Origin: Ideonella aquatica
GTDB taxonomy: Bacteria > Pseudomonadota > Gammaproteobacteria > Burkholderiales > Burkholderiaceae_C
Assembly: GCF_018069755.1 (NCBI RefSeq)
Contig: NZ_JAGQDE010000018.1
Location: forward strand, 1 to 64,000
DNA: 64,000 nt
Reading direction: 5' to 3'
A program made the position numbers and the translations under genes. This document shows positions 1 to 64,000 of this stretch, in pieces. Position 1 is the stretch's first letter, and every line of letters starts with the position of its first letter. Under the pieces are notes generated by a model, which did no database searches, had not been told where the DNA came from, and saw nothing but the letters and a program-made list of their open reading frames with translations.

Positions 1-378
1 GCCGAGGCGCCGGTTCGCGCCGAGCCGGCGGCTGCGCCGCCCGCACTGCGCAGCAGCCCGGCCGTGGTGACGCCGCCCAGCCGCACACTGCCGTCGGCCG
101 AACCCGTGGCGCGTCCGATGGAGGCGCCGCGCGTGCCGGCCGCGCCGATCGCCCGTCCGGCCGAGGTGGAACGCCCGGTCGCGGCACCGCCAAGCCGCAC
201 GCTGCCTGCCGAGCGCCCGGCGCCGGTGCGTCCGCAGGCCGCGCCGATGGAGCGTCCGCAGGTGGAACGCCCGCCGGTTGAGCGCGCCCAGCCTGAGCGT
301 GCGCAAGCCGAGCGGCCGGCGCGGCAGCGCGATGCCGACAGCCGCGGCAACGGCCGCGGCCGGGACGACATGCGCTGA
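1..378 (+). CDS. C-terminal tail of a Pro/Ala/Arg-rich protein (5' end outside window)
   Basis: The reading frame is open from base 1 and stops at 376-378, so only the last 125 residues are present. The stretch is low-complexity: Pro, Ala, Arg and Glu dominate. A PPSRTLP unit occurs twice and short E-R-P repeats are frequent; the end is very basic with Gly and Asp. No catalytic domain is visible in this part. Such tails occur on secreted or envelope proteins of Burkholderiales, for example behind FecR-like or DUF6600 domains, but that is only a guess. The frame fits the codon pattern of the flanking genes, with G/C-rich third positions. The next gene converges on it from the other strand 33 bp away. 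Confidence 0.6.
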   Translation, partial: AEAPVRAEPAAAPPALRSSPAVVTPPSRTLPSAEPVARPMEAPRVPAAPIARPAEVERPVAAPPSRTLPAERPAPVRPQAAPMERPQVERPPVERAQPERAQAERPARQRDADSRGNGRGRDDMR

Positions 379-411
379 CCCCTCGGTCGATCGCCGACCA
401 GGCTGCCCCGC

Positions 412-1071
412 TCAGCGGGGCAGCAGCGTTTTCAGCACCGGCCAGACGTTGTCCAGCATCAGCGGATGCGCCTTGGCCAGTGGGTGGATGCGATCGCTCT
501 GGAACCAGGCCTCGGCATCGGGCCGGTCGGCCACGCCGGCCAGCAGAAAGGGCACCAGGCCCGCACGCCGCTCACGCGCCACCTGCTGGAAGCTGCGCGC
601 GAAATCCTCGGTGTAGGCGCGGCCGTAGTTGGGCGGCACCTGCATGCCCACCAGCAGCACCTTGGCACCGGCCTGCTGGGCGGCGCTGGTCATCGCCATC
701 AGGTTGTCGCGCGTGCTGGTCACTGGCAGGCCGCGCAGTGCGTCGTTGCCGCCCAGCTCGATCACCACCAGCGCGGGCTTGTGCTGCGTCAGCAGCGCCG
801 GCAGACGGCTGCGGCCGCCGGCGGTGGTGTCGCCGCTGATGCTGGCATTGACCACCTGCAGTGGCGACTTCTGCGCCTTCAGCCGCTCGGCCAGCAGCGC
901 CACCCAGCCGCTGCCGCGGGCCAGGCCGTACTCGGCCGAGAGGCTGTCGCCCACCACCAGCAAGACCGGCGCGGCCGTGGGGGCGGCCGTGGCCGCGCTA
1001 CAGTCGGCGCCGATGCAGGCGATCAGGCCTGCCAGCAGCCCGGCGCGGCGCGCCCTTGAAACCAAGCTCAT
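412..1071 (-). CDS. tesA: TesA-type arylesterase / lysophospholipase (GDSL/SGNH hydrolase)
   Basis: Periplasmic SGNH-family esterase that hydrolyses acyl esters and thioesters, 219 aa. The SGNH blocks are all visible: GDSL at residues 41-44 (nucleophile Ser43), GGND around 107-110 (oxyanion Asn) and DRIH at 193-196 (catalytic Asp and His). Residues 1-30 form a signal peptide with a Leu/Ala-rich core. ATG at 1071 is chosen because it gives this signal peptide; the frame stays open upstream but runs back into the divergent gene. The start codon overlaps the start codon of the ABC ATPase on the opposite strand. The same divergent tesA/ybbA arrangement is known from E. coli. Confidence 0.9.
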   Translation of the reverse strand: MSLVSRARRAGLLAGLIACIGADCSAATAAPTAAPVLLVVGDSLSAEYGLARGSGWVALLAERLKAQKSPLQVVNASISGDTTAGGRSRLPALLTQHKPALVVIELGGNDALRGLPVTSTRDNLMAMTSAAQQAGAKVLLVGMQVPPNYGRAYTEDFARSFQQVARERRAGLVPFLLAGVADRPDAEAWFQSDRIHPLAKAHPLMLDNVWPVLKTLLPR

Positions 1072-1744
1072 GTCCGAACCCATCATTGCAGTGGAGCATG
1101 TCAGCAAGCGCGTCACCGACGCCACTGGCACGCTGACGATTCTCCACGACATCGACTTCTCCCTGCAGCCGCGCGAATCGGCCGCCATCGTCGGCGCCTC
1201 GGGCTCGGGCAAGAGCACCCTGCTGGCCTTGATGGCCGGCCTGGACGTGCCCACCGAGGGCACGGTGCGCCTGGCCGGCACCGACCTCTTCGCGCTGGAC
1301 GAGGACGCCCGCGCCGAGGTGCGCGCTCGCTCGCTGGGCTTTGTCTTCCAGAGCTTTCAGCTGCTGGCCAACCGCACCGCGCTGGAAAACGTGATGCTGC
1401 CGCTGGAGCTGGCCGGTGCGGCGCGGGCGCGCGAGCAGGCCGCCGAGATGCTGGACCGCGTGGGCCTGTCGCAGCGCCTGCGCCACTACCCCAAGGTGCT
1501 GTCGGGTGGCGAGCAGCAGCGCGTGGCGCTGGCGCGGGCCTTCGTGGTGCGGCCGCAACTGCTGCTGGCCGACGAGCCCACCGGCAGCCTGGACTTCGCC
1601 ACCGGCGAGTCGGTGATGAACCTGATGCTCGAGCTCAACCGCGAGGCGGGCACGACGCTGGTGCTGGTGACGCATGACCGGGCGCTGGCAGCGCGCTGCG
1701 AGCGACAGCTGCACATCGAGGCCGGCCGCCTGATGCCGGCCTGA
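1070..1744 (+). CDS. YbbA/LolD-type ABC transporter ATP-binding protein
   Basis: Cytoplasmic ATPase subunit of an ABC exporter in the MacB/LolD/YbbA group, 224 aa. Walker A GASGSGKST is at 42-50, the signature LSGGEQ at 144-149, Walker B LLLADE at 164-169 and the switch His at 202. In E. coli the divergent neighbour of tesA is ybbA, followed by its permease ybbP. Here the next gene is on the opposite strand and directly abuts, so no permease is encoded alongside. ATG at 1070 shares two bases with the tesA start codon and has no clear Shine-Dalgarno. No other Met precedes the Walker A motif. Confidence 0.88.
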   Translation: MSEPIIAVEHVSKRVTDATGTLTILHDIDFSLQPRESAAIVGASGSGKSTLLALMAGLDVPTEGTVRLAGTDLFALDEDARAEVRARSLGFVFQSFQLLANRTALENVMLPLELAGAARAREQAAEMLDRVGLSQRLRHYPKVLSGGEQQRVALARAFVVRPQLLLADEPTGSLDFATGESVMNLMLELNREAGTTLVLVTHDRALAARCERQLHIEAGRLMPA

Positions 1745-2968
1745 TCAGGCCGCCGCGGCCATCGCCTCGGCGCAGGCCACCGCGCTGGCCCAGGCCCACT
1801 GGAAGTTGTAGCCGCCCAGCCAGCCGGTCACGTCGACCACCTCGCCGATGAAGTACAGGCCGGGGTGCAGGCGGCTTTCCATCGTCTGCGAGCTGAGGTC
1901 GCGGGTATCGACGCCGCCGGCCATCACCTCGGCCTTGGCCCAGCCCTCGGTGCCACTGGGCGTGAGGGTCCAGTGCTGCAGGCTGTCGGCCAGGCGGCGC
2001 AGCGTGGCGTCGGGCACCTGCGGCATCGGGGTGTCGGCGGCGATGCCCTGCAGCGCCAGCCAGGTGTCGGCCAGGCGTTGGGTCAGCAGCGCAGCCAGTT
2101 CGTTGCCCAGCTGGCGGCGTGACTGCCGCTTGAGCTGCTGCAGGGTCTCGAACAGGTCGGTGCCGGGCAGCAGGTCGATCTCGATGGTCTGACCGGGCCG
2201 CCAGAAGCTGGAGATCTGCAGCACCGCCGGGCCGCTGAGGCCGCGGTGGGTGAACAGCAGGTCTTCGAGAAAACTCACCGTGTTCGAGCGCTTGCCCTTG
2301 CCCGGCACGGCGGTGGAAATGGCCACCGGTCGCGCGATGCCCGCCAGTGGCACGAAGGGCGCCCAGTGGGCGGTGTCGAAGGTCAAGGGCACCAGCGCCT
2401 CGCGCGGCGCCACCAGGCGGTGGCCCAGGCGCTCGGCCAGGCGCAGGCCCCAGTCGCTGGCGCCGATCTTGGGCACCGGCAGGCCGCCGGTGGCAATCAC
2501 CACGCGGCGGGCCAGCACCTCGCCGCGGTCGGTGCGGGCGGTCCAGCCAGCCTCGGTGGGCTGCACCTCGTGCACGGCGCAGGGCTGCCAGCGCTCGACA
2601 CCTCCCGCCGCGCATTCGTGCAGCAGCAGCTCGATGATGTCCTGCGCCGAGTGGTCGCAGAACAGCTGGCCCTTGTGCTTCTCGTGGAAGGCGATGCCGT
2701 GGCGCTGCACCAGGGCGATGAACTCGGACGCCGGGTAGCGCGCCAGCGCCGAGCGGCAGAAGTGCGGGTTCTCGGACAGGTAGTTGGCCGGCCCGGCCTC
2801 GCGGTTGGTGAAATTGCAGCGGCCGCCGCCGGAGATGCGGATCTTCTCGGCCAGCTTGGGCGCGTGGTCGACCAGCAGCACCTTCAGGCCGCGCTGGCCG
2901 GCCTGGGCAGCGCAGAACAGGCCCGCGGCGCCGGCACCGATGACCAGCGCATCGACCGCGGCACTCAC
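1745..2968 (-). CDS. BaiN/HI0933-family NAD(P)/FAD-dependent oxidoreductase
   Basis: Flavoprotein of the HI0933/YhiN/BaiN family, 407 aa, of unknown physiological substrate. An N-terminal dinucleotide-binding motif GAGAAG lies near residues 10-15. It is followed by the family's SGGGRCNFTN block around residue 45 and a C-terminal GEVVDVTGWLGGYN-type FAD-binding block near the end. The GTG start at 2968 overlaps the stop of the upstream TSUP permease in a GTGA, which indicates translational coupling. Starting further upstream would duplicate the permease coding region. It is the last gene of a three-gene minus-strand operon. Confidence 0.85.
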   Translation of the reverse strand: MSAAVDALVIGAGAAGLFCAAQAGQRGLKVLLVDHAPKLAEKIRISGGGRCNFTNREAGPANYLSENPHFCRSALARYPASEFIALVQRHGIAFHEKHKGQLFCDHSAQDIIELLLHECAAGGVERWQPCAVHEVQPTEAGWTARTDRGEVLARRVVIATGGLPVPKIGASDWGLRLAERLGHRLVAPREALVPLTFDTAHWAPFVPLAGIARPVAISTAVPGKGKRSNTVSFLEDLLFTHRGLSGPAVLQISSFWRPGQTIEIDLLPGTDLFETLQQLKRQSRRQLGNELAALLTQRLADTWLALQGIAADTPMPQVPDATLRRLADSLQHWTLTPSGTEGWAKAEVMAGGVDTRDLSSQTMESRLHPGLYFIGEVVDVTGWLGGYNFQWAWASAVACAEAMAAAA

Positions 2969-3779
2969 GCCGTCAGGCCCTTCCAGAGCATGTAGCTGGC
3001 CAGGCCGTAAAGCAGCACCGCGAAGACCCGCTTGAGCTGCGCCACGTTCATCGCGTGGCTGGCGCGCGCGCCCAGCGGCGCCATCGTCACGCTGGCGCTG
3101 GCGATCACCAGCAAGGCCGGCAGGTAGAGGTGGCCCAGCGCACCGGGCAGCGCCGGCGGCAGGTTCCAGCCGCCCACCACATAGCCCACGGTGTTGGCCA
3201 GCGCGATCGGAAAGCCCAGCGCCGCGCTGGTGCCCACCGCCTGGTGGATGGGCACGTTGCACCAGGTCATGAAGGGCACGCTGACGAAGGCACCACCCGC
3301 GCCCACCAGACCGGACAGGAAGCCGATGCCGGTGCCGGCCGCCCCCTGGCCCAGCGGCCCCGGCATCTGCCGGCTGGGCTTGGGCTGGCGGTTGCGCAGC
3401 ATCTGCGTGGCCGAAAAGCCCACGAAGAGTGCGAAGCACAGCGCCAGCGCCTGCCCCTTGATCAGCGCGAACGCGCCGGCGCCGGCCAGCAGGCCGCCAG
3501 CCACGATGCCCGGTGCCATGCCGCGCACCAGGTCCCAGCGCACCGACCCCTTCTTGTGGTGGGCGCGCACGCTGGAGATGGAGGTGAACATGATCGTGGC
3601 CATCGAGGTGGCGATCGCCATCTTCACCGACACGTCCGCCGGCACGCCGCGCTGGCCCAGGATGAAGGTCATGAACGGCACCATCATCATGCCGCCGCCC
3701 ACCCCCAGCAGGCCGGCCAGGAAGCCGGCCACCAGGCCCAGGGCCAGCAGCTCGGCGATCAAGGTCAGGGACAGATCCA

Positions 3780-3780
<1 letters not shown>
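2965..3780 (-). CDS. TSUP-family (TauE/SafE) membrane transporter
   Basis: Inner-membrane permease of the TSUP family, 271 aa with about eight hydrophobic segments. The N-terminal half carries the Gly-rich LLGVGGGMMMVP motif and the second half repeats it as LVGAGGAFVSVP, the internal duplication typical of the family. TSUP proteins move sulfonates, sulfite, sulfoacetate or other small anions; the substrate here is not deducible. The ATG at 3780 overlaps the stop codon of the upstream EVE-domain gene by one base, and its own stop overlaps the flavoprotein start. A second TSUP gene, linked to sulfite oxidation, lies at 50954-51925. Confidence 0.85.
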
Positions 3781-4244
<464 letters not shown>

Positions 4245-4270
4245 GAAGCGGTGGGGTGCGGGTGAAGGGT

Positions 4271-4447
4271 GTCCGCCACCAACCGTGGGCCGCATTCCTG
4301 AACCCAGGGGATTCAGGTGGGCGAGGTCAGCACGGCGTCGGGTTCATCTGACGCGAGACGATCACACCTGCCGAGCGATGTTCCAAGCCCTGGCTCGCGA
4401 GAGCATCGGTTCAAGGAAATATAAAACCCACGCGGAGGTGACGGACA
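4271..4447 (-). ncRNA. ssrS: 6S RNA (SsrS)
   Basis: 6S RNA binds sigma-70 RNA polymerase and dampens transcription in stationary phase. On the minus strand the two ends form a long terminal stem: GTCCGTCACC near the 5' end pairs with GGTGGCGGAC at the 3' end, followed by CGTGGG pairing with CCCACG. Internal landmarks of 6S are present: CTTGAACCGATGC on the 5' side, and a GCCCACCTGAA...TTCAGGAATGCGGCCCA block on the 3' side with a CCCTGGG loop. A TAGAAT -10 box at 4453-4458 places the start at about 4447. It lies directly downstream of zapA, as in other proteobacteria. Ends are approximate. Confidence 0.85.
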
Positions 4448-4452
4448 ACCTG

Positions 4453-4458
4453 ATTCTA
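4453..4458 (-). promoter_or_regulatory. -10 box of the 6S RNA gene
   Basis: TAGAAT on the minus strand, seven bases before the first paired base of the 6S terminal stem. No convincing -35 hexamer is seen at 16-18 bp. Confidence 0.5.
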
Positions 4459-4499
4459 GGCCTTGGCGGTGCGCTGCGGGTCCGAGAAGCCGTGCAAAT

Positions 4500-4823
4500 T
4501 CAGAGCAAATGTCCGTCGTGGCCGAGCGAGCCGTCGATGCGGTCGATCAGGCGCTGCAGCACGGTGTCGTCGAGCGAGGCCCCGCTGGCGTCTGCCGGGG
4601 CCGCGGCGGCTGGGCGGGCGGCCGGCTTCTCGGCCAGTCGGTAGGCCAGGTTCAGTGCCGCCAGCACGGCCATGCGCTCGCGCGCCTTGACACGGCCGGC
4701 ATCACGGATGGCGCTCATCTCCTGGTCAACGGTGGCCACGGCCTGCTGCAGCAGTGCCTCGCCGCCTTCGGGGCAGCCCAGCAGGTAGCTCTGGCCGAGG
4801 ATGGTGACTTCGATCTGCTTCAT
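4500..4823 (-). CDS. zapA: Cell division protein ZapA
   Basis: Cytoplasmic FtsZ-ring stabiliser, 107 aa. The N-terminal ZapA core (IEVTILGQSYLLGCPEGGE) is followed by a long helix, AVATVDQEMSAIRDAGRVK and onward, which forms the tetramer coiled coil, then an Ala/Pro-rich tail. The start at 4823 overlaps the stop of the upstream coiled-coil gene in an ATGA. It is the last protein gene of the minus-strand envelope operon beginning at 10083 and is followed by 6S RNA. Confidence 0.9.
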   Translation of the reverse strand: MKQIEVTILGQSYLLGCPEGGEALLQQAVATVDQEMSAIRDAGRVKARERMAVLAALNLAYRLAEKPAARPAAAAPADASGASLDDTVLQRLIDRIDGSLGHDGHLL

Positions 4824-5083
4824 TCGCCGCCCTCAGATGTCGGGGTCGGGGTCGGGTCGGTGGGCAAGCGCTCCAGCAGTGCGTCGATGCGCGAGCGGGC
4901 GGCGGCGAGGCGGGACTTGAGGCTGTCACGCTCACTGGTCGTGGCCTTGAGCTGCTGCTCAAGCAGCTCGTTCGTGCGCTGCAGCTCCTCGTGGCGCAGC
5001 ACGAGGCGCTCGATGCGCTCGGCGAGATCCGGCAGACGGGACATGGGCCGTGGAACCTTGTCTGAATCGGCGTGATCCGTCAT
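4820..5083 (-). CDS. Small coiled-coil protein upstream of zapA (ZapB-like)
   Basis: 87-residue protein, mostly a single coiled coil: from residue 17 to about 70 hydrophobic residues recur in heptads (LPDLAERIERLVLRHEEL and onward) with many Glu, Arg, Gln and Leu. A Pro/Thr-rich tail follows. Position and shape match the TIGR02449-type ZapB-like proteins encoded before zapA in many proteobacteria, which suggests a role at the division ring. ATG at 5083 overlaps the stop of mltB in ATGA and its own stop overlaps the zapA start, so the three genes are translationally coupled. A second Met at codon 14 is a possible internal start. Confidence 0.75.
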   Translation of the reverse strand: MTDHADSDKVPRPMSRLPDLAERIERLVLRHEELQRTNELLEQQLKATTSERDSLKSRLAAARSRIDALLERLPTDPTPTPTSEGGE

Positions 5084-6168
5084 TGTAGAGGGGTCGATGC
5101 CGAGGACGGTGGCGGGGGTGGCCGAAGGCGTTTGATCTCGCGCGCCAGATCGATCACGGCCATGGCGTAGTAGCTGGACCAGTTGTAGCGCGTCACCACC
5201 CAGAAGTTGCGCGTGCCGGCCACATAGCTGGGGGCGGCGTCACCGTTCTGCAGCTCGACCAGGGCCAGCGGACCGGCGTGGGCGCGGCCGGCCTCGTCCA
5301 GCACCGCACCCAGCTCGCTCATGCGCTGAGCGCTGAAGCTGGGCTGGATATCGGGCGCCAGCAGCGTGGCGCGGGCGCTGGTGTCAGCGGGCACCTGCAC
5401 GCCGTAATGCGTGGGCAGGCCGCGCTCCCAGCCGAACTCGGCGAAGTAGCGCGCGACGCTGCTGATCACATCGGCGGGGTTGTACTCCAGGTCGATGTGG
5501 CCGTCGCCGTCGCCGTCGATGGCATAGCGGCGGATGCTGCTGGGCATGAACTGCGGCAGGCCGATCGCGCCGGCGTAGCTGCCCTTGACGCTGGTGGGGT
5601 CGCGCTGCTCGGCGTGGCACCAGCTCAGGAAGGCGGCCAGCTCGTCACGGTAGAAGCCGCTGCGGTCGGAGCGGCCGCTGGGAAAGTCCAGGCTCAGCGT
5701 GGCCAGCGCGTCGAGCACGCGAAAGCCGCCGCGGATGCGCCCGTAGTAGGTTTCGACGCCGACGATGGCCACCACCATTTCGGGCGGCACGCCCCAGCGG
5801 GATTCGGCCTGGTTCAGCCAGCGCTCGTGGGCCTGCCAGAAGCGCAGGCCCTCGGCGGCGCGCGCGGCGTCGACCATGCGGGCGCGGTAGGCGGCCCAGT
5901 TCTTGGCGATGCCTGCCGGCGGTGGCATCACCAGCCGCGTCACGCTGGCCTGGAAGCGCGCCTGGGCCAGGGCGCGCTGCACCCAGTCGGGGTCCAGGCC
6001 CTGCGCGGCGGCGATGGTGCGAGCCAGGGCCTGGGCGTCTTCGCGGCTGGCGTAAGAGGGGGCCGCGACGGGCTCGGGCGACTTCGCGCCGCGCTGACGG
6101 TGGGGTGCCGCCGCGGCGGCCAGAGAAAACAGCAGCGCGGCGGCGGACAGGAGCGGGAACCAGGACAT
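5080..6168 (-). CDS. mltB: MltB-type lytic murein transglycosylase
   Basis: Cleaves the glycan strands of peptidoglycan in the periplasm with 1,6-anhydro product formation. Length is 362 aa, close to E. coli MltB. Residues 1-21 form a signal peptide without a lipobox Cys, so it is probably soluble rather than a lipoprotein. Catalytic Glu139 sits in VGVETYYG; the family block GSYAGAIGLPQFMPSS follows, then an Asp-rich DGDGDGHIDL metal-binding-like loop. ATG at 6168 is chosen because it begins the signal peptide. It starts 8 bp after the transglutaminase gene ends and overlaps the next gene by 4 bp. Confidence 0.9.
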   Translation of the reverse strand: MSWFPLLSAAALLFSLAAAAAPHRQRGAKSPEPVAAPSYASREDAQALARTIAAAQGLDPDWVQRALAQARFQASVTRLVMPPPAGIAKNWAAYRARMVDAARAAEGLRFWQAHERWLNQAESRWGVPPEMVVAIVGVETYYGRIRGGFRVLDALATLSLDFPSGRSDRSGFYRDELAAFLSWCHAEQRDPTSVKGSYAGAIGLPQFMPSSIRRYAIDGDGDGHIDLEYNPADVISSVARYFAEFGWERGLPTHYGVQVPADTSARATLLAPDIQPSFSAQRMSELGAVLDEAGRAHAGPLALVELQNGDAAPSYVAGTRNFWVVTRYNWSSYYAMAVIDLAREIKRLRPPPPPSSASTPLQ

Positions 6169-6176
6169 GGGGCCGA

Positions 6177-8204
6177 TTATCCCGAGCGGCCGGTGGGCAG
6201 GTTCAGCGCGCGCCGGGCTTGGCGCAGCCGACGCTGCCAATCGCGCCAGGACGCACGCGGCTGCGGCGCTGCCGCCACGACCGGTGCGTAGCGCCAGGCC
6301 TGCAGCGCGTCGAGCTGGGTCACCAGCGGCGCCGCGTCGTCGCCATGGCGCCGATGCAGCTGGCGGGCGAGGGCAGCGGGGCTCATGGTCTCGTCGACCA
6401 CCACGTCCAAGCGGTCGAGCTCCCGGATCAGCCAGGCCTGCAGGCGTTGCCAGGGCGTGCGGCGGCGCCGATCCAGCCACACCCACACCGCGCCCGCCGT
6501 GGCCGCCAGCGCCATCAGTGCCGCCAGCGCGCGGCCCAGCGTGGCCATGTCCGGCGTCTCGAAGCCCAGCTTCTCGAGCAGGTGGTACTGCTCGTTGCGG
6601 CCATAGCCCAGCACCCACTGGTTCCAGCGGTTGTCCAGGGCTTCGGCCCACTGCCGCAGCACCAGGCTGAGCCCGGGACTGACGGTGTCCAGCGTGCCGG
6701 CCATCAGTCCTCTGGGAGCGGGCAGGGCGCGGCCGCGGTCGATGCGCTCGGGTGCGACGGCGGCAGTGGGGTCGACCCGCAGCCAGCCCTGGCCCTCGAC
6801 CCAGATCTCGGCCCAGGCGTGGGCATTGCTTTGGCGAACCACCAGGTAGCCGTCCACTGGCTGGGGATCGCTGCCCTGGTAGCCGGTGACGATGCGCGCC
6901 GGCACGCCCAGGCTGCGCATGGCGACCACGAAGGCCGAGGCGTAGTGCTCGCAAAACCCGGCGCGGCGGTCGAACCAGAACTCGTCGACCATGTCGCCTT
7001 CGTAGGGGCCGGGCGACAGCGTGTAGCGGTAGTTCTGCTCGCGCACATGGCGCAGCACTGCCTGCGCCCAGGCCGCCGGCCCGGCCTGCTGCAGGCCGGG
7101 CGAGTCCGCCAGCAGGGCCTGCGCCCAGGCCCGCATGCGCGGGTGGGCGCCCGCCGGCAGCGCCAGCAGCGTGCGGCGCTCGCCGCGCCCGAGTTCGCCG
7201 CCCAGGCGTCCCTGCGGCCAGGCGCGCGCCTGCAGGCGCAGGCGGGCGCTGGTGGGCACGCTCAGGCTCCACTGCAGGCCCGCCTCCTGGTGCAACGCAT
7301 TGGCCAGCTCAGGCGGCAGGCCGGCGGGGGCGTTGGGCGTCAGCTCGAGCAGCGGCACCCAGCGGGTGCGGCCGGGCTCGATCGTGATCTCGTAACCCAG
7401 GCCGGGGCCATCCGTCGTCACGGCGGAGGAGCGGCCCGGCTCGCCCAGACCGGGGGCTGTCCGCCAGCGCCGGCCGTCCTGGCGCACCAGCACCGGCCCG
7501 CGCAGGTAGAGCGCCGCCGCCGGTGGCGGCGGGCCGTCGAAGCGCAAGCGCAGCGCGACGCTGTCGTCCAGCGCCAGCTCGGCCACCTCGCCCGGCTGCA
7601 TGCTGTCGGACAGCCCGGTCATCGCGCCGTCGCCAGGCACCGACCACAGCGGTGCCAGCCGCGGGAACAGCAGGAACAGCGCCAGCATCACCGGCGTGCC
7701 CCAGGCGGTGGCGCGCAGGGCCAGGCCCGCGGCCGAGGCCAGCGTGGGGCGGCCGGCAGGCATGTGGGCCAGCGTGAGCACCGTCAGCCAGCCCCACACC
7801 GCCAGCGCCATCGCGGCGGCCAGCGCCAGCGACTGCGAATACAGGAAATTGGTCAGCACGACGAAAAAGCCCAGGAAGAACAGCAGCAGGGCGTCGCGCT
7901 GCGCGCGCATCTCCAGCGTCTTCAGGGCCATCAGCGAGACCAGCAGCAGCACACCGGCGTCGCGGCTGACCAGGGTGCGCTGGCTTTGCCAGGTCAGTCC
8001 GCCCAGCAGCAGCAGCAGCGCCAGCAGCACCCAGCGCCGGGGCAGTGGCGCCTGGCGCGCCGCCAGCCAGCCGCGCCAGAGCAGCACGCCCACGCACAGC
8101 GCGGCCAGCCACGGCGGCTGGCGCCACAAATGGGGCAGCACGGTCCAGCCGATCAGGCCCAGCAGCAGCCAGGTGTCGCGGGTGTCGCGCGGCAGCGGCG
8201 TCAT
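6177..8204 (-). CDS. Transglutaminase-like membrane protein (TgpA type, DUF3488 + DUF4129)
   Basis: 675-aa inner-membrane protein. The N-terminal third has several transmembrane helices (DUF3488 region). A periplasmic transglutaminase core follows with the triad Cys in GFCEHYA, His in NAHAWAE and Asp in VDPTAA. One more helix and a C-terminal DUF4129-like domain close the protein. In Pseudomonas the homologue TgpA is essential; its substrate is not established. ATG at 8204 overlaps the stop of the upstream DUF58 gene. With the MoxR ATPase and DUF58 protein it forms the standard MoxR-DUF58-transglutaminase set. Confidence 0.9.
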   Translation of the reverse strand: MTPLPRDTRDTWLLLGLIGWTVLPHLWRQPPWLAALCVGVLLWRGWLAARQAPLPRRWVLLALLLLLGGLTWQSQRTLVSRDAGVLLLVSLMALKTLEMRAQRDALLLFFLGFFVVLTNFLYSQSLALAAAMALAVWGWLTVLTLAHMPAGRPTLASAAGLALRATAWGTPVMLALFLLFPRLAPLWSVPGDGAMTGLSDSMQPGEVAELALDDSVALRLRFDGPPPPAAALYLRGPVLVRQDGRRWRTAPGLGEPGRSSAVTTDGPGLGYEITIEPGRTRWVPLLELTPNAPAGLPPELANALHQEAGLQWSLSVPTSARLRLQARAWPQGRLGGELGRGERRTLLALPAGAHPRMRAWAQALLADSPGLQQAGPAAWAQAVLRHVREQNYRYTLSPGPYEGDMVDEFWFDRRAGFCEHYASAFVVAMRSLGVPARIVTGYQGSDPQPVDGYLVVRQSNAHAWAEIWVEGQGWLRVDPTAAVAPERIDRGRALPAPRGLMAGTLDTVSPGLSLVLRQWAEALDNRWNQWVLGYGRNEQYHLLEKLGFETPDMATLGRALAALMALAATAGAVWVWLDRRRRTPWQRLQAWLIRELDRLDVVVDETMSPAALARQLHRRHGDDAAPLVTQLDALQAWRYAPVVAAAPQPRASWRDWQRRLRQARRALNLPTGRSG

Positions 8205-9153
8205 CCGCGGTGCTCCGCCAGTACGCGCAGGCCCTGCTCCAGATGCGGCTGACCCACGCCAACCGGGCACTCGCGCCCGCCGGCACGCAGGCCCCAGGGG
8301 CGCTGCGTGCGCTCACAGGCCAGGGCCCAGGCAGTCAGTCGCGACAGCCGGGCCTCGACGCCCGTGCCGGAAGCGTCGGCCAGATCCAGCCACAGCGGTG
8401 GCGACTGTGGCTCGCTGCCATCCCGGCTGACCCATTCGCCGCTGTGCGCCAGCTTTTTCCAGGCGACGCGGCGCGGGCTGTCGCCGCGGCGCCAGGGCCG
8501 AACGCCGTCGAACTCGCCCTGCTCGGCGTGGCGCCGCGCGCCGGTGTCGTCGCCTGCACCGGCGGCCAGGGGCAACGGCGGCTCGGGTCGCTCGGGGGCC
8601 GGCCACACACACGCCCGGCCGGCCGGTCGCCACAGCGACCAGGCGCGGAACAGGCCGAAGGGAAAGCGGCTCTCGATGCGCAGCAGCGGCAGCGGGTGCA
8701 GGCCGCGCTGAGGGCATTCCAGCGTCAGCGTCAGCACCGACTGGCCCTGCGCGCCGATCTCGGCCCAGGCCAGTGCGCCCGGGCCCTCGTCGGGTTGCAG
8801 GCCCAGGCCCACGCCGTGGCGTTCGCGGCCGGGGTTGGCAATCTGCAACTCGAGCGCCGTGGTCTGCCCGGCATGGCAGGCTGCCACCGGTCGCAGGTGC
8901 AGGCTCAGGCCGCGCAGGCTGGCATGGGTGATGTGCATCGACGCCAAGGCCGCGCCGGCCAGCAAAAAGGTCAGCGCGTAGCCCAGGTTCAGTTGGTAGT
9001 TGATCGAGCCGATCAGCAGCAGCAGCAACATCACGATGAAGGCCAGCCCGGCGCGCGTGGGCACGATGTAGATGTTGCGCTGGTTCAGCTCATGGCGCTC
9101 GCTGGCCCGGTGCCGCGCGTGCCAGGCCTGTCGCAGGCGCTGCCTCAGCCCGA

Positions 9154-9157
<4 letters not shown>
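8201..9157 (-). CDS. DUF58 domain-containing protein
   Basis: About 318 aa. Two adjacent hydrophobic segments near the N-terminus are followed by a beta-rich region and the DUF58 signature block RPWRRGDSPRRVAWKKLA. DUF58 proteins act with MoxR-type AAA ATPases and often carry a degenerate vWA fold. No ATG is available at the right place. A TTG at 9157 overlaps the stop of the MoxR gene (TTGA), in keeping with the overlaps throughout this operon, and is taken as the start. A CTG slightly downstream cannot be excluded. The hydrophobic and DUF58 parts are unaffected. Confidence 0.82.
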
Positions 9158-10083
<926 letters not shown>

Positions 10084-10117
10084 GGAGGCACGATAGCTCA
10101 CAACCAGAGGAAGACAA

Positions 10118-11083
10118 ATGCCGTCGCCTGTGCGGGGGCATGACGCCATGACCACGGCCTTTTTCACCCACCCTGACTGCCGCCGCCACGACATGGGCGC
10201 TGGCCACCCCGAGTGCCCTCAGCGTCTGGACGCCATCGAGGACCACCTGCTCTCCACCGGTCTGGACATTGCGCTCACCCGCATGGATCCGCCGCTGGCC
10301 AGCCACTCCGACCTGATGCTGGCCCACTCCGAGGGCTACCTGCTGGAGCTCGACGAGTTCATGAAGCAGGCCACCGAGACGGGTGAACACCGCGCGCTGG
10401 ACCCCGACACCCTGGTGTGTCCGCACACCTGGCAGGCGGCCTTGCGCTCGGCCGGGGCGGCGGTGGCGGCCACCGATGCGGTGCTGGATGGCCGCGCCGA
10501 GAACGCCTTCTGCGCGATCCGCCCGCCCGGCCACCATGCCACGCGTTCGCAGAGCATGGGCTTTTGCTTCTTCAACAACATTGCCATTGCGGCGCGCCAC
10601 GCGGTGGATGTGCGCGGCCTGGAGCGCGTGGCGATCATCGATTTCGATGTGCACCACGGCAACGGCACCGAGGACATCGTGGCGGGGGACGATCGCATCC
10701 TGATGGTGAGCTTCTTCCAGGATCAGCTCTACCCGTTCAGCGGTGGTGTGCCGATGGGCGAGAACATGCTCAACGTGCCGATCCCCGCCTACACCCGCGG
10801 CGGCGAGATCCGCGAGATCATCGAAGCCAACTGGATGCCCCGGCTGGAGGCCTTCAAGCCACAGATGATCTTCATCTCGGCCGGCTTCGACGCCCATCGT
10901 GAGGATGACCTGGGCCAACTGGGCCTGGTCGAGGCCGACTATGAGTGGATCACGCGTCGCCTGAAGGATGTGGCCCAGCGCCACTGCCAGGGCCGCATCG
11001 TGTCCTGCCTGGAAGGCGGCTACACGCTGAGCTCGCTGGCGCGCAGCGTGGCGGCGCATCTGCGGGCCCTGGCCGACGTGTGA
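10118..11083 (+). CDS. Histone deacetylase-family (class II-like) metal-dependent deacetylase
   Basis: 321-aa member of the arginase/deacetylase superfamily; bacterial members remove acyl groups from polyamines, lysine or small amides. Zn and active-site motifs are intact: HPECPQRLDAI near the N-terminus, RPPGHHATRSQ (paired His), DFDVHHGNGT (Asp and His ligands), SAGFDAHREDDLG (Asp ligand) and a LEGGY loop. The Shine-Dalgarno AGAGGAAG lies a few bases before ATG 10118. It stands 27 bp before the MscS gene and may be co-transcribed with it. The substrate cannot be told from sequence. Confidence 0.88.
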   Translation: MPSPVRGHDAMTTAFFTHPDCRRHDMGAGHPECPQRLDAIEDHLLSTGLDIALTRMDPPLASHSDLMLAHSEGYLLELDEFMKQATETGEHRALDPDTLVCPHTWQAALRSAGAAVAATDAVLDGRAENAFCAIRPPGHHATRSQSMGFCFFNNIAIAARHAVDVRGLERVAIIDFDVHHGNGTEDIVAGDDRILMVSFFQDQLYPFSGGVPMGENMLNVPIPAYTRGGEIREIIEANWMPRLEAFKPQMIFISAGFDAHREDDLGQLGLVEADYEWITRRLKDVAQRHCQGRIVSCLEGGYTLSSLARSVAAHLRALADV

Positions 11084-11110
11084 CCTGGGTCGCCGGGTGA
11101 CAATCCGGCG

Positions 11111-12370
11111 ATGACCACGGATGCCGCCCCCAGCCTGCAGGAATTTCTCAACGCGCTGACCCACCCGAGCGCAGCGCTCGAACTGGCGGTGATCGCCGGC
11201 TGCCTGGGCTTGGCCTGGGCCCTGGTGCGCCTGCTGCGCGGCGCCGCGGCCAGTGCGGCGCCCTCGGTGCTGTTCGGCCGTCGGCTGGTCGATGGCCTGT
11301 TGTTCCCGGTGCTGGCCCTGGGCCTGGCGCTGGCAGCGCGACGCGCGCTGATCGCGGCCGACGTGCATGTGGCGGTCTTCAAGATCGTCATCCCGGTGCT
11401 GGTGGCCTTTGCCGTGATCCGGCTGGCGGTGCGGGTGCTGGAAGCGGCCTTTCCCACGTCGCGCCTGGTGCGGGTGGTCGAGCGCTCGATCTCGTGGCTG
11501 GTCTGGGCCGGCATGGTGGGCTGGGTCACCGGCCTGCTGCCCGAGTTGCTGTCGGCCATGGAAGAGATCCACTGGAAGATGGGCGGCTCCAACGTGTCAC
11601 TGCGCACGCTGGTGGAAGGCACGATCAGCGCCGGTGTGGTGCTGATCGTGGCGCTGTGGATCTCGGCGGCGATCGAGGCGCGGCTGCTCAGCGGCGCCAG
11701 TGGCGAGAACCTCTCGCTGCGCAAGGTGGCGGCCAACACCGTGCGGGCGCTGCTGGTCTTCGTGGGCCTGTTGGTGGGGCTGACCGCGGTGGGGATCGAC
11801 CTGACCGCGCTGTCGGTGCTGGGCGGCGCGATCGGCGTGGGCGTGGGCCTGGGCCTGCAGAAGCTGGCAGCCAACTATGTGTCGGGCTTCGTCATCCTGA
11901 CCGAGCGTTCGCTGCGCATTGGCGACACCGTGCGGGTGGACAACTTCGAGGGCCGCATCACCGATATCGCGATGCGCTACACCGTGATCCGCTCACCTGG
12001 CGGCCGCGAGGCCATTGTTCCCAACGAGATGCTGATCACCCAGCGGGTGGAGAACTCCTCGCTGGCCGACCCACAGGTGCTGCTGCAGACCACGGTGCAG
12101 GTGGCCTACGGCACGGATCTGGACGCGCTGTTCCCGCAGATCGTGGCGGCGGTGACGCAGGTGCCGCGGGTGCTGGCCGAGCCGGCGCCGGTGGTCCACC
12201 TGTCGGCCTTCGCGGCCGACGGTCTGGAGCTCACGGTGAATTTCTGGATCACCGACCTGGAAAACGGTGCCGGCGGCGCCCGCTCGGGCGTCAACCTGGC
12301 GATCCTGGCGCTGCTGGGCCGCCTGGGCGTGGAGATCCCGTACCCGCAGCGCGTGATTCGCCAGGCCTGA
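11111..12370 (+). CDS. MscS-family mechanosensitive ion channel
   Basis: 419-aa inner-membrane channel that opens under osmotic downshift. Several N-terminal transmembrane helices precede the MscS core. The pore helix is visible as GGAIGVGVGLGLQKLAANYV, followed by GFVILTERSLRIGDTVRV and the beta-domain segment EAIVPNEMLI. Larger than E. coli MscS (286 aa) because of extra N-terminal helices. A short hairpin after the stop separates it from the convergent fumarase gene. Confidence 0.9.
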   Translation: MTTDAAPSLQEFLNALTHPSAALELAVIAGCLGLAWALVRLLRGAAASAAPSVLFGRRLVDGLLFPVLALGLALAARRALIAADVHVAVFKIVIPVLVAFAVIRLAVRVLEAAFPTSRLVRVVERSISWLVWAGMVGWVTGLLPELLSAMEEIHWKMGGSNVSLRTLVEGTISAGVVLIVALWISAAIEARLLSGASGENLSLRKVAANTVRALLVFVGLLVGLTAVGIDLTALSVLGGAIGVGVGLGLQKLAANYVSGFVILTERSLRIGDTVRVDNFEGRITDIAMRYTVIRSPGGREAIVPNEMLITQRVENSSLADPQVLLQTTVQVAYGTDLDALFPQIVAAVTQVPRVLAEPAPVVHLSAFAADGLELTVNFWITDLENGAGGARSGVNLAILALLGRLGVEIPYPQRVIRQA

Positions 12371-12378
12371 AACGACAA

Positions 12379-12398
12379 CGCCCCGCCAAGGCGGGGCG
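12379..12398. terminator. Hairpin between convergent mscS-type gene and fumarase
   Basis: CGCCCCGCC and GGCGGGGCG form a very GC-rich stem with a minimal loop. There is no T-run on either side, so it would act as a strong pause or bidirectional barrier rather than a canonical intrinsic terminator. Confidence 0.5.
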
Positions 12399-12418
12399 CA
12401 GCACGGCCGGGAAGGGCC

Positions 12419-13945
12419 TCAGGCGGTGACCACCGGGATCTTGCCGATCTTGGCCTGCCAGGTCTTCGGACCTTCAATGTGGGCGCTGGTGCCGCCGGCG
12501 TCCACCGCCACCGTGACCGGCATGTCGACCACGTCGAACTCGTAGATGGCTTCCATGCCCAGATCGGCAAAGCCCACCACCTTGGCGGCCTTGATCGCCT
12601 TGGACACCAGGTAGGCGCTGCCGCCCACGGCCATCAGGTAGGCCGACTGGTTGTCCTTGATGGCCTGGATGGCCACCGGGCCGCGCTCGGCCTTGCCGAC
12701 CATCGCGATCAGGCCGGTCTTCTCCAGCATCATGCGGGTGAAGCCATCCATGCGCGTGGCGGTGGTGGGGCCGGCCGGGCCGACCACCTCGTCACGCACC
12801 GGATCCACCGGGCCGACGTAGTAGATGACGCGGTTGGTGAAGTCCACCGGCAGCGGTTCACCCTTGGCCAACATGTCGGCGATGCGCTTGTGGGCGGCGT
12901 CGCGGCCGGTCAGCATCTTGCCGTTGAGCAGCAGCGTGTCGCCCGGCTTCCAGCTGGCCACCTCGGCCTTGGTCAGGGTGTTCAGGTCGACGCGCTTGCT
13001 CTTGTTGTAGTCGGGCGCCCAGGCGACATCCGGCCACAGGTCCAGACTGGGCGGCTCCATGTAGGCCGGGCCCGAGCCATCGAGCACAAAGTGGCCGTGG
13101 CGGGTGGCGGCGCAGTTCGGGATCATCGCGATCGGCTTGCTGGCGGCGTGGGTGGGGTAGGTCTTGATCTTGACGTCCAGCACCGTGGTCAGGCCGCCCA
13201 GGCCCTGGGCGCCGATGCCCAGCGCATTGACCTTTTCGTAGAGCTCGACGCGCAGTTCCTCGAGCTTGTTCTGCGGGCCGCGCGCCAGCAGCTCGTACAT
13301 GTCGATGTCATCCATCAGCGACTCCTTGGCCAGGAGCGCCGCCTTCTCGGCCGTGCCGCCGACACCGATGCCCAGGATGCCCGGCGGGCACCAGCCGGCA
13401 CCCATCGTGGGCACGGTCTTCAGCACCCAGTCGACGATGTTGTCGCTGGGGTTGAGCATGTAGACCTTGGACTTGTTCTCGGAGCCGCCGCCCTTGGCCG
13501 CGACGATGACATCCACGGTGTTGCCGGGCACCACCTCCATGAAGACCACCGCCGGCGTGTTGTCCTTGGTGTTCTTGCGCTCGAAGATGGGGTCACTGAG
13601 CACCGAGGCGCGCAGGCGGTTGTCCGGGTGGTTGTAGGCGCGGCGAACGCCTTCGTCCACGGCGTCCTGGATCGAGCCGCTGAAGCCCTCCCAGCGCACG
13701 TCCATGCCGATCTTCAGGAAGACGTTGACGATGCCGGTGTCCTGGCAGATCGGGCGGCGCCCTTCGGCGCACATCTTCGAGTTGGTCAGGATCTGGGCGA
13801 TCGCGTCCTTGGCCGCGGCCGATTCTTCGCGTTCATAGGCGCGGGCCAGGTGGGCGATGTAGTCGGCCGGGTGGTAGTAGCTGATGTACTGCAGCGCGGC
13901 AGCGACGCTCTCGACGAGGTCGGCGTACTTGATCGTGGTGGACAT
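12419..13945 (-). CDS. fumA: Class I (iron-sulfur) fumarate hydratase
   Basis: Interconverts fumarate and malate in the TCA cycle using an oxygen-sensitive [4Fe-4S] cluster. Length 508 aa, close to the family. Cluster and active-site segments are visible: CQDTGIVNVFLKIG near residue 65, GWCPPGILGIGVGGTAEKA in the middle and NCAATRHGHF after it; the C-terminal beta part holds VGPAGPTTATRMD. ATG at 13945 (MSTTIKYADLVES) matches the usual N-terminus. It is transcribed convergently to the MscS gene. Confidence 0.92.
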   Translation of the reverse strand: MSTTIKYADLVESVAAALQYISYYHPADYIAHLARAYEREESAAAKDAIAQILTNSKMCAEGRRPICQDTGIVNVFLKIGMDVRWEGFSGSIQDAVDEGVRRAYNHPDNRLRASVLSDPIFERKNTKDNTPAVVFMEVVPGNTVDVIVAAKGGGSENKSKVYMLNPSDNIVDWVLKTVPTMGAGWCPPGILGIGVGGTAEKAALLAKESLMDDIDMYELLARGPQNKLEELRVELYEKVNALGIGAQGLGGLTTVLDVKIKTYPTHAASKPIAMIPNCAATRHGHFVLDGSGPAYMEPPSLDLWPDVAWAPDYNKSKRVDLNTLTKAEVASWKPGDTLLLNGKMLTGRDAAHKRIADMLAKGEPLPVDFTNRVIYYVGPVDPVRDEVVGPAGPTTATRMDGFTRMMLEKTGLIAMVGKAERGPVAIQAIKDNQSAYLMAVGGSAYLVSKAIKAAKVVGFADLGMEAIYEFDVVDMPVTVAVDAGGTSAHIEGPKTWQAKIGKIPVVTA

Positions 13946-14030
13946 GGCGTCTCTCGATGCTTCAGGAACCGGGGATGCGGGCAGTGTAGTCATGGGACTG
14001 TCGCGAGGCTTGCGCCAGTCCGGGACGGGA

Positions 14031-14675
14031 TCAGTGTTTCTCGCCCGGGTGGGCGCCGCCCTGCAGCAGCTTGTCGGCATAGGCCAGCGCCAGCGCCGAC
14101 AGCAGGAAGGAAATATGGATTGCGATCTGCGCCAGCACCACCCGGTCGGTGATCTTGTCGGCGTTGATGAAGGTCTTGAGCAGGTGGATGGAGCTGATAC
14201 CGATCAGCGCCATGCCCAGCTTGACCTTCAGTACCGAGGCATTGACGTGGCTCAGCCATTCCGGCTCGTCTGGGTGACCTTCGAGCTTCATGCGGCTGAC
14301 GAAGGTGTCGTAGCCGCCGACGATGACCATGATCAGCAGGTTGGAAATCATCACCACGTCGATCATGCCCAGCAGCACCAGCATGATGATGGTTTCGTTC
14401 AGGCCCTTGATCGAGTCGTAGCCAATGGGCTTGCCGTCGGCCGACAGGATCGGGTTGGCCTTGTAGCCCAGGCTTTCCACCAGAATTTGCAGCGCATGCT
14501 GGTTGCCAAACGCGGCTTCCACCAGGTGTGTCAGTTCGAGACAGAAGTTGTAGACGTAGACACCCTGCGCAATGATCAGTCCGAAGTACAGCGGCAACTG
14601 CAGCCAGCGGCTGGCAAAGATCAGATTGGCGAGGGGGTTCAGGCGCTGGCGGGTGGTGTTGTTGTGGGATGCCAT
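14031..14675 (-). CDS. YqhA-family (UPF0114/TIGR00645) membrane protein
   Basis: 214-aa inner-membrane protein with about four transmembrane helices. Family landmarks are RWLQLPLYFGLIIAQGVYVY at the N-terminus and the central NETIIMLVLLGMIDVVMISNLL helix. A cytoplasmic loop with VGGYDTFVSR follows. The function is not established. ATG at 14675 is chosen because the first helix starts about 30 residues later, as in homologues. It is divergent from acsA across a 240-bp gap. Confidence 0.85.
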   Translation of the reverse strand: MASHNNTTRQRLNPLANLIFASRWLQLPLYFGLIIAQGVYVYNFCLELTHLVEAAFGNQHALQILVESLGYKANPILSADGKPIGYDSIKGLNETIIMLVLLGMIDVVMISNLLIMVIVGGYDTFVSRMKLEGHPDEPEWLSHVNASVLKVKLGMALIGISSIHLLKTFINADKITDRVVLAQIAIHISFLLSALALAYADKLLQGGAHPGEKH

Positions 14676-14915
14676 GGTGCGGGCCGTGGAGCAGGGAGCG
14701 GCGATTCTAGGACAGCACCCCCGGGCTTCGACGGGGTATCGCAGCCCCCAGGCGCGCACTAGACTTTCTCCTGCACCCATGCTGTGCGCCGGCAGCGTGC
14801 CGCAGCGTCCGGCGAGCGCACCAGAGTAAGGCGGTCGTCAGATGGCAGGACGACCATTCGGCCAAGGATGCACATGGTGTGCTACGAATCCAACCGAGCT
14901 TCGAGGAGACATTCG
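14676..14915. other. Intergenic region between yqhA-type gene and acsA
   Basis: 240 bp holding the divergent upstream regions of the YqhA-type gene and acsA. The only feature I can support is the acsA Shine-Dalgarno CGAGGAGAC at 14901-14909. No clear promoter hexamers, palindromes or small gene are seen. Confidence 0.4.
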
Positions 14916-16883
14916 ATGAGCGAAGAACTCAAGGTCTATGCACCGCCGGCAGACTTTGCCGCCGCGGCCCACGTCAACGGCATGGCCGCCTACGAGGCCC
15001 TGTGCAAGGAAGCCGAGACCGACTACGAGGGCTACTGGGGCCGCCTGGCCAAGGAGCTGATCACCTGGAAGACGCCTTTCACCAAGGTGCTCAACGAGGC
15101 CGAAGCCCCCTTCTTCAAGTGGTTCGAGGATGGCACGCTGAACGTGTCCTACAACTGCCTGGACCGCAACATCGAGCGCGGCCTGGGCGACAAGACCGCC
15201 ATCATCTTCGAAGCTGACGGTGGCGAGGTCACCAAGGTGTCCTACAGCGAGCTGCTGGCCAAGACCTGCCAGATCGCCAACGGCCTGCGCAGCCTGGGCA
15301 TCAAGAAGGGCGACCGGGTGATGATCTACATCGCCATGTCGGTCGACGGCGTGGCCGCCATGCAGGCCTGCGCGCGCATCGGTGCCACCCACTCGGTGGT
15401 GTTCGGTGGCTTCTCGGCCCAGTCGCTGCGTGACCGCATCGAGGACACCGGCGCCAAGGCCATCATCACCGCCGACTGCCAGGTGCGCGGCGGCAAGCAG
15501 CTGCCGCTCAAGGCCATCGTCGACGAGGCCCTGGGCCTGGGTGGCTGCGACTCGATCCAGAAGGTGCTGGTGGTCAAGCGCGGCGACGCCAAGAACGCCA
15601 TGACCGCCGGCCGCGATGTCTGGATGGACGACCTGGTGTCTGGCCTGCCCACCACCTGCGAGCCCGAGTGGGTCGAGGCCGAGCACCCGCTGTTCCTGCT
15701 CTACACCTCCGGCTCCACCGGCAAGCCCAAGGGCGTGCAGCACAGCACCGGCGGCTATCTGCTGCATGCGGCGCTGACCACCAAGTGGACCTTCGACCTC
15801 AAGGCCGATGACGTCTTCTGGTGCACGGCCGACATCGGCTGGGTCACTGGCCACACCTACATCACCTACGGCCCGCTGGCCCTGGGCGGCACCGAGATCG
15901 TCTTCGAAGGCGTGCCCACCTACCCGGACGCCGGCCGCTTCTGGAAGATGATTCAGGACCACAAGGTCTCGATCTTCTACACCGCGCCCACGGCCATCCG
16001 CTCGCTGATCAAGGCGGCCGAGGCCAATGACGCCGTGCATCCGAAGAGCTACGACCTGTCCAGCCTGCGTCTGCTGGGCTCGGTGGGCGAGCCGATCAAC
16101 CCGGCCGCCTGGGAGTGGTACCACCAGCATGTGGGCGGCGGCCGCTGCCCGATCGTCGACACCTTCTGGCAGACCGAGACCGGCGGCCACATGATCACCC
16201 CGCTGCCGGGCGCCACGCCGCTGGTGCCGGGCTCGTGCACGCTGCCCTTCCCGGGCATCCAGTTCGCGGTGGTCGACGAGGTCGGCAATGACCTGCCCTG
16301 GGGCAAGGGCGGCATCCTGGTCTGCAAGAAGCCCTGGCCGTCGATGATCCGCACCATCTGGGGCGACCCGGAGCGCTTCAAGAAGTCCTACTACCCGGAA
16401 GACTTCAAGGGCAAGTACTACCTGGCGGGCGACGGCGCGATCCGTGACGAGAAGACCGGCTACTTCACCATCACCGGCCGCATCGACGACGTGCTGAACG
16501 TGTCGGGCCACCGCATGGGCACGATGGAAATCGAGTCGGCGCTGGTCAGCTGCACCGAGCTGGTGGCTGAAGCCGCCGTGGTGGGTCGCCCGGATGACAC
16601 CACCGGCGAGGCGATCTGCGCCTTCGTGGTGCTCAAGCGCCCCCGCCCCACCGGCGACGAGGCCAAGGCGATCGCCAAGCAGCTGCGCGACCACGTGGGC
16701 AAGGAGATCGGCCCGATCGCCAAGCCCAAGGACATCCGTTTCGGCGACAACCTGCCCAAGACCCGCTCGGGCAAGATCATGCGCCGCCTGCTGCGCTCGC
16801 TGGCCAAGGGCGAAGCCATCACCCAGGACACCTCCACGCTGGAGAACCCCGCCATCCTCGATCAGTTGGGCGAGAACAACTGA
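14916..16883 (+). CDS. acsA: Acetyl-CoA synthetase
   Basis: Activates acetate to acetyl-CoA through acetyl-AMP. Length 655 aa, normal for AcsA. The adenylate-forming motif [20 protein letters not shown] is near residue 265, the [10 protein letters not shown] and [11 protein letters not shown] segments follow, and the C-terminal [11 protein letters not shown] carries the catalytic lysine that is regulated by acetylation. ATG at 14916 follows a good Shine-Dalgarno by six bases. A strong intrinsic terminator lies 20 bp after the stop, so it is monocistronic. Confidence 0.95.
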
Positions 16884-16902
16884 TCGCCTCCTAACGAATG
16901 GC

Positions 16903-16925
16903 AAGGGGCGCGTCGGCGCCCTTTT
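16903..16925 (+). terminator. Intrinsic terminator of acsA
   Basis: GGGCGC-GTCG-GCGCCC stem with flanking A/T pairs and a TTTT run on the plus strand. Confidence 0.85.
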
Positions 16926-16947
16926 CTCATTCCGCGCGGCCGTTCGC

Positions 16948-17436
16948 TCAGTTCAGCAATTGCTCCAGGGCCCATTGCAGCGCCCGGGCATCGCTGCTGG
17001 CCCGGTGGCGGGTGATGCCCAGGGTCTGGAAGGCCTGTTGGCGCAGCGTCCCCAGGTCGGGCAGGCGGCGATCGTCCAGCAGTTGCGCCACGGGGGCCAC
17101 CCGGTAGCGCAGCGGCACCCCGGCCTCGTCGTGCAGCTTGTGCAGCCAGGGCATGTCGTTGCCCCAGGCATCGGTGTAGACGGTCAGGCCCTCGAGGTCC
17201 TGGTTGGGCTGTCGGGCCACCTCAAGTGGTGAGCGTCCGTGGCGCTCCAGCAACTCGCGCGCGATGCCGTGCACGCTTTGCGCCTGCTCATCCCAGTGCT
17301 GCCAGTCCTCGGACGGCTTGACCAGCGAGCACCAGCCCTGGCCATCGGGCCTCACATAGCCCACCTCGATCGGGTAGCTGCCGCGGCCGAATCCCGAGGC
17401 TTCAACATCGATGACACCGGGTGTGGCGCTTTTCAT
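16948..17436 (-). CDS. DEDD-type 3'-5' exonuclease domain protein (DnaQ-like)
   Basis: 162-aa RNase H-fold exonuclease-like protein. VIDVEASGFG at residues 8-17 gives the first Asp and Glu metal ligands, the middle contains SVHGI and a conserved Asp in YTDAWGND, and HRASSDARAL near 145 fits the final His/Asp pair of the DEDDh type. Shorter than RNase T or DnaQ epsilon. Substrate unknown. It lies alone between two terminators. Confidence 0.75.
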   Translation of the reverse strand: MKSATPGVIDVEASGFGRGSYPIEVGYVRPDGQGWCSLVKPSEDWQHWDEQAQSVHGIARELLERHGRSPLEVARQPNQDLEGLTVYTDAWGNDMPWLHKLHDEAGVPLRYRVAPVAQLLDDRRLPDLGTLRQQAFQTLGITRHRASSDARALQWALEQLLN

Positions 17437-17476
17437 GAGGGCCGACGATAACCCCAGTGTGCTGATCCGGCCAACG

Positions 17477-17502
17477 AAAAAGCCCCGCGCAGCGGGGCTC
17501 TT
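17477..17502 (-). terminator. Intrinsic terminator of the cytochrome c gene
   Basis: Stem AGCCCCGC/GCGGGGCT with a three-base loop; on the minus strand it is followed by a run of five T. It lies 31 bp after the stop of the cytochrome gene. Confidence 0.85.
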
Positions 17503-17532
17503 GCGGTCGGCTGCGGCGTGGGCCGCGCCGAT

Positions 17533-17832
17533 TTACTTCTGGCTCAGGACCCAGGCGGCCAGGGTCTTGGCCTCGTCGGGCGTGACCTGGTTGGGAGGCA
17601 TCGGGACCTGGCCCCAGACGCCCACGCCGCCCTTCTGGATCTTCTCGGCCAGCTTGGCGGCAGCGGTCTTGTCGCTGGCGTACTTGGCGGCCACTTCCTT
17701 GTAGGACGGGCCAACGACCTTCTTGTCGACCGCGTGGCAGGCCAGGCAGTTCTTCTTCTGGGCCAGTTCCTGGCTGGCGAAGGCGGGGGCGGTCACGGCC
17801 ACCGCGGCGATCAGGGCGAACAGAGCTTTCAT
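17533..17832 (-). CDS. Class I cytochrome c (c8/c551-c552 type)
   Basis: Small periplasmic monohaem electron carrier of 99 aa, about 80 after removal of a clear signal peptide (residues 1-20, ending AFA). Haem site CLACH near residue 30, axial Met in VPMPPNQV near residue 77, C-terminal helix AKTLAAWVLSQK. This is the cytochrome c551/c552 fold that carries electrons to terminal oxidases or nitrite reductase. ATG at 17832 has the Shine-Dalgarno AGGAAGG. Its C-terminal domain pattern (GGVGVWGQVPMP) resembles the second haem domain of SoxD in this window. Confidence 0.9.
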   Translation of the reverse strand: MKALFALIAAVAVTAPAFASQELAQKKNCLACHAVDKKVVGPSYKEVAAKYASDKTAAAKLAEKIQKGGVGVWGQVPMPPNQVTPDEAKTLAAWVLSQK

Positions 17833-17948
17833 GGGTTCCTTCCTAAGAGGGGTGGACACAAACAAGATACAGTGCCACAACGGATTCTAAGGAGTTCGGT
17901 TGACGGCGGACATGCGCTGTCGCATCGGTGTTTCACAGGAGTTACCCC

Positions 17949-18227
17949 ATGGCCTTCATCGTGATCGGCGTCCTGATGCTGCTGCTGCACTTTGCCGGCC
18001 TCGGGCCGACGGCGGCCTGGGACCCGCTCAGTGTGACCGGCTTCGCCAAGTTTTCGGTGCCCTTCCTGCTGGCGCTGGCCTGGTGGGCCTGGGCCGATGG
18101 CACTGGCCTGACCAAGCGTCGCGAGATGGACCGGGAGGTCGAGAAGCAAAAAGAGCGGCGCAAGCGCCACATTGAGGCCATGGGCCTGGGCCCGGACCAG
18201 CGCAGCAGCAGTTTTCGGCGGCGCTGA
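17949..18227 (+). CDS. Small Trp-rich membrane protein (TIGR04438-like)
   Basis: 92-aa protein with two hydrophobic helices (MAFIVIGVLMLLLHF and PFLLALAWWAW) followed by a highly charged C-terminal tail rich in Lys, Arg and Glu. The Trp pairs and gene position fit the betaproteobacterial small Trp-rich protein family, function unknown. ATG at 17949 has a CAGGAG Shine-Dalgarno. It diverges from the cytochrome c gene. Confidence 0.7.
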   Translation: MAFIVIGVLMLLLHFAGLGPTAAWDPLSVTGFAKFSVPFLLALAWWAWADGTGLTKRREMDREVEKQKERRKRHIEAMGLGPDQRSSSFRRR

Positions 18228-18242
18228 GCGCCGCCGGGCCGG

Positions 18243-20102
18243 TCAGCCTTCCAGCTTGGACAGATCGCGCACCGCGCCCTTGTCGGCCGAGGTGGCCAGC
18301 AAGGCGTAGGCCTTCAGCGCCGCCGACACCTTGCGCGGCCGCGGCTGCGCCGGCTTCCAGCCCAGCGCATCCTGCGCGGCACGACGGCGCGCCAGTTCGG
18401 CATCGTCCACCAGCAGGCTGATCGAGCGCTTCGGGATGTCGATGCGGATGCGGTCGCCGTTGCGCACCAGGCCGATCGTGCCGCCGGCCGCCGCCTCGGG
18501 CGAGCAGTGGCCGATCGACAGCCCCGAGGTGCCGCCCGAGAAGCGGCCGTCGGTCAGCAACGCGCAGGCCTTGCCCAGACCCTTGGACTTGATGTAGCTG
18601 GTGGGGTAGAGCATTTCCTGCATGCCCGGGCCGCCCTTGGGGCCTTCGTAGCGCACCACCACCACGTCGCCGGCCTTGACCTGATCGGCCAGAATGTGCT
18701 CGACCGCCTCGTCCTGGCTCTCGACCACATGGGCCGGGCCTTCAAAGACGAGCAGGCTGTCGTCGACGCCGGCGGTCTTGACCACGCAGCCGTCCAGGGC
18801 GATGTTGCCGCGCAGCACCGCGAGGCCGCCTTCCTTGCTGAAGGCGTGCTCATAGGAGCGGATGCAGCCTTCGGCGCGGTCCAGGTCCAGACTGGGCCAG
18901 CGCGTGGCCTGGCTGAAAGCCACCTGCGTGGGGATGCCGGCCGGGCCAGCCTGGTAGAAGGTCCTGACGGCCTCGTCCTGGGTGCGGCGGATGTCCCACT
19001 GCGCCAGGGCCTGGCCCAGCGTGGGCGTGTGCACCGTGGGCACGTCGGTGTGCAGCTTGCCGGCGCGCTCGAGCTCGCCCAGGATGGCCATGATGCCGCC
19101 GGCGCGGTGCACGTCCTCGATGTGGTACTTGTTGGTGTTGGGCGCCACCTTGCACAGCTGCGGTACATCGCGCGAGAGGCGGTCGATGTCGGCCATGTCG
19201 AAGGCGATGCCGGCCTCCTGGGCGGCGGCCAGGATGTGCAGGATGGTGTTGGTGGAGCCGCCCATGGCGATGTCCAGCGTCATCGCGTTTTCGAAGGCCT
19301 TCTTGCCGATGCTGCGAGGCAGCACGGACTCGTCACCCTGCTCGTAGTAGCGCCGGCACAGCTCCACCGCCAGGCGGCCGGCGCGCAGGAACAGCTGCTC
19401 GCGGTCGGCATGGGTGGCCACCACCGTGCCATTGCCCGGCAGCGACAGGCCCAGGGCCTCGGTCAGGCAGTTCATCGAGTTGGCGGTGAACATGCCCGAG
19501 CAAGAGCCGCAGGTGGGGCAGGCGGAGCGTTCCACCTCGGCCACCTCGGCGTCGCTGACCTGGCTGTCGGCGGCCATGACCATGGCGTCGATCAGGTCGA
19601 GCTTCTTGATCTGGATGGTCGAGGTGCCGGGCACGGCCAGCTTGACCTTGCCGGCCTCCATCGGGCCGCCGCTGACGAAGACCACCGGGATGTTCAGGCG
19701 CATCGCGGCCATCAGCATGCCCGGCGTGATCTTGTCGCAGTTGCTGATGCAGACGATGGCGTCGGCGCAGTGCGCGTTGACCATGTACTCGACCGAGTCG
19801 GCGATGATGTCGCGGCTGGGCAGCGAGTACAGCATGCCGTCGTGGCCCATGGCGATGCCGTCGTCCACCGCAATGGTGTTGAATTCCTTGGCCACGCCGC
19901 CGGCACGCTCGATCTCGCGCGCCACCAGCTGGCCCAGGTCCTTCAGGTGCACATGGCCGGGCACGAACTGCGTGAAGCTGTTGGCGATGGCGATGATGGG
20001 CTTGCTGAAGTCCTCGTCCTGCATGCCCGTGGCGCGCCACAGCGAGCGGGCGCCCGCCATGTTGCGGCCGGCGGTGGAGGTCTTGGAGCGGTAGGCGGGC
20101 AT
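18243..20102 (-). CDS. ilvD: Dihydroxy-acid dehydratase
   Basis: Fourth enzyme of branched-chain amino acid synthesis: dehydrates 2,3-dihydroxy-isovalerate and -methylvalerate. Length 619 aa, the long IlvD form. Fe-S cluster cysteines are in [15 protein letters not shown] near residue 120 and [18 protein letters not shown] near 195. The C-terminal [14 protein letters not shown] block is intact. ATG at 20102 gives the standard [20 protein letters not shown]-terminus. Divergent from lgt. Confidence 0.95.
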
Positions 20103-20176
20103 CGGCGAAACCTTGAAGGGTTGGAATGCAGGAACCCGCCATTTTCGCCCAGCCAGGGCCGATATGATCCCTGCCC

Positions 20177-21001
20177 ATGCTGACGCATCCGCAATTCAAC
20201 CCGATCGCCCTGGACCTGACCGGGCTGGGCCTGCCGCTGCAGGTCCACTGGTATGGCATCACTTACCTCGTGGCCTTTGGCCTGTTCCTGTGGCTGGCCA
20301 CGCTGCGCACCCGGCTGCCCTGGTTCGCCGAGGAGGGCTGGACGCGCCGAGACGTTGAGGATCTGCTGTTCTTTGGCGTGGTCGGCGTGGTGGTGGGGGG
20401 GCGCCTGGGCTATGTGCTGTTCTACAAGCCGGGCTGGTACGCCATGCACCCGCTGGAGGTGTTCGCGATCTGGAAGGGCGGCATGGCCTTCCACGGCGGC
20501 ATGCTGGGCGTGGCGGTGGCGATGGCGGCCTTCGCCTGGCGGCGCGGTCGGGGCTTCCTGGCCGTGACCGACCTGGTGGCGCCCTGCGTGCCCACCGGCC
20601 TGGCCAGTGGGCGCATCGGCAATTTCATCAATGGGGAGTTGTGGGGCCGAGCCGCCGATCCCGGTCTGCCCTGGGCGATGGTGTTTCCGCAGTCGGGGCT
20701 GGAGATCGCCCGCCACCCGTCGCAGCTCTACCAGTTCGCGCTGGAGGGCCTGCTGCTGTTCGTCGTGCTGTGGCTGTATGGCCGCCGCCAGCGCCCGGCC
20801 GGGCGGGTGACCGCGGCCTTCCTGATCGGCTACGGTGTGCTGCGCTTCGTCGCCGAGTACTTCCGCGAGCCCGATGACTTCCTCGGCATGCTGGCGCTCA
20901 ACCTGAGCATGGGCCAGTGGCTGAGCCTGCCTATGGTGGCGGTGGGGCTTGCGCTGTGGGTCTGGGCGGGGCGCCAGCCGCGGGCGGAGGCGGCGGCATG
21001 A
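20177..21001 (+). CDS. lgt: Prolipoprotein diacylglyceryl transferase
   Basis: Inner-membrane enzyme that transfers diacylglycerol to the lipobox Cys of prolipoproteins. 274 aa with about seven transmembrane helices. The Lgt signature [14 protein letters not shown] is near residue 143, and [12 protein letters not shown] near residue 23 is the conserved first-helix block. Its stop overlaps the start of dnaQ by 4 bp (ATGA). Confidence 0.94.
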
Positions 21002-21708
21002 GGCAGATCTTCCTGGACACTGAAACCACCGGCCTGTCGCCCGAGAGCGGCGACCGCATCGTCGAGCTGGCCTGCGTGGAGATGGACAACCGGCGCCTGA
21101 CCGGCCGCCACCTGCACTGCTATTTCAATCCCCAGCGCCCGGTGCCCGAAGAAGCCACCCGGGTGCATGGCCTGACCGATGCGTTCCTGGCCGACAAGCC
21201 CCTGTTCGCGTCGGCCGTGGACGAGTTGCTGGCCTTCGTGGCTGGCGCCGAGGTGATCATCCACAACGCGCCCTTCGACCTGGGTTTCCTGGACGAGGAG
21301 CTGCGCCGCCTGGGCCGCCCGGTGTTCCGCCAGGCGGTGGCGCAGATCACCGACTCGCTGGTGATGGCGCGCGAGATGTTCCCCGGCAAGGCCAACTCGC
21401 TGGACGCGCTGTGCCGGCGACTGGAGGTCGACAACTCCGGCCGCACCTTCCACGGCGCCCTGCTGGACGCCGAGCTGCTGGCCGATGTCTACATCAACAT
21501 GACCCGCGGGCAGGGCTCGCTGGTCATCGATGCCGGCAGCGACAGCAGCAGTGGCGCCACGCTGGCGCTGGCGCAGATCGACCTGTCCACGCTGAGTCTG
21601 CCGACGCTGGAACCCGATGAGGACGAGGCCCGTGCCCATGAGGCGGTGCTGACCGAACTCGACAAGGCCAGCGGCGGCAAGACGATCTGGCGCCAGCTTG
21701 TGGCATAA
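20998..21708 (+). CDS. dnaQ: DNA polymerase III epsilon subunit (3'-5' proofreading exonuclease)
   Basis: Proofreading subunit of the replicative polymerase. 236 aa, close to E. coli DnaQ (243). Exo [12 protein letters not shown] at residues 5-15, Exo [14 protein letters not shown] near 82-93 and Exo [18 protein letters not shown] near 150 (His and Asp) are all present. The ATG overlaps the lgt stop, so both genes are probably co-transcribed. The tRNA-Val pair follows 76 bp downstream. Confidence 0.92.
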
Positions 21709-21784
21709 TCAAGGGCTTTTCCGGGTCTCAGAGCTTTTGCCAAAGCGCTGAAGACCGCCGGAAACCGCAAGAAATGCCCGGCTT

Positions 21785-21859
21785 GGGCGGTTAGCTCAGC
21801 GGTAGAGCACTGCCTTCACACGGCAGGGGTCGCAGGTTCGAACCCTGCACCGCCCACCA
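21785..21859 (+). tRNA. tRNA-Val(CAC), copy 1
   Basis: 75 nt including encoded CCA. Acceptor stem GGGCGGT/ACCGCCC, D-arm TTAGCTCAGCGGTAGAGCA, anticodon stem CTGCC/GGCAG with loop TTCACAC (anticodon CAC, reads GUG), T-arm GCAGGTTCGAACCCTGC. Confidence 0.97.
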
Positions 21860-21878
21860 AGCCTTGCATGCCCGACCC

Positions 21879-21953
21879 GGGCGGTTAGCTCAGCGGTAGA
21901 GCACTGCCTTCACACGGCAGGGGTCGCAGGTTCGAACCCTGCACCGCCCACCA
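21879..21953 (+). tRNA. tRNA-Val(CAC), copy 2
   Basis: Identical to copy 1 over all 75 nt and separated from it by 19 bp; the two are probably processed from one transcript. Confidence 0.97.
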
Positions 21954-21964
21954 CGGTCCACGCG

Positions 21965-21988
21965 ACGCCACCCTTGCGGTGGCGTTTT
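21965..21988 (+). terminator. Intrinsic terminator after the tRNA-Val pair
   Basis: Stem ACGCCACC/GGTGGCGT with a five-base loop, running into a TTTT tract, 11 bp after the second CCA. Confidence 0.8.
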
Positions 21989-22060
21989 GCGTTGTGGTCT
22001 GCATAGCTGCCTTCGCACACCGGCATCGCCGGCAAGGCTGCAACGGGCGATCATGCCCGC

Positions 22061-22978
22061 ATGACCCAGATCCTCACCATCACCGCCCCGATCTATCTGC
22101 TGATGGCGGTGGGCTTCCTGTCGGTGCGCAGTGGCTGGCTGGATGCCAGCGTGATGCGTGCGGTGGGCCTGTTCGTGATCCGCGTGGCGCTGCCGGCGTT
22201 GCTGTTCCAGATCATCACCTCGCGGCCGCTGGCCGACATGCTGCAGTGGCGTTTTCTGCTGGCCTACGGCGGCGGCTCGGCGCTGAGTTTCGCGCTGGGC
22301 TGGTGGTGGGCGCGACGGCGCGAGTCGTCGATGCGCGCGCTGGTGGGCGCGGGCATGGCCTGCTCCAACACCGGTTTCGTGGGCACGCCGGTGCTGCTGA
22401 GCTGGATGGGGGCGGCTGCCGCACCAGCGCTGGCGCTGGTGTTCCTGGTTGAGAACCTGCTGGTGTTGCCGCTGCTCTTCGTGCTGGCTGAGCCGGCCTC
22501 GAACCGCTCGCGCGCCTGGCATCGCCTGCGTGACGCGCTGGCGCCGCTGGCGCGCCAGCCGATGCTGCTGGCCATCGTGGCCGGCCTGCTGTGGTCAGCG
22601 CTGGGGCTGAGCCTGCCTGCACCCGCAGCGCGCTCCATCGACCTGCTGGGCCGTGCCGCCGCGGGTGCCGCGCTGGTGGTGATCGGCGGCGCACTGGCCG
22701 GCCTGCAGAAGGGGCACCTGGACACCGATCTGCTGGCGGTGGCGGTGGGCAAGTTGGTGGGGCATCCGCTGGCGGTGGCGCTGTGCATGCTGCCAATGCT
22801 GCCCGCCGGTGATCCGCTGCGGGCGGCCGGCATCGTCGCGGCGGCGGCGCCCATGCTCAGCATCTACCCGATGTTGGCGCAGCGCTACGGCCACGAGGGC
22901 TTCTGCGCTGCCGCCCTGCTGCTGGCCACGGCCTCGTCCTTCCTCAGCCTGAGTGGCGTGCTCTGGCTGCTGAGTTGA
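22061..22978 (+). CDS. AEC-family (auxin efflux carrier-like) transporter
   Basis: 305-aa inner-membrane permease with about ten hydrophobic helices in two five-helix halves. The first half holds IRVALPALLFQIITSRPL, and the Asn/Gly-rich GMACSNTGFVGTPVL segment near residue 100 matches the conserved AEC mid-region. Bacterial AEC proteins export or import dicarboxylates or amino acids; no substrate is indicated by the neighbours. No clear operon partner. Confidence 0.85.
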   Translation: MTQILTITAPIYLLMAVGFLSVRSGWLDASVMRAVGLFVIRVALPALLFQIITSRPLADMLQWRFLLAYGGGSALSFALGWWWARRRESSMRALVGAGMACSNTGFVGTPVLLSWMGAAAAPALALVFLVENLLVLPLLFVLAEPASNRSRAWHRLRDALAPLARQPMLLAIVAGLLWSALGLSLPAPAARSIDLLGRAAAGAALVVIGGALAGLQKGHLDTDLLAVAVGKLVGHPLAVALCMLPMLPAGDPLRAAGIVAAAAPMLSIYPMLAQRYGHEGFCAAALLLATASSFLSLSGVLWLLS

Positions 22979-23041
22979 CACCGATTGACGCCGGTCATGC
23001 CAGCGCGTACCGTGCGGCGCGTTGAATATCAGGAGTTGCTG

Positions 23042-23458
23042 ATGAAATCTGTTCGCGCTGCCGTGCTGGCCCTTGCCCTGACCACCCTGGCCAGCCTGGC
23101 CGCCGCCCAGGACAAGGTGGTCTATCACATCAACGATGCCGCCGGCCAGGCGCTTGCAGGCCTGCGCAACGTGCGCAACCACCTGGACACCGACCCGTCG
23201 GCGCAGATCACCGTGGTCGCCCACGCCAACGGCGTGGACTTCCTGATGGAGGGTGCCAAGGACCGCAATGATGTCCAGTACGAACCGCTGGTGGCCGGAC
23301 TGAAGAACCGCGGTGTCAAGTTCGAGATCTGCGAGATCACCCTGAAGAACCGCAACCTGAAGAAGGAACAGTTCATCCAGGAGGCTGACTTCACGCCCAG
23401 TGGCGTGGTGCGCATCACCAAGCTGCAGATGCAGGGCTGGGCCTACCTGAAGCCCTGA
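23042..23458 (+). CDS. Periplasmic DsrE-family protein
   Basis: 138 aa with a cleavable signal peptide (residues 1-21, ending LAAAQ) and a DsrE/DsrF-like fold beginning VVYHINDAAGQALAGLRNV. The motif VVAHANGVDFLMEG is typical. Cytoplasmic DsrE binds sulfane sulfur through a Cys. Here the only Cys (near residue 100, FEICEITLKNR) lies where several exported DsrE-like proteins keep one. The exact function of exported members is not established. ATG at 23042 has a CAGGAG Shine-Dalgarno. The gene converges on a methyltransferase; a short stem AGGCGC/GCGCCT at 23461-23476 lies between them. Confidence 0.75.
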   Translation: MKSVRAAVLALALTTLASLAAAQDKVVYHINDAAGQALAGLRNVRNHLDTDPSAQITVVAHANGVDFLMEGAKDRNDVQYEPLVAGLKNRGVKFEICEITLKNRNLKKEQFIQEADFTPSGVVRITKLQMQGWAYLKP

Positions 23459-23475
23459 AGAGGCGCTGCGGCGCC

Positions 23476-24195
23476 TCAGCAGCGCCGCAGCAGCCGCACA
23501 TGCATCGGGCGCACGAACCGCGCGCCCTGGGGGCCGCAATGCGGCTCGAAGCGCTGGCGCACCGCGGCGATCAGTTCGGGCGTCAGCCGATGGTCGGCAA
23601 AGCTCGGGCGCATCATGCGCTGCTCGAAGCTGTCGAAGTCGGGGTAGGCCACCGCCTGAGCGAAGCGGTGTTCGCTGACCGCGCAGAAGCGGCCCCGGGC
23701 GAGTGCGCGGTCGAGCGCGGCCTGGGCCTCGGCGCGCACCACGCCCTCGTCGTTGAACAGACGGATCAGCTCGTTGAGGGCGCCGTCGTAGATCGGCTCG
23801 GACACATAGAACCAGCCGCCCGGTCGCAGCACTCGGGCCACCTCGTCGAGCGCGGCATCCAGCTCGTGCAGCGGCACGTGGTGCAGCGACTTGAGCATCA
23901 GCACACCATCGGCCCAGCCGTCGGCCAGCGGCATGGCGGCGGCGCCGGCCTCGATGAACTGCAGGCCGGGCGGCGCGGGCTCGGTCAGATTGCGGGCCAG
24001 CTGGATGCGGTCCACCTCCAGCGCGGCGCAGCGCAGGCCCGGGTGCTGCTGCATCAGCTGGCGCAGCAGGCGGGCGTTGCCGCAACCGGCCTCGACCAGG
24101 CCGGTGCCCGGTGGCAGCGGCACCAGCGATTCAAGCAGCGTGTGTTCCTGGTCGATCAGGGGCAGTTGGTCGACGGCGGCGGCTTCGGTGTTCAT
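23476..24195 (-). CDS. Class I SAM-dependent methyltransferase
   Basis: 239-aa cytoplasmic methyltransferase. SAM-binding motif I is LVEAGCGNARLL near residue 38, the acidic end of strand 2 is LEVDRIQLA, and motif IV MLKSLHHVPLHELD follows. The UbiE/type 11 fold is likely but the substrate is unknown. ATG at 24195 is taken; a TTG two codons upstream is less likely. An imperfect copy of the GATACCC/GGGTATC palindrome overlaps this start codon (24193-24210), see findings. It lies 37 bp downstream of the FadL-type gene. Confidence 0.8.
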   Translation of the reverse strand: MNTEAAAVDQLPLIDQEHTLLESLVPLPPGTGLVEAGCGNARLLRQLMQQHPGLRCAALEVDRIQLARNLTEPAPPGLQFIEAGAAAMPLADGWADGVLMLKSLHHVPLHELDAALDEVARVLRPGGWFYVSEPIYDGALNELIRLFNDEGVVRAEAQAALDRALARGRFCAVSEHRFAQAVAYPDFDSFEQRMMRPSFADHRLTPELIAAVRQRFEPHCGPQGARFVRPMHVRLLRRC

Positions 24196-24232
24196 GCCCA
24201 ATAGGGTATCCGAAGCCGCCGGGGCGTGGCAC

Positions 24233-25504
24233 TCAGAAGTTGTAGTTGTAGTTCACCCGGAGGGTGGTCTGGCTGTGCGTGTTGGTGCCGGCCAGGCCGG
24301 CACCGAACATGGCCGGATTGGTCTGGGTGTCCTTGGGCGAGAAGGCGACAGAGCCGGCGATGCTGTGGCCGCCGCCGATGTTCCAGCCCGCGCCCAGCGT
24401 GTAATGACGGGTGACGATGGCCGGGAACAGCGGGTTCAGCGTGGAGGCCGGCACCGGATTGGAGCCGTGGTTGTAGCCGGCGCGCAGGGCCACGTTCGGT
24501 GCCACCATGTACTGGCCGCCCACCAGCAGGACGGTCTGATCCTTCCAGTTCTGCGGCATGGCGCCTTCCATCCAGCCGGCGCCCATGTTCATCGCCAGGC
24601 GGAAGGTCTTCATGCTGTCGGACCAGCCGATGTGCTTGATGTCGGCGGCCAGCATCAGCTGCGGCGTGGCCTGCCAGGCCGCGCCGATGCCGTAGGTCTC
24701 GGGCCACTGGAAATCGACGATGCGAAAGCGCGTGGGCATGGGTACGGGGCCGCCCGGGGTGAAGGCGGTGAAGGTGCCGCTGCCCTCCAGATCGGAGATA
24801 TCGGTCTTGCTGTGGTAGGTGGCGCCCACCGAGACGCTGTCGCTGAGCTTGTAATGCGCGCCCAGCTTGAAGGCCCAGCCCCGGCCCTTGGCCTGGCCGG
24901 TGTAGTCGCTGTTGTTGCTGACGCTGACGTGGCCGGAGCCATCGGGCATCAGCATCTGCACATCCATGCCGGCCCAGACGTAGTCGATCTGGGCGGCCAG
25001 TGTCAGCCGCTCGTCGATGTTGAAGGCCAGCGGCAGCATGACGCGGCCGAAGCCGACCTCGGAGCGCATCGGCAAGCCGGTGCCGTTGGACAGGAAGGAC
25101 TGGGTGCCGTAATCGGTGCCCATGCCACCCTGGGCGGTGATCGCGGCGCCATAGGTCAGACCGCCGGTCTTGCGAATCAGCGACACCGAGGGCATCAGGA
25201 ACTGGTCGGCGCTGGAGTCGGCGCTCAGCGGCCCGGCCAGCGGGTGGTTCATGCGGGTGCTGACGTCCGGCATCAACACCGTCACACCCAGTCCCAGGCT
25301 GCTGCCTTGCGGGCGCAGGCCCAGCGTGGCCGGGTTGTTCATGACGGCCGAGTTGCCGTTGTCGTAGGCGTAGGACGCGCCACCCATGCCGCCAGCCCGG
25401 GCGCCATAGGCTTCGAGGTTCATGCCATTGGTGGCCCAGACGCCCAGGGGCAGGGCCAGGATCAGTGCAGCGAGCGGTGTCTTGCGAAAGCGAGGAGCGG
25501 TCAT
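24233..25504 (-). CDS. FadL/TodX-type outer membrane transport protein
   Basis: Outer-membrane beta-barrel of 423 aa for uptake of hydrophobic compounds. A signal peptide ends near VWA, followed by the FadL hatch signature: NGMNLEAYGARAGGMGGAS and NNPATLGLRPQGSS with the NPA motif. Alternating barrel strands continue to a C-terminal Phe (NYNYNF), the typical outer-membrane insertion signal. ATG at 25504. The ligand is unknown; long-chain fatty acids or aromatics are usual for this family. Confidence 0.87.
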   Translation of the reverse strand: MTAPRFRKTPLAALILALPLGVWATNGMNLEAYGARAGGMGGASYAYDNGNSAVMNNPATLGLRPQGSSLGLGVTVLMPDVSTRMNHPLAGPLSADSSADQFLMPSVSLIRKTGGLTYGAAITAQGGMGTDYGTQSFLSNGTGLPMRSEVGFGRVMLPLAFNIDERLTLAAQIDYVWAGMDVQMLMPDGSGHVSVSNNSDYTGQAKGRGWAFKLGAHYKLSDSVSVGATYHSKTDISDLEGSGTFTAFTPGGPVPMPTRFRIVDFQWPETYGIGAAWQATPQLMLAADIKHIGWSDSMKTFRLAMNMGAGWMEGAMPQNWKDQTVLLVGGQYMVAPNVALRAGYNHGSNPVPASTLNPLFPAIVTRHYTLGAGWNIGGGHSIAGSVAFSPKDTQTNPAMFGAGLAGTNTHSQTTLRVNYNYNF

Positions 25505-25643
25505 GACGGGCGAGTCTCCAGTGGGGTCATGGGTGGGTTGGACAAGCGCGACATTGGCCCCCATACACCCTTACCCGTGCTGGTATTTGCCCGGGGCGCG
25601 GGTTTGACCTGTTCTCGATATCACTGATGGCTGATGAATGAAC

Positions 25644-25671
25644 AAAGGGGCCGCGGTCTGCGGCCCCTTGG
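25644..25671 (-). terminator. Intrinsic terminator of the YeeE-sulfurtransferase operon
   Basis: Ten-base-pair stem AAGGGGCCGC/GCGGCCCCTT with a five-base loop, followed on the minus strand by TTTGTTCATT. It lies just after the sulfurtransferase stop. Confidence 0.85.
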
Positions 25672-25694
25672 CGGTGGTGAACGCTCTGGCGGGC

Positions 25695-26678
25695 TCAGTT
25701 CAGCGGCACGGCGCCAACCAGGCTGCGCTTTTCCAGCGTCCACTGGTGCAGAGAGCCGTCGTACAGGCTGGCGCGGCTGTTGCCCAGCAGTTCGGACAGC
25801 ACGAACCAGGGGCCCGACGAGAGGTGGCCGCTGTTGCAATAGGTGATGGCCGGCGCGGCCGGGTCGATGCCCTGGGCGCTCATCAGTCCCTTGTAGGTGG
25901 CGGGGCTCATGAAGCTGACCACGCCATTGGCGGACTTCAGCAGCAGGTCGGGGCTGTACAGGCGGGCGCCTTCCAGATGGCCGTAGGCATACACATAATC
26001 GCGCTTGCCCAGGCCGTGGTACTGGCGCGCATCGCGGGCATCGACCAAGGTGGCCGACTTGCCGGCGATCGCCTTGGCCACCTCGTCCGAGCCGGCGAAG
26101 TAGCGGGCGCTGCGGTCGGCCACGGCCTTCCAGTTGCCGGTGCGGGCTGCGGCGGCGTCGGTGCTCAGGGCGCGACCATCCAGGGCCCACTGGGCCATGC
26201 CGCCATCCAGCACGGCGATCTGGTCCTCGCCATAGACCTTGAACTGCCAGTACACGCGCAGCGCGTCATCGACGTCGGCCGCCTCGGTGCCCAGAGGGAC
26301 CAGCACGATCGGCTTGCCGGCGTCGATGCCGGCAGCCTGCACGGCCTTCTCGAAGACGTCCTTCTCGGGGATCATGTACTTGACGTTCTGCTCGCCGATG
26401 CGGCGCTCGGTGCGCATGGTCTTCATGTCGATCAGGCGCGAACCGGCAATGTGGCCACCGGCCTCGACCACGGTCTTCTTGCCGGCCTTGTCGGTCTCGA
26501 TCTCGGGCGCGCTGGTGTAGGTCTTGGGGTTGGAGCGAACGTCAACCACCTGGACTTTGTCGAGGTTGTCGGCCAGCCAGGCCGGGGTGACCAGCGGACC
26601 GGGCAGCACGCCGGCCTGGGCCCATTGAAGACCCAGGGCCAGCGCGGCGGCGGCCAGGGTGCGGGTGAGGCGCTTCAT
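25695..26678 (-). CDS. Periplasmic two-domain sulfurtransferase (rhodanese/TST type)
   Basis: 327 aa with a signal peptide (residues 1-22, ending AQA). Two rhodanese folds follow: the first contains VQVVDVRSNPKTY without a catalytic Cys; the second has the active loop YCNSGHLSSG near residue 280 with the persulfide-forming Cys. It should move sulfane sulfur from thiosulfate or another donor in the periplasm. Its ATG overlaps the stop of the upstream unknown gene (TGATG), and it is the last gene of the operon begun by the YeeE-type permeases, ending at a strong terminator. This context argues for sulfane sulfur trafficking. Confidence 0.85.
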   Translation of the reverse strand: MKRLTRTLAAAALALGLQWAQAGVLPGPLVTPAWLADNLDKVQVVDVRSNPKTYTSAPEIETDKAGKKTVVEAGGHIAGSRLIDMKTMRTERRIGEQNVKYMIPEKDVFEKAVQAAGIDAGKPIVLVPLGTEAADVDDALRVYWQFKVYGEDQIAVLDGGMAQWALDGRALSTDAAAARTGNWKAVADRSARYFAGSDEVAKAIAGKSATLVDARDARQYHGLGKRDYVYAYGHLEGARLYSPDLLLKSANGVVSFMSPATYKGLMSAQGIDPAAPAITYCNSGHLSSGPWFVLSELLGNSRASLYDGSLHQWTLEKRSLVGAVPLN

Positions 26679-27319
26679 CAGTTGTCTCCTGGGGTGGGCG
26701 GGGGTGTCCCCGCGAGTCGGGAAAGGGTGTGAGCGAGGTCGATCCGCTGCTCGGTGAGCACGTCGTGGCGGCGGTCCTCGAAGAAATCCTCGGCCTTGCG
26801 GCGCTGCAGTTGCCGGGCGACGACGGCGTCACGTCGGCGCAGCAGCGCCTTCAGGCTGTCGCGGTGCAGCCGCACCATCGCCCCCAGCCAGCGGGCCACC
26901 GGGGCCAGCCGACCCGCGGTGCGTGGGGCGAAGCGGTCGATGTCGGCGCACAGCGCGGGCGCCGCCAGCCAGGTCTCGCCGGTCACCCAGCGGTTGGTGG
27001 TGAACCAGCGGATCGGCCAGCCACGATCGTCCAGCGACAGGCCGGCCAGGTGGCTGAAGCCGCCATCCGGCCGCCGCGTGAAGAGATGGAAGTGGCCATG
27101 CTCTTCGGGCGGGCAGCGGCTTGAGCGGTGCAGGTGGTAGTAGAACTGCGAGCGGTTGTCGGTGTCGATCACGTCGCCACGGGGGTAGTGGCGCAGGGTC
27201 TCGATCCGCCGGGCGCCGGCCAGCGCAGCCTGCGCCAGACCCAGACCCCGACGGGCCAAAGCCATCTGCACGGCCACCAGTTCGGCGGCGGCGTCGATGG
27301 CCGTGGCGTCGTCGGGCAT
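26678..27319 (-). CDS. Uncharacterised protein in the YeeE-sulfurtransferase operon
   Basis: 213 aa, no signal peptide or transmembrane segment, rich in Arg, Ala and His. The centre carries a distinctive block, RHYPRGDVIDTDNRSQFYYHLHR, then EHGHFHLF and a run of aromatic residues with WFTTNRWVTGETW. The clustered His residues could bind metal or haem, but I do not recognise the family with confidence. ATG at 27319 (a GTG directly before it is also possible). It overlaps the sulfurtransferase start by one base, which suggests the two act together. Confidence 0.65.
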   Translation of the reverse strand: MPDDATAIDAAAELVAVQMALARRGLGLAQAALAGARRIETLRHYPRGDVIDTDNRSQFYYHLHRSSRCPPEEHGHFHLFTRRPDGGFSHLAGLSLDDRGWPIRWFTTNRWVTGETWLAAPALCADIDRFAPRTAGRLAPVARWLGAMVRLHRDSLKALLRRRDAVVARQLQRRKAEDFFEDRRHDVLTEQRIDLAHTLSRLAGTPPPTPGDN

Positions 27320-27344
27320 CACGGAGCGGGTGCGTGGCGCCGGA

Positions 27345-27590
27345 TCAGCCCTTCTTGGGGGCGCAGGGGTTGGCCGGGCCGCAGGGGTTGTCGCCCCCTT
27401 TCTTGCGCTTCTTGGCCGGGCCGCAGGGGTTGCTGGGGCCGCAGGGATTGGCTGCCTTGGCCGGGGCGGCGGCCGAGGCGGCGGCCTTCGGGGCGGCCGG
27501 GGCGTCCGCGGCGCGGGCGGCAGGGGCCACCAGGCCGGCGGCCAGCATCAGCGCGGGAAGGGATTGGGCGAGGGTCTTGCGACGGGACAT
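27345..27590 (-). CDS. Small exported NPCGP-repeat protein
   Basis: 81 aa. An N-terminal signal peptide starts MSRRKTLAQ (an RR motif, possibly Tat) and ends near ARAAD. After an Ala/Pro/Lys linker, the last 34 residues are a four-fold repeat of Asn-Pro-Cys-(Gly/Ala)-Pro, arranged as two pairs divided by a basic KKRKKGG stretch. The four Cys are regularly spaced 6 residues apart within each pair. I know no function for it. Regular Cys in an exported protein within a sulfur operon suggests metal or sulfane sulfur binding (inference). ATG at 27590 follows ACAGGAGTGCCC. Confidence 0.7.
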   Translation of the reverse strand: MSRRKTLAQSLPALMLAAGLVAPAARAADAPAAPKAAASAAAPAKAANPCGPSNPCGPAKKRKKGGDNPCGPANPCAPKKG

Positions 27591-27629
27591 GGGCACTCCT
27601 GGCGGGGGTGAACAACGGGGACGGGACAT

Positions 27630-28250
27630 TCAGGTGCGGGTGAGTTCGTCGTCGGCACCGGCCACAGCCTGTTCGGCGCTGACCGGACCGCGGCCACGGC
27701 GCTCCAGGCGGCCGCCAACGATGAAGACGGCCACCAGCGCGGCGGCCAGCAGGCCCAGCATGGCCAGATCGGGCAGCCCGAAGGCGTCCGAAAAAGTGTC
27801 GCCGCTGGGCAGTTCGCCCCAACTGGTCAGCGACTCCAGCGATGGGCCCCAGGCGGCGGCGAAGCCGAAGGTGCCCAGCACCAGACCGGCAATGAAGAGC
27901 AAGGCATCGGCGCGGCCGGAGAGCAGGCCCACGACCGAGGTGCCCGGGCAGTAGCCACCCACCGCGAATCCGATGCCGACCAGCGCCCCGCCCACGGCGG
28001 CCGCGCCCAGGTAGGCGGTGGGCACGTACAGCGCGTCCTCGGCCAACAGACCACTGACGCGCAGCAGCCACAGGCCGGCCGCGGCCACCACGATGGCGGT
28101 GAACATCACCTTGAAGACCGACCAATCGTTGAGGCGGAACTGCGCGGTGAGCTTGCAAGGGCTGCCGAAGCCGGCACGCTCCAGCACCACGCCAAAGGCC
28201 ACACCACAGGCCAGGCCGGACCACAGGCCGGCATCGTTGAGCGGCAGCAT
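27630..28250 (-). CDS. Half-size YeeE/YedE-family sulfur transporter, second subunit
   Basis: 206-aa inner-membrane protein with about five helices. Conserved Cys motifs are FGSPCKLTAQFRLND near residue 30 and GIGFAVGGYCPGTSVVG near 100; in YeeE the Cys line the thiosulfate path. It corresponds to the DUF6691/PmpB-like half of a split YeeE permease. ATG at 28250 is one base after the stop of the first half. The pair probably imports thiosulfate or another sulfane sulfur compound. Confidence 0.85.
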   Translation of the reverse strand: MLPLNDAGLWSGLACGVAFGVVLERAGFGSPCKLTAQFRLNDWSVFKVMFTAIVVAAAGLWLLRVSGLLAEDALYVPTAYLGAAAVGGALVGIGFAVGGYCPGTSVVGLLSGRADALLFIAGLVLGTFGFAAAWGPSLESLTSWGELPSGDTFSDAFGLPDLAMLGLLAAALVAVFIVGGRLERRGRGPVSAEQAVAGADDELTRT

Positions 28251-28251
28251 C

Positions 28252-28785
28252 TCAGATCCCCCGCACCAGTCGGCTGGCAAGCAGCCCGGCGGCAAAGAAG
28301 GTGGCCAGGAACACAAAGGCCGCCACGGCCAGCGTGGCGGCACCGGACAGCCCCAAGCCACTGGTGCACCCGGCGGCCACACGGGCGCCGAAGCCCGAGA
28401 CCACGCCACCGGCCAGCGCCGTCAGCGCGCGCCGGCTCAGACCGATGCTGCGCAGACCGTCGAGTTGCAGGCGAAAGCGCCCGGCGGCCCAGGCCGACAG
28501 GCCGGCGCCCAGTGCCACACCCAGCACCTGCCAGGTGATCCAGGAGGGCAGGGGGTTGCCGCCTTCCAGCAAGGGTCCGAGGTAGCCGTTCGCGGCTGCC
28601 GCCTGGGGCGCCGCCAAGCCGCCCAGCCAGGCGCTCAGACGGGTGGACGCGCCGGTGGCCCCCAGGCCGTGGCCGGTGAGCACAAAGGTGGCCAGCAGCA
28701 CCAGGCCCAGCGCCAGGCCGGCCAGCAGGGGGTTCCAGAACGGGCGCACCGCGGCGGGGGCGGAGAGACGTGCAGTCGGATTCAT
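28252..28785 (-). CDS. Half-size YeeE/YedE-family sulfur transporter, first subunit
   Basis: 177-aa inner-membrane protein with four to five helices. The YeeE signature GARVAAGCTSGLGLSG is near residue 140. It matches the PmpA-type half of split YeeE transporters, which are tied to BigR/ETHE1 sulfide-response genes in Xylella and Agrobacterium (family knowledge). ATG at 28785 has no clear Shine-Dalgarno. An 18-bp palindromic operator lies 18-35 bp upstream. First gene of the operon 28785 to 25695. Confidence 0.85.
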   Translation of the reverse strand: MNPTARLSAPAAVRPFWNPLLAGLALGLVLLATFVLTGHGLGATGASTRLSAWLGGLAAPQAAAANGYLGPLLEGGNPLPSWITWQVLGVALGAGLSAWAAGRFRLQLDGLRSIGLSRRALTALAGGVVSGFGARVAAGCTSGLGLSGAATLAVAAFVFLATFFAAGLLASRLVRGI

Positions 28786-28802
28786 CAGTTCAACGGCGTT
28801 AA

Positions 28803-28820
28803 GATACCCAATGGGGTATC
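28803..28820. promoter_or_regulatory. 18-bp palindromic operator upstream of the YeeE-type operon
   Basis: GATACCC-AATG-GGGTATC, a perfect 7-4-7 inverted repeat. It covers the expected transcription start of the operon and resembles GC-tract operators of CsoR/CstR-family repressors. Two further sites of the same geometry lie at 48964-48981 and 48988-49005. Confidence 0.7.
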
Positions 28821-28823
28821 GCA

Positions 28824-28854
28824 ATGATAGCCGGTCGGGCCTGCCTGATGTCAA
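28824..28854 (-). promoter_or_regulatory. Candidate promoter of the YeeE-type operon
   Basis: On the minus strand TTGACA (28854-28849) and TATCAT (28829-28824) with a 19-bp spacer, longer than ideal. The palindromic operator follows directly. Confidence 0.5.
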
Positions 28855-28877
28855 GCCCGTCGACCTCTTGGGGGTGT

Positions 28878-29183
28878 TCAGGCGCTGCGCAGCGGGCGCT
28901 CGAGGCTCATGGCGAGCAGGGTCATGCCGCCACCGTTCGTCGCCCGGCGATAGCCCATCTGGTTCAGCACGGCGCAGGCGAAGGCCGAGCGCGCGCCCGA
29001 GGCGCAGTAGACGATCAGCGGCTGACCGGTGTCCGGCAGCAGGCGCGGCGCCGCCTGCTGGAGCTGGTCCAGGGGCAGGTGGACGGCGCCGTCGATGTGG
29101 CTGCTGGCGAACTCGGCGTTCGAGCGAACATCGAGCAGCAAGGGGGCGCGGTCGGCGCCGGGGTCAAGGCTTGAATTTGACAT
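28878..29183 (-). CDS. Single-domain rhodanese
   Basis: 101 aa, cytoplasmic, one rhodanese domain. LLLDVRSNAEFASSHIDGAVHLP at the N-terminus and the catalytic loop YCASGARS near residue 60 with the persulfide Cys. The small GlpE-like size fits sulfur transfer to or from thiosulfate, thioredoxin or glutathione persulfide. It lies upstream of the YeeE-type operon on the same strand, but the operator and promoter in the 92-bp gap suggest separate control. Divergent from the ArsR-type regulator. Confidence 0.87.
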   Translation of the reverse strand: MSNSSLDPGADRAPLLLDVRSNAEFASSHIDGAVHLPLDQLQQAAPRLLPDTGQPLIVYCASGARSAFACAVLNQMGYRRATNGGGMTLLAMSLERPLRSA

Positions 29184-29226
29184 GTCTCAGTGTTTTCACC
29201 AGTTTCGCGTCAGGATCATTCACATA

Positions 29227-29246
29227 ATATCTGCATGTGCTTATAT
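29227..29246. promoter_or_regulatory. AT-rich dyad upstream of the sox-operon ArsR gene
   Basis: ATAT-CT-GCA-TG-TGC-TT-ATAT: an interrupted but symmetrical 20-bp dyad in the 79-bp gap between the rhodanese and the regulator. It is the kind of site bound by ArsR-family repressors, so it may be the autoregulatory operator of the sox operon. Confidence 0.5.
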
Positions 29247-29262
29247 CGCAATAGGCAGATTC

Positions 29263-29589
29263 GTGGATTCTTCCGAAGAGGACCGGGTGTTCGAACGTGC
29301 AGCAGAGCTGTTTGCCCTGCTGTCGACCCCCGTGCGCCTGCGGATCGTCCATGATCTGATGGGCGGTGAACGCACGGTGAGCCAGTTGATCGAGAGTGTG
29401 GGCGCCAGCCAGCCCAATCTGTCGCAGCATCTGGCCACGCTGTACCGCTCCGGCCTGCTCAGCCGACGGCGTGACGGCGTGCACATGCTCTACCGGATCG
29501 CCGGCGACCGCCTGGCGGCCCTGACACAGTGGCTCGAGGCCCAAGGCGCCATGCGCGCCGACGGCAGCGATCACAAGGAGAAACCGTGA
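29263..29589 (+). CDS. ArsR-family regulator preceding soxC (Cys-free)
   Basis: 108-aa winged-helix regulator. The HTH runs over ERTVSQLIESVGASQPNLSQHLATLYRSGLL, and the wing contains SRRRDGVHMLYRI. It is a close paralogue of the regulator at 41794 but contains no cysteine at all, so it cannot sense through a disulfide or persulfide as SoxR, BigR or SqrR do. GTG at 29263 is chosen; an ATG at 29181 in the same frame would add an implausible stretch over the operator region. Its stop overlaps the soxC GTG, so it heads the sox operon. Confidence 0.8.
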   Translation: MDSSEEDRVFERAAELFALLSTPVRLRIVHDLMGGERTVSQLIESVGASQPNLSQHLATLYRSGLLSRRRDGVHMLYRIAGDRLAALTQWLEAQGAMRADGSDHKEKP

Positions 29590-30983
29590 ACAAAGACGAT
29601 CGCGTCAGTCTGCAGCCCTTCCCGGCGGGTGGGCGGCTCCTGAAGGCGCCCGAGAACTTCCTCGACCCGCAGGGCATCCGCACCGTCTGGGCCGAGGCCA
29701 AGCAGGGACGCCGCAGCTTCATCCGCACGGCCTTCGCGGCGGCGGCCGGTGCCGGTGCGGCGGGCGTGGCCAGCGCCACGTCCAACCCGGTGCCCGCCAG
29801 CGGCGGCGACGACAACATCCTGACGCTGCCCACCCACGCCACCACGCTGGGCGAAGGCGTGGCCAGCCAGCCCTACGGCCTGCCGTCCAAGTTCGAGGCC
29901 AATGTGGCGAGGCGGCAAAGCCCGGGTCTGTCGCAGACCACCCAGGCTTCGGTGGCCTTCGCGCCGTTGCAGTCCTTGTTCGGCATTGTCACGCCCAGCG
30001 GCCTGCACTTCGAGCGCCACCACCAGGGCTGGTACGACATCGACCCGTCCAAGCACCGCCTGATGGTGCATGGTTCCGACGAGAAGATGGTCCGCAAGCC
30101 GCACGTCTTCACGATGGATGAGTTGATGCGCCTGCCCTCGGTGTCGCGCTTCCACTTCATCGAGTGCGGCGCCAACACCTCGATCGAATGGGGCAATGTG
30201 GCGGTGCCCACCGCGCAGTACACCCACGGCATGCTGTCGTGCAGCGAGTTCACCGGTGTGCCGCTGAAGCTGGTGCTGGACATGTGCGGCGCCGACACCC
30301 AGCGCGGCCGCTTCGTGCTGGCCGAAGGCGGTGACGGCTCGGCCATGACCCGCACCATCCCGATGTCGCTGATCGAGAGCGGCGAGGTGCTGCTGGCCTG
30401 GGGCCAGAACGGCGAGATGCTGCGTCCTCAGCAGGGCTACCCGCTGCGCCTGGTGGTGCCCGGCGTGCAGGGCGTCAGCTGGGTCAAGTACCTGCGCCGC
30501 ATCAAGGTGGGCGACCAGCCCTTCGGCTCCAAGGACGAGGTGCTGGGCTACACCGACCTGATGCCCGACGGCTCGCACCGCCAGTACAGCAGCCTCATGG
30601 AGGTCAAGAGCGTGGTCACCACGCCGTCAGGTGGCCAGGTGCTGCTGGACAACGGCTTCTACAACATCAGCGGTCTGGCCTGGTCGGGCCGCGGCAAGAT
30701 CAAGCGGGTCGACGTGTCGGTGGATGGCGGCCGCTCATGGCGCGAGGCACGCCTGGAGACGCCGGTGATGTCGAAGTGCCTGACGCGTTTCAACCTCGAC
30801 TGGGTCTGGGACGGCAAGCCGGCCTTGATCCAGAGCCGGGCCACCGACGAAACCGGCCACACGCAGGCGACCTACCGCCAGCTGCGCGCGGTGCGCGGCA
30901 CCCGATCGATCTACCACAACAACGCCATCCAGACCTGGCTGGTCGAGGAAAACGGTGAGGTGAAGAATGTCCAGCTGTCGTGA
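29586..30983 (+). CDS. soxC: SoxC, sulfane dehydrogenase molybdenum subunit
   Basis: Periplasmic molybdopterin subunit of Sox(CD)2, which oxidises the SoxY-bound sulfane sulfur by six electrons to sulfone level. 465 aa. A Tat signal RRSFIRTAFAAAAG is near residue 42. The sulfite-oxidase fold carries the Mo-ligand Cys in FHFIECGANTSIEW near residue 195, and a C-terminal dimerisation domain includes RVDVSVDGGRSWREA. GTG start at 29586 overlaps the regulator's stop (GTGA). soxD begins inside its last codons. Confidence 0.93.
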   Translation: MNKDDRVSLQPFPAGGRLLKAPENFLDPQGIRTVWAEAKQGRRSFIRTAFAAAAGAGAAGVASATSNPVPASGGDDNILTLPTHATTLGEGVASQPYGLPSKFEANVARRQSPGLSQTTQASVAFAPLQSLFGIVTPSGLHFERHHQGWYDIDPSKHRLMVHGSDEKMVRKPHVFTMDELMRLPSVSRFHFIECGANTSIEWGNVAVPTAQYTHGMLSCSEFTGVPLKLVLDMCGADTQRGRFVLAEGGDGSAMTRTIPMSLIESGEVLLAWGQNGEMLRPQQGYPLRLVVPGVQGVSWVKYLRRIKVGDQPFGSKDEVLGYTDLMPDGSHRQYSSLMEVKSVVTTPSGGQVLLDNGFYNISGLAWSGRGKIKRVDVSVDGGRSWREARLETPVMSKCLTRFNLDWVWDGKPALIQSRATDETGHTQATYRQLRAVRGTRSIYHNNAIQTWLVEENGEVKNVQLS

Positions 30984-32100
30984 TCTGCGCTCCGGCCTCG
31001 CTGCACTGGCCCTGACGCTGGGCCTGGCTGCGGTGGCCCATGCTGCCAAGACGCCTGCGCCGCCCAAGCCTGACGGCGGCCTGGCGCCGGTGTCCAGCGG
31101 CATCTACAACGGCATTGGTCGTCCGGCCACTGACAAGGAAATCGCCGCCTGGAACATCGACGTGCGCCCCGATCTGCAGGGCCTGCCCAAGGGGTCCGGC
31201 TCGGTGGCCCAGGGCCAGGATGTGTGGGAGTCCAAGTGCGCCGCCTGCCACGGCATCTTTGGCGAGTCGCGCGAGTTCTTCAGCCCGATCGTCGGCGGCA
31301 CGACCAAGGACGATGTGAAGACCGGTCGCGTCGCGCGGCTGCTCGACGAGTCCTATCCCGAGCGCACCGCGATGATGAAGCTCAGCTCGGTCTCGACGCT
31401 GTTCGACTTCATCAACCGCGCGATGCCCTGGAACGCGCCGAAGTCCCTCAAGACCGATGAGGTCTATGCGGTGGTGGCCTACATCCTGAACCTGTCGTAC
31501 GTGCTGCCCGACGACTATGTGCTGTCGGACCGCAACATGGCCGAGGTCCAGAAGCTGATCCCCAATCGCAACGGCATGCAGACCAACCATGGCATGTGGC
31601 CGGGCAAGGAGATCGGCCACGGCAAGCCGGATGTGCAGGGGTCGTCGTGCATGAAGAACTGCGCGACCGAGGTCAAGGTGGCCTCACTGCTGCCCGAGTT
31701 CGCCCGCAACGCCCACGGCAATCTGGCCGAGCAGCAGCGCATCGTTGGTGCGCAGCTGGGTGCCGACACCACCAAGCCGGCGGGTGCACCGCGTGCCTCG
31801 ACCGTGGCCGCGGCGACAGCGGCACCCGCTGCGGCTGCGGCGCCGTCGCCGGCGATCGCGCTGCTCAGCAAGAATGGCTGTGTGGCCTGCCACGGCGTGG
31901 ACAACAAAATCGTCGGCCCTGCGTTCCGCGAGGTGGCGGCCAAACATGGTGCACGGCCCGATGCCGTGGCCTACCTGAGCGGCAAGATCCGCTCGGGCGG
32001 CGCAGGGGTATGGGGGGCGATCCCGATGCCTGCGCAGACCCTGTCGGAGGATGATGCGAACAGCATCGCCCAATGGTTGGCGGCCGGCGCCAAGAAGTGA
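30967..32100 (+). CDS. soxD: SoxD, dihaem cytochrome c subunit of sulfane dehydrogenase
   Basis: Electron-accepting subunit of Sox(CD)2. 377 aa with a signal peptide ending near AHAAK. The first haem is CAACH near residue 94 in a large N-terminal cytochrome domain. A Pro/Ala linker (about 275-300) leads to a second small cytochrome domain with CVACH near 306 and its Met in IPMPAQ. ATG at 30967 overlaps soxC by 17 bp, so the subunits are co-translated. Length and two-domain layout match Paracoccus SoxD. Confidence 0.92.
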   Translation: MSSCRDLRSGLAALALTLGLAAVAHAAKTPAPPKPDGGLAPVSSGIYNGIGRPATDKEIAAWNIDVRPDLQGLPKGSGSVAQGQDVWESKCAACHGIFGESREFFSPIVGGTTKDDVKTGRVARLLDESYPERTAMMKLSSVSTLFDFINRAMPWNAPKSLKTDEVYAVVAYILNLSYVLPDDYVLSDRNMAEVQKLIPNRNGMQTNHGMWPGKEIGHGKPDVQGSSCMKNCATEVKVASLLPEFARNAHGNLAEQQRIVGAQLGADTTKPAGAPRASTVAAATAAPAAAAAPSPAIALLSKNGCVACHGVDNKIVGPAFREVAAKHGARPDAVAYLSGKIRSGGAGVWGAIPMPAQTLSEDDANSIAQWLAAGAKK

Positions 32101-32191
32101 GTCGATCGTTCCGTCGACTACCCTGACCCCTATCGGGAGCTGCGGCCCGGAACCGCCCCCGACTCGATTCGTTCCACCCAAGGAGAACTCC

Positions 32192-32650
32192 ATGATCCAT
32201 CGTCGTGACATGCTGGTCCACAGCGCCACCGTCGCCGGTCTGCTGGCTGCTGCCGGCCTCGTCCCCACCGCCGCCCAGGCCGCCTGGAATCAGCCCGCCT
32301 TCGATGCCAAGACCATGGCCGAGGCCATCAAGTCGCTTGGCGGTGCGGCACCGGTTGAAAGCAAGGACATCGTGCTGACTGGCCCGGACATCGCCGAGAA
32401 CGGCGCCGTGGTGCCGGTGGGCGCCTCGACCGCTCTGCCGGGCGTCAAGCGCCTGGCCATCCTGATCGAGAAGAACCCGTCGGCCCTGGCCGCGGTCTTC
32501 GAGGTCAGCGACGCGATCGAGGCCAACATCGCCACCCGCGTCAAGATGGGCCAATCGTCCAACGTGTATGCGGTGGCCATGATGGCTGACGGCAAGGTCC
32601 TGTACTCGACCAAGGAAATCAAGGTCACCCTCGGCGGCTGCGGCGGCTGA
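32192..32650 (+). CDS. soxY: SoxY, sulfur carrier subunit
   Basis: Carrier of Sox intermediates: the Cys of the C-terminal GGCGG motif binds the substrate. 152 aa; the motif is intact at the very end (VTLGGCGG). A Tat signal HRRDMLVHSATVAG at residues 3-16 fits export folded with SoxZ. ATG at 32192 follows AAGGAGAAC. The preceding 91-bp gap after soxD has no obvious terminator. Confidence 0.95.
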   Translation: MIHRRDMLVHSATVAGLLAAAGLVPTAAQAAWNQPAFDAKTMAEAIKSLGGAAPVESKDIVLTGPDIAENGAVVPVGASTALPGVKRLAILIEKNPSALAAVFEVSDAIEANIATRVKMGQSSNVYAVAMMADGKVLYSTKEIKVTLGGCGG

Positions 32651-32698
32651 TCGACTGACGTTTCCGTTCCGAATCCAACCTATCCAGGAGAACACACC

Positions 32699-33010
32699 AT
32701 GGCAGATCCGATGCGCATCCGCGCCCAGTCCGCTGGCGACAAGACCACTGTGCGCGTGCTGATGAACCACGAAATGGAAACCGGCCAGCGCAAGGACAGC
32801 GCCGGCAAGGTCATCCCGGCCTGGTTCATCCAGGAAGTCAGCGCCACGCTGAACGGCAAGCCGGTGCTGAGCGCCCAGTGGGGCCCGTCCGTCTCGAAGA
32901 ACCCGTTCCTGCAGTTCACCGTCAAGGGGGCCAAGGCCGGCGACAAGGTCGCCGTGACCTGGACCGACAGCAAGGGCGACAAGCGCACTGACGAAGCGAC
33001 GGTGTCCTGA
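32699..33010 (+). CDS. soxZ: SoxZ, partner of the SoxY carrier
   Basis: 103-aa Ig-like subunit of SoxYZ without its own signal; it is exported with SoxY. Family blocks MRIRAQ, VLMNHEMETGQRKD, PAWFIQEV and a hydrophobic beta core are present. The Shine-Dalgarno AGGAGAAC is well placed. Confidence 0.95.
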   Translation: MADPMRIRAQSAGDKTTVRVLMNHEMETGQRKDSAGKVIPAWFIQEVSATLNGKPVLSAQWGPSVSKNPFLQFTVKGAKAGDKVAVTWTDSKGDKRTDEATVS

Positions 33011-33051
33011 GAGACACGCGCCATCTTCCAATCATGCCCCCAGGAGACACC

Positions 33052-33855
33052 GTGTCCCACACGATCCGCTTGAGCCTTGCGGCCGCGGCGCTGGCGCTTG
33101 GCGCTGGCGCCCAGGCCCAGAAGTCGGCTGCCGATGGCATCGCCGAGTACCGTGCCATGCTGGCCGACGGCAACCCGGCCGAGCTGTTTGAAGCCAAGGG
33201 GGAAGACCTCTGGAAGAAGGCGCGCGGCCCGAAGAACGCCTCGCTCGAGAAGTGCGATCTGGGCAAGGGACCCGGTGTCATCAAGGGCGCCTGGGTGGAG
33301 ATGCCGCGCTGGTTCGCCGACACCGGCCGCGTGCAAGACCTGGAGTCACGCCTGCTGACCTGCATGGAGACCCTGCAAGGCCTGGACGCCAAGGCCATCG
33401 CGGCCACACCGTTCGGCAAGGGCGAGCAGGCCAACATGGAGGCGCTGGCCGCCTACATCTCGGCCGAGTCGCGTGGCATGAAGATGAATCTGCCGCAAGG
33501 CCACGCCGAGGAAAAGCGCATGTACGCGATGGGCCAGAAGGCCTTCTTCTTCCGCGGTGGTCCGATGGACTTTGCCTGCTCCACCTGCCACGGTGAGGCC
33601 GGCAAGCGCATCCGCCTGCAGGATCTGCCCGATCTGCGTGGCAACCCGGGCGACGGCGTGGGTTTTGCCGCCTGGCCCGCCTACCGCGTTTCCAGCGGCG
33701 AGATGTGGAGCATGCAGCGCCGCCTGAACGATTGCTACCGCCAGCAGCGCTTTCCGTACCCGGGCTTCGCCTCCGAGGTGACGATCGCCCTGGGCGTGTA
33801 CATGGGCGTCAATGCCAAGGGCGCCGAGTCGATCGCACCGGCGATCAAGCGCTGA
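33052..33855 (+). CDS. soxA: SoxA, L-cysteine S-thiosulfotransferase subunit (single haem motif)
   Basis: With SoxX it attaches thiosulfate or sulfide to SoxY. 267 aa, signal peptide ending AQAQ. Only one CxxCH (CSTCH near residue 180) is present. In the place of the first haem are isolated Cys (KCDLG, LLTCM), as in monohaem SoxA proteins where a disulfide replaces that haem. NDCYRQQRFP near 225 carries the active-site Cys haem ligand that forms a persulfide. GTG at 33052 is chosen because AGGAG lies at the right distance; an in-frame ATG at 33034 lacks one. Confidence 0.9.
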   Translation: MSHTIRLSLAAAALALGAGAQAQKSAADGIAEYRAMLADGNPAELFEAKGEDLWKKARGPKNASLEKCDLGKGPGVIKGAWVEMPRWFADTGRVQDLESRLLTCMETLQGLDAKAIAATPFGKGEQANMEALAAYISAESRGMKMNLPQGHAEEKRMYAMGQKAFFFRGGPMDFACSTCHGEAGKRIRLQDLPDLRGNPGDGVGFAAWPAYRVSSGEMWSMQRRLNDCYRQQRFPYPGFASEVTIALGVYMGVNAKGAESIAPAIKR

Positions 33856-33873
33856 TCCAGCAGGAGACCCGTG

Positions 33874-34518
33874 ATGAAGAAAACCACCCCCCTGCTGGCC
33901 GCCGTCGCCGTCGTCGCTCTGGCTGGTTGCGCCAGCGCACCCAGCCCGGCCGAGCTGCAGGCGCAGTTCCAGGCCATGCTGAAGTCCTCGTTTCGTGACC
34001 AGGGCATAGCCACGATCGACCGCCTGAACCAGGACGCCGGCCAGGCGGCCTGTTCCACCGGCCAGACGCCCAGTCCCGAGCAGGCCAAGGTCATCGAGGC
34101 CGAGGCCCTGGCCACCGTCAAGCCGCCCAGCGATGGCAAGTACCTGGGCGACTGGCGCGAAGGCGAGAAACTGGCTCAAAACGGCCGTGGCATGACCTGG
34201 ACCGACAAGTCGGCCGACCCGTCGGCCAATGGCGCCAACTGCTACAACTGCCACCAGATCACCAAGGCCGAGATTTCCTACGGCACGATCGGCCCCAGCC
34301 TGTACCAGTTTGGCAAGCTGCGCGGTGTGAGCAACCCCAGCGCCCCTGAGGCGCAGGCCATGGTGCAGTACACCTGGGGCAAGATCAACAACGCCTGGGC
34401 GTACAACGCCTGCTCCAACATGCCGCGCTTCGGCCACAAGAAGCTGCTGAACGAGCAGCAGATCAAGCATGTGATGGCGCTGCTGCTGGACCCGGCCTCG
34501 CCGGTCAACGCGCAGTAG
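33874..34518 (+). CDS. soxX: SoxX, cytochrome c subunit, predicted lipoprotein
   Basis: Electron-accepting partner of SoxA. 214 aa, longer than many SoxX. The signal ends in the lipobox LAGC at residues 17-20, so it is probably lipid-anchored. An N-terminal helical extension of about 100 residues precedes the haem motif CYNCH near residue 120; the axial Met is in SNMPRFGHKKLL near 190. ATG 33874 is preferred over the adjacent GTG 33871 because of Shine-Dalgarno spacing. A strong hairpin follows the gene. Confidence 0.9.
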   Translation: MKKTTPLLAAVAVVALAGCASAPSPAELQAQFQAMLKSSFRDQGIATIDRLNQDAGQAACSTGQTPSPEQAKVIEAEALATVKPPSDGKYLGDWREGEKLAQNGRGMTWTDKSADPSANGANCYNCHQITKAEISYGTIGPSLYQFGKLRGVSNPSAPEAQAMVQYTWGKINNAWAYNACSNMPRFGHKKLLNEQQIKHVMALLLDPASPVNAQ

Positions 34519-34542
34519 GCACCGAGCCGCACCGTAACCTGT

Positions 34543-34581
34543 GCCCGCGCATCACCGCCGGTGTGCGCGGGCTTCTCTCTT
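34543..34581 (+). terminator. Strong hairpin between soxX and soxB
   Basis: GCCCGCGCA pairs with TGCGCGGGC, and inside it CACC with GGTG, giving an unusually long stem. A pyrimidine-rich TTCTCTCTT follows instead of a pure T-run. It may be an attenuator, partial terminator or RNA-processing barrier inside the sox operon. Confidence 0.6.
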
Positions 34582-34594
34582 GGAAGCTTCTCAG

Positions 34595-36331
34595 ATGAAT
34601 ATCAGTAAGCGCGAATTCATGCAGGTGCTCAGTGCCGCCTCGGTGGCCGGCATGGGCCTGGGCCGCTGGTCCGAGGCCGATGCGGCCACGGCCCAGCACG
34701 GCCTGTACGACGTCCCCAAGTTCGGCAATGTGTCCTTCCTGCACATGACGGACTGCCATGCGCAGCTGATGCCGATCCGCTTTCGCGAACCCAGCGTGAA
34801 CCTGGGCATCGGGGCGATGAAGGGCCAACTGCCGCACCTGGTGGGCGAGCATCTGCTGAAGACCGTTGGCGCTCGGCCGGGAACCGATCTGTCGCACGCC
34901 TTCACCTACCTCGACTTCGAGAAGGCCTCGCGCCGCTACGGCAAGGTCGGCGGCTTTGCTCACCTGGCCACGCTGGTCAAGCAGCTCAAGGCCAGCCGTC
35001 CGGGGGCGCTGCTGCTGGATGGCGGCGACACCTGGCAGGGCTCGGCCACCTCACTGTGGACCAACGCCCAGGACATGGTTGACGCCTGCAAGCTGCTGGG
35101 CGTGGACGTGATGACCGGCCACTGGGAGTTCACCTATGGCATGGAGCGCGTCAAGGAGATCGTCGAGAAGGACTTCAAGGGCCAGGTCGACTTCGTCGCG
35201 CAGAACGTCAAGACCACCGATTTCGGCGATCAGGTTTTCAAGCCCTATGTGATCCGCGAGATCAACGGCGTGCCCTGCGCCATCATCGGCCAGGCCTTCC
35301 CGTACACGCCGATCGCCAACCCGCGCTACATGGTGGCCGACTGGAGCTTCGGCATCCAGGACGAGAACATGCAGGCCATGGTTGACGAGGCGCGCGGCAA
35401 GGGTGCGCAGGTGGTGGTGGTGGTCAGCCACAACGGCATGGATGTCGACCTCAAGATGGCCAGCCGCGTGCGCGGCATTGATGCCATCTTTGGCGGCCAC
35501 ACCCACGACGGCGTGCCAGTGGCCATTCCGGTGAAGAACGCTGGCGGCACCACGCTGGTGACCAACGCCGGCTCGAACAGCAAGTTCCTCGGCCTGATGG
35601 ACTTCGACGTCAAGGGCGGCAAGGTGGTGGACTTCCGCTACCGCCTGTTGCCGGTCTTCGCCAACCAGCTGCAGGCCGATCCGGCAATGGCGGCACTGAT
35701 CAAGAAGATCCGCGATCCCTACGAAGCCAAGCTGAATGAGAAGCTCGCCGTCACCGAAGGCCTGCTGTACCGCCGGGGCAACTTCAACGGCAGCTGGGAC
35801 CAGTTGATCGTCGATGCGCTGATCGACGTGCAGGGCGCCGACCTGGCCTTCTCGCCCGGCTTCCGCTGGGGCACCTCGCTGCTGCCCGGTGAGACCATCA
35901 CCCGCGAGCTGATGATGGACCAGCTGGCCATCACCTACCCCTATGCCACGCTCACCGAGATGAGCGGCGAGATGATCAAGACGGTGCTCGAGGACGTCTG
36001 CGACAACCTGTTCAACCCCGACCCCTACTACCAGCAGGGCGGCGACATGGTGCGCGTGGGCGGGCTGACCTACACCTGCACGCCGGGCGCCGGCATGGGC
36101 AGCCGCATCACTGACATGCGGCTCAAGGGCAAGCCGATCGACGCCGGCAAGAAGTACAAGGTGGCCGGCTGGGCGCCGGTGGCCGAGGAGGCGCGCACGG
36201 CCCCGGGCAACAAGCCGGTGTGGGACGTGGTCGAAACCTGGCTGAAGTCGCAAGGGGGCCGCGTCAAGCCGCGCGCGATCAACACGCCGTCGCTGGTCGG
36301 TGTGCAGGGCAACCCGGGGATGGTGGCATGA
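34595..36331 (+). CDS. soxB: SoxB, dimanganese sulfatase-like hydrolase
   Basis: Hydrolyses the terminal sulfate from SoxY-bound S-sulfonate or thiosulfonate in the periplasm. 578 aa with a calcineurin-like metallophosphatase domain (LHMTDCHAQLMP near 50, LLDGGDTWQGSAT near 140, TGHWEFTYG, VVVSHNGMDVD, FGGHTHDGVP) and a 5'-nucleotidase C-terminal domain. The Tat motif is KREFMQVLSAAS, with Lys in place of the first twin Arg. ATG at 34595 lies 76 bp after soxX across the hairpin and has only a weak Shine-Dalgarno. Its stop overlaps the next gene. Confidence 0.94.
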   Translation: MNISKREFMQVLSAASVAGMGLGRWSEADAATAQHGLYDVPKFGNVSFLHMTDCHAQLMPIRFREPSVNLGIGAMKGQLPHLVGEHLLKTVGARPGTDLSHAFTYLDFEKASRRYGKVGGFAHLATLVKQLKASRPGALLLDGGDTWQGSATSLWTNAQDMVDACKLLGVDVMTGHWEFTYGMERVKEIVEKDFKGQVDFVAQNVKTTDFGDQVFKPYVIREINGVPCAIIGQAFPYTPIANPRYMVADWSFGIQDENMQAMVDEARGKGAQVVVVVSHNGMDVDLKMASRVRGIDAIFGGHTHDGVPVAIPVKNAGGTTLVTNAGSNSKFLGLMDFDVKGGKVVDFRYRLLPVFANQLQADPAMAALIKKIRDPYEAKLNEKLAVTEGLLYRRGNFNGSWDQLIVDALIDVQGADLAFSPGFRWGTSLLPGETITRELMMDQLAITYPYATLTEMSGEMIKTVLEDVCDNLFNPDPYYQQGGDMVRVGGLTYTCTPGAGMGSRITDMRLKGKPIDAGKKYKVAGWAPVAEEARTAPGNKPVWDVVETWLKSQGGRVKPRAINTPSLVGVQGNPGMVA

Positions 36332-36900
36332 GCCGGCCGCGTCAGCTCGGACTGGCTGTGCTCCTGGGCACAGCATCGTTCGTCGCCCAGGCCGAGGACG
36401 CCTGGGTCGCCGAAGCCCGGCAGTTGGCCACCAGCGTGCCGCCCAAGTTGCTGGCGGTGCTGAACCGAGAGATCGAGCAGGGCGGGGCGGTACAGGCCAT
36501 CGGCGCCTGCCAGATCCAGGCCCCCGAGATGGCCCGCCAGGCCAGTGCGGCCAGCGGCTGGACGGTGCGCCGCGTCAGCCTGCGCGAGCGCAATCCCAAG
36601 GCCCGGCCCGACGCCTGGGAGCAGGCCGCGCTGGAGGACTTTGACCGCCGCGTGGCCGCGGGCGAGGTGCCGATGACGCTGGAGAAGGCCGAGCGGGTGG
36701 ATGTGGCCGGTGTGCCCACGCTGCGCTATGTGCGCGCGCTGGCGGTGGGGCCGGTGTGCGTGCAATGCCACGGTGACACCGCGCAGATGGATGCGGGCGT
36801 CAAGGCCAAGCTGGCCGCGCTCTACCCGCATGACCGCGCCACCGGTTATGCGGTGGGACAGATCCGTGGTGTGATCACGCTGAGCAAGCCGGCGCCCTGA
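36328..36900 (+). CDS. DUF3365-type periplasmic c-type haem protein
   Basis: 190 aa with a signal peptide ending FVAQAED. The single haem site CVQCHGD is near residue 146. The segment IGACQIQAPEMARQ near residue 55 and the RNPKARPDAWEQAAL block match DUF3365/Tll0287-like sensor or electron-transfer domains. ATG overlaps the soxB stop (ATGA), so it is part of the sox transcript. Its role in thiosulfate oxidation is unknown; haem-based redox sensing or electron transfer are both possible. Confidence 0.75.
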   Translation: MSRPRQLGLAVLLGTASFVAQAEDAWVAEARQLATSVPPKLLAVLNREIEQGGAVQAIGACQIQAPEMARQASAASGWTVRRVSLRERNPKARPDAWEQAALEDFDRRVAAGEVPMTLEKAERVDVAGVPTLRYVRALAVGPVCVQCHGDTAQMDAGVKAKLAALYPHDRATGYAVGQIRGVITLSKPAP

Positions 36901-36920
36901 GCGCCTGCTCCCACCTGGCC

Positions 36921-38027
36921 TCAGGGCCGCTGGTAGCTTTCGCTGGTGGTCACCAAGGTGGGCGTGGGCAGCACGTCGTGCGGGCGGTCGAGCAGGTGGT
37001 CGACCGCGGTGCCTGCGGCCCAGATGCTGCACAGCGTGACCCACGAGGTCAGCGCGAACACGGCCGCACCTGACACGCCTGCGCCCACCGCGCAGCCGCC
37101 CGCCAGCATGCCGCCAAAGCCCATCAGCATCGCGCCGGCGATGTAGCGCCGCATCGACTGGCCGTCCTTGAAGCCTTCGAGCGTCCATTCGCGCCACAGC
37201 AGCGCCGACAGCAACGAGCCCAGGGCCACGCCGGGCACCAGACCCAGATCAAACTTCAGCGCGTGACCAGGCGGTGAGAGCACCAACATCAGCGTGTCGG
37301 CCGCCGGACCGGTGAAGGACAGGCTCTGCACCGGAATCACCAGGTCAAAGGCCTGGCGCGACAGGGCCCAGGTGGTGAGCCAGGCCAGGGCCACCATCAG
37401 GCCCACGCCGATCGCACCGAACCAGCCCCAGAAGCGCACCTGCTGGCGCCAGGCCCAGACCAGCGCGGCCAGCAGCCAGACGCCACCGAAGATCACGCCC
37501 ATCGCGTGGTTCCAGCCCAGCCAGGCCAGCAAGTCACGGGCCGAGCCGCCTTCGATGGTCCACCAACTGGCGACTTCCAGCCGCAGCGGCGACATCAATC
37601 CGGACAGCGCCGACTGCGCCGTCACGGCGAACACCAGGCCAGACAGCAGCGCGCGCAGATTGCCCTGCGCGGCCAGCACCAGCAGTCGGCTGGAGCAGCC
37701 CCGCGCCAGGATCATGCCGGCGCCGAACATGGCGCCGCCGATGATGGCACCCGACAAGCTGCCGCGGGCCGACAACTGGCGCGCATCACTCACGTCCAGC
37801 CAGCCCGCCAGGATGAAGGCCTGTGTGGCGATCACGGCGGTGGAAAAGGTGAACAGCCAGACCGTCAGCTTGCCCTCGCGCGTGCCGCGCGAGAACTCGA
37901 TCACCGCCGAGCGCATGCAAAAGCGCGAGCGGTGGGCAAAGAAGCCGAACAGCACGCCAATGGCGGCGCCAGCCAGGGTGATGGCCCACATCTCGCCGAC
38001 CTGGGCGATCAGGGATTCAAGGAACAT
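36921..38027 (-). CDS. Full-length YeeE/YedE-family transporter (SoxT-like)
   Basis: 368-aa inner-membrane protein with about nine to ten helices. Conserved motifs are HRSRFCMRSAVIEF near residue 38, MILARGCSSRLLVLAA near 105 and LAGGCAVGAGVSGAAVF near 320, with Cys expected to line the sulfur path. YeeE-type permeases encoded inside sox loci are named SoxT and bring thiosulfate or a sulfur signal to the cytoplasm (family knowledge). It converges on the sox operon 20 bp away. ATG at 38027 has no good Shine-Dalgarno; a TTG 18 bp upstream is the only alternative. Confidence 0.85.
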   Translation of the reverse strand: MFLESLIAQVGEMWAITLAGAAIGVLFGFFAHRSRFCMRSAVIEFSRGTREGKLTVWLFTFSTAVIATQAFILAGWLDVSDARQLSARGSLSGAIIGGAMFGAGMILARGCSSRLLVLAAQGNLRALLSGLVFAVTAQSALSGLMSPLRLEVASWWTIEGGSARDLLAWLGWNHAMGVIFGGVWLLAALVWAWRQQVRFWGWFGAIGVGLMVALAWLTTWALSRQAFDLVIPVQSLSFTGPAADTLMLVLSPPGHALKFDLGLVPGVALGSLLSALLWREWTLEGFKDGQSMRRYIAGAMLMGFGGMLAGGCAVGAGVSGAAVFALTSWVTLCSIWAAGTAVDHLLDRPHDVLPTPTLVTTSESYQRP

Positions 38028-38090
38028 GGCGGGCTTGTCCGGCAACGCATCCGTGCGTACTGATGCGTCGATGATGGGCCCGCCGACCGC

Positions 38091-38119
38091 CCCGGGCCTT
38101 GACCTTGGTCAGGCCCGGG
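38091..38119. terminator. Long hairpin after the flavocytochrome gene
   Basis: CCCGGGCC/GGCCCGGG with an inner TGACC/GGTCA, lying between the SoxT-like gene and the flavoprotein. No T-run follows on the minus strand, so it could be a rho-aided terminator or an mRNA-end stabiliser. Confidence 0.45.
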
Positions 38120-38132
38120 TCGAAAGCGGGCT

Positions 38133-39407
38133 TCAGCCGAGCACGTCGGCCCAGATGTTCTTGGCCCAGGCCTCGGCGTAGCGGCCCTCCAGGTCGGAGC
38201 GCACATCGGAGACGCCGCCCGAGCCGCCGATCGTGAAGAAGCTCTTCTTCGGCGCCTGGTACTCGTGCACGCTGGCCACGTGGATCACGTGGGTGGCGTC
38301 CACATAGCTCATGCAGACATTGGTCAGCATCGGGTGCGGGTTGATCTCCATGCCCTGCAGCTCGGCCACGATGGCCGCGGCCGTGACCTTGGCGTGCGAG
38401 TTGGCCATGTGGCCCGACTTGGGCATGCCCTGGGCCACCTGGATCGCGTCACCGATGACGTGGATGTCCTTGGCGGCGGTGGACTCGAAGTTCAGGAAGT
38501 TGGTGTGGCACCAGCGTCCGTTGGCATTGGCCAGGCCGGTCTTGACGGCCAGGGCGCCAGCGCGCATGACCGGCAGCACGTTCAGCACGTCGGCCTTGAC
38601 GTCGTCCTGCACGTCGAACTTGACGGTCCGGGTCTTCGCATCCACCGCCACCGCCTTGTGCTGTGGCCGGTACTCGACCATCGGGCCGTAGATCTCGGCC
38701 CAGGCCTTCTTGAACAGCGGGCCCTTGGAGGTGACGTCCTGGTTGGCATCCAGAATCAGCACCTTGGACTTGGGCTTGTGCTGCTTCAGGTAGGCCGCCA
38801 CCACGCTGGCGCGCTCATAGGGGCCAGGCGGGCAGCGGTAGGGCGCCTCAGGGATGCTGATCGCGAAGACGCCGCCGTCGCGCATGGCCTCAAGCTGCTT
38901 GCGCAGTGCCATGGTCTCGGGACCGGCCTTCCAGGCGTGCAGCACGTCGCCGGCGGCGTGGGCAGCCTGCAGGCCTTCGATCTGGTCCCACATGAAATCG
39001 ATGCCGGGGGCCAGCACCAGCTTGTCATAGGTCACCGTGCCGCCGGAGGCCAGCACGGCGGTCTTCTTGGCCGGATCGATCGAGGCCACCGAGTCCTGCA
39101 CCACTCGCACGCCATGCTTGCTGGACAAGCCAGTGTAGGGATTGGTGATGTCGGCCATGGTCTTCATGCCGGCGATCACCAGGTTGGAGACCGGGCAGGA
39201 GACGAAGGCGGCATTGGGCTCGACCATCATCACGTCGATGCTGTAGTCGGACAGCAGCCGGATGTACTTGGAGACCGTGGCGCCGCCATAGCCGCCGCCC
39301 ACCACCAGCACCTTGGCCTTGTTGGCCGAGCCCACCGAGGCGCAGCCCGCCATGCCCAGCGCGCTGCCGGCCACCAGGCCGGCCAGAACTTGTCTGCGTT
39401 GCATCAT
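38133..39407 (-). CDS. fccB: Flavocytochrome c sulfide dehydrogenase flavoprotein (FccB/SoxF)
   Basis: Oxidises sulfide in the periplasm and passes electrons to its cytochrome subunit. 424 aa. FAD motif VLVVGGGYGG near residue 34. Cys in FVSCPVSNLVIAG near residue 70 matches the covalent 8-alpha-S-cysteinyl FAD site. Cys in YRCPPGPYERAS near 190 and VCMSYVDATHV near 365 fit the redox-active disulfide. The signal RRQVLAGLVAGSALGMAGC combines a Tat motif with a lipobox, suggesting a Tat-exported lipoprotein. ATG at 39407 follows AGGAG. 11 bp downstream of the cytochrome gene. Confidence 0.9.
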   Translation of the reverse strand: MMQRRQVLAGLVAGSALGMAGCASVGSANKAKVLVVGGGYGGATVSKYIRLLSDYSIDVMMVEPNAAFVSCPVSNLVIAGMKTMADITNPYTGLSSKHGVRVVQDSVASIDPAKKTAVLASGGTVTYDKLVLAPGIDFMWDQIEGLQAAHAAGDVLHAWKAGPETMALRKQLEAMRDGGVFAISIPEAPYRCPPGPYERASVVAAYLKQHKPKSKVLILDANQDVTSKGPLFKKAWAEIYGPMVEYRPQHKAVAVDAKTRTVKFDVQDDVKADVLNVLPVMRAGALAVKTGLANANGRWCHTNFLNFESTAAKDIHVIGDAIQVAQGMPKSGHMANSHAKVTAAAIVAELQGMEINPHPMLTNVCMSYVDATHVIHVASVHEYQAPKKSFFTIGGSGGVSDVRSDLEGRYAEAWAKNIWADVLG

Positions 39408-39418
39408 GCTCGGGCTCC

Positions 39419-39730
39419 TCAGGGCTTTTGCTTCGAGAAATACACGGCCAGGGTCTCCAGTTGCTCCTGGGAGTAGCCCTTGGTGATCTGGTGCATGATC
39501 GTGGCGGGCCGTTGGCCGCTGCGGAAGGCCATCAACTGGCTCAGGATGTAGTCCTGCGGCAGCCCGGCCAGCTTGATCAGGGCTTCACCCTGGACGGCGT
39601 GGCCATCGGTGCCGTGGCAATGGGCGCAGGTGGCCGCCAGGGAGCGGGTGCGCAGTGCGGTGGGGTCCTTGGCCAGTGCGGGCAGGGCCAGCGCCAGCAG
39701 CAGGGACGCCAGCAGGGGGCGTGGGGTCAT
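39419..39730 (-). CDS. fccA: Monohaem cytochrome c, partner of FccB
   Basis: 103 aa with a signal peptide ending LALPALA. Haem motif CAHCHGTDG near residue 35, axial Met likely in RPATIMHQITKGYS near 80. A small monohaem FccA is usual in many proteobacteria, whereas Allochromatium has a dihaem form. Directly upstream of fccB in the same transcript. It diverges from the SoxH-like gene across a 97-bp promoter region. Confidence 0.83.
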   Translation of the reverse strand: MTPRPLLASLLLALALPALAKDPTALRTRSLAATCAHCHGTDGHAVQGEALIKLAGLPQDYILSQLMAFRSGQRPATIMHQITKGYSQEQLETLAVYFSKQKP

Positions 39731-39793
39731 GATTTGTTCTCCGTGATGCGAGGACGCGACCCGCGGGGCTTGGCGCCCAGGCCGGGTCGGCCG

Positions 39794-39799
39794 TATAGT
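39794..39799 (+). promoter_or_regulatory. -10 box of the SoxH-like gene
   Basis: TATAGT about 26-34 bases before the candidate GTG starts. The -35 region is GC-rich and weak, which would suit an activated or derepressed promoter. Confidence 0.4.
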
Positions 39800-39827
39800 G
39801 TCCGAAATATCATTGGTTGCTAATGTG

Positions 39828-40823
39828 GTGTTATCCCTGAAGTCGTCACGGCGCTACTTTCTGGCCGGCTGCGGTTGCACTGCGGCGCTCGGCTGGCTGC
39901 CGAGCGGGTTGCGTGCGCAGACTGCGGCGTCGGCCACGGTGGAGATGAAGCCCCAGGCCGTGGCTGACGGCGTCTACTACGTGCAGGGCGAATCGGCCTT
40001 GGGCTCGTCGGCCAACCAGAACTTCATCTCGAACGCCGGCTTCGTGATCACGGCCGACAGCGTGGTGGTCATCGATGCTCTGGGCTCGCCCCCGCTGGCT
40101 CAGCGCCTGCTGGCGCAGATCCGGGCAATCACGCCGCTGCCGGTGCGCCACGTGCTGGTGAGCCACTACCACGCCGACCACATCTATGGCCTGCAGGTCT
40201 TCAAGGACGCGGGCGCCACCATCATTGCGCAGGCCCGGGCGCGGGAGTACCTGTCCTCTGACACTGCTCGCCTGCGCCTGCAGGCCAGCCGCGAGGAGTT
40301 GTTTCCCTGGGTCGACGAGAGCACCCGCCTGGTGCCCGCCGACCGTTGGCTGGGCCTGGACGGCCAGTTGCGCGAGGAAACCCTGGAGATCGGCGGCACG
40401 CGCTTCGTGCTGCGGCCGGTCGGTCCCTCGCACACGCCTGAGGACCTGGTGATCGCGGTGCCGCAACGCGGCGTGCTGTTCTCGGGCGACCTGCTGTTCC
40501 GGGGCCGCATTCCCTTCGTCGGTCAGGCCGACAGCGCCGGCTGGATCAAGGCCCTGGACGGCATGCTGGCCGTGCGGCCGCGCGTGGTGGTGCCGGGCCA
40601 TGGCCCGTTGTCCACCGACCCGCTGGCCGACATGCAGCTGACCCGCGACTACCTGGTCTACCTGCGCGATCGCATGGGCGAGGCGGCGCGCAACATGGAC
40701 CCGTTCGACGAGGCCTACCGCGCCACCGACTGGAGCCGCTTCGAGAAGCTGCCGCTGTTCCAGGCCGCCAACCGCATGAACGCCTACAACACCTACCTGC
40801 AGATGGAGGCCACCCAGCGATGA
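39828..40823 (+). CDS. SoxH-like metallo-beta-lactamase-fold hydrolase
   Basis: About 331 aa, periplasmic. N-terminal RRYFLAGCGCTAALG near residue 7 looks like a Tat signal. The metal motif HYHADHIYG is near residue 116, with further ligands in GPSHTPEDLV, FSGDLLF and VVPGHGPL. It matches the SoxH / quinoprotein-relay zinc hydrolase group found near sox genes; the substrate is unknown. No ATG is available. GTG codons at 39825 and 39828 fit the -10 box; TTG 39813 is possible. Its stop overlaps the SoxW-like gene. Confidence 0.78.
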   Translation: MLSLKSSRRYFLAGCGCTAALGWLPSGLRAQTAASATVEMKPQAVADGVYYVQGESALGSSANQNFISNAGFVITADSVVVIDALGSPPLAQRLLAQIRAITPLPVRHVLVSHYHADHIYGLQVFKDAGATIIAQARAREYLSSDTARLRLQASREELFPWVDESTRLVPADRWLGLDGQLREETLEIGGTRFVLRPVGPSHTPEDLVIAVPQRGVLFSGDLLFRGRIPFVGQADSAGWIKALDGMLAVRPRVVVPGHGPLSTDPLADMQLTRDYLVYLRDRMGEAARNMDPFDEAYRATDWSRFEKLPLFQAANRMNAYNTYLQMEATQR

Positions 40824-41335
40824 GCACCGCACCGAACCGCCATCGCCGCGTCCTGCTGCAGGCGCTGGCCGGTGCCGGGTTGGTGGTGGGCCGGCCGGCC
40901 GGTGCACTGCAGCGTGGTGAGGTCTTGGTGCCGCCGCCGTTGCCCTTGCTCAATGGCCGGTGGCTGCGCCCCGAGGACTGGGCCGGCCAGGCCTGGGTGC
41001 TGAGCTTCTTCACGCTGGACTGCCCCTACTGCCAGCGCCACAACGCGCGGCTGGACACGCTGGCACGCCGCATGGGCGGACACGGCCTGCAGGTGCTGGG
41101 CGTGACCCAGGACGACGCCGATGCCGTGCGCGGCCACCTGCGCCGTCATGGCCTGGGCTTCGACGCCACCGCCCAGGGCGCGGCGCTGCGCAGCCTGGTC
41201 ACCGCGCGGCGTGTCGTGCCCTTCACGGCCGTGGTGGACGCCGCGGGCCTCGTGCGCGAGCTGATTCCCGGCGAAATGAGCGACGACGACGTGCAGGGCC
41301 TCGCCCGCTGGGCGGCGCCTGTCCGGACCACCTGA
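40820..41335 (+). CDS. soxW: SoxW-like periplasmic thioredoxin
   Basis: 171 aa. N-terminal RRVLLQALAGAG signal, then a thioredoxin fold with the redox motif CPYC in FFTLDCPYCQRHNARLD near residue 70 and cis-Pro in RRVVPFTAV near 130. In Paracoccus SoxW, reduced by the CcdA-like SoxV, keeps SoxYZ in its active reduced state. No soxV or ccdA is present in this window, so its electron donor must be encoded elsewhere. ATG overlaps the SoxH-like stop. Confidence 0.78.
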   Translation: MSTAPNRHRRVLLQALAGAGLVVGRPAGALQRGEVLVPPPLPLLNGRWLRPEDWAGQAWVLSFFTLDCPYCQRHNARLDTLARRMGGHGLQVLGVTQDDADAVRGHLRRHGLGFDATAQGAALRSLVTARRVVPFTAVVDAAGLVRELIPGEMSDDDVQGLARWAAPVRTT

Positions 41336-41355
41336 CCACACCGCAAGGAGACCCC

Positions 41356-41703
41356 ATGAACCTGCCTGTCCCGGGCCTGCTGGCCGTGCTGGCCTGCAGC
41401 AGCGTGATGCTGTCGCTGGTCCGCGCCGCCGAGCCTGCGGTGCCTGCCATCTTCAAGGACGCTGACCTGGCGCTGGGAGAGAAGCTCATCGCCGAGCACA
41501 AATGCAGTGAGTGCCACACCCGGCACATGGGTGGCAGCGGCGGGGACGACATCTACAACCCCCGGGGCCGCATCCAGGATGCCGGCGGCCTGCGCGGCAT
41601 GGTCGAGGGCTGCAATACCCAGCTCAAGCTGCAGATGTTCCCCGAGGAGGTCACCGCGGTGGCCGCGGTGCTGAACAAGCGGCACTACCGTTTCAGTCGC
41701 TGA
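41356..41703 (+). CDS. Small periplasmic c-type cytochrome
   Basis: 115 aa with signal peptide ending VRAAE. One haem motif CSECHTRH near residue 44. The rest is short: YNPRGRIQDAGGLRGMVEGCNTQL with an extra Cys, then QMFPEEVTAVAAVLNKRHY with the likely Met ligand. Good AAGGAG Shine-Dalgarno. Third gene of the SoxH-SoxW-cytochrome set; it probably carries electrons in this module. Confidence 0.78.
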   Translation: MNLPVPGLLAVLACSSVMLSLVRAAEPAVPAIFKDADLALGEKLIAEHKCSECHTRHMGGSGGDDIYNPRGRIQDAGGLRGMVEGCNTQLKLQMFPEEVTAVAAVLNKRHYRFSR

Positions 41704-41793
41704 GGGAATGTCCTGAATCCTGTCTGGGGCCTGACAGAATGCGCGCATCAGTGCATACCGATACAATAGCGGTGAACAGCCCTCGATCCCGCC

Positions 41794-42159
41794 ATGTCAC
41801 AGGACCCCAGCCTCCACGCCGACACGGTGTTTGACTCCGTGGCGGAGCTGTTCTCGCTGCTGTCAACGCCGGTGCGGCTGAAGATCATCAGCGCGCTGTG
41901 CAACGGCGAGAAGAACGTCTCTCAGCTGCTCGACGAGATCGAGACCACCCAGCCCAACATGTCGCAGCATCTGGCCACGCTGTACCGCGCCGGCGTGGTG
42001 GGCAAGCGACGCGACAGCACCCAGATCTACTACCGCCTGCAAAGCGAGCGCGTGGCCACGCTGTGCCGCGCGGTGTGCACCCAGGTGGCCAGCGAGATGG
42101 ATCCGGACAGCGCCGTCGATCCGGACCAGCGCCTGCGTCCGGCGCCCAGCGTGCGCTGA
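41794..42159 (+). CDS. ArsR-family sulfur-responsive regulator (SoxR/BigR/SqrR type)
   Basis: 121-aa winged-helix repressor. HTH region KNVSQLLDEIETTQPNMSQHLATLYRAGVV and wing KRRDSTQIYYRL. Cys36 (ALCNGEK) is at the place of the first redox Cys of BigR/SqrR, which form intramolecular polysulfide links. The partner in those proteins is in the last helix; here Cys91 and Cys95 (TLCRAVC) lie in that helix but closer to the HTH than usual. It likely derepresses sulfur genes when persulfides build up. The upstream gap has TACAAT as a -10 element. Confidence 0.83.
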   Translation: MSQDPSLHADTVFDSVAELFSLLSTPVRLKIISALCNGEKNVSQLLDEIETTQPNMSQHLATLYRAGVVGKRRDSTQIYYRLQSERVATLCRAVCTQVASEMDPDSAVDPDQRLRPAPSVR

Positions 42160-42179
42160 GCGCGCGGCGGCAACAGACT

Positions 42180-42626
42180 TCAGCGCAATTCGGCGCCGTG
42201 GGCGTCGAAGACCTTCACCGTCACAGGAATCGCTGCCGCCACGCTTTGCGTGACGGTGCAGTAGCCCTCGAAGCTCTGCAGCACCCGCTCCAGGTGCTCC
42301 AGTGCGTCGGCCGGCACACCCAGACGCAGCTCGGCATGCAGCGCCGTCACCCGCAGTCGCTGCTCGGCGTTGCGGCCGATCTGGGCGGTCACCTCGCAGT
42401 GGATGGGCTCGGGCGACTGCTTGAACTTGCGCAGCGCGAACAGCAGCGAGTCGCTCAGGCAATTGCCCACGGCCGCCGCCAACAGTTGCACCGGCGACGG
42501 GCCCTGGCCCTGGCCCAGCGGCGGCGGCTCATCGCCGCGCAGCAGCGGCACGCCACCCCCCACGTCGATGTCGAACTGGTAGTCGCGGTGCTGATTGAGC
42601 ACCACGGTGACCTGCTTGTCGCTCAT
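42180..42626 (-). CDS. OsmC/Ohr-family thiol peroxidase-like protein
   Basis: 148 aa, cytoplasmic. The two conserved Cys occur in VGNCLSDSLLFALRKF near residue 58 and FEGYCTVTQSV near 120, the usual peroxidatic and resolving positions. OsmC proteins reduce organic hydroperoxides; some act on persulfides. It is the last gene of the operon RND pump-SQR-DUF2892-CsoR, so persulfide or peroxide detoxification is a reasonable role. It converges on the ArsR-type gene 20 bp away. Confidence 0.85.
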   Translation of the reverse strand: MSDKQVTVVLNQHRDYQFDIDVGGGVPLLRGDEPPPLGQGQGPSPVQLLAAAVGNCLSDSLLFALRKFKQSPEPIHCEVTAQIGRNAEQRLRVTALHAELRLGVPADALEHLERVLQSFEGYCTVTQSVAAAIPVTVKVFDAHGAELR

Positions 42627-42645
42627 GGGAGGACGGCGGGACGCC

Positions 42646-42936
42646 TCAGCGCACCTTGCCCAGCAGGGTCTGGACTTCTTCCAGCACCTCGGTCAGCTGC
42701 TTGCGCCCCTTGGCGTTGTCGCCCAGGCGGTTGCCCAGCTCCTGCTCCATGAAGCACACGGTCATGCGCACATAGGTGCTGTCCAGCGCCTTGCGCACGG
42801 CGGCCATTTGGCTGGCGATGTCCAGGCAGGGCTGGCCTTCCTCGATCATGCGCTGGATGCCGCGCAACTGCCCTTCGGCGCGCTTGAGGCGGTTGAGCAG
42901 ATCAGTGCGGTTCTTTTCGTCGGTCAGCTGGGACAT
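42646..42936 (-). CDS. CsoR/FrmR-family transcriptional repressor with atypical Cys spacing
   Basis: 96-aa all-helical DUF156 repressor. The core LLNRLKRAEGQLRGIQRMIEEGQPCLDI is typical, with Cys37. The second Cys is at 61 (RMTVCFMEQE), 24 residues later, one before the usual His position and five before the second Cys of CsoR or CstR. It therefore fits neither the Cys-His-Cys copper set nor the CstR Cys pair exactly. Encoded in the RND-SQR operon, it is the best candidate to bind the 18-bp operators at 48964, 48988 and 28803. ATG 42936; an in-frame ATG at 42984 is less likely. Confidence 0.85.
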   Translation of the reverse strand: MSQLTDEKNRTDLLNRLKRAEGQLRGIQRMIEEGQPCLDIASQMAAVRKALDSTYVRMTVCFMEQELGNRLGDNAKGRKQLTEVLEEVQTLLGKVR

Positions 42937-43031
42937 GGCACACAGCTCCAGATGAGGAGCCTGGGAGGTGGTCACAGGGGCCATTGTCGTCGCTTCCGGA
43001 AAAGGGGGGTCGGCGAAGGGGAGGCTGAGCG

Positions 43032-43256
43032 TCAGCGCGGACAGGCGGCCACGGACTCGGGCACGCCGGCCTTGCGCAGGAACCAGACCATCGGGCAGAC
43101 GTTGGTGAAGCCAAACTGCAGCAGGTTCAGCCCGACGAAGGCGGTGAAGGCCAGGGCCCAGCGGCTGACGAACAGCGGGCTGCCCTCAACGCCCAGCGCC
43201 AGCGACAGGAGGATGAAGGTGCCGGCGATCACGCGGATCCAGCGCTCGATGGTCAT
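43032..43256 (-). CDS. DUF2892 small membrane protein
   Basis: 74 aa with two transmembrane helices (VIAGTFILLSLALG and LAFTAFVGLNLLQFGF). A Cys in NVCPMVWFLRKAGVPE is conserved in the family, as in the membrane tail of the YgaP rhodanese. AAGGAG Shine-Dalgarno. It sits between the SQR-like and the CsoR-like gene; a role in sulfane sulfur or thiol handling at the membrane is inferred from this association. Confidence 0.82.
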   Translation of the reverse strand: MTIERWIRVIAGTFILLSLALGVEGSPLFVSRWALAFTAFVGLNLLQFGFTNVCPMVWFLRKAGVPESVAACPR

Positions 43257-43287
43257 GGAAAGCTCCTTGGAGAATGAAAAAAGCTGG

Positions 43288-44565
43288 TCAGCGGTCGGTG
43301 AGCCGCACGATGCCCAGGGCCTTGAGCACGTACTTTTCGTAGACGGGTTCGGAGTTGCCGGACTTCATCTTGGACAGGAAGTACTTCTCGAAGGCAATCT
43401 TGGCCAGGTGCACCCACTTGCCCTTCTTGAACCAGTTGACATTGCGCGGCGGGATCTGCGGCAGGGCCACGAAGGCGGCGCCGGTGTCGCCCATGTCAGC
43501 CAGGCAGATGGCGTTCCAGGTGCCCTTGGCGGTGGCTTCCTTGCCGGCCAGCTCGTCGGCGATGTTGTGGGCGATGGCCGAGACCATGGTCTCGATCATG
43601 TAGCCGGTCTTGGGCGCGCCGGTGGGCACCGGGGTGGCCTCCACCGGCGGGATGGCCACGCACACCCCGGCCGAGAAGATGTTGCGGTACTTCTTGCTGC
43701 GCTGGAATTCGTCGATGATGACGAAGCCGCGCGGGTTGCACAGCTCGGGCACCGCAGCCACCGCGTCCACGCCCTTGAAGGCCGGCAGCATCATGGCCAG
43801 CTTGAACGGCACCTCGTGCTCCTTGTAGACATTGCCCAGGCCGTCGACCTCGGTGGTGAACAGCTTGCCGGCCTCGACCTTGGTGGTCTTGGCGTTGCAG
43901 ATCCACTTGATGTCGTGGTTGCGCAGCTCGCTCTCGAGCATGCTCTTGCTGTCGCCCACGCCGCCCAGGCCCAGGTGGCCGATGTAGGGCTCGCTGGTGA
44001 CATAGGTCATCGGCACCTTGTGGCGCAGCTTGCGCTTGCGCAGGTCGGCATCGACGATGAAGGCGAACTCGTAGGCCGGGCCGAAGCAGCTGGCCATGGG
44101 CATGGCGCCCACCACGATCGGGCCGGGGTTCTGCAGGAACTGCTCATAGTCGCGCCAGAAGGCCTGGGCGTGGTCGACCGAGCAGACCGAGTGGGTGTGG
44201 CCCCCGTGCGGGCCAGCGCCCGGCACCTCGTCGAAGCTGAGCTTCGGGCCGGTGGTGATCACCAGGTAGTCATAGGCCAATGACTGGCCGTCGGCCAGCG
44301 ACAGCGTGTTGCCCGGCGCATCGATCGCGGTGACCGCCTGCGGGATGAAGGCGATGCCCTTCTTGGCCAGCAAGGGGCCGACCTCGAGCACGATGTCCTC
44401 GCGTTGGCGCCAGCCCACCGCCACCCAGGGATTGGACGGCACGAACTGGAAGTAGCTCACCGCACTGACGACGGTGATCTGGTGCTCCTTGGGCAGCAGT
44501 TCGCGCAGCTCATAGGCGGCGGGCATGCCGCCGATGCCGGCGCCCATGATGACGATGTGGGCCAT
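43288..44565 (-). CDS. Sulfide:quinone oxidoreductase-like flavoprotein
   Basis: 425 aa, no signal peptide. FAD motif IVIMGAGIGGMPAAYEL at residues 4-20; second motif DYLVITTGPKL near 100. Cys in THSVCSVDHA near 128, ASCFGPAYE near 160, and ELCNPRG or SAGVCVAIPP in the C-terminal half are candidates for the polysulfide-forming pair. The C-terminal amphipathic stretch VNWFKKGKWVHLAKIAFEKYFL would dip into the membrane. It should oxidise sulfide with quinone as acceptor. GGAG precedes ATG by 10 bases. Subtype not assigned. Confidence 0.83.
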   Translation of the reverse strand: MAHIVIMGAGIGGMPAAYELRELLPKEHQITVVSAVSYFQFVPSNPWVAVGWRQREDIVLEVGPLLAKKGIAFIPQAVTAIDAPGNTLSLADGQSLAYDYLVITTGPKLSFDEVPGAGPHGGHTHSVCSVDHAQAFWRDYEQFLQNPGPIVVGAMPMASCFGPAYEFAFIVDADLRKRKLRHKVPMTYVTSEPYIGHLGLGGVGDSKSMLESELRNHDIKWICNAKTTKVEAGKLFTTEVDGLGNVYKEHEVPFKLAMMLPAFKGVDAVAAVPELCNPRGFVIIDEFQRSKKYRNIFSAGVCVAIPPVEATPVPTGAPKTGYMIETMVSAIAHNIADELAGKEATAKGTWNAICLADMGDTGAAFVALPQIPPRNVNWFKKGKWVHLAKIAFEKYFLSKMKSGNSEPVYEKYVLKALGIVRLTDR

Positions 44566-44599
44566 GGTGTCTGTGTCTCCGTGGTGGTGAAGGGACCGC

Positions 44600-47500
44600 T
44601 CAGGTGGCGGCTTGGGGGGGATGGCGGCCTTCGTAGACCGCGAAATAGAGCACCGGGATCACGACCAGCGTCAGCAGCGTCGAGACCAGAATGCCGAAGA
44701 TCAGCGACACGGCCAGACCATTGAAGATCGGGTCGTCGAGGATGAAGAAGGCGCCGATCATCGCGGCCAGCGCGGTCAGCGCGATCGGCTGCGCGCGCAC
44801 CCGGGCCGACTCGGCCACCGCGCGGGCGAAGGGCACGCCTTGCGCCACCTGCAGCTCGATGAAGTCGACCAGCAGGATCGAGTTGCGCACGATGATGCCG
44901 GCCAGCGCGATCATGCCGATCATGCTGGTGGCGGTGAACTGCGCGCCCAGCAGCGCATGGCCGGGCATCACGCCGATGATGGTCAGCGGGATCGGCGCCA
45001 TGATGATCAGCGGCGTCAGGTAGCTGCGGAACTGCGCCACCACCAGCAGGTAGATCAGGATCAGGCCCACGCCATAGGCGGCGCCCATGTCGCGGAAGGT
45101 CTCGTAGGTGACCTGCCACTCGCCGTCCCACTTGATCGCGTAGCCGCGGAAGGGATCGGAGGGCTGGCGGATCCAGTACTCGGCCACGCCGCCGGTGCCC
45201 TCCAGCGCGGCCTGGGCCAGCTGCGGGCGGATGCCGAACAGACCGTACAGCGGCGAGTCGAGCGCGCCGGCCATGTCACCGAAGACATAGCTCACGCCCT
45301 GCAGGTCCTTGGTGAACAGCGGCTTGTCGATCACGCCGCGCTGCACCTGCACCAGTTCTGACAAGGGCACCAGTTGCCCGTTGCCGGCGCGCAGCGGCAG
45401 GGCCAGCAGCGCGTCCAGCCCGACCTGCGCGCTGCGCGGCAGCTGCAGGCGCACCGGCACCGGGTACTTGCTGGCACCGTCCTCGTGCAGCCAGGCGGCG
45501 TCAGCGCCGGACAGCGCGGCCTGCACCGTCTGCGCCACCACGGCCACCGGAATGCCCAGCGCCTCGGCGCGCTGGCGGCGGATGCGCAGGAAGGCACGCG
45601 GCGCGTTCTCTTCCAGCGTGGTCTCGATGCCGACGATATCGGGCGTGGCGCGGAAGGCCTGGGCCACGCGGGCGGCCAGGGCCTGGCGGCCGGCCTCGTC
45701 GGGGCCGTAGACCTCGGCCACCAGCGGGCTCATCACAGGCGGGCCCGGCGGGACCTCGACCACCTGGATGCGCGCGCCGTGCGCGGCGGCGATCTTCTCC
45801 AACTGCGGGCGAAGACGTTGCGCGATGGCATGGCTCTTGTCGCTGCGGTGGTGCTTGTCGACCAGGTTGACCTGCAGGTCGCCCTGCTCGGCATCGGCGC
45901 GCAGGTAGTACTGGCGCACCAGGCCGTTGAAGGTGATCGGGCTGGCAGTGCCGGCGTAGGCCTGCAGGTCGGTGACCTCGGGCTGCGTGGCCAGGAAGGC
46001 GCCCATGTCCTGCAGCGCGGCGGCGGTGGCCTCCAGCGGGGTGCCGGCAGGCATCTCCACCACCACCTGGAACTCCGACTTGTTGTCGAAGGGCAGCATC
46101 TTCAGCACCACCCACTGCACCACCGTCAGGCCGACCGACAGCAGCAGCGCGCCCAGGATGCCGCCCAGCAGCAGCCAGCGCTTGCGGGCACTGGCCAGCA
46201 GCGGCTCGAGCAGCGCGGCGAACAGGCCGCCCAGGCGGGCGCCCACGCCGGCCGGCGCGGTGCCGTGGCCGGCGCCATGCCCGGAGTGCGCCTTCATCAG
46301 CTTCAGCGCCAGCCAGGGCGTGACGGTGAAGGCGATCGCCAGCGACAGCGCCATGCCCATGCTGGCGTTGATGGGGATCGGGCTCATGTACGGCCCCATC
46401 AGGCCGCTGACAAAGGCCATCGGCAGCAGCGCGGCGATCACGGTCAGCGTGGCCAGGATGGTCGGACCGCCGACCTCATCGACCGCGCCGGGAATGATCT
46501 CGCGCAGGCTGCGGCCCGGATAGAGTTGCTGGTGGCGGTGGATGTTTTCCACCACCACGATCGCGTCATCGACCAGGATGCCGATCGAGAAGATCAGCGC
46601 GAACAGCGACACCCGGTTGAGCGTGAAGCCCCAGGCCCAGGAGGCAAACAGCGTGGCGGTGAGCGTGAGGATCACCGCGGCGCCGACGATCACCGCCTCG
46701 CGCCGGCCCAGCGCCACGCCCACCAGCAGGATCACCGACGCCGTGGCAAAGGCCAGCTTCTGGATCAGCTTGTTGGCCTTCTCGGCGGCGGTTTCACCGT
46801 AGTTGCGGGTGATGCTGACCTGGATGCCGTCCGGGATGACGCTGCCCTTGAGCTCCTCGATGCGCGCCAGCGCTGCGGCGGCCACGTCGACGGCGTTCAT
46901 GCCGGGCTTCTTGGTCACGGTCAGTGTGAGGGCCGGCAAGGCCTGGCCGGCGCCCGGCGCCGAGGCGCCCTGGGCCGCGCCCGGCAGGTGCCAGACCAGG
47001 TGGCCGGGCTGGGCCGCGCCGTCGCGGACCGTGGCCACCTCGCGCAGGTAGACCGGTTTGCCGGCGTGGGTGCCGACCACGACATCGGCGACATCGTCGG
47101 CCGAGCGCAGGAATTCGCCGGTCTGCACCGCCAGCAGCCGATCCTCACCCGGCTGAGCGACCTGGCCGGCCGGCATCGACAGGTTGGCAGCGGACAGCGT
47201 GTCACGCAGCCGCGGCAGATCGACACCGCGCTCGCGCAGGCGGGACGGATCGAGCTCGACCACCACCGCGCGGCCAGGGCTGCCGATGGTTTGCACCTCG
47301 CGGCTGCCGGGCACCCGCTTGAGCTCGGCCTCCATCGTGTGGGCCACTCGCTGCAGCTCCAGCGCCGGGCGGGCATCGGCGGCCCACAGCGTGACGGCCA
47401 GCACTGGCACGTCGTCAATGCCCTTGGGCCGCACGATGGGCGTCATCGTGCCCAGACCCGCGGGCAGCCAATCCTGGTTGGCGTTGAGCACGTCGTACAG

Positions 47501-47872
47501 GCGCACCAGCGCCTCGGTGCGCGGCACGCCCACCTTGAACTGCACCGTCAGCACCGCCACGCCGGGGCGGGCGACCGAGTAGGTGTGCTCGATGCCGGCG
47601 ATCTGCGACAGCGCCTGCTCGGCCGGGCGCGCCACCATCGCCTGCACGTCGGCCGCGCTGGCTCCCGGGAAGGGGATCAGCACATTGGCCATCGTGACGT
47701 TGATCTGCGGCTCTTCCTCGCGCGGTGTGACCAGCACGGCGAACAGGCCCAGCAGCAGGGCCACCAGCGCCAGCAGCGGCGTGATGGCGTTGGACTGGAA
47801 GGCGGCGGCCAGGCGGCCGGAGACACCCATCGGGGCGTCGGCCGGGGCCGGGGTATGCACGGGATCGGACAT
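44600..47872 (-). CDS. RND-family efflux pump permease
   Basis: 1090-aa inner-membrane proton antiporter of the HAE/AcrB-like superfamily. Twelve helices and two large periplasmic loops are evident. The proton-relay helix 4 segment FSIGILVDDAIVVVENIHRH lies near residue 425, preceded by the Gly-rich region LFASWAWGFTLNRVSLFALI. It follows its membrane-fusion partner by 11 bp and precedes the SQR-like gene by 34 bp. No outer-membrane factor is encoded here. The substrate is unknown; the sulfide genes in the operon suggest sulfur compounds or a metal-thiol species. Confidence 0.88.
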   Translation of the reverse strand: MSDPVHTPAPADAPMGVSGRLAAAFQSNAITPLLALVALLLGLFAVLVTPREEEPQINVTMANVLIPFPGASAADVQAMVARPAEQALSQIAGIEHTYSVARPGVAVLTVQFKVGVPRTEALVRLYDVLNANQDWLPAGLGTMTPIVRPKGIDDVPVLAVTLWAADARPALELQRVAHTMEAELKRVPGSREVQTIGSPGRAVVVELDPSRLRERGVDLPRLRDTLSAANLSMPAGQVAQPGEDRLLAVQTGEFLRSADDVADVVVGTHAGKPVYLREVATVRDGAAQPGHLVWHLPGAAQGASAPGAGQALPALTLTVTKKPGMNAVDVAAAALARIEELKGSVIPDGIQVSITRNYGETAAEKANKLIQKLAFATASVILLVGVALGRREAVIVGAAVILTLTATLFASWAWGFTLNRVSLFALIFSIGILVDDAIVVVENIHRHQQLYPGRSLREIIPGAVDEVGGPTILATLTVIAALLPMAFVSGLMGPYMSPIPINASMGMALSLAIAFTVTPWLALKLMKAHSGHGAGHGTAPAGVGARLGGLFAALLEPLLASARKRWLLLGGILGALLLSVGLTVVQWVVLKMLPFDNKSEFQVVVEMPAGTPLEATAAALQDMGAFLATQPEVTDLQAYAGTASPITFNGLVRQYYLRADAEQGDLQVNLVDKHHRSDKSHAIAQRLRPQLEKIAAAHGARIQVVEVPPGPPVMSPLVAEVYGPDEAGRQALAARVAQAFRATPDIVGIETTLEENAPRAFLRIRRQRAEALGIPVAVVAQTVQAALSGADAAWLHEDGASKYPVPVRLQLPRSAQVGLDALLALPLRAGNGQLVPLSELVQVQRGVIDKPLFTKDLQGVSYVFGDMAGALDSPLYGLFGIRPQLAQAALEGTGGVAEYWIRQPSDPFRGYAIKWDGEWQVTYETFRDMGAAYGVGLILIYLLVVAQFRSYLTPLIIMAPIPLTIIGVMPGHALLGAQFTATSMIGMIALAGIIVRNSILLVDFIELQVAQGVPFARAVAESARVRAQPIALTALAAMIGAFFILDDPIFNGLAVSLIFGILVSTLLTLVVIPVLYFAVYEGRHPPQAAT

Positions 47873-47883
47873 CGGGGCTGTCC

Positions 47884-48972
47884 TCAGCGGGCCGCAGGCT
47901 GGGCGTCGGCCAGACCGGCGCGCACGGCGTCGGTGGCGATCTGCTCGCCCGGCTTCAGACCGGCCAGCACCTCGACCTGGCTGCCCTGGCGGCTGCCCAG
48001 GCGCACCGCCCGCAGCACGAAGCGCTGCTCGCGCACCACATACACGGCCTCCAGTTCACCCCGCTGCAGCACGGCAGCGGCGGGAACGCTGAGGCTGCGC
48101 GCGGCGTTGTCGGCCGGCGTCCCCTCAAATCGCACCGTGACGCTCTGGCCCGGTGTGGCCTGGGCGGCCGCGGGCAGGTCCAGGCGCCATTCCACGGTTT
48201 GCGCCACCGGGTCGGTGGTGGGCAGCTCGGTGCTGCGCAGCGGCGTGGCCCATTGGCCATCGGGCAGTTGCACCTGGCGGGCACTGGCCTGACGCGCGGC
48301 GGCCGAGCGCGAGGCCGGCACCTGCACCACGGCGCGCAGCGCGCCGGGCGCATAGAGCGTCAGGATCGGCCGGCCGGGCGCCGCCAGGTCACCGGCTTCC
48401 AGGTGGGTGGCCAGCACCACGCCGTCGAACGGGGCGGTGACGGCCGCGAAGTCGCGGGCCAGCGCGGCCTGGCGGCGGCCGCCCTGGGCCGCCTGCAGGC
48501 CGGCCTGAGCCGCCTTGAGCTGGGTCTCGGCCATGTCCAGGGCCGACTGGCTCACGAAGCCCTTGCTGCGCAGGTCGCGGGTGCGCTCGGCGTTCACCTG
48601 GGCGTTGCGCAGCTCGGCCTCGGCCTGCAGCACGCCGCCCTCGCTGCGACTGAGCGCGGCGGCCGGCTCGCGGTCGTCAATCCGGGCCAGCAACTGGCCC
48701 GCCTTGACGCGGTCACCGGCCTTGACGTTCAATGCAAGCACGTTGCCCGAGGCCTGTGCTGCCACGGTGGCCTGGCGCAAGGCCTCGATCGAGGCGGTGA
48801 GTTCAATGCCGCGGCCAGCTGGCGCAGCGCCAACCTGCAGGACCGGCACCGCGGTGGCGGCCGCTGCGGCTGTACCGACGCCAGCCAACACGCAAAGGCC
48901 GACGAAGGCCCAAAGACGCGGCCGCAGCGCGGCGCGCTGCGGGCTCGGGGAGGAGGCTGTTGAGATACCCAT
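47884..48972 (-). CDS. RND efflux periplasmic adaptor (membrane-fusion protein)
   Basis: 362 aa, HlyD/AcrA-like. Signal peptide LWAFVGLCVLAGVGTAAAA near residues 20-40. Lipoyl halves GNVLALNVKAGDRVKAGQLLARID and PFDGVVLATHLEAGDLAAPG flank a coiled-coil hairpin of about 80 residues with LRSKGFVSQSALDMAE. First gene of the six-gene operon. ATG 48972 lies within an operator and about seven bases after a -10 box, so the mRNA may be leaderless. No Shine-Dalgarno is seen. Confidence 0.87.
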   Translation of the reverse strand: MGISTASSPSPQRAALRPRLWAFVGLCVLAGVGTAAAAATAVPVLQVGAAPAGRGIELTASIEALRQATVAAQASGNVLALNVKAGDRVKAGQLLARIDDREPAAALSRSEGGVLQAEAELRNAQVNAERTRDLRSKGFVSQSALDMAETQLKAAQAGLQAAQGGRRQAALARDFAAVTAPFDGVVLATHLEAGDLAAPGRPILTLYAPGALRAVVQVPASRSAAARQASARQVQLPDGQWATPLRSTELPTTDPVAQTVEWRLDLPAAAQATPGQSVTVRFEGTPADNAARSLSVPAAAVLQRGELEAVYVVREQRFVLRAVRLGSRQGSQVEVLAGLKPGEQIATDAVRAGLADAQPAAR

Positions 48973-48981
48973 GCAGGTATC
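48964..48981. promoter_or_regulatory. 18-bp operator 1 of the RND-SQR operon
   Basis: GATACCC-ATGC-AGGTATC on the plus strand, 7-4-7 with one mismatch between the arms. It overlaps the start codon of the adaptor gene and the transcription start predicted from the promoter at 48979-49007. Confidence 0.65.
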
Positions 48982-49007
48982 TTATCAGATACGGGGTGGG
49001 GTATCAA
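48979..49007 (-). promoter_or_regulatory. Promoter of the RND-SQR operon
   Basis: On the minus strand TTGATA (49007-49002) and TAAGAT (48984-48979) with a 17-bp spacer, a good sigma-70 match. The transcription start should be at about 48972, the A of the adaptor ATG. Confidence 0.7.
48988..49005. promoter_or_regulatory. 18-bp operator 2 of the RND-SQR operon
   Basis: GATACGG-GGTG-GGGTATC, 7-4-7 with two mismatches between arms. It covers most of the -35 box and the spacer of the promoter and is centred 24 bp from operator 1. Confidence 0.6.
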
Positions 49008-49037
49008 ACCCGCCCATGAATCAGGGTTTTCCCGGCG

Positions 49038-49664
49038 TCACCACTGGGCCAACACCCGACCCTTGACCACCTTGCTGGCCAGGCGCTTGAGCGGGCTGTT
49101 GCCGGTCTTGATGCACTGACCAGTGTGGGCGTCGAAGGCCCAGTCGTGTTTGGGGCAGGTCAAGGTCTGACCCTTGAGGGCCAGTTCAGGCATGTCGGTG
49201 CCCTGGTGCGGGCAGCGGCTGTCATAGACCGTGACCGTGCGTCCCTGGCGGTACAGGAACAGGCCGCGGCCGTGGGCCTCGGTTCGACGCACCTCGCCGT
49301 CCTTCAGCGACTTGAACTCGCCCACATCGCGCCACTCGGTCTGGCCATGCAGCGCGGCCGGATCGAACTCGGGAATGCCCATCTCCAGGATCTGGTCCAC
49401 GGCCCAGACGATCTTGGCCAGACCCAGCGTGGGAAAGGCCATCAGCAGGGCGTCGAGCACCTCCATCGGCGTGCAGCCCTCGCGCAGCGCGCGGTTCAGG
49501 TACTGGCGAAAGCCGCGCGGGGTCTGCGCATCGACCTTGGTGATCACCGAGATCAGGTTGCGGGTCTTGGGGTCCAGGTGCGTGCCGCACTGCTTGAGAA
49601 AGGCGAAGTAGTGGCTGACGGCGTCGGGGCGGGCCTTGACGAGGTAGGCGAGGGCGTCACTCAT
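49038..49664 (-). CDS. Fusion of carboxymuconolactone-decarboxylase-like and Rieske domains
   Basis: 208 aa. Residues 1-100 look like a CMD/AhpD-type helical domain (HYFAFLKQCGTHLDPKTRNLISVITKV, then GCTPMEVLDALLMAF) with Cys but without the AhpD CxxC pair. Residues 115-200 form a Rieske [2Fe-2S] domain with CPHQGTD and CPKHDWAFD as Cys-His ligand pairs. No signal peptide. ATG overlaps the USP stop (ATGA), so it is co-translated at the end of the soe operon. A redox role in sulfite oxidation is possible, but no function is known to me. Confidence 0.8.
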   Translation of the reverse strand: MSDALAYLVKARPDAVSHYFAFLKQCGTHLDPKTRNLISVITKVDAQTPRGFRQYLNRALREGCTPMEVLDALLMAFPTLGLAKIVWAVDQILEMGIPEFDPAALHGQTEWRDVGEFKSLKDGEVRRTEAHGRGLFLYRQGRTVTVYDSRCPHQGTDMPELALKGQTLTCPKHDWAFDAHTGQCIKTGNSPLKRLASKVVKGRVLAQW

Positions 49665-50485
49665 GGTGTGGTTACGGGGGCGTTGGGAACATGGACGAGG
49701 ACCGGGCACTCGGCCAGGCCAATGATCTTCTGCGTGGTGCCACCGATCCAGACGCGGTGGCTGGGGCCCGGGCCACGTCGCCCGACGACGATCAGGTCGG
49801 CGCCCTGCGCCTGGGCCAGCGCCAGGATGGTCTCGGCCGGCCGGCCGGTGGCCGACTGGGCCTCGGCGGCGACGCCTCGGGCACGGGCCAGGGCCAGCAC
49901 AGCGTCCAGCGCCCCCTGGGGCGCGGCTCCCACGGCCACCGCCAGCAGTGGCAGGCTGCACTCGGCCGCCACGGCCAGGGCGGCCTGGGTCAGACCCGGA
50001 TCCGCGTGCTCGGGGTCCACCGCCAGCAGCACGCGGCGCGACCACAGCCGCGCGTCCCGCGGTGCCACCAGCACGCTGCAGGGCGCGCGGGCCACCACCC
50101 GGCCCACCATTTCACCGAACATCAGCCGTGCCAGCAGGCCACGGCGGCCACGGCGGCGGATGACCAGCAGATCCGACCGGTTCTCGCCCGCCTGGGCGAT
50201 GATCTCCGCATCCAGCTCGCTGCCGTGGCGCACCTGCGGGCGCAGCGTGACGCCTTGCGACTCGGCCAGCGCCCGCAGCTCGTCCAGGTGGGCGCGGGCC
50301 ACGGCCTCGTGGCGCTCGGCCAGCTCGGGCGCCACCGCCTCGTACTCGGCATTGCTGACCAGTGGCAGCACCAGGTCCAGCGGCAGCGCGCAGCGGCGCG
50401 CCATGGCCATCGCCAGGACCTCGGCACCGGCGTCCTGCGGGGTGTGCTCGGTGGCCAGCAGCAGGCGTTCAAAGACATGGCTCAT
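49661..50485 (-). CDS. Tandem universal stress protein (two UspA domains)
   Basis: 274 aa made of two UspA domains, residues 1-140 and 145-274. The second carries the ATP-loop VVGRRGPGPSHRVWIGGTTQKII; in the first the loop is VIRRRGRRGLLARLMFGEMVGRVV. USP proteins bind ATP or AMP and modulate stress survival or transporter activity. It stands in the soe operon between a membrane protein and the CMD-Rieske protein. Confidence 0.85.
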   Translation of the reverse strand: MSHVFERLLLATEHTPQDAGAEVLAMAMARRCALPLDLVLPLVSNAEYEAVAPELAERHEAVARAHLDELRALAESQGVTLRPQVRHGSELDAEIIAQAGENRSDLLVIRRRGRRGLLARLMFGEMVGRVVARAPCSVLVAPRDARLWSRRVLLAVDPEHADPGLTQAALAVAAECSLPLLAVAVGAAPQGALDAVLALARARGVAAEAQSATGRPAETILALAQAQGADLIVVGRRGPGPSHRVWIGGTTQKIIGLAECPVLVHVPNAPVTTP

Positions 50486-50503
50486 CGCGGGGCTCCCGGG
50501 GGG

Positions 50504-50932
50504 TCAGTGGCCAGCGCCGATGATGCCCGACGCGGCCAGCACCAGCACCGCGATCTGCAGCAGCGCCAGAGCGGCGGCCAGACGCTCGCCTCGGCGCCCG
50601 TAGCGCCAGGCCACCGCCACCAGCGCCGGCAGCGAGCAGGCTGCCAGCAACGCAATGCCCAGCAGCGCCGTCATGTCGGAATGGCCCAGCTGCCCGAACC
50701 AGCCCCAGCCGGTGGGCACGCCGGTGCGCTGCAGGTACTCGCGTGCCGACAGATGCCACAGGCTGGCCAGGTCGCGGCGATGCACCAGTGGCGACCACAG
50801 GCCGGCCAGGTAGGCGGCGAAGCCGCCCAGCATCACGGCCAGGGCGATCTGGTTGCCGCGCGCCAGCCAGCGGGCATAGACCGCCTGTTCGGGATCGAGG
50901 GGCGGGGTTGGAGGTGCAGCGGAGGGGGTCAT
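50504..50932 (-). CDS. Small membrane protein in the soe operon
   Basis: 142 aa with three transmembrane helices (IALAVMLGGFAAYLAGLW, LLGIALLAACSLPALVAVAW, LALLQIAVLVLAASGIIG). The segment SAREYLQRTGVPTGWGWF between helices 1 and 2 faces one side of the membrane. I do not recognise the family. It lies 21 bp after the TSUP gene and 18 bp before the USP gene, in a transport or redox context. Confidence 0.65.
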   Translation of the reverse strand: MTPSAAPPTPPLDPEQAVYARWLARGNQIALAVMLGGFAAYLAGLWSPLVHRRDLASLWHLSAREYLQRTGVPTGWGWFGQLGHSDMTALLGIALLAACSLPALVAVAWRYGRRGERLAAALALLQIAVLVLAASGIIGAGH

Positions 50933-50953
50933 GGGCAGGTCTCGGGTTGCGGC

Positions 50954-51925
50954 TCAGGTCCATACGCCCAGGCCCTTGAGCAGCGCCCGCAGACCGGCGA
51001 ACAGCAGCACCGTGATCACCATGCGGCGGATCACCGAGCCCTTGAGCACGTCCAGCAGCCGCGCGCCCATGCGGGCCCCCAGCATCATGCCGGCCACCGA
51101 GGGCACGGCGATCATTGGCAGCACCGCGCCCTTGTTGATGTAGACCCAGGCCGCGGCCGAATCGACCAGCGACAGCACCAGGCCCGAGGTGCCGGCCGCC
51201 ACCTTCAGCGGCGCCCCCATCAGCAGGTTCAGCGCCGGCACATTGGCCCAGCCGGCGCCGATGCCGAACATGCCGGCCATCACGCCAATGACCAGGAACA
51301 GCGCCAGGCCCACTGGCGTGCGATGCACCTGCCAGGCCACCGGCTGGCGCGTGGCGCCGTCGATGAACACGCCATGCAGCGACAGCGCCTGACCCAGCGC
51401 GTCGCTGGCTGGCACCTGGGGCCGCTCTGATTTGCCAGCCACCAGCATCAGCGCCACGATGCCCAGCACGGTGCCGCCCAGCGCCACCTGCACAGCGGCG
51501 GCCGGCAATGCCAGGCCCAGCAGCGCACCGAAGATCGAGCTCAGCGAGGCCAGCAGCGCCAGTGGCATGGCCAGCCGCAGATGACCCAGGCCGCCGCGCA
51601 GCAGCGTGGGCGCGGCCGCCAGCGCGCTGGCCAGCGCCACCAGCAGGCCGGCGCCGCGGACAAAGTCGAGGTGGAATGGAAAGAAGCCGCCGATGATGGG
51701 CACGAACAGTGTGCCGCCCCCGATGCCCGCTGGCACCGCGATCAGCCCCATCAGAAAGCAGGCCAGAAACAGCTCCAGCGGCGTCCACCACCAGGCGGTG
51801 TCAGCGCCGGCAGCGGCTGGCGCGGCCCAGGCCACGCCCGCGCCCAGCAGCACCAGCGCCGCGACCGCCCAGGGCAGCCAGCCCGCCGACAGACCGGCAG
51901 GGCGACGCAGCGGCGCGAGTCTCAC
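50954..51925 (-). CDS. TSUP-family permease linked to soeABC
   Basis: 323 aa with eight to nine helices. First-half motif IAVPAGIGGGTLFVPIIGGFF and second-half motif GMFGIGAGWANVPALNLLMG show the TSUP duplication. TSUP members near sulfite-oxidation genes export or import sulfite, sulfate or thiosulfate (TauE/SafE knowledge). GTG 51925 overlaps the soeC stop (GTGA); there is no nearby ATG. A longer central loop of about 50 residues is unusual against the first TSUP at 2965. Confidence 0.83.
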   Translation of the reverse strand: MRLAPLRRPAGLSAGWLPWAVAALVLLGAGVAWAAPAAAGADTAWWWTPLELFLACFLMGLIAVPAGIGGGTLFVPIIGGFFPFHLDFVRGAGLLVALASALAAAPTLLRGGLGHLRLAMPLALLASLSSIFGALLGLALPAAAVQVALGGTVLGIVALMLVAGKSERPQVPASDALGQALSLHGVFIDGATRQPVAWQVHRTPVGLALFLVIGVMAGMFGIGAGWANVPALNLLMGAPLKVAAGTSGLVLSLVDSAAAWVYINKGAVLPMIAVPSVAGMMLGARMGARLLDVLKGSVIRRMVITVLLFAGLRALLKGLGVWT

Positions 51926-52836
51926 GCCGCCCTCTGGTAGTACAGGTTCTGCGGGTGGCTGGACTGGGCGAAGAAGAACCAGCGCTCCAGCAGCAGACCC
52001 AGGTACTGGACCGTGAAGGCCACGACCAGCAGGCCCGGCAGGATGATCGACAGCACCAGCAGCAGCAGCGGCACGACAAAGGCCAGCACCAGGAAGCCAT
52101 TGCGCACCAGCGTCATCACCGCCTGCGGCTGGCCATGGAAGAACTCGCGGGTGTTGAACGAGCCGCCCAGGAAACCGGTGGCGATCTGCACGATGCGCGG
52201 GTGGCGGATGCCGATCGCGCTGTGCAGCGTGGAGCGTGGCCGCAGCCGGGCATTGCGCCGCAGCGACAGGCTGCGGCTGACCGCGCCCGCCACCGTCAGG
52301 CCGATCGCCAGCAGCGCATAAGGCGGCGCCAGCTGCGGCTGCCCGAAGGTCGCCAATGCCGCGCCCAGCGTGGTGCCCGACGCACAACCCAGCAGCACAT
52401 AGTTGAGCAGCGTGTAGCTGCTGGCCCATTCCTGCAGGAAGCGCAGCGAGGCGTAGATCATCGCGGTGCAGACGAACAGCGCCCCGCAGGCCAGCGAACC
52501 CAGCACGGCCCACACCGCCACGCCCGGCCAGTTCTGCCGCAGCGAGACCGACCACAGAACCACGCAGCCCATGAACACCGGCAGGGCAATGACCTCGCGC
52601 GACAACCAGGAGGTGCGCCACATCGCGGCGGCGCGCCAGGCGCGCTCGGGGTGACCCAGGTGGAAGAACGAGGCGAACAGGCCCAGCGCCGCCAGCGCCA
52701 GGCACACAACGCCGCCGGTGACCAGGAAATCGCCATCGGCCAGGTTCAGGGCCTGGCTGCCCACCAGCAGCAGGAAAAGACCCTGGGCGGCACCGATCAG
52801 CGTGGTCAGGAAGATGACCGAGAAGGCGGGCTTCAT
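51922..52836 (-). CDS. soeC: SoeC-like membrane anchor (DmsC/NrfD type)
   Basis: 304 aa with eight transmembrane helices, DmsC-like. It anchors the cytoplasmic SoeAB unit and passes electrons to quinone. Segments FFHLGHPERAWRAAAMWRTSWLSREV near residue 60 and FNTREFFHG near 230 are typical of DmsC/SoeC. ATG overlaps the soeB stop; its own stop overlaps the TSUP start. Confidence 0.8.
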   Translation of the reverse strand: MKPAFSVIFLTTLIGAAQGLFLLLVGSQALNLADGDFLVTGGVVCLALAALGLFASFFHLGHPERAWRAAAMWRTSWLSREVIALPVFMGCVVLWSVSLRQNWPGVAVWAVLGSLACGALFVCTAMIYASLRFLQEWASSYTLLNYVLLGCASGTTLGAALATFGQPQLAPPYALLAIGLTVAGAVSRSLSLRRNARLRPRSTLHSAIGIRHPRIVQIATGFLGGSFNTREFFHGQPQAVMTLVRNGFLVLAFVVPLLLLVLSIILPGLLVVAFTVQYLGLLLERWFFFAQSSHPQNLYYQRAA

Positions 52837-53564
52837 GTCGCGTAGTCCTCAGACCCCGGAGCGCCGAGTTGCGGGTGTTCGGGCTGCTGCCCGTCGATCT
52901 TGAGCGGGTTGTCTACACGCACCAGGTCGTCCGGGCGGATCGTCATGCCGGTGCGCTGGCGCGGCAGGTAGTGGTTGGACGGCTGGGTGTTCCACTCGGG
53001 CATCAGCGCGTAGCCGCCGCGCTCACGGATGGCCACCGATACCACCGATTCGGGATCATGCACGTCGCCGAAGAGGCGGGCGTTGGCCGGGCAGGCCAGC
53101 ACGCAGGCCGGCTTGCGACGGTCTTCGGGCAGGCTCTGGTCGGTGACGCGGTCCACGCACAGCGTGCACTTGGTCATGACCTTGCGGTCCTCATCGAACT
53201 CGCGGGCACCGTAGGGGCAGGCCCAGGAGCAGTATTTGCAGCCGATGCACTTGTCGTAGTCGACCAGCACGATGCCGTCCTCGGCCCGCTTGTAGCTGGC
53301 GCCAGTGGGGCACACCGGCACGCAGGGCGGTTCCTCGCAGTGCAGGCAGCTCTTCGGGAAGTGGACGGTCTGGGTGTTGGGGAACTCACCCACCTCGAAG
53401 GTCTGCACCCGGTTGAAGAACGTGCCGCTGGGGTCGGCGCCATAGGGTTTGTCGTCGGTCAGCGGGCCGGCGCTGCCGGAGGTGTTCCACTGCTTGCAGC
53501 TGGTGACGCAGGCATGGCAGCCCACGCACACATTCAGGTCGATGACCAGGGCGAGCTGGGTCAT
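52833..53564 (-). CDS. soeB: SoeB-like ferredoxin subunit (4 x [4Fe-4S])
   Basis: 243 aa without signal peptide. Four Cys clusters: CVGCHACVTSCKQW near residue 12, CLHCEEPPCVPVCP near 75, CIGCKYCSWACP near 105, and CTLCVDRV with CVLACP near 130-155. It transfers electrons between SoeA and SoeC. The absence of a Tat signal supports a cytoplasmic location. Start overlaps the soeA stop (ATGA). Confidence 0.83.
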   Translation of the reverse strand: MTQLALVIDLNVCVGCHACVTSCKQWNTSGSAGPLTDDKPYGADPSGTFFNRVQTFEVGEFPNTQTVHFPKSCLHCEEPPCVPVCPTGASYKRAEDGIVLVDYDKCIGCKYCSWACPYGAREFDEDRKVMTKCTLCVDRVTDQSLPEDRRKPACVLACPANARLFGDVHDPESVVSVAIRERGGYALMPEWNTQPSNHYLPRQRTGMTIRPDDLVRVDNPLKIDGQQPEHPQLGAPGSEDYAT

Positions 53565-56473
53565 GCCTTGTCTCCCCGGGTCATGCGGCCGGCCCACCAG
53601 CCGCGCTGCTTCGGCGCCGGCTGCATGCCGGGCACCGGCTGCATCGTGTCAAAGCGGGGCCAGGTTTCGCCGGGCTCGCCGGGGTCGGCCGGGCGGATGC
53701 GCACACGCACGTCGTACCAGGCCGCCTGGCCGGTGATCGGGTCGCTGTTGGAGACGCTGCCGCCGCCGGCGGTGGGCAGCTCTTCCTTGATCAGGTGATT
53801 CAGCAGGAAGCCCTTGCGCGACTCGTTGGCGTCGCCGTCCAGGCTCCAGGCGCCGCTGGCCTTGCCAATCGCGTTCCAGGTCCAGACGGTGCCGGGTTCG
53901 ACCGCCTCGGTGTGCTGGCACAGGCAGCGCACCTTGCCCCAGGGCGACTCGACCCACATCCAGGCGCCGTCGGCAATACCCGCCGCCAGCGCGGTGCGGG
54001 TGTTCACCATCAGGTGGTTGTGGGTGTGGATCTGGCGCAGCCAGGCGTTCTGCGAGTCCCAGGAGTGGTACATCGCCATCGGCCGCTGGGTCACCGCGTT
54101 GAGGGGAAAGGCGCGCGTGTCCACGGCCTGTGATTCCAGTGGCGCGTAGTAGAACGGCAGCGGGTCGAAGAAGGTGTCGACGCGCTGGCGCAGCCGGTCC
54201 GGAGGCTGACGGCCAGGTTGCTTGCCCTGCGCGGCCAGGCGGAAGCGCTGCAGGAACTCGGAGTACAGGTGGATCACCACCGGGTCGCGGTCGCGGCGCA
54301 GGCCGGCCTGCTGGGCCCAGTCCATGTAGCCCTGGTTCCAGTTGCGCATGTACTGCAGCGACGGCGGCAGCACCAGATGGTGTACGCAGTTGTTCTGCGC
54401 GTACATCTCCCACTGGCGCGGGTTGGGTTCGCCGCGCATGCTCTTCTCGCCGCCCTTGCCGCGCCAGCCGGTGAGAAAGCCGATGCCTGAGCCCGGCGCG
54501 GTCTCGTAGTGAATGACGAAGTCAGGGTAGTCGCGGAACTTGCGGCTGCCGTCAGCGTGCGTGAAGGCCGGGAACTTGAGCCGGCTGGCCAACTCCACCA
54601 GCACGTCCTGGAAGGGCTTGCACTCGCCGGTGGGCGGCAGCACCGGGATGCGCACTGAATCGACCGGGCCGTCGAACTCGGAGATCGGCCGGTCCAGCAT
54701 CGACATGCAGTCGTGCCGCTCGAGGTAGGTGGTGTCGGGCAGGATCAGGTCGGCGAAAGCCGTCATCTCGCTCTGGAAGGCGTCGCACACCACCAGGAAC
54801 GGGATCTTGTACTCGCCCGACTCGTCCTTGTCGTTGAGCATCTGACGGACCTCGGACGTGTTCATCGTCGAGTTCCAGGCCATGTTGGCCATGAAGATCA
54901 GCAAGGTGTCGATGCGGTACGGGTCGCCACGCCAGGCGTTGGTGATGACGTTGTGCATCAGCCCGTGGGCCGACAGCGGGTACTCCCAGGAGAAGCCCTT
55001 GTCGATGCGCACCGGCTCGCCGGCGGCATCGACAAACAGGTCCTGCGGGCTCTCGACCCAGCCCAGCGGCGCGCCGTTCAGCGGGGTGTTGGGCTGCACG
55101 GCCTCGGGGCCCTTGGGCGGGCGTGCATTGGGCGGCACGGCGCGCGGGTAGGGTGCCTTGTGACGAAAGCCGCCGGGGCGGTCGATCGTGCCCAGCAGGC
55201 TCATCAGGATGGCCAGCGAGCGGATGGTGTGAAAACCGTTGCTGTGCGCCGCCAGACCGCGCATGGCATGGAAGGACACCGGGTTGCCGGTGACCGAATC
55301 GTGGGTCTTGCCCCAGCAGTCGGTCCAGGCGATCGGCAATTCGATGCGCTGGTCGCGCGCCGTCACGCCCATCTCGTGGGCCAGGCGTCGGATGGTGGCG
55401 GCGGGGATGCCGGTGATGTCGGCGGCCCATTCCGGTGTGTAGGCCTTGACCCGTTCTTCCAGCAACTGGAAGGCCGGCACGGCGGGCGTGCCGTCGGGCA
55501 GCTGGAAGTGGCCCAGCAGCGCCGGATCCGCGCCCTCGGTGTGCTCGGCCACGGCCTGCTGGCTCAGTCGGTCCCACCAGAAGAAGTTGTGCGGGCGCAG
55601 CGGATTGCGGATGTCACCCTCGGTATTGCGCAGCATCAGGCCGAAGTCGGCGCTGGCGCTGTCCTGGTTCACCAACTGGCCGGCGTTGGTGTAGCGGGCA
55701 ATGAAGTCGCGGTCGTAGAGGCCCAGCGCGATGATCTCGTGGATGATGGCCAGCAGCAGCGCGCCGTCGGTGCCCGGCTTGATCGGCACCCACTCGTCAG
55801 CGATCGCAGCGTAGCCGGTGCGCACCGGGTTGACTGCGATGAAGCGGCCGCCGTTGCGCTTGAACTTCGCCAGCTGCATCTTCATCGGGTTGGAGTGGTG
55901 GTCCTCCGCCGTGCCGATCATGATGAACAGCTTGCTGCGCTCCAGGTCGGGGCCGCCAAACTCCCAGAACGAGCCGCCGATCGTGTAGATCATGCCGGCG
56001 GCCATGTTGACCGAGCAGAAGCCGCCGTGCGCCGCGTAGTTGGGCGTGCCGAACTGGCGCGCGAACAGGCCGGTCAGGGCTTGCATCTGGTCGCGGCCGG
56101 TGAAGAGGGCGAATTTCTTGGGATCGGTGGCGCGCAGGTGGCGCAGGCGTTCTTCCAGCGTGCCGAAGGCCTCGTCCCAGGAGATTTCCTCGTACTGGTT
56201 GGCGCCGCGCTCGGTGCCGGGCTTGCGCCGCAACGGCTTGAGCAGCCGGGCTGGCGAGTACTGCTTCATGATGCCCGAGGAGCCCTTGGCGCAGATCACG
56301 CCCTGGTTCAGCGGGTGGTCGGGGTTGCCCTCGATGTAGCGGACCTCCCCGTCGCGCAGGTGCACCCGGATGCCACAGCGGCAGGCGCACATGTAGCAGG
56401 TGGTGTCCTTGGTCTCGGTGCGGGCGCCGGGCAGGGGCGGCGCGGTCGGGTCGTGCAGCGGTGTGGCTGTCAT
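53561..56473 (-). CDS. soeA: SoeA-like molybdopterin oxidoreductase (DMSO reductase family)
   Basis: Catalytic subunit, about 970 aa, the expected SoeA length. N-terminal [4Fe-4S] site CYMCACRCGIRV with a distal Cys in NQGVICAKGSSG; the likely Mo-ligand Cys is in HGGFCSVNMAAG near residue 165; C-terminal MGD-binding part has NARTALAAGIADG-like sequence. No Tat signal, so cytoplasmic, as for SoeABC of Allochromatium that oxidises sulfite to sulfate. A polysulfide or tetrathionate reductase relative cannot be fully excluded. The start is uncertain: ATG 56473 is given; 56527 and 56536 are in frame. Confidence 0.8.
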   Translation of the reverse strand: MTATPLHDPTAPPLPGARTETKDTTCYMCACRCGIRVHLRDGEVRYIEGNPDHPLNQGVICAKGSSGIMKQYSPARLLKPLRRKPGTERGANQYEEISWDEAFGTLEERLRHLRATDPKKFALFTGRDQMQALTGLFARQFGTPNYAAHGGFCSVNMAAGMIYTIGGSFWEFGGPDLERSKLFIMIGTAEDHHSNPMKMQLAKFKRNGGRFIAVNPVRTGYAAIADEWVPIKPGTDGALLLAIIHEIIALGLYDRDFIARYTNAGQLVNQDSASADFGLMLRNTEGDIRNPLRPHNFFWWDRLSQQAVAEHTEGADPALLGHFQLPDGTPAVPAFQLLEERVKAYTPEWAADITGIPAATIRRLAHEMGVTARDQRIELPIAWTDCWGKTHDSVTGNPVSFHAMRGLAAHSNGFHTIRSLAILMSLLGTIDRPGGFRHKAPYPRAVPPNARPPKGPEAVQPNTPLNGAPLGWVESPQDLFVDAAGEPVRIDKGFSWEYPLSAHGLMHNVITNAWRGDPYRIDTLLIFMANMAWNSTMNTSEVRQMLNDKDESGEYKIPFLVVCDAFQSEMTAFADLILPDTTYLERHDCMSMLDRPISEFDGPVDSVRIPVLPPTGECKPFQDVLVELASRLKFPAFTHADGSRKFRDYPDFVIHYETAPGSGIGFLTGWRGKGGEKSMRGEPNPRQWEMYAQNNCVHHLVLPPSLQYMRNWNQGYMDWAQQAGLRRDRDPVVIHLYSEFLQRFRLAAQGKQPGRQPPDRLRQRVDTFFDPLPFYYAPLESQAVDTRAFPLNAVTQRPMAMYHSWDSQNAWLRQIHTHNHLMVNTRTALAAGIADGAWMWVESPWGKVRCLCQHTEAVEPGTVWTWNAIGKASGAWSLDGDANESRKGFLLNHLIKEELPTAGGGSVSNSDPITGQAAWYDVRVRIRPADPGEPGETWPRFDTMQPVPGMQPAPKQRGWWAGRMTRGDKA

Positions 56474-56555
56474 GTCATGGCCGGCGAGCGCCAGGTCGGC
56501 GTCGCGCGTGTGTCTCCTGGGCGGCATTAGGCGCAAGGGCCAGGGTCAGCGTCTA

Positions 56556-56571
56556 TTCCCGCGAACGGGAA
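56556..56571. promoter_or_regulatory. Inverted repeat TTCCCG-N4-CGGGAA
   Basis: Perfect 6-4-6 palindrome in the soeA/kinase intergenic region; candidate regulator site. Confidence 0.45.
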
Positions 56572-56577
56572 GCGCGG

Positions 56578-56594
56578 CTACCCCATCCGGGTAG
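56578..56594. promoter_or_regulatory. Inverted repeat CTACCC-N5-GGGTAG
   Basis: Perfect 6-5-6 palindrome. The TACCCCA half resembles a NarL heptamer (TACYYMT) with one mismatch; the neighbouring response regulator is NarL-like. Confidence 0.5.
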
Positions 56595-56687
56595 TGGGGG
56601 TTTTCACCAGGGTGTCGGGTTGATGCCGCACGGGGTATATGGTTGTTCCCGATGCCGGAGCCTGGACGGCCGGTATTAAATAAGCGG

Positions 56688-57884
56688 ATGCGAATATCCA
56701 ACCTGCCCGCCACCGATGCCGCGTTGCACACGGTGCCCGGCGCCGGTTTGCTGGCCGAGATCACCGCCGATCTGGCCTCCGGCCACGACCTGGCCGACTT
56801 GCTGCGGCGCTTCCTGGAGCCGGTGGTGCGCCTGGCCGGTGCCCAGGCCGGTGCCGTGCGGGCGCTCAGCGACGATGGCCTGGCGCTGCGCCTGATCGGC
56901 CAGGTGGGCCTGCCCGAGCGGGTGGCCGGGCATGAGCAGGTGGTCAACAGCCAGTGTGGCGTCTGCGGTGAAGCTGCCTGGGAGCACCGCAGCGCCTGGA
57001 GCGCGGATGTGCAGTCGTGCAACGCCCATTGCGGCGGCGACGACGACGGCAGTTTCTTCGGTGGCGGTTGCCGGCGCGTGCTGGCGGTGCCGTTGCAGCG
57101 CCGCGAGCGGGTGCTGGGGGTCTACAACCTGTTCTTCGGGCCGGGCGTTGAGCCCTCGGCCGAGGTGCAGACCATGCTGCGCGCGATCGGCGACCTGCTC
57201 GGTCTGGCCATGGACAACGCCCGCCTGGAGCGCGAGAACCTGCAGGCCATGATCGTCGCGGAGCGCCAGGCCATGGCGGCCGAGGTGCACGACGCGGTGG
57301 CCCAGAGCCTGGCCTACATCAAGATGCGCATGCCGCTGCTGCAAGAGGCGATCGAGGTCTGCGACCAGCCGCGCGCGGCTGCCTACGTTGACGACGTGCG
57401 CCGTGCCACCAGCGAGGCCCACGCCAGCCTGCGCGAGGTGCTGGCGCATTTTCGTGCGCCGGTGCCGCAGCGCGGGCTGCTGCCGGCCCTGGCCGACCTG
57501 GCCGATCACTTCCCCGAGCGCTTCGGCCTGCCACTGCGCTACCAGAACCAGGCCCCCCGGCTGACCTTGTCGGCCGATCAGGAGGCGCAGGCCTTCCACA
57601 TCGTCCAGGAGGCCCTGGCCAATGTGGCCCGCCATGCCCAGGCGCGCCATGCCTGGCTGACCGTGGCTGTGCGCGACGGCGAGATCGGCTTCACGATCGA
57701 CGACGACGGCCTGGGCGCCGATTGGTCCCACGTGCCCGGCCCCACCGACGACGTCGGCCACCATGGCCTGCAGATCATGCGCGAGCGCGCCCGCCGGCTG
57801 GGCGGACACCTCGACATCGGTCCGCGCGCCGAGGGGGGTACCCGGGTCCACCTGGGCTTCCCTGCCTCGGCGGCCGGCCGATGA
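56688..57884 (+). CDS. Cytoplasmic sensor histidine kinase with Cys-rich GAF domain (NarX-like output)
   Basis: 398 aa, no transmembrane helix. Residues 30-190 form a GAF-like domain; its centre carries a Cys-rich stretch (QCGVCGEAAWEH, SCNAHCGGDDDG and GGGCRR, six Cys). The HisKA_3 box AEVHDAVAQSLAYIKMRMPLL near 200 and HATPase FHIVQEALANVARHAQARH near 305 are the NarX/NreB type. The Cys could bind an Fe-S cluster or sense redox or sulfur state. ATG 56688 is given; ATG 56652 is in frame. Overlaps the regulator by 4 bp. Confidence 0.83.
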   Translation: MRISNLPATDAALHTVPGAGLLAEITADLASGHDLADLLRRFLEPVVRLAGAQAGAVRALSDDGLALRLIGQVGLPERVAGHEQVVNSQCGVCGEAAWEHRSAWSADVQSCNAHCGGDDDGSFFGGGCRRVLAVPLQRRERVLGVYNLFFGPGVEPSAEVQTMLRAIGDLLGLAMDNARLERENLQAMIVAERQAMAAEVHDAVAQSLAYIKMRMPLLQEAIEVCDQPRAAAYVDDVRRATSEAHASLREVLAHFRAPVPQRGLLPALADLADHFPERFGLPLRYQNQAPRLTLSADQEAQAFHIVQEALANVARHAQARHAWLTVAVRDGEIGFTIDDDGLGADWSHVPGPTDDVGHHGLQIMRERARRLGGHLDIGPRAEGGTRVHLGFPASAAGR

Positions 57885-58585
57885 GCACGTCGCCCGCCGC
57901 AGAGCACCCGGTGCGCATCGTCCTGGTGGACGACCATGCGCTGTGCCGCAACGGCCTGACCGACCTGCTGACCCACCGCGGCGGCATGCACGTCATGGCC
58001 TCCACCGGCGATCCGGCCCAGGTGGTCCCGCTGCTGCGGCAGCACGACCCCGACCTGGTGGTGCTGGACCTGCGCATGCCCAGCACCGACGGCCTGACCC
58101 TGCTGCGCCAACTGCGTGCCGAGGGCGTGCAGACGCCGGCCCTGATCCTGACCATGAGTGACGCCGAGGACGACCTGGCAGCTGCGCTGCGCGCCGGTGT
58201 GCGCGGCTACCTGCTCAAGGACATGGAGCCCGAGGACGTGATCTCGTCCATCGCCCGTGCAGCCCGCGGCGAGCTGACGGTGGCGCCGGCGATGACGCTG
58301 AAGCTGGCGCAACTGCTGCAGTCCGGCCCCAAAGGCAATGAGCGCGACGAGATGCTGGCCTCGCTGACCGAGCGCGAGCGCCAGATCCTGGAGCGGCTGG
58401 CGCTGGGCGAGAGCAACAAGACCATCGGCCGGGCGCTGGACATCAGCCACGACACCGTCAAGCTGCATGTGCGCCACATCCTGGCCAAGCTGCACCTGAG
58501 CTCGCGCGTGGAGGCGGCGGTGTTTGCGGTCGAGGCCCGCACCGGCCAGCGCGAGCTGGGCGAGCCCCCGGCCCGCCGTCGCTGA
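57881..58585 (+). CDS. NarL-family response regulator
   Basis: 234 aa. Receiver domain with VDDHALCRNGL near residue 17, phosphoacceptor Asp in LVVLDLRMPSTDG near 64 and Lys in GYLLKDMEPEDV near 115. A LuxR-type HTH near 165-225 carries LTERERQILERLALGESNKTIG. It pairs with the upstream kinase and may control the divergent soe operon. Ends 2 bp before the convergent cobA stop. Confidence 0.9.
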   Translation: MSTSPAAEHPVRIVLVDDHALCRNGLTDLLTHRGGMHVMASTGDPAQVVPLLRQHDPDLVVLDLRMPSTDGLTLLRQLRAEGVQTPALILTMSDAEDDLAAALRAGVRGYLLKDMEPEDVISSIARAARGELTVAPAMTLKLAQLLQSGPKGNERDEMLASLTERERQILERLALGESNKTIGRALDISHDTVKLHVRHILAKLHLSSRVEAAVFAVEARTGQRELGEPPARRR

Positions 58586-58587
58586 CA

Positions 58588-59370
58588 TCAGGCCGCTGCG
58601 ACCTGGGCGGCAGGCTCGAACCACTGCATCGTCGGGTGCAGGCTGACCACCGTGCCAACGATGATCAGCGCCGGTGATTGCAGCCCCGCATCGATCACCC
58701 GTTGCGCCAGGTCGGTCAGCGTGCCGCAGACCGCGCGCTGCTGCGCTGTCGTGCCCTGCTGCACCACTGCGGCGGGCATGTCGGCCGGCAGGCCGTGCTG
58801 CTGCAGTTGGTGGCAGATGTCGGGCAGCGCCGACAGACCCATGTAGATCACCAGGGTCTGGCGCGGTCGGGCCAGACCAGCCCAGTCCAGCTCGGCGTTG
58901 CCGTCCTTCAGGTGGCCGGTGACGAAGACGCAGGCCTGGGCATGGTCGCGGTGGGTCAGCGGGATGCCGGCGTAGCTGGAGACACCGCAGGCGGCGGTGA
59001 TGCCGGGCACCACCTCGAAAGACACGCCGTGCGCCGCCAGCACCTCGATTTCCTCGCCGCCGCGGCCGAAGACGAAGGGATCACCACCCTTGAGCCGCAC
59101 CACACGCCGGCCCTCGCGCGCCAGTCGCACGAGCAGCTCGTTGATGCCCTCCTGCGGCAGGCTGTGTCGGGCCATCTGCTTGCCCACGTAGCGCATCTCG
59201 GCGGCCGGGTTGGCCAGGGCCAGCACCTCGGGCGAGACCAGGTGGTCATAGACCAGCACCTCGCACTGGCTCATCAGGCGCAGCGCGCGCAGGGTCAGCA
59301 ACTCGGGGTCGCCGGGGCCGGCGCCGACCAGGGCCACATGGCCCGCGGCGGGATCGAGACGGTGATGCAT
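58588..59370 (-). CDS. cobA: Uroporphyrinogen-III C-methyltransferase
   Basis: Makes precorrin-2, the precursor of sirohaem. 260 aa, the single-domain SUMT form. Blocks [20 protein letters not shown] near residue 12, YDHLVSP near 40, [16 protein letters not shown] near 90 and [23 protein letters not shown] near 125 are intact. Encoded 11 bp after dsrR at the end of the dsr operon, it would supply sirohaem for DsrAB. The Shine-Dalgarno GAGGAG is good. Confidence 0.92.
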
Positions 59371-59381
59371 CGGCGGGCTCC

Positions 59382-59741
59382 TCAGGCGCTGCGGCAGTTG
59401 CCGCAGCCACCGCTGCCACAGCCGCCGCGGGCGGCTTTCTCGGTGTCGTTGGCGCAGTGCTGCGGGGGCACGAAGATGAAGGCGCTCTGGCCGGGCTCCA
59501 ACTCGACGAAGTCCAGCGTCGTGCCGTCCAGCAGCGGCTGGCTGGACGGCGCCACCAGCACCACCAGGCCGTCAAACTCCAGGTTCAGGTCGTCGTCGCC
59601 GGGGTCGTCGAAGCCCATGCCGTAGTCCAGGCTGCCATCGGCGCCCAGGCGTGCGGCCACGCGCAGCGCCGCGCCCTCGCAGCCGGACTGGGCGGCCGAC
59701 CAGCGGATCTGGGACACGGCGGCGTCACTGAGCGTCAGCAT
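59382..59741 (-). CDS. dsrR: DsrR, A-type scaffold-like protein with Cys-rich tail
   Basis: 119 aa of the IscA/HesB fold. At the place of the first IscA cluster Cys the sequence reads [13 protein letters not shown], without Cys, as expected of DsrR. Unlike the cysteine-poor Allochromatium DsrR, it ends in a Gly/Cys-rich tail [14 protein letters not shown] plus Cys in PPQHCAN. DsrR is needed for proper dsr expression or assembly in Allochromatium. ATG 59741 lies 17 bp inside the end of dsrN. Confidence 0.8.
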
Positions 59742-61242
59742 GGGAGCGGTCTCCAAGGGAATGGACAGCGGGCGTGAGGAAGGAGGCTGTCAGCCGGTGG
59801 GCATCCCGCCAGCGGCGTACCTGGGCCACGAAGTGCTCGGGCCAGCAGGTGCCGGCGGCGTGCCGCAGGTGCGTATAGGACGCCAGGCATTGGCGCACCA
59901 GCACACCATCGTGGCTGCCGTCGATGCCGTGGCCGCGGCTGACCCGCCAGGCGAAGCGGGTGCCGTCGGGCAGGCCATCCAGGCGTGAATGGTGAAACTC
60001 ATGGCCGCGCCACTGCACCGGCGCGCCGGCCGCCACCTGCGCGCCCAGCCAGGGGTGGTGCTCGGTGGCCTCGACATGCACATAGCCGCGGCCCACCGGG
60101 CGGGCCTGCATGCGCACCTCACCCGGGATCACGCCCACCATCTCGGCCTGCTTGCCGCCGAAATGGATGCGCCGCGACAGGTACATCAGGCCGCCGCACT
60201 CGGCATAGGTGGGCAGGCCGGCGTCGATGGCCTGGCGGACCGAGGCGCGCATGCCCTGGTTGGCCGACAGCGGGCCGATGAACATTTCGGGGAAACCGCC
60301 GCCGATGAACAGGCCGTCAACGCCTGCGGGCAGCGCGGCATCGAGCAGGGTGTCGAAGAAGCACAGCTCGGCCCCGGCGGCCTGCAGGGCGCTCAGGTCG
60401 TCGGCGTAGTAGAAGCCGAAGGCGGCGTCGCGGGCCACGGCGATGCGCACCGGGTCGGCGGCGGGCGCGGCAGGCGCTGCAGCCGCCGCGTCGGGGAAGC
60501 GCAGCCTGGGCGTGTCGGCCGGGGCCTGGCGCGGTGCGCAGCGCTCGATCAGCCGGCTCAGGTCGACCTGGGTGTCCACGGCCTGGGCCAGCGCGCCGAT
60601 GCGGGCGTGGGCGTCGTGCACCTCGGCATCGGGCATCAGGCCCAGGTGGCGCTCGTCCAGCGCAATGGCGGGATCGTGCTGCACCGCACCCAGCACGGTG
60701 AGGTCGGTGTAGTGCTCGATCACCGCGCGCAGCTTGGACTCGTGGCGCGAGCCGCCCAGCTGGTTGAGGATGACGCCGGCAAAGCGCATGTCGCGGTCGA
60801 AGGCCTGGTAGCCCAGCAGCAGCGGCGCGATGCCGCGCGTCATGCCACGGGCGTCGATCACCAGCACCACCGGCAGGTCCAGCAGCTTGGCCAGTGCGGC
60901 ATTGCTGTTGCTGCCATCCAGCGACAGACCGTCATACAGGCCCTTGTTGCCCTCAACGAAGCCGACGTCGGCGCCCGCCATGCGCGCCAGCACCGCATCG
61001 CGGATGTCGGCCTCGGCACTCAGGTAGGGGTCGAGGTTGATGCAGTCGCGGCCACTGGCGCGGGCCAGCCACATCGGGTCGATGTAGTCCGGGCCCTTCT
61101 TGAAGGTCTGCACCCGCAGGCCGCGCCGCGCCATGGCCGCCGCCAGGCCGATGCTGAGCGTGGTCTTGCCCGAGGACTTGTGCGCGGCCGACACCATCCA
61201 CATCGGCGCCGTCGCGGCGATCAGGGGCAGGGACGGGGCCAT
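59725..61242 (-). CDS. dsrN: DsrN, cobyrinate a,c-diamide synthase-like sirohaem amidase
   Basis: 505 aa, CobB/CbiA family. P-loop AAHKSSGKTTLSIGLAAAM near residue 19, GNKGLYDGL near 98 and a class I amidotransferase domain with the nucleophile in TYAECGGLMYLS near 350. In dsr operons it amidates sirohaem to siroamide for DsrAB. ATG directly follows the dsrP stop with no gap. Confidence 0.88.
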   Translation of the reverse strand: MAPSLPLIAATAPMWMVSAAHKSSGKTTLSIGLAAAMARRGLRVQTFKKGPDYIDPMWLARASGRDCINLDPYLSAEADIRDAVLARMAGADVGFVEGNKGLYDGLSLDGSNSNAALAKLLDLPVVLVIDARGMTRGIAPLLLGYQAFDRDMRFAGVILNQLGGSRHESKLRAVIEHYTDLTVLGAVQHDPAIALDERHLGLMPDAEVHDAHARIGALAQAVDTQVDLSRLIERCAPRQAPADTPRLRFPDAAAAAPAAPAADPVRIAVARDAAFGFYYADDLSALQAAGAELCFFDTLLDAALPAGVDGLFIGGGFPEMFIGPLSANQGMRASVRQAIDAGLPTYAECGGLMYLSRRIHFGGKQAEMVGVIPGEVRMQARPVGRGYVHVEATEHHPWLGAQVAAGAPVQWRGHEFHHSRLDGLPDGTRFAWRVSRGHGIDGSHDGVLVRQCLASYTHLRHAAGTCWPEHFVAQVRRWRDAHRLTASFLTPAVHSLGDRSHADAQ

Positions 61243-62469
61243 TCAGTGGGCCTCCTGGGTATCGCTGAGTTCGTCCTGGGGCAGGAAGTCCAGCACCCGC
61301 ACACCCACCGTGGTCAGCACGAAGGCCACCGCCAGTCCGCCCAGGCCCAGCAGGGCTTCCCACAGGCTGGGCACATAGCGCGCGACCTGGCCATCGCCAA
61401 AGCTGGAGCGCACCGAATGGCCGGGAAAGATCTCGAGCGGAAAGGCCTGGCCGCCGATGATGAACACATGCAGGAAGGCGAAGCCGCCGGCCACCACCAG
61501 CACCGCGGCCAGCAGCATGCTGCGCGGGCCCCCCATCCAGGGCAGATACAGCAGGGCCACCGGCACCAGGGTGCCGACCAGGCCCCAACCGCCCCAGAAC
61601 AGCATCGAATACAGCTCGCCGCCGCCGCGACCCAGCAGCAGGAAGGCCTCAAAGTCCGACTGCCGGGCGAAATACAGGTTGGTGGCGTGGTAGACCGCCA
61701 CCAGGTAGGCCGAGGCGATCAGGAACAGGCCCAGCAGGCGCGACATGCGCTGGCGTGTGGCATCGGGCAGCACCTGCTCGTTCCAGCGGTACATGGCCGA
61801 CTGAACGATCAGGAACACCGCCAAGCCCCATCCGAAGCTCAGCACGATGAACAGTGGCGCCAGCAGCGCCGACTGGTAGGCCTGGCGTGCCACCAGGAAG
61901 CCGAAGATCGAGCCGGTGCCGGTGGTCAGCACGAAGCGCCAGGCCAGGGCAGCGATGCCCGCGCTGCGTGACCACGGTTGCAGGCGCCGCTCGAACATCG
62001 TCCACAGGTAGACCGCGACGATGGCGAACATGCCCGAGTACAGGAACACGTTCCACGCGAAGACCGAGCGGAAGTTGTAGTGCGTGGCGGCCACGATCAC
62101 GCGGTCGGGCCGGCCCAGGTCGAGCATCAGCACGAACAGGCCGCCGGCCAGCATGGCCAGCGTCAGCAGACCCGACAGCGGCGCACGCCGCTTGTACAGG
62201 CTGCGGCCGAAGACCGAGCCGATCGAGGCCACGTTCAGCGCCCCCGACGCGGCGACGATCAGGAAGATCGCGAACACATGCGGCAGACCCCAGACCACCT
62301 GGTTGTCCATGCCGCTGATCACATGGCCGTGGTGCTCCAGCGTGGCAGCGGCCAGCAGGCCCAGCGCCACGCCGGTACCGCCCAGCACCAGCAGCAGGTA
62401 GAACAGGCGTTCGCGCAGCGTGTACAGGCCGGGCGACAGGCGTTGCATCGAAGGCAGGGTGGCGGCCAT
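61243..62469 (-). CDS. dsrP: DsrP, NrfD-type integral membrane subunit
   Basis: 408 aa with ten transmembrane helices. It is the quinone-interacting part of DsrMKJOP, which links the periplasm, the quinone pool and the sulfur carrier DsrC. Motifs LGRPDRVIVAATHYNFRSVFAWNVFLY near residue 120 and GSIFGFLVARQAYQSALLAP near 190 are NrfD/HybB-like. ATG preceded by GAGG; 9 bp after dsrO. Confidence 0.88.
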   Translation of the reverse strand: MAATLPSMQRLSPGLYTLRERLFYLLLVLGGTGVALGLLAAATLEHHGHVISGMDNQVVWGLPHVFAIFLIVAASGALNVASIGSVFGRSLYKRRAPLSGLLTLAMLAGGLFVLMLDLGRPDRVIVAATHYNFRSVFAWNVFLYSGMFAIVAVYLWTMFERRLQPWSRSAGIAALAWRFVLTTGTGSIFGFLVARQAYQSALLAPLFIVLSFGWGLAVFLIVQSAMYRWNEQVLPDATRQRMSRLLGLFLIASAYLVAVYHATNLYFARQSDFEAFLLLGRGGGELYSMLFWGGWGLVGTLVPVALLYLPWMGGPRSMLLAAVLVVAGGFAFLHVFIIGGQAFPLEIFPGHSVRSSFGDGQVARYVPSLWEALLGLGGLAVAFVLTTVGVRVLDFLPQDELSDTQEAH

Positions 62470-62478
62470 GGTGGGTCC

Positions 62479-63231
62479 TCAGAGGCCGGCGTAGCGCACG
62501 CCCGGGTCCAGACGCAGGTCGGCGCGCAGCGGGGTGCTGGCCACCGCGCGGATGCGGCGGGCGATCTCGCTGTCGGGGTCGTTCAGGTTGCCGAAGACGA
62601 TGGCGCCATGGCCCGCGCGGGTGCAGGCCTCGGCGCAGGCGGTGGTGGTCTCGCCGCGGTCCAGACGGTGCACGCACAGCGTGCAGCTTTCCACGCAGCC
62701 CTGGCCGCGCGGCACATCGGGCTTCTGGCCGGTGGTTGGCTCATGCACGAAGGAGCGTGCCTTGTAGGGGCAGGCCATCATGCAGTAGCGGCAGCCGATG
62801 CAGGCGTGGCGATCGACCAGCACGATGCCGTCGGCGCGCTTGAACGAGGCGCCAGTGGGACAGACATCGACGCAGGGCGGCTCGGCGCAGTGCTGGCACA
62901 TCACCGGTGCACGCTGCTCGCGGCCACTGGCGTGGTCCTTGATCTCGACCAGGCGGATCCACTGGGCCGAGGTGGCGCTGACCGCCGCGGGCAGGCCGTT
63001 CTCGGTCTGGCAGGCGCTGACGCAGTCGGTGCAGCCGTCAGCGCATTTCGTGGTGTCGATCAGCATGCCCCAGCGCACGGCCTCGTTGGCCGACGCCTGG
63101 GGGGCGGCACGGGCCACCTCGATCAGCGTGATGCCTGGGGCCAGCAGCACGCCGCCGCCCAGCGCAGCCGCCAGAAAGCCCCGACGCTTCAGGTCGGCCG
63201 GTGTCTTCTCGGAAGTGTCGTGGCAGCTCAT
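62479..63231 (-). CDS. dsrO: DsrO, periplasmic iron-sulfur subunit
   Basis: 250 aa. Tat signal KRRGFLAAALGGGVLLAPG near residue 15. Four ferredoxin-like Cys clusters: CADGCTDCVSACQ near 63, CQHCAEPPCVDVCP near 110, CIGCRYCMMACP near 140 and CVESCTLCVHR with CAEACTRAG near 175-200. It carries electrons between DsrJ and DsrP. Its start overlaps the dsrJ stop (ATGA). Confidence 0.9.
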   Translation of the reverse strand: MSCHDTSEKTPADLKRRGFLAAALGGGVLLAPGITLIEVARAAPQASANEAVRWGMLIDTTKCADGCTDCVSACQTENGLPAAVSATSAQWIRLVEIKDHASGREQRAPVMCQHCAEPPCVDVCPTGASFKRADGIVLVDRHACIGCRYCMMACPYKARSFVHEPTTGQKPDVPRGQGCVESCTLCVHRLDRGETTTACAEACTRAGHGAIVFGNLNDPDSEIARRIRAVASTPLRADLRLDPGVRYAGL

Positions 63232-63671
63232 GGTCGTTGGACGAGGCTGGCGGCCTGCTGGCTGGCGTGGCTGCTGTGGCACTCGAAGCAGTCGATCTTG
63301 ACGGCTGCGTAGCTGTGGCAGCTCTGGCAGAAATCGGTGGGCGCAGCGGCCACGCTGCGGGTGGCCGGGCTGGCATGGCAATCCACGCAGGCCTTCAGGC
63401 TCAGCACCGAGCTGCGGTCGCCGACGCGCACCGTGCGGTCGCGCTGGTGCTTGAGCAGGTCCATGTGGGTGCGGCGCATGAGCGTCGGCTCGACCACGCA
63501 CTGGGTTCCGCTGGCGGCTGGCGCGACGGCGGGCACCGGGGTGCGACCGGTCTCGCGCACCTGGGCCTGCGATGGGGCGGTCCACCACAGGGCCGCGGCG
63601 AGCACCAGCATCAGCCAGGCGCTGGCGCGCTCCAGCCGGCGGCGCCAGTCGGGCGGCGATCGGCGCGTCAT
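63228..63671 (-). CDS. dsrJ: DsrJ, periplasmic trihaem cytochrome c
   Basis: 147 aa with an uncleaved N-terminal membrane anchor (SAWLMLVLAAALWW). Three haem motifs are clustered in the C-terminal half: CVDCH, CQSCH and CFECH. DsrJ of Allochromatium has the same three, one with unusual His/Cys ligation; the extra Cys in GTQCVVEPT near residue 60 could be that ligand. ATG 63671 begins 4 bp after dsrL ends. Confidence 0.9.
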   Translation of the reverse strand: MTRRSPPDWRRRLERASAWLMLVLAAALWWTAPSQAQVRETGRTPVPAVAPAASGTQCVVEPTLMRRTHMDLLKHQRDRTVRVGDRSSVLSLKACVDCHASPATRSVAAAPTDFCQSCHSYAAVKIDCFECHSSHASQQAASLVQRP

Positions 63672-63675
63672 CGCC

Positions 63676-63999
63676 TCACTCTCCCAGGCCCATCTGGATG
63701 TAGCCGGTCGGGCAGACATCGCGGCAGATGTGGCAGCCCACGCACTTGTTGTAGTCGGTGTCCACATAGCGGCCGGTGGTGGCCTTGGACTTGGGCACAC
63801 GGAAGACGGCGGTCTGCGGGCAGTAGACGACGCAGTTGTCGCACTCGAAGCACTGGCCGCAGCTCATGCAGCGCTTGGCCTCGGCCTGGGCCTGGGCCTC
63901 GGTCAGGGCCTGCAGGCGCTCGTCGAAGTTGTTCAGGGCCTGCTCGGCGTCCAGCGTCACCACATGGCGCTTGTGGCGCTCGGTGTAGGCGAAGTGGCC
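63676..63999 (-). CDS. dsrL: DsrL, C-terminal part (continues outside window)
   Basis: Only the last 107 residues lie in the window. They end in a ferredoxin domain with two [4Fe-4S] clusters: CMSCGQCFECDNCVVYCP and CVGCHICRDVCP. This is the C-terminus of DsrL, the NAD(P)H-linked iron-sulfur flavoprotein that accepts electrons from DsrAB during sulfur oxidation. The preceding HFAYTERHKRHVVTLDAEQAL segment is the end of the pyridine-nucleotide domain. The order dsrL-J-O-P-N-R supports the name. Confidence 0.85.
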   Translation of the reverse strand, partial: GHFAYTERHKRHVVTLDAEQALNNFDERLQALTEAQAQAEAKRCMSCGQCFECDNCVVYCPQTAVFRVPKSKATTGRYVDTDYNKCVGCHICRDVCPTGYIQMGLGE

Positions 64000-64000
64000 C

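Follow-up and report, generated by a model that had tools for sequence, protein, structure and literature searches.

Which genes does a sensor kinase encoded between soe and dsr genes control, and what might it sense? The question arises from a 64,000-nucleotide stretch of the Ideonella aquatica genome (hereafter the window), in which a kinase and a NarL-like regulator are encoded divergently from soeA. The genes concerned are as follows.

50954..51853, minus strand: TauE/SafE sulfite exporter, adjoining soeC
51922..52836, minus strand: soeC-like DmsC-type anchor
52833..53564, minus strand: soeB-like 4Fe-4S subunit
53561..56473, minus strand: soeA-like molybdopterin oxidoreductase subunit (family models give the DMSO-reductase family only; the soe name is that of the first-pass annotation)
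56688..57884, plus strand: soluble sensor histidine kinase, GAF_2-HisKA_3-HATPase_c by profile matches (ATG start; alternative starts TTG 56643 and GTG 56733)
57881..58585, plus strand: NarL-family response regulator, Response_reg (REC) and GerE by profile matches
58588..59370, minus strand: uroporphyrinogen-III C-methyltransferase (siroheme synthesis), adjoining the regulator
59382..59741, minus strand: presumably a DsrR/IscA-like protein (Fe-S_biosyn match slightly below the Pfam cut-off)
59725..61242, minus strand: dsrN, CobB family, named from its position
61243..62469, minus strand: dsrP (DsrP model match, under the model's cut-off)
62479..63231, minus strand: dsrO

The regulator ORF overlaps the kinase stop by 4 bp, and the dsr operon runs past the window to dsrA (contig C9:70515-71810). 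The soeA ATG (56473) and the kinase ATG (56688) enclose a gap of 214 bp, as the first-pass annotation had reported.

The kinase has 398 residues and matches only the Pfam families GAF, HisKA_3 and HATPase; its transmitter, HisKA_3 plus HATPase_c, is as in the NarX/NarQ family. It had been described as cytosolic, and indeed no 19-residue hydrophobic window in it exceeds the threshold. Neither Pfam nor the hydrophobicity scan found a periplasmic nitrate-sensor domain flanked by membrane helices, and the NCBIfam equivalog scores fall short of the cut-offs for NarQ (149 of 553 bits) and NarX (139.9 of 578 bits). Weak hydrophobic windows (at most 1.85) appear in 11 of 80 soluble orthologues, nine of them near the GAF start (residues ~34-96, numbered in frames of uncertain start), and we rejected them as membrane segments. 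A tree built from the window's kinase, 27 of the 80 beta kinases, 15 of the 30 gamma kinases and 18 kinases of the NarX type places it in a separate clade. The predicted model has a mean pLDDT of 81.4; a fold search matched mostly the transmitter, with DesK on top, and therefore taught us nothing about the cysteine site.

Counted from the M at 56688, the GAF region contains five cysteines (90, 93, 111, 115 and 128). The first-pass annotation had counted six there, whereas the sixth, C225, falls beyond the phosphorylated histidine, H201. Its proposal of a cysteine-based switch was to fall if these residues varied among orthologues. That result did not occur: C90, C93 and C111 are present in 81/81 soluble kinases (the window's own and the best 80 of 429 relatives) and C128 in 74/81, giving a conserved set C-x2-C...C...C, while C115 and C225 each occur in 2 of 30 aligned kinases. 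The membrane-bound NarX-type kinases of relatives also carry cysteines at columns 93 and 111 (18/18), with C91 (18/18) and C85 (17/18) in place of C90 and C128. The contrast with NarX drawn earlier thus holds for the absent membrane part and not for the cysteines as such.

The divergent region contains four overlapping elements.

56578..56594, no strand: operator copy 1, CTACCC-CATCC-GGGTAG, CTACCCCATCCGGGTAG, the second palindrome of the first-pass annotation
56556..56571, no strand: degenerate operator copy 2, TTCCCG-CGAA-CGGGAA, TTCCCGCGAACGGGAA, its first palindrome
56550..56556, minus strand: conserved ATAGACG (CGTCTAT on the plus strand), -10-like, a putative role
56550..56594, minus strand: composite operator/promoter element TACCC-N4-GGG-N-TA - N22 - ATAGACG, directed towards soeA

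A direct reading of the sequence shows both palindromes, but they are parts of one 45-bp composite, two operator copies 23-24 bp apart followed by ATAGACG, rather than separate sites. The second is intact in the copy at tusA and in a congener. The first loses its palindromy in both and aligns with degenerate operator copy 2, and we discarded it as an independent site. In the 5.17 Mb genome, CTACCC-N5-GGGTAG occurs at two places (one for the reversed-pattern control), both upstream of sulfur-oxidation genes (soeA and tusA-dsrE2) and sharing an identical 17-mer; the dsrA upstream region has a copy with one mismatch. At dsrA the composite faces away from the gene, and a plain -10 role for ATAGACG is therefore at odds with that promoter. 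A third exact match to the refined consensus introduced below (contig C2:25590) was rejected as a regulon member and taken as chance, because it lies inside a 260-aa ORF whose product, we assume, resembles a WecG/TagA glycosyltransferase.

The element recurs in relatives on the beta side. The pattern TACCC-N5-GGGTA was derived from the window alone and is therefore free of circularity; allowing at most one mismatch, it is present upstream of dsrA in 31/31 cases and of tusA in 28/31, in 12 of 16 soeA-kinase gaps and in 5 of 6 sat-kinase gaps, compared with a maximum of 2 in 20 shuffles per promoter set. Each search contributed at most 30 loci, with dsrA searched in 67 of the 80 relatives' genomes and dsrE2 in 36. 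Depending on the pattern, 4 or 5 of the 16 soeA-kinase loci have no site within one mismatch. On the Thiobacillus/Sulfuricella side, the pattern was found at 13 of 28 dsrA genes, again against at most 2 in the shuffles (2 of 30 loci without an N-terminus were omitted), 10 of the 28 promoters have no site within one mismatch, and a scan upstream of the kinase with spacers of 4-6 found none at 31 loci. The refined consensus TANCCC-N4-GGGTA matches exactly at dsrA (24/31) and tusA (27/31), counts that are partly circular because it was refined on these two sets.

We then asked where else the composite occurs. Across 100 genomes a stringent pattern gave 10 matches, in 6 of them, and every match lies upstream of dsrA, tusA or soeA; the reversed pattern gave none. 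There was no match in the 87 genomes without dsrA, nor in 7 of the 13 with it. The pattern was partly drawn from promoters within these genomes (two of them, G032 and G042, look identical in coordinates and sequences to G105 and G134 of the promoter sets), and the informative result is therefore the absence of matches elsewhere.

The kinase itself keeps similar company. Among the best 80 of 429 relatives, whose flanks we examined, 43 soluble-kinase loci adjoin soeABC, aprBA-sat or a reverse-Dsr operon, and 18 have such genes on both sides. These placements are based on tblastn, because our own gene caller chose the antisense strand at L037, L039, L048, L283, L287, L295 and L341. A soluble kinase is found in 12 of the 100 relatives, and each of the 12 belongs to the 13 that have dsrA (Fisher p about 1e-14, relatedness ignored), whereas some match to the kinase query exists in 79 of the 87 genomes lacking dsrA. 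One genome, G015, has dsrA and the operator, and no soluble kinase was found in it; its dsr contig ends inside dsrL.

The regulator combines REC and GerE domains as NarL does, and its closest PDB entry is NarL (1a04), although its score lies below the NCBIfam NarL cut-off (219.3 of 250 bits). Its recognition helix reads HDTVKLHVRH. Recognition helices fall into three types, matching the beta, gamma and NarL-type regulators, and between beta and gamma the helix and the operator vary together.

In the Gammaproteobacteria, kinase relatives are usually membrane-anchored and often follow the dsr operon. We searched the genomes of the 60 best-scoring dsrA matches among 117 other dsrA genomes. In 32 of 56 genomes the best kinase match lay within 12.7-21.5 kb of a copy of dsrA. 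The 17 regions inspected were hand-picked, mostly with kinase and dsrA on one contig. Most gamma kinases that we read have two membrane helices joined by a short loop (L291 is the exception), one scanned for domains has HAMP and then GAF after the helices, and only three cysteines are retained, C91, C93 and C111. Their dsrA operator, TATCCC-N4-GGGATA, came from 29 class-search promoters; in a test on 40 further promoters it matched exactly in 12 (shuffle mean 0.0) and within two mismatches in 34 (shuffle mean 0.6). We took the held-out promoters in list order and passed over some rows, including G276, G363 and several second copies of dsrA. The two sets overlap in some genera, and each contains a dsrA copy of G322, though not the same one. 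Among kinase-positive genomes, 7 of 26 promoters have no site within two mismatches (L225, L234, L235, L238, L241, L243 and L245). The kinase-negative G399 has a one-mismatch site, and G198 and G343 have neither kinase match nor site.

From linkage, a conserved operator with a near-exclusive location, co-occurrence with dsrA and helix-operator covariation, we conclude that the pair is probably a two-component system dedicated to regulating sulfur oxidation in the cytoplasm (rDsr/Soe/Tus, plus Apr-Sat in relatives). The earlier proposal that soeABC is under the NarL-like regulator finds good support in comparative genomics, and the regulon is likely wider, with the element also at dsrA, at tusA-dsrE2 and, in relatives, at sat-aprBA. 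In the mechanism we propose, the GAF domain would respond to a signal in the cytoplasm, probably sensed at the three to four cysteines conserved there. The kinase would phosphorylate the regulator, which would bind the tandem copies of TANCCC-N4-GGGTA, 23-24 bp apart, and act, most likely as an activator, at the soeABC, dsr and tusA-dsrE2 promoters (also at sat-aprBA in relatives); taking ATAGAC as the -10 would put the centre of operator 1 near -42.

Within the regulator reading, the signal could plausibly be reversible thiol or persulfide chemistry driven by sulfide or sulfane sulfur. A redox- or O2-labile Fe-S cluster, lost in air with a change in kinase activity as in a GAF analogue of NreB or AirS, seems rather unlikely, and about the same holds for other signals or a purely structural cysteine site. 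Many hosts oxidize sulfur in air, which counts against a cluster, as do the 7 of 81 soluble kinases (the window's own and the best 80 of 429 relatives) that lack the fourth cysteine and the gamma relatives with three only. In its favor are the C-x2-C...C...C set of the soluble clade and the existence of Fe-S GAF/PAS sensor kinases, the subject of a review cited in PMC8199190.

The element might instead belong to another transcription factor, either NarL proper or a different LuxR-type protein, with the pair a hitch-hiker in the sulfur cluster. Many relatives do have further NarX-type kinases, and the operator is kept in G015 and G399, where no cognate kinase was found. We consider this improbable, given that the soluble kinase is confined to dsrA genomes (12/12), that the composite is missing from all 87 dsrA-less genomes even though 79 match the kinase query, that helix and operator change together, and that G198 and G343 lack kinase and site alike. 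A nitrate or nitrite sensor coupling sulfur oxidation to nitrate respiration is less probable again. The closest named families are NarQ/NarX and NarL, some hosts carry denitrifier names, and Hyphomicrobium narQL transcripts fall when sulfur regulators are absent (PMC12423496); against this, the window's kinase has no periplasmic nitrate-sensor domain, most gamma kinases read have a short loop between two membrane helices, the scores are far below the NarX/NarQ cut-offs, and the clade in the tree is a separate one. The 17-mer shared by the soe and tusA copies could reflect a recently duplicated segment with no regulatory role, but this is highly improbable, as the same genes keep the element, though its flanks have diverged, in genomes where the kinase shares only ~44-59% identity with the window's.

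Reverse-Dsr is a main route of stored-sulfur oxidation in proteobacterial sulfur oxidizers, purple sulfur bacteria and symbionts, and in the literature we searched we saw no regulator assigned to the rDsr operon. We tentatively suggest that the dedicated sulfur regulator is class-wide, a master regulator of reverse-Dsr older than the beta/gamma split, whose cysteine GAF domain would sense intracellular sulfane sulfur, sulfide or redox state, membrane-anchored in most gamma kinases read, fully soluble in beta, and often labelled NarXL. The pair may often be mistaken for a nitrate sensor in sulfur bacteria. Allochromatium vinosum, which according to PMC3368242 lacks obvious genes for nitrate reduction but has a NarX-NarL pair (Alvin_1057/1058), may be a case in point, orthology here being a guess. 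With candidates for the sensor, the regulator and a 45-bp operator of dsr, soe, sat-apr and tus, rDsr regulation can be tested in culture, for example in Ramlibacter lithotrophicus or a Thiobacillus, and NarXL labels in sulfur bacteria could be re-examined.

How does the pair compare with known systems? Like NarX/NarQ-NarL of E. coli, it joins a HisKA_3 kinase with a GAF-like region to a regulator whose closest structure is NarL; unlike them, the kinase has no periplasmic sensor or membrane part, and its cysteine geometry differs from that of relatives' NarX types. The regulator differs from NarL in recognition helix, operator and likely regulon, sulfur oxidation. NarL recognizes the heptamer TACYYMT in a 7-2-7 arrangement; the half-sites of TANCCC-N4-GGGTA are similar, but at 15 bp it is one base shorter. 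NreB (S. carnosus) and AirS (S. aureus) are cytosolic kinases with four cysteines in a PAS/GAF domain and measured Fe-S content. Here the cytosolic sensor domain has three invariant cysteines and a fourth in 74/81; we know of no control of sulfur oxidation by NreB or AirS.

Three further systems regulate sulfur oxidation. NreBC of Bacillus licheniformis is a sulfide-responsive activator of sqr-pdo in which phosphorylation strengthens regulator binding (PMC9918477); it too is a kinase and regulator for sulfur-oxidation genes, a role predicted for our pair, but it has a PAS sensor in place of GAF, other hosts and other targets. RsrSR of Acidithiobacillus caldus, a two-component activator, likewise adjoins its sulfur-oxidation targets and has an inverted-repeat site (PMC5093147), but it is EnvZ/OmpR-like, with the site AACACCTGTTACACCTGTT and the tetrathionate pathway as its target. 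sHdrR and SoxR of Hyphomicrobium also regulate cytoplasmic sulfur oxidation, but as ArsR-type repressors that respond to sulfane sulfur (PMC12423496).

The kinase and regulator genes lie between the soe genes and a reverse-Dsr sulfur oxidation (rDsr) operon, in a genome of 5.17 Mb whose contig C9 includes the window:

within the window, minus strand: soeCBA (soe names from the first-pass annotation)
56688-57884, plus strand: kinase, between soeA and the dsr operon
57881-58585, plus strand: regulator, between soeA and the dsr operon
right-hand genes, minus strand, in order: uroporphyrinogen-III methyltransferase, DsrR/IscA-like, dsrN, dsrP, dsrO; the dsr operon continues
C9:70515-71810, minus strand: dsrA, first gene of the dsr operon

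Family models reached their cut-offs for dsrA, dsrB, DsrC/TusE, DsrK, DsrO and CobB (dsrN) and matched DsrM and DsrP under the cut-off; the other dsr names follow gene order and are tentative. For the soe proteins, the models assign the DMSO-reductase family only. Directly after soeC is a TauE/SafE sulfite exporter gene (50954-51853, minus strand), with homologues at the equivalent place in loci L035 and L044, and downstream of the soe genes is a predicted protein with carboxymuconolactone-decarboxylase-like and Rieske 2Fe-2S domains (49038-49664, minus strand). Divergent from dsrA, C9:72064-73275 (L003:8064-9275) has three genes in succession, for a DUF6967 protein, a member of the Cas6 family (E 5e-37) and a paralogue that is DsrC-like. 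A Cas6-like protein adjoining dsr genes is unexpected; a DsrC-like gene divergent from dsrA also occurs in L341 and L344-L346. A CAP12/Pycsar-type TIR domain protein, possibly an anti-phage effector, is encoded near the tusA operon (L003:18023-19234, plus strand). Two regulators, one ArsR-type (41794-42159, plus strand) and one of the metal-sensitive-repressor, CsoR/CstR-like type (42646-42936, minus strand), are possibly separate sulfane-sulfur repressors; close to them are a Pyr_redox_2 (SQR-like) gene and, at 38133-39374, a gene for flavocytochrome c sulfide dehydrogenase.

The soluble kinase co-occurs with dsrA. Among 100 relatives, 13 have dsrA and 12 have the kinase (E <=1e-56, open frames of 384-544 aa, read from the match table), all 12 being among the 13; in the thirteenth, G015, the dsrA contig stops inside dsrL. 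Scanning 84,980 species yielded 429 relatives, and the best 80 of these include Thiobacillus, Sulfuricella, Rhodoferax, Rubrivivax, Ramlibacter lithotrophicus and Azohydromonas sediminis. Within these best 80, dsr, soe, apr or sat genes occur in the fetched flanks of 43 loci, many flanks being short; a siroheme methyltransferase gene is found in 48; and in 18 the dsr operon and one of soeA, sat or aprB flank the pair on opposite sides. In 67 of the 80 genomes, searched as two sets, dsrA was detected in 34/36 (strong matches, read by hand; the tally at E 0.001 is 36) and in 29/31.

Both palindromes noted in the 214-bp soeA-kinase gap, TTCCCG-N4-CGGGAA and CTACCC-N5-GGGTAG, are present as written in the first-pass annotation, but promoter alignment indicates that they are not two separate sites: the first is the second operator copy of a composite element. 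The genome has two copies of CTACCC-N5-GGGTAG, one before soeA and the other, 23 kb away, before tusA-dsrE2-yeeE; the 17-mer is identical in both. The longer string TACCC-N5-GGGTA-N18-GGGAATAGACGCTG is exact at these places and has no further match in the genome at <=3 mismatches. A third operator copy, with one mismatch, lies in the dsrA promoter region. The refined form TANCCC-N4-GGGTA occurs three times in the genome, at soe, at tusA and within a gene unrelated to these; the reversed control gave 2.

We scored the window-only pattern, TACCC-N5-GGGTA with <=1 mismatch, in promoter and gap sets (300 bp for dsrA, 200 bp for tusA). It was found in 31/31 dsrA and 28/31 tusA promoters (own genome included in each), 12/16 soeA-kinase gaps (window included), 5/6 sat-kinase gaps and 13/28 dsrA promoters from the Thiobacillus/Sulfuricella side, with a maximum of 2 in shuffled controls (20 shuffles per promoter set). 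Exact counts for TANCCC-N4-GGGTA, which are partly circular in these sets, were 24/31, 27/31, 10/16, 5/6 and 6/28, respectively. In the 1.19 Mb of L051-L130, the loci of the best 80 relatives, this form occurs 17 times; by hand assignment, 16 of these sites precede tusA or lie in the kinase's upstream gap, and one is elsewhere (L058:868).

In the aligned promoters TACCC-N4-GGG-N-TA is followed, after 7-8 bp, by CACCC-N4-CGG, which is a degenerate second copy, and next by TAATAGACG; the two operator copies are spaced by 23-24 bp. The composite is also present at dsrA, in reversed orientation. We scanned the 100 whole genomes with a stringent version, TACCC-N4-GGG-N-TA-N21-24-ATNGAC, assigning genes from coordinates and sequences. 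All 10 matches, in 6 genomes, lie upstream of dsrA (G015, G032, G042, G096), tusA (G000, G032, G042) or soeA (G000, G002, G042). There was no match in the 87 genomes without dsrA, none to the reversed composite in all 100, and none in 7 of the 13 dsrA genomes; the stringent composite is selective, not sensitive.

Across Gammaproteobacteria, dsrA is present in 118/369 genomes (own included), and the kinase query finds a match (E <=1e-25) in 56 of 60 dsrA genomes searched. For 32 of the 56, the best match shares a contig with a dsrA copy at a distance of 12.7-21.5 kb; for 2 the distance is 82-84 kb, and for 22 the match is on another contig, many of these genomes being drafts. Among 17 regions chosen by hand, the pair directly follows the dsrN/dsrR end of the operon in 15, the exceptions being L291 and L297. 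The gamma kinases are 529-566 aa long (681 aa in L291), and two hydrophobic windows are seen in 14 of 16; they lie close to each other, L291 (~146 residues apart) being the exception. The sole one domain-scanned (L281) has HAMP, GAF, HisKA_3 and HATPase domains. The beta operator is found in 0/29 class-search dsrA promoters exactly and 1/29 at <=1 mismatch. A dyad search of these promoters (300 bp) gave TATCCC-N4-GGGATA, exact in 7/29 and at <=2 mismatches in 18/29. Among 40 further promoters (400 bp) it was exact in 12, at <=1 mismatch in 23 and at <=2 in 34, against shuffle means of 0.0, 0.0 and 0.6. At 400 bp and <=2 mismatches, the first set gave sites in 19/26 promoters of kinase-positive versus 0/3 of kinase-negative genomes (Fisher p 0.03; hand count). 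This co-occurrence is weak, because one of the three negatives, G236, is an incomplete genome and, in the second set, a site with one mismatch is present in G399, which is kinase-negative.

A kinase tree of 61 sequences, rooted for drawing only, resolves three separate groups: the soluble clade with 28 rows (100/100), the gamma clade (15, 93/90) and membrane-bound NarX types (18, 100/100). The window's regulator and, with some variants, most of its beta orthologues carry the recognition helix HDTVKLHVRH; gamma regulators carry DGTVKLHVKA or a near match, and NarL-type neighbours have ETTVKIHVQH or a near match. Helix types change in step with operators. The kinase does have the six Cys credited to its GAF region, but only five lie inside the GAF domain. 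Numbered from the M at 56688, C90, C93 and C111 occur in 81/81 soluble kinases and C128 in 74/81; gamma kinases have C91 in 29/30 and C93 and C111 in 30/30, and NarX types have C85 in 17/18 and C91, C93 and C111 in 18/18. From these counts, one Cys pair is common to the aligned sequences of all three groups and the remaining Cys are rearranged. The GAF is likely to be the input domain, because the loop between the helices is short in most of the gamma relatives read. For NarX and NarQ, a review states that no evidence is available for sensing by their GAF-like domain itself (PMC8199190).

Most likely, the kinase would sense the sulfur or redox state of the cell and the regulator would activate soe, dsr and tus (and sat-apr). 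With ATAGAC as the -10, the centre of operator 1 would be near -42, a usual class II activator position. This reading does not fit dsrA, because the element points away from that gene.

We found no report in the open-access literature of a two-component system assigned to an rDsr operon. Regulation of dsr in A. vinosum was reportedly studied by Grimm et al. in 2010. The A. vinosum genome description notes NarX-NarL (Alvin_1057/1058) without obvious nitrate-reduction genes (PMC3368242), and a NarL/NarX pair of a vent sulfur oxidizer is listed as possibly virulence-related (PMC4136832). The window's kinase and regulator score below the NCBIfam cut-offs for NarX, NarQ and NarL. Of the experimental precedents we found, the closest is a sulfide-responsive system that activates sqr-pdo, NreBC of B. 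licheniformis (PMC9918477).
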